Below are positions 1-19,349 of a DNA stretch of 19,349 nucleotides, piece after piece. This DNA comes from Paracoccaceae bacterium (GTDB lineage Bacteria > Pseudomonadota > Alphaproteobacteria > Rhodobacterales > Rhodobacteraceae): positions 1 through 19,349 of the forward strand of contig JALQUQ010000008.1 of NCBI GenBank assembly GCA_023263735.1, in the 5' to 3' direction. The position numbers were made by a program, and so were the translations under genes. The notes beneath the pieces were generated by a model. It saw nothing but the letters and a program-made list of their open reading frames with translations, was not told the DNA's origin and did not search any database. The first letter of the stretch is position 1. Every line of letters starts with the position of its first letter.

Positions 1-4
1 AGGG

Positions 5-907
5 TCATGCCGGGGTCAGGGCCTTGCGGGTTTCGTCGAGAAGGCGTTTGGCCTCGGAGCCCTGAATCTTCTGGATGTCATCTTGATATTTCAGGATGGC
101 GCCGAGGGTGTCGGAGATGACCTCGGGCGAGAGGGAGATCACGTCGAGCGCGAGGAGGCATTTGGCCCAATCGATGGTTTCGGCGACGCCCGGTTTCTTG
201 AACAGGTCTTCGTTGCGCAGTTTCTGGACGAAGGCCACGACTTCGCGGCTGAGCTGTTCCTGGGCCTCGGGGGCGCGGGATTTCAGGATCTCGAGCTCGC
301 GGTCAAAACCGGGGTAATCGACCCAATGGTAGAGGCAGCGGCGTTTGAGGGCATCATGCACCTCACGCGTGCGGTTCGAGGTCAGGATCACGATCGGGGC
401 TTCGGGGGCGCGGATGGTGCCGAGTTCGGGGATGGTGACCTGAAAATCGGAGAGCGCCTCGAGGAGGAAGGCTTCGAACGGTTCATCGGTGCGGTCGAGT
501 TCGTCGATGAGAAGGACCGGGGCGCCGCCGGCCTGGGGGCGCATCGCCGCCAGGAGTGGGCGTTCGATCAGGAAGTCTTCGGTGAAGAGATCGGCGGCGG
601 CGGCCCCGGTGCCATTGGCTTCGGCGGCGCGGATGGCCACCATCTGGGCCGCAAAGTTCCATTCCGCCACGGCCGAGGCGGCATCGAGCCCCTCATAGCA
701 TTGCAGGCGGATCAGGCGACGGCCCAGCGCCGCGGCGAGCGTCTTGGCGATTTCGGTCTTGCCAACCCCGGCCTCGCCTTCGAGAAAGAGCGGGCGGCCA
801 AGGCGGAGCGACAGGAACACCACGGTGGCAAGGGCGCGGCTGGCGACATAGCCCTGATCGGACAACAGGCGTTCGGTGGCGTCAATCGACGCGGGCAGTT
901 GGGTCAC
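5..907 (-). CDS. MoxR-family AAA+ ATPase
   Basis: A 300-residue AAA+ ATPase of the MoxR/CoxD type. Such ATPases usually act as chaperones with a von Willebrand factor A protein to insert metals or activate enzyme complexes. Visible motifs are Walker A GEAGVGKT (about residues 44-51), Walker B LLIDELD (132-138), a sensor-1-like TSNR (176-179) and an arginine pair after it (KRRC, about 188-191). I chose the GTG at 905-907 because AGGAGG lies 7 bases upstream on the minus strand. An upstream in-frame start would add 23 proline-rich residues and lacks such a site. The usual partner, a CoxE-like VWA protein, would lie beyond the left edge, so the substrate cannot be inferred here. The next gene upstream is on the same strand, 139 bases away. 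The family is clear; the specific target is not. Confidence 0.92.
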   Translation of the reverse strand: MTQLPASIDATERLLSDQGYVASRALATVVFLSLRLGRPLFLEGEAGVGKTEIAKTLAAALGRRLIRLQCYEGLDAASAVAEWNFAAQMVAIRAAEANGTGAAAADLFTEDFLIERPLLAAMRPQAGGAPVLLIDELDRTDEPFEAFLLEALSDFQVTIPELGTIRAPEAPIVILTSNRTREVHDALKRRCLYHWVDYPGFDRELEILKSRAPEAQEQLSREVVAFVQKLRNEDLFKKPGVAETIDWAKCLLALDVISLSPEVISDTLGAILKYQDDIQKIQGSEAKRLLDETRKALTPA

Positions 908-947
908 GGTGCGTCCTCCTAGGGCATGGGGGCTCGGGCATGGGGGC

Positions 948-976
948 ATGCTGGTGATCGCGCGCGTCGGGGTCAA
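948..976 (-). promoter_or_regulatory. candidate sigma-70-type promoter for the MoxR gene
   Basis: Read on the minus strand, TTGACC (976-971) is followed after exactly 17 bases by CAGCAT (953-948). The -35 box is good and the -10 box matches TATAAT at three of six positions, which is not rare in GC-rich alphaproteobacteria. Transcription would start about 35 bases before the GTG at 907. This is motif reading only. Confidence 0.3.
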
Positions 977-980
977 GCCG

Positions 981-1026
981 GGAAACGGGGTCTTACGACC
1001 AAGGCAGGGGTTTTGCGCCCGTTTCC
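981..1026. repeat. 9-bp inverted repeat with inner hairpin between two minus-strand genes
   Basis: GGAAACGGG (981-989) is perfectly complementary to CCCGTTTCC (1018-1026), with a 28-base loop. Inside it GGTC (989-992) and GACC (997-1000) form a smaller competing hairpin. The structure starts 21 bases after the stop of the upstream glycosyltransferase gene and lies just upstream of the MoxR promoter candidate. No U-tract follows on the minus strand, so it is not a classical terminator. It could be a factor-dependent terminator, an mRNA 3'-end protector or an operator. Confidence 0.4.
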
Positions 1027-1046
1027 GGTGGCCCGGACCTGTCGGG

Positions 1047-3251
1047 TCAGAGCGCCAGAAGACCCTGACGGATGAAGCGGTTGTCGCCCCGGGTCAGGAC
1101 CCAGCGCCCCAGTTTTCGCGCCAGATCGGGGCGGCCCCGGTCGAGCGCGCGGCGGAAGAGTTCCTTTTGGTAGCGGTTCGAGGTCTTGCGCGCCCGCAAG
1201 AGGCGGTAGAAATCGACCGCGCTGAGCGTGCCGTTCAACGCGCCCATGGTGATCGGGGCCAGAACGCCCATCTGTTGCAGGCTTGATCCCAGCCGATGCC
1301 CCAGCAAAGGCGCGCGCAGGCGCAGAACATTCTCGGCCTCGAACCGTTCGGCATGGCCGCGGTCCAAGGGCTCGTAGGGATCATAGATCAAGATCACCTT
1401 GGCCGCCGCCGCGCTGACCACGGCCGCATCGCCGTAGCGCCCCGAATAATCGCGGCCCCAGGCGGTGTGATAGCGCGTCTCCCACGGCACGATTTCCTTG
1501 TCCAAGGTCGATTGCGGGGAAATGGCCACGACATCCGCACCGGGACAGGCCGCCGAAAAGGCCGCCGCCGCATAGCCGCCCATCGAGGCACCGTAAAAGA
1601 CCACGCGTTTGAACCCGGCAAAAAACCCGCTGTCGCGCAGGTGGTCGAACTGGTCCCAGACCCAGGGGTCGCGATACCAGGTCCAGCCGTTGGCCATGAC
1701 CCCAAGCATCGACCAGCCCTGTTTTTCGATGAAGGAAAACCCCCAGGGGCGGCGATCCTCGCGTTTGCCCATGGCGAGATCGAGATTGTCAAAGGTCACG
1801 ACCAGCGTGTCGGAGCGGGGGATGAAGAGAAAGGAATGATCGGGGCTTTCGCGGAAAAAACCGGTCTGCCCCGCCAGTCCGCGCGCGATCTGGCCCCAAC
1901 TGTCGTTGCTTTGCGGGCGGGCCAAGGTGGGGCCGGCGCGGAACAGGGCGCGGATCACCGGCTTGCCATCGACCTCGCGCGTCGTGAGGGTTTCGCAGGC
2001 GCCGAAACCGTTGAGCAGGGGATAGGCGCCCGATCCTTTGCGGATATCGGTCAACATCCGGCTTTGGGCATGCAGCAGGCGCGGGATCAACTGGCCAAGC
2101 GGGGCCACCTTGTTCACATCGCCAAAGCCGGACAGATTGGTCACCAGATCTACGGGGCAGAGATCCTCTTCGCGGCGGATGACGCGGATCTGCGACGGCG
2201 GCACGCCATTGTCGGCCAGAAACGTTTGATACCCCGCCACCCAGGCCGACGGTTTTTCGGCCCAGTTCCCCCGGTGATCGACGTCGATCAGGTCGATCCC
2301 ACAGTCCCATTTGGCATGGGCCGACAGCACAAGCGATTGCGCCGTGCCCCCGATATCGGCGATGCGGTCCACCTCTTCCAGATCCAGATGGTCGATCAGC
2401 CCGGCGTCGAACACCCGTTTGCCGCGCCCTTTGATCGGTGCGCCCTCGGGCACGATCCCGTGTCGGCGCACCAGTTTTTCCAAGTAGCTGCCGCTGGGCG
2501 GCAAACCGTTGTGGCGCAGGCCCAGTTCCCGCTTGTTCGACGCCCACAGATGCAGGGCGGTGGTGCGGTCGGTCAGCATCGCGTCAACCACCGCGGCGCG
2601 GCGCAGGAATTTCAACCGGTCGGGAAAGACCACCGGGTAAAAGGCATCCAGCGGCTGCACCTGTGCGCCCATGCCAAGGGCATGCACGAAGTGGGTCACC
2701 ATCATCGGGCCCCACACCCCCCAAGGCTGCTGGCTGACAGGGACGGGTTGCCCGTTGCGGGCGGCCTCTTGATATTCGGCTTGCAGCTTGGGCTTGATAA
2801 AGGGGGGAATGGCATAGGGGTCGGCGGTATAATCGAGCATGGCACGCAAGAGCGCACTGTCGGCAGGAAGGCCCAGAACCGCATTGTTGACCCGCTGTTC
2901 GCCCGGCAGTTCAAAGCCAAGAACGGTGTCGCTGTCGTAATCCATCGGCCGATGGCAATAGACATCGGTATCGACCCAGATCATGCCGGGGTTCTTGGCG
3001 ATCATATGCAGGCGGAACAGATCGGCAAACAGCGCAAAGCTGTCTTTCTTTTCGTATTTCAGGAAATTGTCGGTCTCCAGCACCTCGCGGCCATCGCGTC
3101 GGATGACCCCCATCGGCACATTGGGAATATCGTCATAGGAAAACAGCGTGATCTTTTGCCCCTGATCCACAAAGGACTTGAGGCAGAGTTGTTCCATCCA
3201 CGACAGACTGCCCCCGATCCACAAGGTTCCGACTTCGCGTTTGCGGCCCAT
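1047..3251 (-). CDS. three-part protein: DXD glycosyltransferase-like, Rossmann-like and alpha/beta-hydrolase-like domains
   Basis: About 734 residues. The N-terminal part (1-250) resembles sugar-nucleotide glycosyltransferases of the GT32/Gly_transf_sug kind: an opening strand with GTLWIGG, a conserved FALFADLFRL stretch, then the DXD motif D94-T-D96 in an IWVDTDV context. The middle part (about 285-425) has a Rossmann-like strand (ADIGG), a LIDVDHR segment and a NLSGFGD segment; a degenerate methyltransferase fold is only a guess. The C-terminal part (about 470-734) has a strand followed by the elbow GASMGG (Ser556), a G-x-S-x-G motif as in alpha/beta hydrolases. This last part is homologous along its length to the gene at 7784-8755. 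The start is ambiguous: ATG at 3251 or an in-frame GTG at 3290 with AAGG 7 bases ahead. It diverges from the glycosyltransferase genes to its right and probably serves the same surface glycan. Substrate unknown. Confidence 0.75.
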   Translation of the reverse strand: MGRKREVGTLWIGGSLSWMEQLCLKSFVDQGQKITLFSYDDIPNVPMGVIRRDGREVLETDNFLKYEKKDSFALFADLFRLHMIAKNPGMIWVDTDVYCHRPMDYDSDTVLGFELPGEQRVNNAVLGLPADSALLRAMLDYTADPYAIPPFIKPKLQAEYQEAARNGQPVPVSQQPWGVWGPMMVTHFVHALGMGAQVQPLDAFYPVVFPDRLKFLRRAAVVDAMLTDRTTALHLWASNKRELGLRHNGLPPSGSYLEKLVRRHGIVPEGAPIKGRGKRVFDAGLIDHLDLEEVDRIADIGGTAQSLVLSAHAKWDCGIDLIDVDHRGNWAEKPSAWVAGYQTFLADNGVPPSQIRVIRREEDLCPVDLVTNLSGFGDVNKVAPLGQLIPRLLHAQSRMLTDIRKGSGAYPLLNGFGACETLTTREVDGKPVIRALFRAGPTLARPQSNDSWGQIARGLAGQTGFFRESPDHSFLFIPRSDTLVVTFDNLDLAMGKREDRRPWGFSFIEKQGWSMLGVMANGWTWYRDPWVWDQFDHLRDSGFFAGFKRVVFYGASMGGYAAAAFSAACPGADVVAISPQSTLDKEIVPWETRYHTAWGRDYSGRYGDAAVVSAAAAKVILIYDPYEPLDRGHAERFEAENVLRLRAPLLGHRLGSSLQQMGVLAPITMGALNGTLSAVDFYRLLRARKTSNRYQKELFRRALDRGRPDLARKLGRWVLTRGDNRFIRQGLLAL

Positions 3252-3310
3252 ATCGACGGTTTTTCCCTTTTTGGCGCCGTGATCCGGCACCCCGATACCT
3301 TGCTTGATCT

Positions 3311-3337
3311 TTGGCGGATTGCCAAGGTTTTGCGCAA
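3311..3337. promoter_or_regulatory. palindromes in the divergent intergenic region
   Basis: TTGGC-GGATT-GCCAA (3311-3325) is a perfect 5-bp-arm palindrome. The 8-bp palindrome TTGCGCAA follows at 3330-3337. Both lie between the divergent glycosyltransferase genes, in the only AT-richer part of this gap. They are placed as an operator for a shared divergent promoter would be, but short palindromes also arise by chance. Confidence 0.3.
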
Positions 3338-3350
3338 TTCGGCAAAGGAC

Positions 3351-3379
3351 TTGTCCGTTTGCTGCAAAATTGCCGTTAT
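3351..3379 (+). promoter_or_regulatory. candidate promoter of the glycosyltransferase operon
   Basis: TTGTCC (3351-3356) is separated by 17 bases from CGTTAT (3374-3379); an alternative -10 is TATGCT at 3377. Transcription would start near 3386, leaving a leader of about 60 bases that contains a small perfect hairpin (CGGTC-AAG-GACCG, 3420-3432). This placement argues against use of the in-frame ATG at 3378 as the start of the next gene. The -10 match is weak. Confidence 0.3.
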
Positions 3380-3446
3380 GCTAAGGCAAGCACAGCGCCA
3401 GAGAGCGAAAAGAGGGCAGCGGTCAAGGACCGTCACGATAGGGGCA

Positions 3447-5750
3447 ATGGCAGAACCGATCCCAGAACAGACCCCGCGCGTGGTGCATCGCCGGTTGGGG
3501 GCGGAAGACATCGGTCGCGATGGGGTGACGCGCCTGTTGGATTGCACGGCCGGCCCGGATGGGCGGGTCCGGGCGTTTTTCGGGGCGGGCACCGCCCCCA
3601 CGGCCTTTGCGCCCGATGGCGGTGAGGGGTGCGCCCTGCCCGAGGAATTGCGCGATGTGTCGGGATCAACCCTTGTGACGCTGCGGGGCGAGGCTGGGGC
3701 GACCGAGGCTGGGGTGCGGATCGCCCTGACCCATGGCGCGCCGCTGACCGTGGTGCCCTGTCTGGCCGAGCCGCATCTGTTTGCGGGCCTGAACGCGACG
3801 TTTGGCTTTCGGCTGGATGAGACGGCGGCGCAGGTGGCCGAAGGGATCGCCTATCATGCCCGCCATCACGGATTGCAGGCCGCGCTGGTCGTGAACCGCT
3901 GCCCCGATCCCAGCGCGCCGGATGATTTCGTCATGGGGCTGCGACAGGCGCTGGCGGGGGTGGATGTCACCGTCGTGGTGCTGGATTGTCCGGTCCCCTT
4001 GGGCAAGGCGGGGGTTGGGCCCGAAAATCACGTCTATCATGCGCCCGACGCCCCGGGCCGGGATCGGATGGAGGTGCCCGCGCCCGATCCTTGGCGGGCG
4101 CAACTGGCGGAACAATTGATCTTTGAGCTGGCGAAATGGCGGTTTTTGTCGCAGGCGCGGGCGGTGCTGCAACTCGATGTGACCGATATTCTGGCCCCCA
4201 ATGCGCCCCCGGCCTTTGACCGCTGTGCGGCGGCGAAAAGCGGGGTCGTGCTGTTGGTCGGGCGGCGGATCTATCCGTGGCGCATCCGGCCCAAATCCTT
4301 GGCCCGGTTTGGCGACCATATCTGCCGGCAATTCGATGCCCGGCGCGGAACGGCCCGGTGGGGGGTGGCCCCGGAAAAGGCGGGGCTGGCCAACACATGG
4401 CGTCTGGTGCGCGTGGCCTATGCCAAGCCCGATCTGGACGAGGTCATTCCGTTTTACCGGGCCATGGCGATCCGGGTGCCCGGGCGGGCATCGGGCGAAT
4501 TGGCGCCCAAGACCAGCCTGATCGAAGATCCGGACCTGTTGACCATGGCCGAAACCCTGTTCGGCCACAAACCGGTGCGCGCGCCCGTATCCACGCCAAA
4601 GCCTGCCCCCAGACAGGCCGCAAGCGCCGGGCGCACCGCCATCGTAACCACGATGAAGAACGAAGGCCCGTTCATTCTGGAATGGCTGGCCTATCACCGC
4701 GCGATCGGGGTCGATGACTTTCTGGTCTATACCAACGATTGCACCGATGGCACCGATACGATGCTGGCGATGTTGCAAGACAAGGGCATCGTGCAGCACC
4801 GTGCCAACCCTTGGAAACCGGGGGGCATTCTGAAACCCCAGCATGCCGCGCTTCAGGCCGCGGAATCGGAACCGGTGATGCAAGACTGCGGCTGGGGCAT
4901 CTGCATGGATGTGGATGAATTCATCAACATCAAGATCGGCGACGGCACCCTGGGGGCCTTGTACAGCGCGATGGGCACGGCCAACATGATCAGCCTGACA
5001 TGGCGGCTTTTCGGGCATTCCGGCGTCGATGACTATCACGACGATCTGGTCATCAGCCAATTCACCCGCTGCGCCCCCGAAATCATTCGCAAGCCGCATC
5101 AGGCTTGGGGGTTCAAGACCCTGTTCCGCAACATCGACATCTACCAGAAACTGGGTGTTCATCGGCCCAAGGGGTTAAAGCCCGACCTATGGGATCAGGT
5201 CGAATGGCTGAACGGGTCCGGCAAACCCATGCCGCGCGAGATGTTCCGCAACGGCTGGCGGTCAACGCTGGAAACCTATGGCTATGATTGGGTGCAGTTG
5301 AACCACTATGCCTGCCGGTCCGCCGAAAGCTTTCTGGTCAAGCGTGACCGGGGCCGGGTCAACCATGTCGATCGCGATCAGGGCCTGAATTACTGGTTCC
5401 GCATGAGCCATAATGTCGATCAAGACCGCTCGATCCTGCGGATGGTGCCCAAGGCGCGGGCCGAATTTGATCGGTTGATGGCCGACCCCGATATCCGCGC
5501 GGCCCATGCCTATTCTGTCGCCTGCCACAGGGCCAAGATCGCCGAATTGAAGGCGACCGAGAATTACGCGAAATTCTACGGGGAACTGACCGGAGAGCGG
5601 ATGCGACGGCTGTGCCGGATGCAGGCGCATTTCGGATCGAACGTGTTCAGCGCGGGGCCTCAGGTCATTCCCGACGCCATCGTCTTTGATGACACCCTGC
5701 CCCCCGATTTCTTCTTTACCGTTGATCATGCGGGGGAGGCAGAGCATTGA
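3447..5750 (+). CDS. two-domain glycosyltransferase (C-terminal GT2_4-type domain)
   Basis: 767 residues from the ATG at 3447. The C-terminal half (about 396-767) is a GT-A-fold glycosyltransferase of the Glyco_tranf_2_4 kind. It opens with IVTTMKNEG (from residue 399), has TNDCTDGT in the nucleotide-binding loop, the metal-binding D488-V-D490-E-F and a late N619-H-Y-A..S.ESFLVKRDRGRVNH block. The N-terminal half (1-380) lacks a clear NEG motif. It does have a YHARHHGLQAALVVNRCPD strand and an LDVTD segment (243-247) where the DxDEF strand would be expected, so it may be a decayed copy of the same fold. The reading frame is open far upstream, but that stretch is antisense to the minus-strand gene and lies before the promoter candidate. 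Spacing from AGGGG to the ATG is very short (2 bases), so the start is not certain. It overlaps the next gene by 4 bases. Confidence 0.82.
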   Translation: MAEPIPEQTPRVVHRRLGAEDIGRDGVTRLLDCTAGPDGRVRAFFGAGTAPTAFAPDGGEGCALPEELRDVSGSTLVTLRGEAGATEAGVRIALTHGAPLTVVPCLAEPHLFAGLNATFGFRLDETAAQVAEGIAYHARHHGLQAALVVNRCPDPSAPDDFVMGLRQALAGVDVTVVVLDCPVPLGKAGVGPENHVYHAPDAPGRDRMEVPAPDPWRAQLAEQLIFELAKWRFLSQARAVLQLDVTDILAPNAPPAFDRCAAAKSGVVLLVGRRIYPWRIRPKSLARFGDHICRQFDARRGTARWGVAPEKAGLANTWRLVRVAYAKPDLDEVIPFYRAMAIRVPGRASGELAPKTSLIEDPDLLTMAETLFGHKPVRAPVSTPKPAPRQAASAGRTAIVTTMKNEGPFILEWLAYHRAIGVDDFLVYTNDCTDGTDTMLAMLQDKGIVQHRANPWKPGGILKPQHAALQAAESEPVMQDCGWGICMDVDEFINIKIGDGTLGALYSAMGTANMISLTWRLFGHSGVDDYHDDLVISQFTRCAPEIIRKPHQAWGFKTLFRNIDIYQKLGVHRPKGLKPDLWDQVEWLNGSGKPMPREMFRNGWRSTLETYGYDWVQLNHYACRSAESFLVKRDRGRVNHVDRDQGLNYWFRMSHNVDQDRSILRMVPKARAEFDRLMADPDIRAAHAYSVACHRAKIAELKATENYAKFYGELTGERMRRLCRMQAHFGSNVFSAGPQVIPDAIVFDDTLPPDFFFTVDHAGEAEH

Positions 5751-6694
5751 CGGGGGGGTACACTGTCGTCACGACGATGAAGAACGAAGGGGCGTTTGTT
5801 CTGGAATGGGTGGCCCATTACAAGGCTTTGGGCTTTGACCATATCCTGATTTGCACCAACGATTGCGACGATCACACCCGCCGCATCGCCTTTCGCCTGC
5901 ACGCGCTTGGTCTTGCGGTGCATCACCCCACCCGGGTTTGGCCTTCGACCTCGATCCAGCGGTCGGCGTTGAAACAGGCGTTGCGCTACGACATCGTGAC
6001 CAAGGCAGATTGGGTCTGGGTGTGCGATGCCGATGAATTTCTGGTGGTCAAGCTGGGGGATGGAACCGTGCAGGCCCTGACAGCGGCGGCATCCCCCGAG
6101 GCCGAGGTGATTTCGGTGCCGTGGCGCATCTTTGGATCGGACGGACAGCACGACTATCGCGAAGGGCCGATCACCCGCCAATTCACCCGCTCCAATGCCG
6201 ACCAGCCCTTTGCCTATGGGAAATCGCTGTTTCGGGGCAGTCTGAAGGTTGCGCGGATCGGCATTCATGTGCCGCTGGAGCCCGAAGGCGCCCGCCCGTT
6301 TCGGCGCGAAGAGGCCGGGGGCCGCCCCTATCGTGCGCAGCGTCATCCGATGTTTGTGGCGGCCGATTACCAGCACGCCCAGATCAACCATTACGCCCTG
6401 CGGTCGGCTGAAAGCTTTCTGGTGAAACGCGATCGGGGACGGGTCAACCATGTGGGCCAAGACATGGGGCTGGAGTATTGGCAGCGCTTTGACCGGGCCG
6501 AGATCGCATGTTCTGCCATTCGCCGGTATGATGCGGCGGTCGATGCCTGGACCGAGCGCCTGATGTCGGACCCGGATCTGGCCTTTTTGCATCGAAAGTC
6601 GGTCAACTGGCACCGGGCACGGATCGCCCAATTGAAGACGCGGGCCGATTACCATGCGCTTTGGCAAACCGTCACCGAACGGGTGAAGACGTGA
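5747..6694 (+). CDS. single-domain GT2_4-type glycosyltransferase
   Basis: 315 residues from a TTG start. The TTG (5747-5749) overlaps the upstream TGA as TTGA and is preceded by GGGGGAGG with 7 bases of spacing, which strongly supports this rare start and points to translational coupling. The sequence opens directly with the catalytic domain: YTVVTTMKNEG (5-15), a CTNDCDD loop, D94-A-D96-E-F for metal and nucleotide-sugar binding, and a conserved INHYALRSAESFLVKRDRG block in the C-terminal third. There is no signal peptide or membrane segment, so it should act at the cytoplasmic face. It is clearly a paralogue of both neighbouring transferases, indicating tandem duplication. Donor and acceptor cannot be read from the sequence. 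Confidence 0.88.
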   Translation: MTGGYTVVTTMKNEGAFVLEWVAHYKALGFDHILICTNDCDDHTRRIAFRLHALGLAVHHPTRVWPSTSIQRSALKQALRYDIVTKADWVWVCDADEFLVVKLGDGTVQALTAAASPEAEVISVPWRIFGSDGQHDYREGPITRQFTRSNADQPFAYGKSLFRGSLKVARIGIHVPLEPEGARPFRREEAGGRPYRAQRHPMFVAADYQHAQINHYALRSAESFLVKRDRGRVNHVGQDMGLEYWQRFDRAEIACSAIRRYDAAVDAWTERLMSDPDLAFLHRKSVNWHRARIAQLKTRADYHALWQTVTERVKT

Positions 6695-7671
6695 AAGCCC
6701 TTGCCATCCTGACCCTGCGCAACGAAGGGGCCTTTCTTCTGGATTGGCTGGCCCATCATCGGGCGGTGGGCTTTACCGATTTTCTGGTCTTTACCAATGA
6801 TTGCGACGATGGCACCGACCAGATGCTGGACCGGTTGCAGGCCTTGGGGGGCGTGACGCATATCCGCAACCCCGGCCCATGGGATCAGGGCCCGCAATGG
6901 GCCGCGCTGCATCTGGCCGAACGTCACCCGGCCTTGGGCGCGGCCGATTGGGCCATGGTGATCGACATCGATGAATATGTGAACATCCATCTGGGCGCGC
7001 GGCGTCTGACCGATCTGATTGCCGCCCATCCCGATGCCGATGCCATCCCCCTGACGTGGCGGATGTTTGGCAATGCGGGCGTCGTGCGGTTCGAGGATCG
7101 CCCGATCCCCGCCGCATTCACCCGGGCCGCCCCGGCGATCCTGCATTGGCCGTGGCGGGCGCTGATGGTGAAAACCCTGTTCCGCCCCCGGGTCTTTCGC
7201 AAACTCGGCGTGCATCGCCCCAAGGGGGGCAAGGGCAATCCGGTCTGGTCTGACCCGCGTCTGGGCCAGCGGTTGTTTTCGGAACCGGGCAAGGATCATT
7301 ATCGTCAGGCCCAGTTGAACCATTACGCCCTTGGGTCGATGGAAAGCTATCTGGTGAAATGCGACCGGGGCCGCGCCAACCGAGAAGGAGCGGCCTTTGA
7401 CATGTCCTACTGGTGCGACCGGAATTTCTGCGATGTCGAGGATCGCAGCCTGTTGGCCCTTTCCTCGGAGGACGCGCGGGCGCGGCTGGCCGCTGACCCG
7501 GTGCTTTCGGCCCTGCATGACGCGGCCGTGGCGTGGCGGCGCGACCGTTTTGCCGCGCTGATGCGCGAAGAGCCGTGGCGGGCGCTGTTTGGTCGGTTGC
7601 TGATGACACCGCCCGCGCGGCCCCTGCCCGCGGCGCTGGCCGAGCAGATCCGCAGCTTTCGTATCGAATGA
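6691..7671 (+). CDS. single-domain GT2_4-type glycosyltransferase
   Basis: 326 residues from the GTG at 6691, which overlaps the previous stop as GTGA. A longer in-frame reading from a TTG at 6661 would add ten residues inside the preceding gene and is less likely. Motifs follow the neighbours: ILTLRNEGAF at the start, FTNDCDDGTD, D92-I-D94-E-Y, and NHYALGSMESYLVKCDRG. In the last block the lysine is kept but several residues differ from the other two copies (KCDRGRAN for KRDRGRVN), so this is the most diverged catalytic core and may use another acceptor. It is the last gene before an intrinsic terminator, so the three transferases form one transcription unit. Confidence 0.88.
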   Translation: MKALAILTLRNEGAFLLDWLAHHRAVGFTDFLVFTNDCDDGTDQMLDRLQALGGVTHIRNPGPWDQGPQWAALHLAERHPALGAADWAMVIDIDEYVNIHLGARRLTDLIAAHPDADAIPLTWRMFGNAGVVRFEDRPIPAAFTRAAPAILHWPWRALMVKTLFRPRVFRKLGVHRPKGGKGNPVWSDPRLGQRLFSEPGKDHYRQAQLNHYALGSMESYLVKCDRGRANREGAAFDMSYWCDRNFCDVEDRSLLALSSEDARARLAADPVLSALHDAAVAWRRDRFAALMREEPWRALFGRLLMTPPARPLPAALAEQIRSFRIE

Positions 7672-7699
7672 CGAAACACTGTGTCGCCAACTCTCTGGC

Positions 7700-7728
7700 T
7701 TGCGGGAAAATGCCCCTTTTCGCATGAT
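7700..7728 (+). promoter_or_regulatory. candidate promoter upstream of the hydrolase-like gene
   Basis: TTGCGG (7700-7705) and CATGAT (7723-7728) are separated by 17 bases. The -10 box matches four of six consensus positions and the -35 box three. If it is used, the transcript would have to pass the hairpin at 7741-7772 before reaching the gene at 7784. Confidence 0.3.
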
Positions 7729-7740
7729 TGAGCGATTATC

Positions 7741-7772
7741 GACCGGGTTCGCCCGAGTCCTTTTTGTCTTTT
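7741..7772 (+). terminator. intrinsic terminator after the glycosyltransferase genes
   Basis: The RNA would fold as GAC-CGGG, a UUCG tetraloop, then CCCG-(bulged A)-GUC, a 7-bp stem with one bulge, followed by CUUUUUGUCUUUU. The UUCG loop on a GC stem is very stable and the U-rich tract is right behind it. The next gene's ribosome-binding site AAGGGG begins at 7773, directly at the end of the U-tract. The element therefore ends the upstream operon and also sits in the leader of the next gene. Confidence 0.7.
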
Positions 7773-7783
7773 AAGGGGTGACC

Positions 7784-8755
7784 ATGTCATCGATGGACAA
7801 GCCCGCAGATGCGGTCGCGCAGCCGGCCGCCAATCCGGCGACACGCAGCGCGTGGTTTGCCAAAATCGATCAACTGGTCGAGGAGTCTGGCTATCTGGAA
7901 CCCTTGGGCAAACATCATTGGGCGTTTTTCACCGATGAAAGCCCGACCCTGATCGTCAGCTTTGAGCGGCTGGACGATATCCTTGAGACGCCCGAACAGA
8001 TGCCCTTGGGCCATGATCTGGCTGCGGCGCAGGGCTGGTCGCATCTGTGCATCATCGCCGATGGGCCAACCTGGTATCGGGACAAGCGCGTCTATGGCTA
8101 TTTCGACCGTCTGGTCGATGAGGCGTTCTTTGACGATTTCGATCGCGTGGTCTTTATGGGCAGCGGTCCGCAGGGCTATGCGGCGGCGGCGTTTTCGGTG
8201 GCGGCCCCCGGCTGCGATGTGATCGCCCTGTCGCCCCGCGCCACGCTGTTGCCCGATGTGGCCGTCTGGGATCAGCGCGACCTGACCGCCCGCCGTCTGG
8301 ATTTCACCAGCCGCTATGGCTATGCCCCCGACATGGTCAGCGGAGCGCGCAAGGTGCATGTCTTTTACGACCCCGACATCCGCGAAGATGCGATGCATGC
8401 GGCGCTGTTCAGCGGCAATTACGTGAACAAATACAAAATGCGCATGACCGAGGGGCGCAGCGAATGGACCTTGGTCAAGATGCATCTGTTGCCCCAGATC
8501 GTGGAGCAGGTGCTGGATCACTGCCTGACCCCGTTGTCCTTTGCCAAACTCTGGCGCGCGCGGCGCAATTTCGGCCCCTATCTGCGCAATATCCTTGGCC
8601 GGGCCGAGGCTTTGGGGCGAACATCGCATGAAAAGGCGATCTGTCGCTCTGTGACCCAACGTCTGCAGGCCCCACGGTTCCGCAAACGTCTGACCGAGAT
8701 TCAAGCCGCCGAAGCGGCCGCGACCGCAGCCTTGGCCCCCTCTCCGAAATCCTGA
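7784..8755 (+). CDS. alpha/beta-hydrolase-like protein with altered nucleophile elbow
   Basis: 323 residues from the ATG at 7784, chosen because AAGGGG (7773-7778) lies 5 bases upstream; the first 20 residues are low complexity. The body matches the C-terminal domain of the minus-strand protein at 1047-3251: a WYRD motif, a strand, the elbow region, AAAAFS.A.PG.DV.A.SP..TL, then a YDP segment and a C-terminal [12 protein letters not shown] helix. At the elbow the other protein has GASMGG while this one has GSGPQG (126-131), so the aligned nucleophile serine is glycine (Gly128). As I recall, relatives in Rhodobacteraceae are sometimes named phosphoadenosine phosphosulfate reductase; nothing here shows the motifs of that enzyme. 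A binding or structural role is possible. It stands between the glycosyltransferases and pyrC, with its transcription gated by the terminator ahead of it. Confidence 0.75.
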
Positions 8756-8816
8756 GGCGCGACGCCGCGCGAAAAGCGCTGGAAAACCATCTGCGCCTGC
8801 GGTATCGCGCTGGATC

Positions 8817-9860
8817 ATGACCCATCACATCACCCTCCGCCGCCCCGATGATTGGCACCTGCATCTGCGCGACGGCGCAATGCTGCAAGGTGTCTTGCCC
8901 GAATCCGCCCGCCACTTCGCGCGCGCGATCATCATGCCCAATCTGGTGCCCCCGGTTGTGACCGGCGCACAGGCGGCCGCCTACCGCGACCGGATTCTGG
9001 CCGCCCTGCCCGCCGGTTCGGATTTCCAGCCGCTGATGACCCTGTATCTGACCGAAAGCACCGATCCGGCCGATGTGGCCGCGGCGGCGGCTTCGGGGTT
9101 GGTCAAGGCGGTCAAACTTTATCCGGCGGGGGCCACCACCAATTCGCACGGCGGGGTGCGCAATTTCGACAAGGTGATGCCCGTGCTGGAAAAGATGGCC
9201 GAGATCGGTCTGCCGCTTTGCACCCATGGCGAGGTGACGACGCCCGAGGTTGATATCTTTGACCGCGAGGCGGTGTTCATCGATACCGTGCTGGACCCGC
9301 TGCGCCGCCGCATCCCCGAATTGCGCGTGGTGATGGAACATATCACCACATCGCAAGGCGCGGCCTATGCGGCCGAAGGGGGCGACCGGCTGGCCGCGAC
9401 GATCACGACCCATCATTTGATCATCAACCGCAACCACATTCTGGTGGGCGGGATCAAGCCGCATTACTATTGTCTGCCGGTGGCCAAGCGCGAAGAGCAT
9501 CGTCTGGCCCTGCGCAAGGCCGCCACCAGCGGCAAGGGGTGCTATTTCCTTGGCACCGACTCGGCGCCGCATGTGGATGCGCTGAAGGAACACGCCTGCG
9601 GCTGCGCGGGCTGTTTTACGGCAACGAATACGATGCCACTCTTGGCGCATGTGTTCGAGGAAGACGGCGCGCTGGACAAGCTGGAAGCTTTCACCAGCCT
9701 GAACGGCCCGGCCTTTTATCGGCTGCCGGTGAATGAGGGCCGCATGACGCTGGTGAAACATGAAGCGGCGACGCGGTTCCCCGACAAGATCATGACCGAG
9801 GCCGGGCCGGTGACGGTGTTCGATCCGGGCTATCCGGTGCATTGGGCGGTGGAAGGCTGA
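8817..9860 (+). CDS. pyrC: dihydroorotase
   Basis: 347 residues, close to the 348 of Escherichia coli PyrC, and of the same short class. It closes carbamoyl-aspartate to dihydroorotate, the third step of pyrimidine synthesis, in the cytoplasm. The zinc ligands can be placed by motif: H14 and H16 in HLHLRDG, the carboxylated lysine K100 in [12 protein letters not shown]137 in CTHGE, H175 in MEHITT and the catalytic D248 in LGTDSAPH. All are shifted by two from the E. coli numbering, so the enzyme should be active. The start is the ATG just before the [13 protein letters not shown] strand; there is no strong ribosome-binding site ahead of it. It precedes pyrE by 352 bases with a small ORF between. 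Confidence 0.97.
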
Positions 9861-10216
9861 TCGAACCGGGCGCAGCGGCGTTTGCCCCCATCGAGGGGGC
9901 GCGCGCCGCGTTGCCACGGCCCCGGAACGGACCTGCGCTCTCGGGTCATGCCGCATTGCAGGAAGCGTTGGAGCCCGGCGCATTCACCCGCATCACCCGG
10001 CCTGCCGACTGGAAGACCCGCGCGCAACGTTTAAGCCGACGCGAAACAGGCGCCGATCTGGAATGGCCCCTTGACCGTTCAAGAGTGCTTGACGGCATCC
10101 TGCGTTCTGGTCCATCCCCCGATCTAGACATAGACACAACCGATCTTGACCCCTGGCAGGGGACCGATGCCCTGCTGACCGCGACAGATTGGCCCCGCCC
10201 AAAGGAACGCCCATGA
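9842..10216 (+). CDS. small hypothetical protein between pyrC and pyrE
   Basis: An open frame of 124 codons from a TTG at 9842, which overlaps the end of pyrC by 19 bases, to a TGA that overlaps the pyrE start as ATGA. A later TTG near 9911 is another possible start, and none has a good ribosome-binding site. I recognise no family. The product is soluble, rich in Pro, Arg and Asp, with acidic [12 protein letters not shown] near the C-terminus and no membrane segment. In favour of a real gene are the exact ATGA junction with pyrE and a coding-like third-base bias in the first two thirds. Against it are the poor start and the drift in codon use near the end. If not a gene, 9861-10212 holds only a long pyrE leader. 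Confidence 0.4.
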
Positions 10217-10893
10217 TCCCGACCACCTTTCCCCACCGTGACGAAATCGCCCGTCTGACCGCACGGGCGCTTTTGGAAATCAAGGCCGTGCACTTTAACG
10301 CCGAGACGCCGTTCACGCTGGCCTCGGGCCTGCCCTCGCCCACCTATATCGATTGCCGCAAGCTGATTTCTTATCCCCGCATCCGGTCGATGCTGATGGA
10401 TTTCATGGCGGTGACCGTGATGCGCGATGCCGGGTTTGAGGCGTTTGACAACATCGCCGGGGGCGAGACGGCGGGCATTCCCTTTGCCGCGCTGGTGGCC
10501 GAGCGTCTGGCCCTGCCGATGACCTATGTGCGCAAAAAGCCGAAAGGCTATGGCCGCAACGCCCGGATCGAAGGCGCGATGACCGAAGGGCAGCGCGTGC
10601 TTTTGGTCGAGGATCTGACCACCGATGGCGGATCAAAACTGTCGTTCGTCGATGCGATCCGCGAAACCGGGGCCACCTGTGCCCATACGGCGGTGATTTT
10701 CTACTACGGCATCTTTGCCGGCACCGAAGAGCGTCTGGCCGAACATGGGGTCAAGCTGCATCACCTGTGCACCTGGTGGGATGTCTTGGCCGAAGCCCGC
10801 GCGCAAGGATCGTTCGATGAGGCGACCCTGACCGAAGTCGAGGCGTTCCTGAACGCGCCCCGCGCCTGGCAAGAGGCGCGCAAAGCGCAATAA
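10213..10893 (+). CDS. pyrE: orotate phosphoribosyltransferase
   Basis: 226 residues. Transfers phosphoribose from PRPP to orotate to give OMP, the fifth step of pyrimidine synthesis. The start is the ATG at 10213: AAAGGA lies six bases before it and the alphaproteobacterial-type N-terminus ([20 protein letters not shown]) begins there. Seen are the orotate-contacting [13 protein letters not shown] segment (38-50), the flexible catalytic loop with [15 protein letters not shown] (107-121) and the PRPP-binding motif [13 protein letters not shown] (129-141), in which D138 stands where TTG is usual (TTDGGS for TTGGS). Length and motif order fit the family. A strong intrinsic terminator follows 21 bases after the stop, so pyrE ends its transcription unit. 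Confidence 0.96.
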
Positions 10894-10914
10894 TCCCCGA
10901 CATAGCTTTCGATC

Positions 10915-10947
10915 ATGCCGCCGGAGAGATCCCTTCGGCGGTATTTT
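10915..10947 (+). terminator. intrinsic terminator of pyrE
   Basis: CCGCCGGAG (10918-10926) pairs with CTTCGGCGG (10933-10941) around a six-base loop, with one G-U pair. The stem can extend by three weaker pairs to 10915 and 10944. TTTT (10944-10947) follows. The position just after pyrE and before the dnaB leader fits a transcription boundary. Confidence 0.8.
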
Positions 10948-10981
10948 CGTCTGTTGCCGCCCGCCTGTGCTAGGGTTGGAC

Positions 10982-11010
10982 TTCTCCACAGGAATTCGAT
11001 CCTGTCCACA
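10982..11010 (+). promoter_or_regulatory. pair of DnaA-box-like 9-mers upstream of dnaB
   Basis: TTCTCCACA (10982-10990) differs at one position from TTATCCACA, and CTGTCCACA (11002-11010) at two. They are in the same orientation, with starts 20 bases apart, so on one face of the helix. Both continue with G, giving a direct repeat TCCACAG. Between them CAGGA and TCCTG form an inverted repeat. Control of dnaB by DnaA is an inference from position. Confidence 0.4.
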
Positions 11011-11114
11011 GCTACGGGTCACTTGAAAGGGTCAAAGGCCGGCGCAATTTTGCTAGGCAAATGAACCCATCCAGAATCAGATCGAAGCCGGACCACCGGA
11101 CGATGCAGGACGCC

Positions 11115-11183
11115 ATGAACGAAGTTGCCAAGATCGCGCCAAAAACCGTTGCCTCGCCCGACGGCGGGGAAACCGATGTCTAG
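11115..11183 (+). pseudogene. separated N-terminal segment of dnaB ending at TAG
   Basis: From ATG at 11115 (AGGA 4 bases upstream) 22 codons read MNEVAKIAPKTVASPDGGET plus two residues and stop at TAG (11181-11183). A MNEV-type opening followed by a short linker is what I remember from DnaB of Rhodobacterales. Two further in-frame ATGs lie upstream (11061, 11103). The main dnaB frame resumes in another phase 60 bases later. I therefore take this as the true 5' end of dnaB, cut off by the lesion described in the next entry. Confidence 0.5.
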
Positions 11184-11188
11184 TCACC

Positions 11189-12604
11189 TTGCGCAGCTTC
11201 TGTATCTGTAAACGTAATAGCTTCGTTATCAACCCCAGCGCCAGTCTGGTGAAGGCCGAGCATTTCTTTGACCCGGTGCATCGGCGCATCTTTGAAAAGA
11301 CGGCGGCGCGCATTCAAAAGAACGCACTGGCCAGCCCCGTGACGCTGAAGCCCTTTTTCGAAGATGACGAGGGGCTCAGGGAGCTGGGCGGCCCGGCCTA
11401 TCTGGTGCGTTTGGCGGGGGCGGCGATTTCGTCCTATGCCGCGCGCGATTACGCCCAGATGATTTACGATTTGGCGGTGCGGCGCGAACTGATCTCGCTG
11501 GGGCGCGAGATTTCGGCCAAGGCGGCCAAGGTGGAAATCCAGTCCGAACCGCGCGAACAGATCATCGAGGCGGAACAGCGGCTTTACAAGCTGGGCGAAC
11601 AGGGCGTGGCCGAACGCGGGTTCCAAAGCTTTTTGAAAGCCGTGACCGATGCGGTGAACGTGGCCAACGCGGCCTATCAAAGGGGCGGCGGTCTGGCGGG
11701 CATTTCGACCGGGCTGATCGATCTGGACAAGAAGATGGGCGGCCTGCACGAATCCGACCTGATCATTCTGGCGGGTCGTCCGTCGATGGGGAAAACCTCG
11801 CTGGCCACCAACATCGCCTTCAACATCGCCAAGGCCTACAAACGCGGCCGCAAACCCGATGGCAGCGAAGGCGCGGTCGAAGGCGGTTGTGTGGGCTTTT
11901 TCAGCCTTGAAATGAGCGCCGAACAATTGGCCGCCCGTATCCTGTCCGAGGCTGCCGAAGTGCCCAGCGAACAGATCCGCAAGGGCGACATGACCGAAAC
12001 CGAATTCCGCCGCTTTGTCGATGCTGCGAAATCGCTGGAATCCTGCCCGCTTTATATCGACGACACGCCTGCCCTGCCGATCAGTCAGGTTGCGGCCCGC
12101 GCCCGCCGCCTGAAGCGGACCCATGGTCTGGATGTGCTGATGGTGGACTATCTTCAGCTTCTGAAAGGCTCGTCCAAGGGGTCGGAAAACAACCGCGTGC
12201 AAGAGGTTTCCGAAATCACCCAAGGGCTGAAGGCGATTGCCAAGGAACTGAATATCCCGGTGATCGCGCTGTCGCAGCTTTCGCGTGCGGTCGAAAGCCG
12301 CGAGGACAAGCGTCCGCAACTGTCGGACCTGCGGGAATCGGGCTCGATCGAACAGGACGCTGACGTGGTGATGTTTGTGTATCGCGACGAATATTATCAC
12401 GAACGCCTGAAACCGCCGGAAGACGACCCACGCTTTGCCGAATGGTTCGAAAAGATGAACCGCGTGCATGGCAAGGCTGAAGTGATCTTGGGCAAACAGC
12501 GCCACGGTCCGATTGGCACGGTAGAACTGTCGTTCGAGGGCCGGTTCACCCGATTTGGCAATCTGGCGCAGCCTTGGCATGGGGATGACGCCTATAACGG
12601 CTGA
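11189..12604 (+). CDS. dnaB: replicative DNA helicase DnaB, N-terminus disrupted
   Basis: The frame gives 471 codons from a TTG at 11189. From SLVKAEHFFDPVH onward it is a normal DnaB: N-terminal domain, linker, then the RecA-like motor with Walker A GRPSMGKT (196-203), the FFSLEMSAEQLAARIL stretch, Walker B MVDYLQLL (Asp320), LSQLSR with the sensor glutamine, and the KQRHGPIGTVEL arginine region. What should precede it, the helix usually reading like EAEQQLLGAIL.N, is missing. The first 16 residues (LRSFCICKRN...) look unlike any DnaB and come from a stretch of about 45 per cent GC. Counting from ATG 11115 to the resumption of homology, the DNA is about 16 bases shorter than expected and out of phase. 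Either the gene is frameshifted, the sequence has errors here, or a shortened protein starts downstream. DnaB unwinds DNA at the fork and is normally essential. Confidence 0.85.
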   Translation: MRSFCICKRNSFVINPSASLVKAEHFFDPVHRRIFEKTAARIQKNALASPVTLKPFFEDDEGLRELGGPAYLVRLAGAAISSYAARDYAQMIYDLAVRRELISLGREISAKAAKVEIQSEPREQIIEAEQRLYKLGEQGVAERGFQSFLKAVTDAVNVANAAYQRGGGLAGISTGLIDLDKKMGGLHESDLIILAGRPSMGKTSLATNIAFNIAKAYKRGRKPDGSEGAVEGGCVGFFSLEMSAEQLAARILSEAAEVPSEQIRKGDMTETEFRRFVDAAKSLESCPLYIDDTPALPISQVAARARRLKRTHGLDVLMVDYLQLLKGSSKGSENNRVQEVSEITQGLKAIAKELNIPVIALSQLSRAVESREDKRPQLSDLRESGSIEQDADVVMFVYRDEYYHERLKPPEDDPRFAEWFEKMNRVHGKAEVILGKQRHGPIGTVELSFEGRFTRFGNLAQPWHGDDAYNG

Positions 12605-12622
12605 TCCGCACCGCACTCTTAT

Positions 12623-12651
12623 GCCGGGGCCCGTTCAAACCGGGTGCCGGC
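12623..12651 (+). other. stable hairpin after dnaB without U-tract
   Basis: GCCGG (12623-12627) pairs with CCGGC (12647-12651) and CCCG (12630-12633) with CGGG (12641-12644), joined by one mismatch and one G-U pair around a seven-base loop. It begins 18 bases after the dnaB stop. No run of U follows, so it is not a canonical terminator; factor-dependent termination or 3'-end protection of the dnaB mRNA would fit. Confidence 0.4.
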
Positions 12652-12698
12652 AGGACACCGAAACTCAGGTCGGCCAGTGGACATCTCGTTTTTTCTGC

Positions 12699-12727
12699 TT
12701 GACCGTTCTGCATGGCATGTAAAGAAA
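12699..12727 (+). promoter_or_regulatory. candidate promoter giving a leaderless alr transcript
   Basis: TTGACC (12699-12704) and AAGAAA (12722-12727) are 17 bases apart; a T-run (12689-12694) precedes the -35 box. The predicted start of transcription falls at or within a base or two of the alr ATG (12734). There is no convincing ribosome-binding site before that ATG. The -10 box is a weak match. Confidence 0.3.
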
Positions 12728-12733
12728 GCGGGC

Positions 12734-13783
12734 ATGGCTACTGCATCCCTTTCAATCGATCTTGATGCCATTGCCGCCAATTGGCGCGCTTTGGACCGTG
12801 CTTCTGCTTCTGGCGTGCAAACAGCCGCCGTTGTCAAAGCTGATGCCTATGGTTTGGGCATAACGCGCGTTGCGCGCGCCTTGGCGCGGGCGGGGGCGCG
12901 GCGCTTTTTTGTCGCCGTGGCCGAAGAGGGCGCGGCCCTGCGGCAAGCTTTGGGCCCCGGCCCGCAAATCTGCATTCTGTCGGGCCATATGGCGGGCGAT
13001 ACCGACATGATCCACGATCTGGATCTGACCCCGATGCTGAACAGTCTGGATCAGGTGACGCGCCATCTGGAATCGCTGCCGGGCCTGCCCTTTGGCGTGC
13101 AGCTTGATACCGGGATGAACCGTCTGGGCATGGAAGAGCCGGAGTGGGAGGCGATTGCCCCCTTTGTGCTGGAGGCCGGGCCGGAACTGATCATGTCGCA
13201 TCTGGCCTGCGCCGATGAGCCCGACCATGCGTTGAACGACCTGCAACTGGCGAATTTCCACGCCATGACCGATGGCACGGGGGTGCCGCGTTCGCTTGCG
13301 GCGACGGGGGGCATCTTGCTGGGCCCCAAATATCATTTTGACCTGACCCGCCCCGGCGTCGGTCTTTATGGTGGCCGCCCCTATGAAGGGGCCGCGCGGG
13401 TGGTGACGCTGTCGCTGCCTGTCATCCAGACGCGTCTGGTTCAGGCGGGCGAAGCGGTCGGTTATTCCTGCACTTGGGTTGCGGAACAAGATACCACGGT
13501 CGCCACCATTTCGGGCGGCTATGCCGATGGTCTGCTGCGCACGCTGTCAAATCGCGCGGTGGTCTGGGATGGCGATATCCCTTGCCCGGTCTTGGGCCGG
13601 GTGTCGATGGATCTGATCACGGTCGATGTCAGCCATCTGGACCGTGTTCCCCATACGCTTGACATCCTTGGGCCCTATCAGACGCCGGATGATCTGGCCG
13701 ATGTGGCCGGCACGATCGGCTATGAAATCCTGACCTCGCTCGGCAACCGCTATACCCGCCGGTATTCCGAGGGCGCGGCGTGA
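12734..13783 (+). CDS. alr: alanine racemase
   Basis: 349 residues, a PLP enzyme that interconverts L- and D-alanine for peptidoglycan. The lysine that carries PLP is K35 in [10 protein letters not shown]. The second catalytic base is Y244 in the motif AVGYSCTW, where the common form is SYG.TW. The [11 protein letters not shown] strand, the RPGVGLYG strand and the C-terminal [11 protein letters not shown] segment all match the fold type III barrel and its small beta domain. The ATG at 12734 is chosen because [13 protein letters not shown] is the usual opening strand; the frame is open upstream but would add 30 unrelated residues. It lies 129 bases behind dnaB and overlaps the next gene by 4 bases, so cell-wall and membrane-lipid functions are coupled here. 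Confidence 0.95.
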
Positions 13784-14562
13784 TCCTTGTGGCGCCCCTG
13801 CGCGCCATCGGGCAGACCGCCCTGCAGATCCTTGCCCTTTTGGGGCGGATCGTTCTTTTCGCCGGGGATGTGCTGGCCGCCATGGTGCGCCCGCCCTTTT
13901 ATCCGCGCGAATTCGGGCATCAGCTTTTGCAGATCGGCTGGTACAGCCTGCCTGTGGTTGGCCTGACCGCGCTGTTCACCGGGGGCGCGCTGGCGCTGCA
14001 AATCTATTCGGGCGGTGCCCGGTTCAATGCCGAGGCGGTGGTGCCCTCGATCGTCGCCATCGGCATGGTCCGCGAATTGGGGCCGGTGCTGGGGGGATTG
14101 ATGGTCGCGGCCCGCGTCGCCTCCTCCATCGCCGCCGAAATCGGCACGATGAAGGTGACCGAACAGATCGACGCGCTTGTCACACTCTCGACCGACCCGA
14201 CCCGCTATCTGGTGGTGCCACGTGTGTTGGCCGCCACGCTGGCGGTGCCCGTTCTTGTGGGGGTCGGTGATGCCATTGGCATCATGGGCGGCTGGATGGT
14301 TGGCGTTTCGCGGTTGGGGTTCAACTCGGCCGGATATCTGGCCAATACGCTCGACATCATCGAATTCTGGGATGTCGGTTCCGGTCTGGTCAAGGGGGCT
14401 GCCTTTGGCTTTATCGTCGCGCTGATGGGGTGCCTGCACGGCCTGAATTCGGGTCGCGGGGCCCAAGGTGTGGGGCGTGCCACGAAATCGGCGGTCGTGG
14501 CGGCCAGTGTCATGATCCTTGCCGCCAACTATCTGCTGACCGAGGTCTTTTTCTCTGCATGA
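13780..14562 (+). CDS. mlaE: MlaE-family ABC permease
   Basis: 260 residues, the family's usual size. MlaE is the inner-membrane permease of a phospholipid transporter that keeps the outer membrane asymmetric, working with the ATPase MlaF and an MCE protein MlaD. Hydrophobic segments lie near 10-36, 54-75, 88-115, 145-175 and 205-222, and a last one near 236-257. The conserved [35 protein letters not shown] block of the family is present at 99-133. The GTG start (13780) overlaps the alr stop as GTGA. The gene name is by family; no MlaD, MlaB or MlaC gene is found in the window, so substrate and direction are open. Confidence 0.88.
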
Positions 14563-15305
14563 TCGAACTGTCGGGCGTACATAAATCCTTTGGTGCCAAC
14601 CATGTGCTGCGCGGCGTTTCGCTGACCGTTCCCCAAGGGGAAAGCATGGTGATCATCGGCGGGTCGGGCACGGGCAAATCGGTGCTGCTGAAATGCGTTC
14701 TGGGTCTGGTGGTGCCGGACGGCGGCACGATCAAGCTGGACGGCGAAGATGTCAGCCATGCCGAGCGCGAGGCGTTTTTGGCCCGCTTTGGCATGCTGTT
14801 TCAGGGCGGCGCGCTGTTTGACAGCCTGAAGGTCTGGGAAAACGTGGCCTTTCGGCTGATGCGCGGCGCGACCAAACGCCCCAAGGATGAGGCCCGCGCC
14901 ATCGCCATTGAAAAGCTGCGCCGCGTGGGTTTGGGGCCGCAGGTCGCCGATCATTTTCCCGCCGAATTGTCGGGTGGCATGCAAAAACGGGTGGGACTGG
15001 CCCGCGCCATCGCCGCCGATCCCGAGATCATTTTCTTTGACGAGCCGACCACCGGGCTTGACCCGATCATGTCGGGGGTGATCAATGATCTGATCCGGGA
15101 AATCGTGGTAGAGATGGGGGCGACGGCGATGACGATCACGCATGACATGCGCTCCGTTCGCGCCATCGCCGACCGTGTGGCCATGCTGCATGAGGGCGGC
15201 ATCCGCTGGAGCGGGACGGTGGCCGAAATGGACACGACCCAAGACCCCTATGTCACCCAATTCGTGAACGGCCTTGCGACGGGGCCGATCAACCCGGTTC
15301 GCTGA
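14559..15305 (+). CDS. mlaF: MlaF-family ABC transporter ATPase
   Basis: 248 residues from the ATG at 14559, which overlaps the permease stop as ATGA. Walker A is GGSGTGKS (34-41), Q-loop LFQGGALFDSL, signature LSGGMQKR (137-144), Walker B IIFFDEPTTGLDP (D161, E162) and the switch histidine in TITHDM. LFQGGALFDSLKVWENV and LSGGMQKRVGLARA are typical of MlaF rather than of other ABC ATPases. It should power the adjacent MlaE-type permease. The short C-terminal tail after TQFVNGLA resembles the region with which MlaF contacts its partners. A longer upstream frame lies inside the permease gene and is not used. Confidence 0.93.
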   Translation: MIELSGVHKSFGANHVLRGVSLTVPQGESMVIIGGSGTGKSVLLKCVLGLVVPDGGTIKLDGEDVSHAEREAFLARFGMLFQGGALFDSLKVWENVAFRLMRGATKRPKDEARAIAIEKLRRVGLGPQVADHFPAELSGGMQKRVGLARAIAADPEIIFFDEPTTGLDPIMSGVINDLIREIVVEMGATAMTITHDMRSVRAIADRVAMLHEGGIRWSGTVAEMDTTQDPYVTQFVNGLATGPINPVR

Positions 15306-15754
15306 TGGACATCGCGCTTTACACCGCTGATCTGTCTTTTCTTTTTGAACACCCCTCTGTCTGGCTGAGCCTTGTTCAGGTTCTGATCGCTGTGATCCCC
15401 GTGCTGATCGGTCTGTCGGGATATGCGATGTGGCGCACGGGTGAACGCCATGGCCTGTCGATGATGGTCTGGGTCGCGGGCTATCTGGCCTGGATCTATT
15501 GGCCCATTCCGTTCGAAGAAGCCCTGATCCTGCCCGGGCGGATCGTATCGGTCATTCTGTGGGTCTGGCTGGTTCAGGCGTGGCAGCAGCGGTTGCGCTG
15601 GCACGAGCCATTGTTGTTGGCGGCCAATTTCCTGACGGCCTGCGCCCTGTTGACCCTGATCATCACCCTTGCCATTGCCACCATCCGCGATGTCATGGAT
15701 TGGGATCAACCTTCACAATCCGCTGAAATTTTAAGCAACTTGCCCATAGTTTGA
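15305..15754 (+). CDS. four-helix inner-membrane protein of unknown function
   Basis: 149 residues; the ATG shares its first base with the stop of the ATPase gene (TGATG), so translation is probably coupled. I do not recognise the family. Hydrophobic segments lie at about 18-43, 51-68, 75-93 and 103-127, with a short polar N-terminus, a central RTGERHG loop, a QQRLRWHE loop and a 22-residue polar C-terminus (DVMDWDQPSQSAEIL). There is no cysteine pair or obvious catalytic motif. Its place directly behind the permease and ATPase genes suggests an accessory subunit of that transporter or a passenger in the same operon. Confidence 0.75.
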   Translation: MDIALYTADLSFLFEHPSVWLSLVQVLIAVIPVLIGLSGYAMWRTGERHGLSMMVWVAGYLAWIYWPIPFEEALILPGRIVSVILWVWLVQAWQQRLRWHEPLLLAANFLTACALLTLIITLAIATIRDVMDWDQPSQSAEILSNLPIV

Positions 15755-16003
15755 TCAAAAAGACAGATTTTCATCCGTTCCGGCTGCACTTTTGCCTGCT
15801 ACCGATGGAACTCATTCGAGATTTTGATATCGAAAGGGACAGGCGTGATGGCGCGCCCAATCTTTGGCCTGTTACTCCCCAGGTGCAGGCAGCGACCTTT
15901 TCGGAAGCCGGTATTCTCCTCGATCCTTCCCTTCAGCATTCCGCGCCATCACACCTTTCTCCCTCCCTCTTGACCCTTGACCCGCGCCATAGCACCAAGG
16001 GGC
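15755..16003 (+). other. non-coding gap with a possible 41-codon ORF
   Basis: A 249-base gap in an otherwise tightly packed operon, AT-richer at its left end. A 41-codon ORF (15848-15973, MARPIFGLLL...) has a partial ribosome-binding site GGGACAGG ahead of its ATG but an arginine- and serine-rich sequence with no recognisable family. A longer overlapping frame from 15751 looks non-coding. TTGACC occurs twice, at 15970 and 15977, without a good -10 box. I see no hairpin with a U-tract. The gap may hold an internal promoter for the PqiA-like gene and radA. Confidence 0.35.
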
Positions 16004-16432
16004 ATGAAATGGCTGAACCTGACCCTTTTGATCCTTTTTCCGGTTGCGTTGTTTTCGCCCCTGATGCGGGCCGGGCTTTTGCCGATTTTTGGGCTGGATG
16101 AAATCTCGGTCATCAGCGGCCTGCAAAGCCTGTGGGGCAGCGATCCGGTTCTGGCCCTGATCGTCACGACGATGGCGGTTTTTGCGCCTCTGCTGAAAAC
16201 GCTGGGGCTGGCGTTGATCGATTTCAACCTTTTGTCGCCACGGGTTTTGCCTGTCCTGCATGGTCTGGGCAAACTGGCGATGGCCGATATCTTCCTGATT
16301 TCGCTTTATATTGTTCTGGTCAAGGGGATGGGGCTGGCGACGGTGGAAACCGCGTGGGGCCTTTATCTTTTTACGGGCTGCGTGCTGCTTAGCCTTTTCC
16401 TGTCGCATCACGCGGCCAAGGCCAAGCCTTGA
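16004..16432 (+). CDS. PqiA-like membrane protein (single half)
   Basis: 142 residues from the ATG at 16004 (MKWLNLTLLIL). Paraquat-inducible protein A is an inner-membrane protein that partners the MCE protein PqiB in envelope lipid transport; the E. coli protein has two such halves and over 400 residues, this one has a single half. Hydrophobic segments are near 3-21, 48-72, 93-109 and 115-135. The best family signature is LHGLGKLAMADIFLISLYIVLVK (85-107), which corresponds to the W-x-M-x-D-V-F helix of PqiA. The cysteine pairs that open longer PqiA proteins are absent. The start is uncertain: AAGGGG lies only one base from the ATG, and an in-frame TTG at 15977 would add nine residues. It is close to radA (31 bases). 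Confidence 0.78.
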   Translation: MKWLNLTLLILFPVALFSPLMRAGLLPIFGLDEISVISGLQSLWGSDPVLALIVTTMAVFAPLLKTLGLALIDFNLLSPRVLPVLHGLGKLAMADIFLISLYIVLVKGMGLATVETAWGLYLFTGCVLLSLFLSHHAAKAKP

Positions 16433-16463
16433 TAGCGCGCGTCGTCCGGGCTAGTCCTGCGAC

Positions 16464-17822
16464 ATGAGCAAGAACACAGCCTCTTTCACCTGTTCCGCCT
16501 GCGGTGCTGTTCACAAAAAGTGGCAGGGTCGCTGCGATTCCTGCGGGGCATGGAATTCGATCGTCGAAGAGGCCCCGCTGTCCTCGGGCCCCAAGGCTTT
16601 GGGCGCCAAGGGCCGATCCATTCCCCTGACCGATCTGGCCACCGAAGAATCGCCGCCCCCCCGCGCCGGTTCGGGCATTGCCGAACTTGACCGGGTGCTG
16701 GGCGGGGGGCTGGTTCCGGCCTCGGCCATTCTGGTGGGCGGCGATCCGGGCATCGGGAAATCGACCCTTTTGCTGCAAAGTGCGGCAAGCTTTGCCAACA
16801 ATGGCCTGAAATGTCTGTATATTTCTGGCGAAGAGGCCGCATCTCAGGTGCGGATGCGCGCCCAACGGCTGGGCCTGACCCAATCGCCCGTGGCCCTGGG
16901 CGCCGAAACCAATCTGCGCGACATCCTGACCACGCTGGATGAGGAACGCCCCCATCTGGCGATCATCGATTCGATCCAGACCATGTGGCTGGATACGGTC
17001 GAGGCGGCCCCCGGTTCGGTCAGCCAAGTCCGCGCCGCCGCGCATGAGCTGGTGACCTTTGCCAAACGGCGCGGGGTTGCCGTGGTCATCGTGGGCCACG
17101 TCACCAAAGAGGGGCAAATCGCGGGCCCCCGTGTGGTGGAACATATGGTCGACACGGTCCTTTATTTCGAAGGCGAGCGCGGCCATCAGTTCCGCATCCT
17201 TCGGGCCGTGAAAAACCGCTTTGGTCCGGCCGATGAAATCGGCGTCTTTGAAATGACCGGCGCGGGCCTGTCCGAGGTTGCCAACCCATCGGCGCTTTTC
17301 CTGTCGGGCCGCGACAGCCCCGCCCCCGGTTCCGCCGTCTTCGCGGGAATCGAGGGCACGCGCCCCGTGCTGACAGAAATTCAGGCCCTTGTCGCCCCCT
17401 CAACCCTCGCCAGCCCGCGCCGCACGGTGGTGGGTCTCGACTCGGGCCGCGTCTCGACGATTCTGGCGGTGCTTGAGGCCCGCTGTGGAATCCCCTTTAC
17501 CGGGCTCGATGTGTTTCTGAATGTGGCCGGTGGCCTGCGTGTTACCGAACCCGCCGCCGATCTGGCCGTGGCCGGAGCGCTGCTTTCCGCCCGCGAAGAT
17601 GTGGCAATTCCGCCAGACATGGTGCTTTTCGGGGAAATCTCGCTGTCGGGGGCCCTTCGTCCCGTGGGGCAAACCGAAAACAGGTTGAAAGAAGCGTCGA
17701 AACTTGGTTTTCAACAGGCCACAATTCCGTCCCGGTCCAAAACCGGGGGGGGCGAGGGTATGCGCTTGCGCGAAATGGCGGATCTGACCGCCTTTGTCGG
17801 TGAGATGTTCGGGGCCGGATAG
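16464..17822 (+). CDS. radA: DNA repair protein RadA (Sms)
   Basis: 452 residues, full length. RadA is a RecA-related motor that acts on recombination intermediates and promotes branch migration. The N-terminal zinc finger has C10-x2-C13-x10-C24-x2-C27. The motor follows with Walker A GGDPGIGKS (92-100), a YISGEEA segment, a Walker-B-like LAIIDSIQT strand and the RadA-specific KNRFG motif (250-254). The C-terminal part (about 285-452) is the Lon-protease-like domain, with LDVFLNVAGGLRVTEPAADLAVAGALLS and FGEISLSGALRPV; it is a scaffold in RadA. Nothing is missing. No clear ribosome-binding site precedes the ATG. cvpA follows after 19 bases, so radA and cvpA are probably cotranscribed. Confidence 0.97.
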   Translation: MSKNTASFTCSACGAVHKKWQGRCDSCGAWNSIVEEAPLSSGPKALGAKGRSIPLTDLATEESPPPRAGSGIAELDRVLGGGLVPASAILVGGDPGIGKSTLLLQSAASFANNGLKCLYISGEEAASQVRMRAQRLGLTQSPVALGAETNLRDILTTLDEERPHLAIIDSIQTMWLDTVEAAPGSVSQVRAAAHELVTFAKRRGVAVVIVGHVTKEGQIAGPRVVEHMVDTVLYFEGERGHQFRILRAVKNRFGPADEIGVFEMTGAGLSEVANPSALFLSGRDSPAPGSAVFAGIEGTRPVLTEIQALVAPSTLASPRRTVVGLDSGRVSTILAVLEARCGIPFTGLDVFLNVAGGLRVTEPAADLAVAGALLSAREDVAIPPDMVLFGEISLSGALRPVGQTENRLKEASKLGFQQATIPSRSKTGGGEGMRLREMADLTAFVGEMFGAG

Positions 17823-17841
17823 GCACCGCAGGAGAGGTGGG

Positions 17842-18408
17842 ATGGAAGGTTTTACGATCATTGATGCGGTGGCGGCGGGTGTCATCGTCTTGTCCGCCAT
17901 TCTGGCCTATTCGCGTGGCCTTGTGCGCGAAGCCTTGGCGATTGCTGGCTGGATCGGTGCGGCCATCGCGGCCTTCGTCTTTGCGCCTTCGTTCCAGCCC
18001 CTGATCAAGGAACTTCCCGTCGTCGGAGAGTTTCTGGGCAACAGCTGCGAATTGTCGATCATCGGGGCCTTTGCCGCCGTCTTTGCCGTGGGTCTGGTGA
18101 TCATGGCCCTGTTTACGCCGCTTTTTGCCTCGGTCGTGCAGCGTTCGGCCGTGGGGGGCGTTGATCAGGCGCTTGGCTTTCTTTTTGGCGTCGCGCGGGG
18201 CGTCCTCCTCGTCGCCGTGGCCTTTATCGTCTATGACCGTGCGATGGGGTCCAATGCGGTTCCCATGGTTGACGGGTCCCGCTCGGCCAAGGTCTTTGCC
18301 ACCTTTCAAACCAACATCGACGATAAAATCCCCGCCGATGCCCCGGGTTGGATCATGGCCCGTTACAACGACTTGACCGCTATCTGCGCCAAGCCTTCGG
18401 GCACCTGA
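17842..18408 (+). CDS. cvpA: CvpA-family membrane protein
   Basis: 188 residues from the ATG at 17842, preceded by AGGAG at 7 bases. CvpA was first linked to colicin V production in E. coli, where its gene also lies directly upstream of purF; its biochemical role is still unclear and has been tied to envelope stress and bile-salt tolerance. Four hydrophobic segments lie near 5-22, 32-50, 71-95 and 113-131. The signature YSRGLVREALAIAGWIGA at 23-40 and a GGVDQALGFLFGVARG block at 105-120 are typical. The polar C-terminus (132-188) is cytoplasmic or periplasmic by unknown topology. A gap of 128 bases with promoter-like signals separates it from purF. Confidence 0.93.
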   Translation: MEGFTIIDAVAAGVIVLSAILAYSRGLVREALAIAGWIGAAIAAFVFAPSFQPLIKELPVVGEFLGNSCELSIIGAFAAVFAVGLVIMALFTPLFASVVQRSAVGGVDQALGFLFGVARGVLLVAVAFIVYDRAMGSNAVPMVDGSRSAKVFATFQTNIDDKIPADAPGWIMARYNDLTAICAKPSGT

Positions 18409-18414
18409 GGCTGC

Positions 18415-18432
18415 GGGCCCCTCGCCCCTTTT
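18415..18432 (+). terminator. weak terminator-like hairpin after cvpA
   Basis: GGGC (18415-18418) pairs with GCCC (18424-18427) around a five-base loop, followed by CTTTT. A four-pair stem and four U are below the usual strength, so it would at most attenuate readthrough from cvpA into purF. Confidence 0.3.
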
Positions 18433-18474
18433 CCGCCGCAACGCAGCAAAGTGAACAAAAATCCATTTTCCGCA

Positions 18475-18504
18475 CGTGACAGCGGCGTGACACTGGCCTA
18501 AACG
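18475..18504 (+). promoter_or_regulatory. purF promoter region with tandem CGTGACA repeat
   Basis: CGTGACA occurs at 18475-18481 and again at 18486-18492, exactly 11 bases apart, one helical turn. GTGACA of the first copy can serve as a -35 box with TAAACG (18499-18504) as -10 after 17 bases. The second copy would then lie inside the spacer, a usual place for a repressor or activator site. The -10 match is weak and no known regulator is assigned. Confidence 0.35.
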
Positions 18505-18505
18505 G

Positions 18506-18536
18506 GGGGCGACACAGCCCAAGATGGAGTCGCCCC
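18506..18536 (+). promoter_or_regulatory. perfect 8-bp inverted repeat abutting the purF start codon
   Basis: GGGGCGAC (18506-18513) is complementary to GTCGCCCC (18529-18536) with a 15-base loop. The right arm ends at the base just before the ATG, and the ribosome-binding GGAG (18526-18529) lies in the loop with its last G in the stem. As RNA it would hinder initiation; as DNA it would be a palindromic operator near the predicted transcription start. Confidence 0.5.
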
Positions 18537-19349
18537 ATGCGCCCCTTCCTCTCGCATCCGTTCGACGACGACAAACTCAAGGAGGAATGCGGGATCTTCG
18601 GCGTCATCGGCCTGACCGATGCGGCGAATTTCGTGGCCCTCGGCCTGCACGCCCTGCAACATCGCGGGCAAGAGGCCGGCGGCATCGTCAGCTATCATCC
18701 CGACCACGGCTTCAACTCGGCCCGCCGGTTCGGCTATGTGCGCGACAATTTCACCAAAGCCGATGTGATGGCCACCCTGCCCGGCGAACTGGCCATCGGC
18801 CATGTGCGCTATTCGACCGCCGGGTCCAAGGGCGCGACAGCCATTCGCGACGTGCAGCCCTTCTTCGGCGAATTCTCGATGGGCGGCTGCGCCGTGGCCC
18901 ATAACGGCAACCTGACCAACGCTGCCCAATTGCGCCGCGATCTGATCGAACGCGGATCGATCTTCCAATCCTCCTCGGATTCGGAATGCATCATCCATCT
19001 GATGGCGCGCTCGATGCAGAAGAACCTGTCCGAACGCATCAAGGATGCGCTGCGGGCCTGCGAAGGGGCCTTTTCCGTCGTCGCCATGACCCGCACCAAA
19101 CTGATCGGCGTGCGCGATCCGCTGGGCGTGCGTCCGCTGGTCTTGGGCCGTCTGGGCGATCATGGCTGGGCCCTGTCGTCGGAAACCTGCGCGCTCGACA
19201 TCATCGGCGCCGAATTCGTCCGCGAAATCGAACCGGGCGAAATGGTGGTGATCGAAGGCAACAAGATCATCTCTTCGCGCCCCTTCCACCCGGCCGTTTC
19301 GCGCTTTTGCATCTTTGAACAGGTCTATTTCTCGCGCCCCGACAGCATC
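18537..19349 (+). CDS. purF: amidophosphoribosyltransferase, 3'-truncated by the window edge
   Basis: The first 271 codons are present, still open at the right end. PurF transfers the glutamine amide to PRPP, the first committed step of purine synthesis. Start ATG at 18537 with GGAG 7 bases upstream. Residues 1-17 (MRPFLSHPFDDDKLKEE) are a propeptide; cleavage would expose C18 as the N-terminal nucleophile in CGIFGV, as in the processed Bacillus type. The N-terminal nucleophile amidotransferase domain shows LHALQHRGQEAGGI (38-50), HVRYSTAGS (89-97), VAHNGNLTN (120-128) and the IGVRDPLGVRPL segment. The phosphoribosyltransferase half with the PRPP motif would follow beyond the edge. The order cvpA-purF is conserved in many proteobacteria. 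Confidence 0.97.
   Translation, partial: MRPFLSHPFDDDKLKEECGIFGVIGLTDAANFVALGLHALQHRGQEAGGIVSYHPDHGFNSARRFGYVRDNFTKADVMATLPGELAIGHVRYSTAGSKGATAIRDVQPFFGEFSMGGCAVAHNGNLTNAAQLRRDLIERGSIFQSSSDSECIIHLMARSMQKNLSERIKDALRACEGAFSVVAMTRTKLIGVRDPLGVRPLVLGRLGDHGWALSSETCALDIIGAEFVREIEPGEMVVIEGNKIISSRPFHPAVSRFCIFEQVYFSRPDSI

Follow-up and report, generated by a model that had tools for sequence, protein, structure and literature searches.

The locus described here raises the question of how dnaB, an essential gene, comes to look broken near its 5' end. The stretch of DNA analysed (the window, 19,349 nt) is contig C729 of draft genome bin G000, an assembly of 3.2 Mb in 740 contigs that is 85.8% complete with 2.8% contamination. 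In this contig dnaB is flanked by pyrC, pyrE, and alr, and farther along lie genes for an MlaE-type permease and RadA and the start of purF (NCBIfam). Elsewhere in the window, at 5747-7671, two adjacent genes share their glycosyltransferase families (Glyco_tranf_2_4 and Glyco_transf_92).

Anatomy of the interrupted dnaB gene

The original dnaB start and leader frame lie at 11115..11183 on the forward strand, running from ATG 11115 to a TAG stop at 11181-11183; AGGA stands directly 5' of this ATG and another in-frame ATG is found at 11103. This leader, assigned from the sequence and by alignment with 14 relatives of the same genus, is identical to that of an intact copy, P0002, discussed below. 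The intact rest of dnaB (11240..12604, forward strand; assigned by Pfam and the relatives) is read in another phase and encodes the remaining N-terminal domain, the linker, and the helicase domain; the DnaB part encoded by 11240-12604 is 88-91% identical to that of the same-genus relatives. An earlier note on this DNA had claimed two such frames in different phases, the second of them clear from 11240, and both can indeed be seen in the sequence. Like other DnaB replicative helicases (PF00772, PF03796), the protein has a complete helicase domain (PF03796, DnaB_C, profile positions 1-255 of 255, E = 2.1e-104), and its gene is present in a single copy in the same neighbourhood as in relatives. 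Unlike them, the window copy lacks the first part of the N-terminal domain; PF00772 is matched only from profile position 27, with the leader sitting in the other frame.

The 59 nt between leader and main frame stand out in composition, with a GC content of 46% compared to 59% in the leader, 60% in the rest of dnaB, and 62% in the window as a whole. Equally AT-rich stretches of 59 nt are absent from the rest of dnaB and make up about 1% of those in the window. Stops occur in two of the three frames across this stretch. In both respects, AT-richness and stops, the first reading of the sequence was accurate.

DnaB was detected in 58 of 61 genomes, the window's own included, and three relatives were without it. 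In all 29 relatives whose loci were returned and read (14 of them from the same genus), the 5' end of dnaB is uninterrupted; a fifteenth same-genus genome, G012, yielded a dnaB fragment only and was left out of this reading. None of these 29 showed the alternative, a DnaB that genuinely begins farther downstream and has the same leader sequence. When the 14 same-genus relatives are aligned with the window at the nucleotide level, the leader and the main frame match on both sides; between them the relatives carry 75 nt (25 codons) and the window carries 59, so that the original estimate of about 16 missing bases turns out to be exact. The closest relative locus, L004, contains a 400-base stretch that corresponds exactly to CALLZQ010000839.1 (uncultured Tabrizicola). 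Among 80 named loci kept from 589 found, the match covers the 25 lost residues in every case; the motif that we searched for is present in 75 of the 80, four of the other five continue with a variant, and the fifth is L113.

A protein search, in which we considered the best 120 of 7,999 scored proteins, returned two informative entries. P0001, among these 120, is the window's own truncated DnaB of 471 aa. P0002, from a metagenome contig of 2,969 bases (source ENA), has the identical leader, is 98% identical to the window protein, and encodes an uninterrupted DnaB. Leaving the lesion aside, the window DnaB differs from P0002 at three residues, which cluster within seven residues near window 12290-12310. 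We considered this cluster as a possible anomaly and set it aside; it looks like ordinary variation, with L020 carrying the window's residues and L022 and L025 those of P0002. Neither a second dnaB nor a detached dnaB 5' end was seen in the 85.8% complete bin.

Origin of the 59-nt insert

The 59 nt align only weakly with the 75 nt of the 14 relatives: 23 of 500 shuffles equal the summed score. In the controls, the real score was reached by none of 500 shuffles for the next 59 nt downstream and by none of 300 for the leader. The reverse complement of the insert reads like protein, and its source was located only by a back-translated pattern of nine residues, which matched two contigs among 2.9 million viral contigs. 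For one of the two, nearly all of the anomaly is matched: on the reverse strand, antisense to dnaB, window 11182..11239 is identical at 56 of 58 bases to positions 694-751 of a viral contig, L286 (IMGVR_UViG_3300016666_000015), with an E-value of 8e-24 among 17 viral loci and of 2.4e-19 in the search of the window's own genome. The fragment at 11182..11239 thus stands where 74-75 bases of dnaB have been lost.

A protein scan returned 31 related viral loci, including the contig of L286 itself. Counting each contig once, 17 viral contigs match the insert, the 16 besides L286 more weakly; the match starts exactly at 11182 in 14 of them and at 11183 or 11184 in the other three. As a control, up to 300 random 59-mers were taken from the window, omitting those that begin close to the lesion; none matched the same viral set. 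In L286 the matching stretch lies in a gene for a repetitive, acidic protein of 311 aa, for which no PHROG match was found. Three neighbouring genes were tested: one clearly encodes a virion structural protein, another gives weak tail hits, and the third is without known function. The GC content of L286 is 39%, and no other parts of this contig were found in the genome bin. At both dnaB joints the virus sequence departs from the window at once and shares at most one base with dnaB, as judged from the relatives; no repeats judged relevant were seen at the joints.

Other searches gave no source for the insert. Searches of its own genome and 15 same-genus genomes returned the window itself and short weak matches only, the 29 matches in cultured phages were all weak (best E about 2), and plasmids gave none. 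An exact 34-mer and 20-mer of the insert were absent from the viral contigs, a 25-mer from genome_contigs, and a 20-residue reverse translation from the cultured phages. We attribute to chance a partial local match at window 8415-8444, which was equalled by 1 of 100 shuffles on the strand concerned.

Near-identity over the whole insert, together with its abrupt ends, shows at the sequence level that the insert is a viral gene fragment. This changes how the stretch should be read. The earlier note had taken two patches for remnants of the lost helix; CAGCTTCTG, its patch for QLL, falls within the stretch that matches the virus and belongs to it, and GCCAGTCTGGTG is in fact the point at which intact dnaB resumes. 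The gene itself is that of an ordinary replicative helicase, present in a single copy in a Tabrizicola-like member of the Rhodobacteraceae, and in this draft genome it carries a scrap of virus.

A second virus scrap in pdhA

We also examined gene integrity in the window and 20 further contigs of the 740 in the bin (C720-C728 and C730-C740) by comparison with 1.9 Mb of a relative, G010, which gave a usable match for 70 genes on 14 of the 21 contigs. Fifteen of the 70 genes were flagged, of which dnaB and pdhA are clearly broken. The other 13 are mostly explained by over-long reading frames in G010 or by diverged ends; by eye, o1080 seems to be a non-coding frame and o1568 to have a diverged C-terminus. 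We therefore take two of 70 as the minimum number of genes broken by virus scraps.

The pdhA gene (pyruvate dehydrogenase E1 alpha) lies on contig C722 and matches TIGR03182 over only the first 179 of 315 profile positions. The match ends at residue 200 and is followed by 139 nt of viral sequence (L071:3653-3791), which share 97.8% identity with viral contigs L282 and L284 and are 100% identical to L271 and L272 over 103 nt, the point where those two contigs end. This scrap encodes residues similar to the cyanophage major capsid protein, for example that of Pf-WMP3 (50%, E 5e-5). In G010 the best counterpart of the C722 DNA past the scrap (about 50% at the protein level) lies on L244, roughly 1 Mb from pdhA; a short stretch of this DNA also matches L192, 7-8 kb from pdhA. 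The missing third of pdhA was not found in the contigs examined, nor were other parts of L282 found in the bin. One pdhA joint has about 7 bases in common with the phage, and the junction region between pdhA and phage capsid sequence, L071 (C722) 3646-3791, constitutes a second chimeric joint in this bin.

Two observations concern the layout of G010. There, dnaB and pdhA are about 14-16 kb apart (L193, C7:280001-300000), and C722 and C729 are neighbours, an adjacency that may be due to chance. The two halves of the window, 1-8409 and 8779-19349, correspond to regions about 0.86 Mb apart in G010. We dropped the idea of a contig break near 8.4-8.8 kb; other relatives, including L090 and L091, have the same gene upstream of pyrC, which makes a contig error less likely than a rearrangement in G010.

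Probable origin of the splice

The virus scraps in dnaB and pdhA very probably reflect chimeric molecules or contigs rather than mutation in a living cell, and the dnaB lesion is most likely not a real biological feature. We infer that the splice was made outside the cell; a chimeric DNA molecule would have formed while the DNA was amplified or the library made or, by an alternative route, the assembly of a thinly covered metagenome bin would have introduced a wrong fill or merge. Several lines of evidence argue for this. Foreign sequence with abrupt ends sits inside an otherwise ordinary gene; it matches L286 at all but two bases, the virus diverges immediately past both ends, and the rest of L286 is absent from the bin. 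P0002, with the same leader, is uninterrupted, as are all the relatives read, and every named locus covers the 25 residues. A similar joint occurs elsewhere in the bin, where the DNA joined to pdhA finds its best match in G010 about 1 Mb from that gene. Finally, dnaB is essential and was found in a single copy, in a bin that is fragmented and incomplete. If at least two of 70 genes broken by two different viruses were typical, there would be dozens of such lesions per genome, hardly bearable for a living cell; given the small sample, this estimate is an argument rather than a measurement.

Some features count against an artefact. Both dnaB flanks come from the same gene, in the right order and orientation, and similar lengths were lost and gained (75 and 59), which is not required of random chimeras. 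The rate of two in 70 rests on a small sample, and in G010 C722 and C729 lie side by side. No short overlap accounts for the dnaB joints, where virus and gene have at most one base in common; such near-blunt joints argue against an assembler overlap error and leave chimeric molecules or a wrong fill. With regard to the three options raised in the earlier note, a sequencing or assembly error is the best supported, although it takes the form of a virus fragment spliced in and not of wrongly called bases.

Metagenome assemblies can yield chimeric contigs. The present case resembles these in that foreign sequence is joined within a draft bin of many contigs, and differs in that the insert is just 58 nt with the same gene on both sides. 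Lasken and Stockwell (2007; PMC1855051) describe chimeras from whole-genome amplification as junctions of unrelated or distant DNA with intervening deletions, often with a few shared bases, much like the pdhA joint that shares about 7 bases with the phage. Those chimeras are mostly inverted and within one molecule, unlike the arrangement here, where a virus fragment lies between two correctly ordered pieces of one gene. We found no literature on this case, which does not prove that such papers are absent.

If the scraps are indeed artefacts, the dnaB splice is useful as a warning on draft genomes: tiny virus scraps can sit inside their essential genes. Gene callers truncate such genes silently, as with the 471-aa P0001, which is catalogued as an entry of its own, and the scraps are open to misreading as mutations, new start sites, frameshifting, or links between virus and host.

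Near-blunt joints with a small deletion, as seen in dnaB, resemble the products of end joining. It is conceivable, though unlikely, that end joining closed a break in dnaB with the loss of about 75 bases and the capture of a 58-base piece of virus, the cell living on an unbinned copy of dnaB or on a shortened helicase. Viral contigs of aquatic type, which the piece matches, are a plausible source, and 14% of the genome is missing from the bin. The proposed rescue by a second dnaB nevertheless found no backing in our search of the bin, with the proviso that the bin is only 86% complete, and P0002 is uninterrupted.

A shortened helicase with a new start fares poorly as well. The sole ATG, GTG, or TTG of the main frame between the upstream stop and 11240 is TTG 11189 (11189..11191, forward strand; ORF list), which lies within the viral fragment, 5 bases past TAG 11181-11183. 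By eye no Shine-Dalgarno sequence was seen for it, and no DnaB of the 29 relatives read has its start at this point. PMC2761005 reports that Helicobacter pylori DnaB without residues 1-66 loses only 20% of its helicase activity, which favours a functional shortened protein; it also reports that the N-terminal domain is needed for unwinding in the helicases of E. coli, B. stearothermophilus, and SPP1, which speaks against one. Real lesions would require at least two events in core genes (dnaB and pdhA), involving two different viruses, with both becoming the consensus.

The broader version, in which this lineage truly captures very short pieces (58 and 139 nt) of two different phages at chromosome breaks, scarring core genes such as dnaB and pdhA and obtaining its helicase through a restart or a change of frame, seems to us quite improbable. 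A real splice would be relevant to the way in which bacteria mend broken chromosomes, and such capture would be a natural record of virus DNA as patch material in bacterial break repair.

Recoding past the TAG is extremely unlikely. Here ribosomes would still make the helicase by restarting at TTG 11189, by shifting frame by -1, or by hopping from the GTC codon at 11178 to that at 11183. The main helicase frame is open across the insert and the stop is embedded in GTC TA GTC; PMC5009743 describes hopping between matched codons that flank a stop, and the window resembles the T4 gene 60 bypass treated there in that the codon before its stop occurs again a few bases later. Unlike in that system as described, skipping the insert fails to restore the protein, with 75 dnaB bases gone, and there is no stem-loop. 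The 25 codons are absent rather than merely interrupted, so no route restores the family sequence. The insert is viral, none of the 29 relatives read has the arrangement, and the RNA shows no more structure than expected by chance (166 of 200 shuffles fold equally well or better; fold z-score 0.91). Nothing in these results favours a restart, a -1 shift, or a hop.

There is next to no chance that several small miscalled indels lie within true dnaB sequence; the earlier note had suggested multiple small indels, and the weak leftover alignability, equalled by 23 of 500 shuffles, leans that way, but the match of 56 of 58 bases to a viral gene contradicts it and points to a single replacement.
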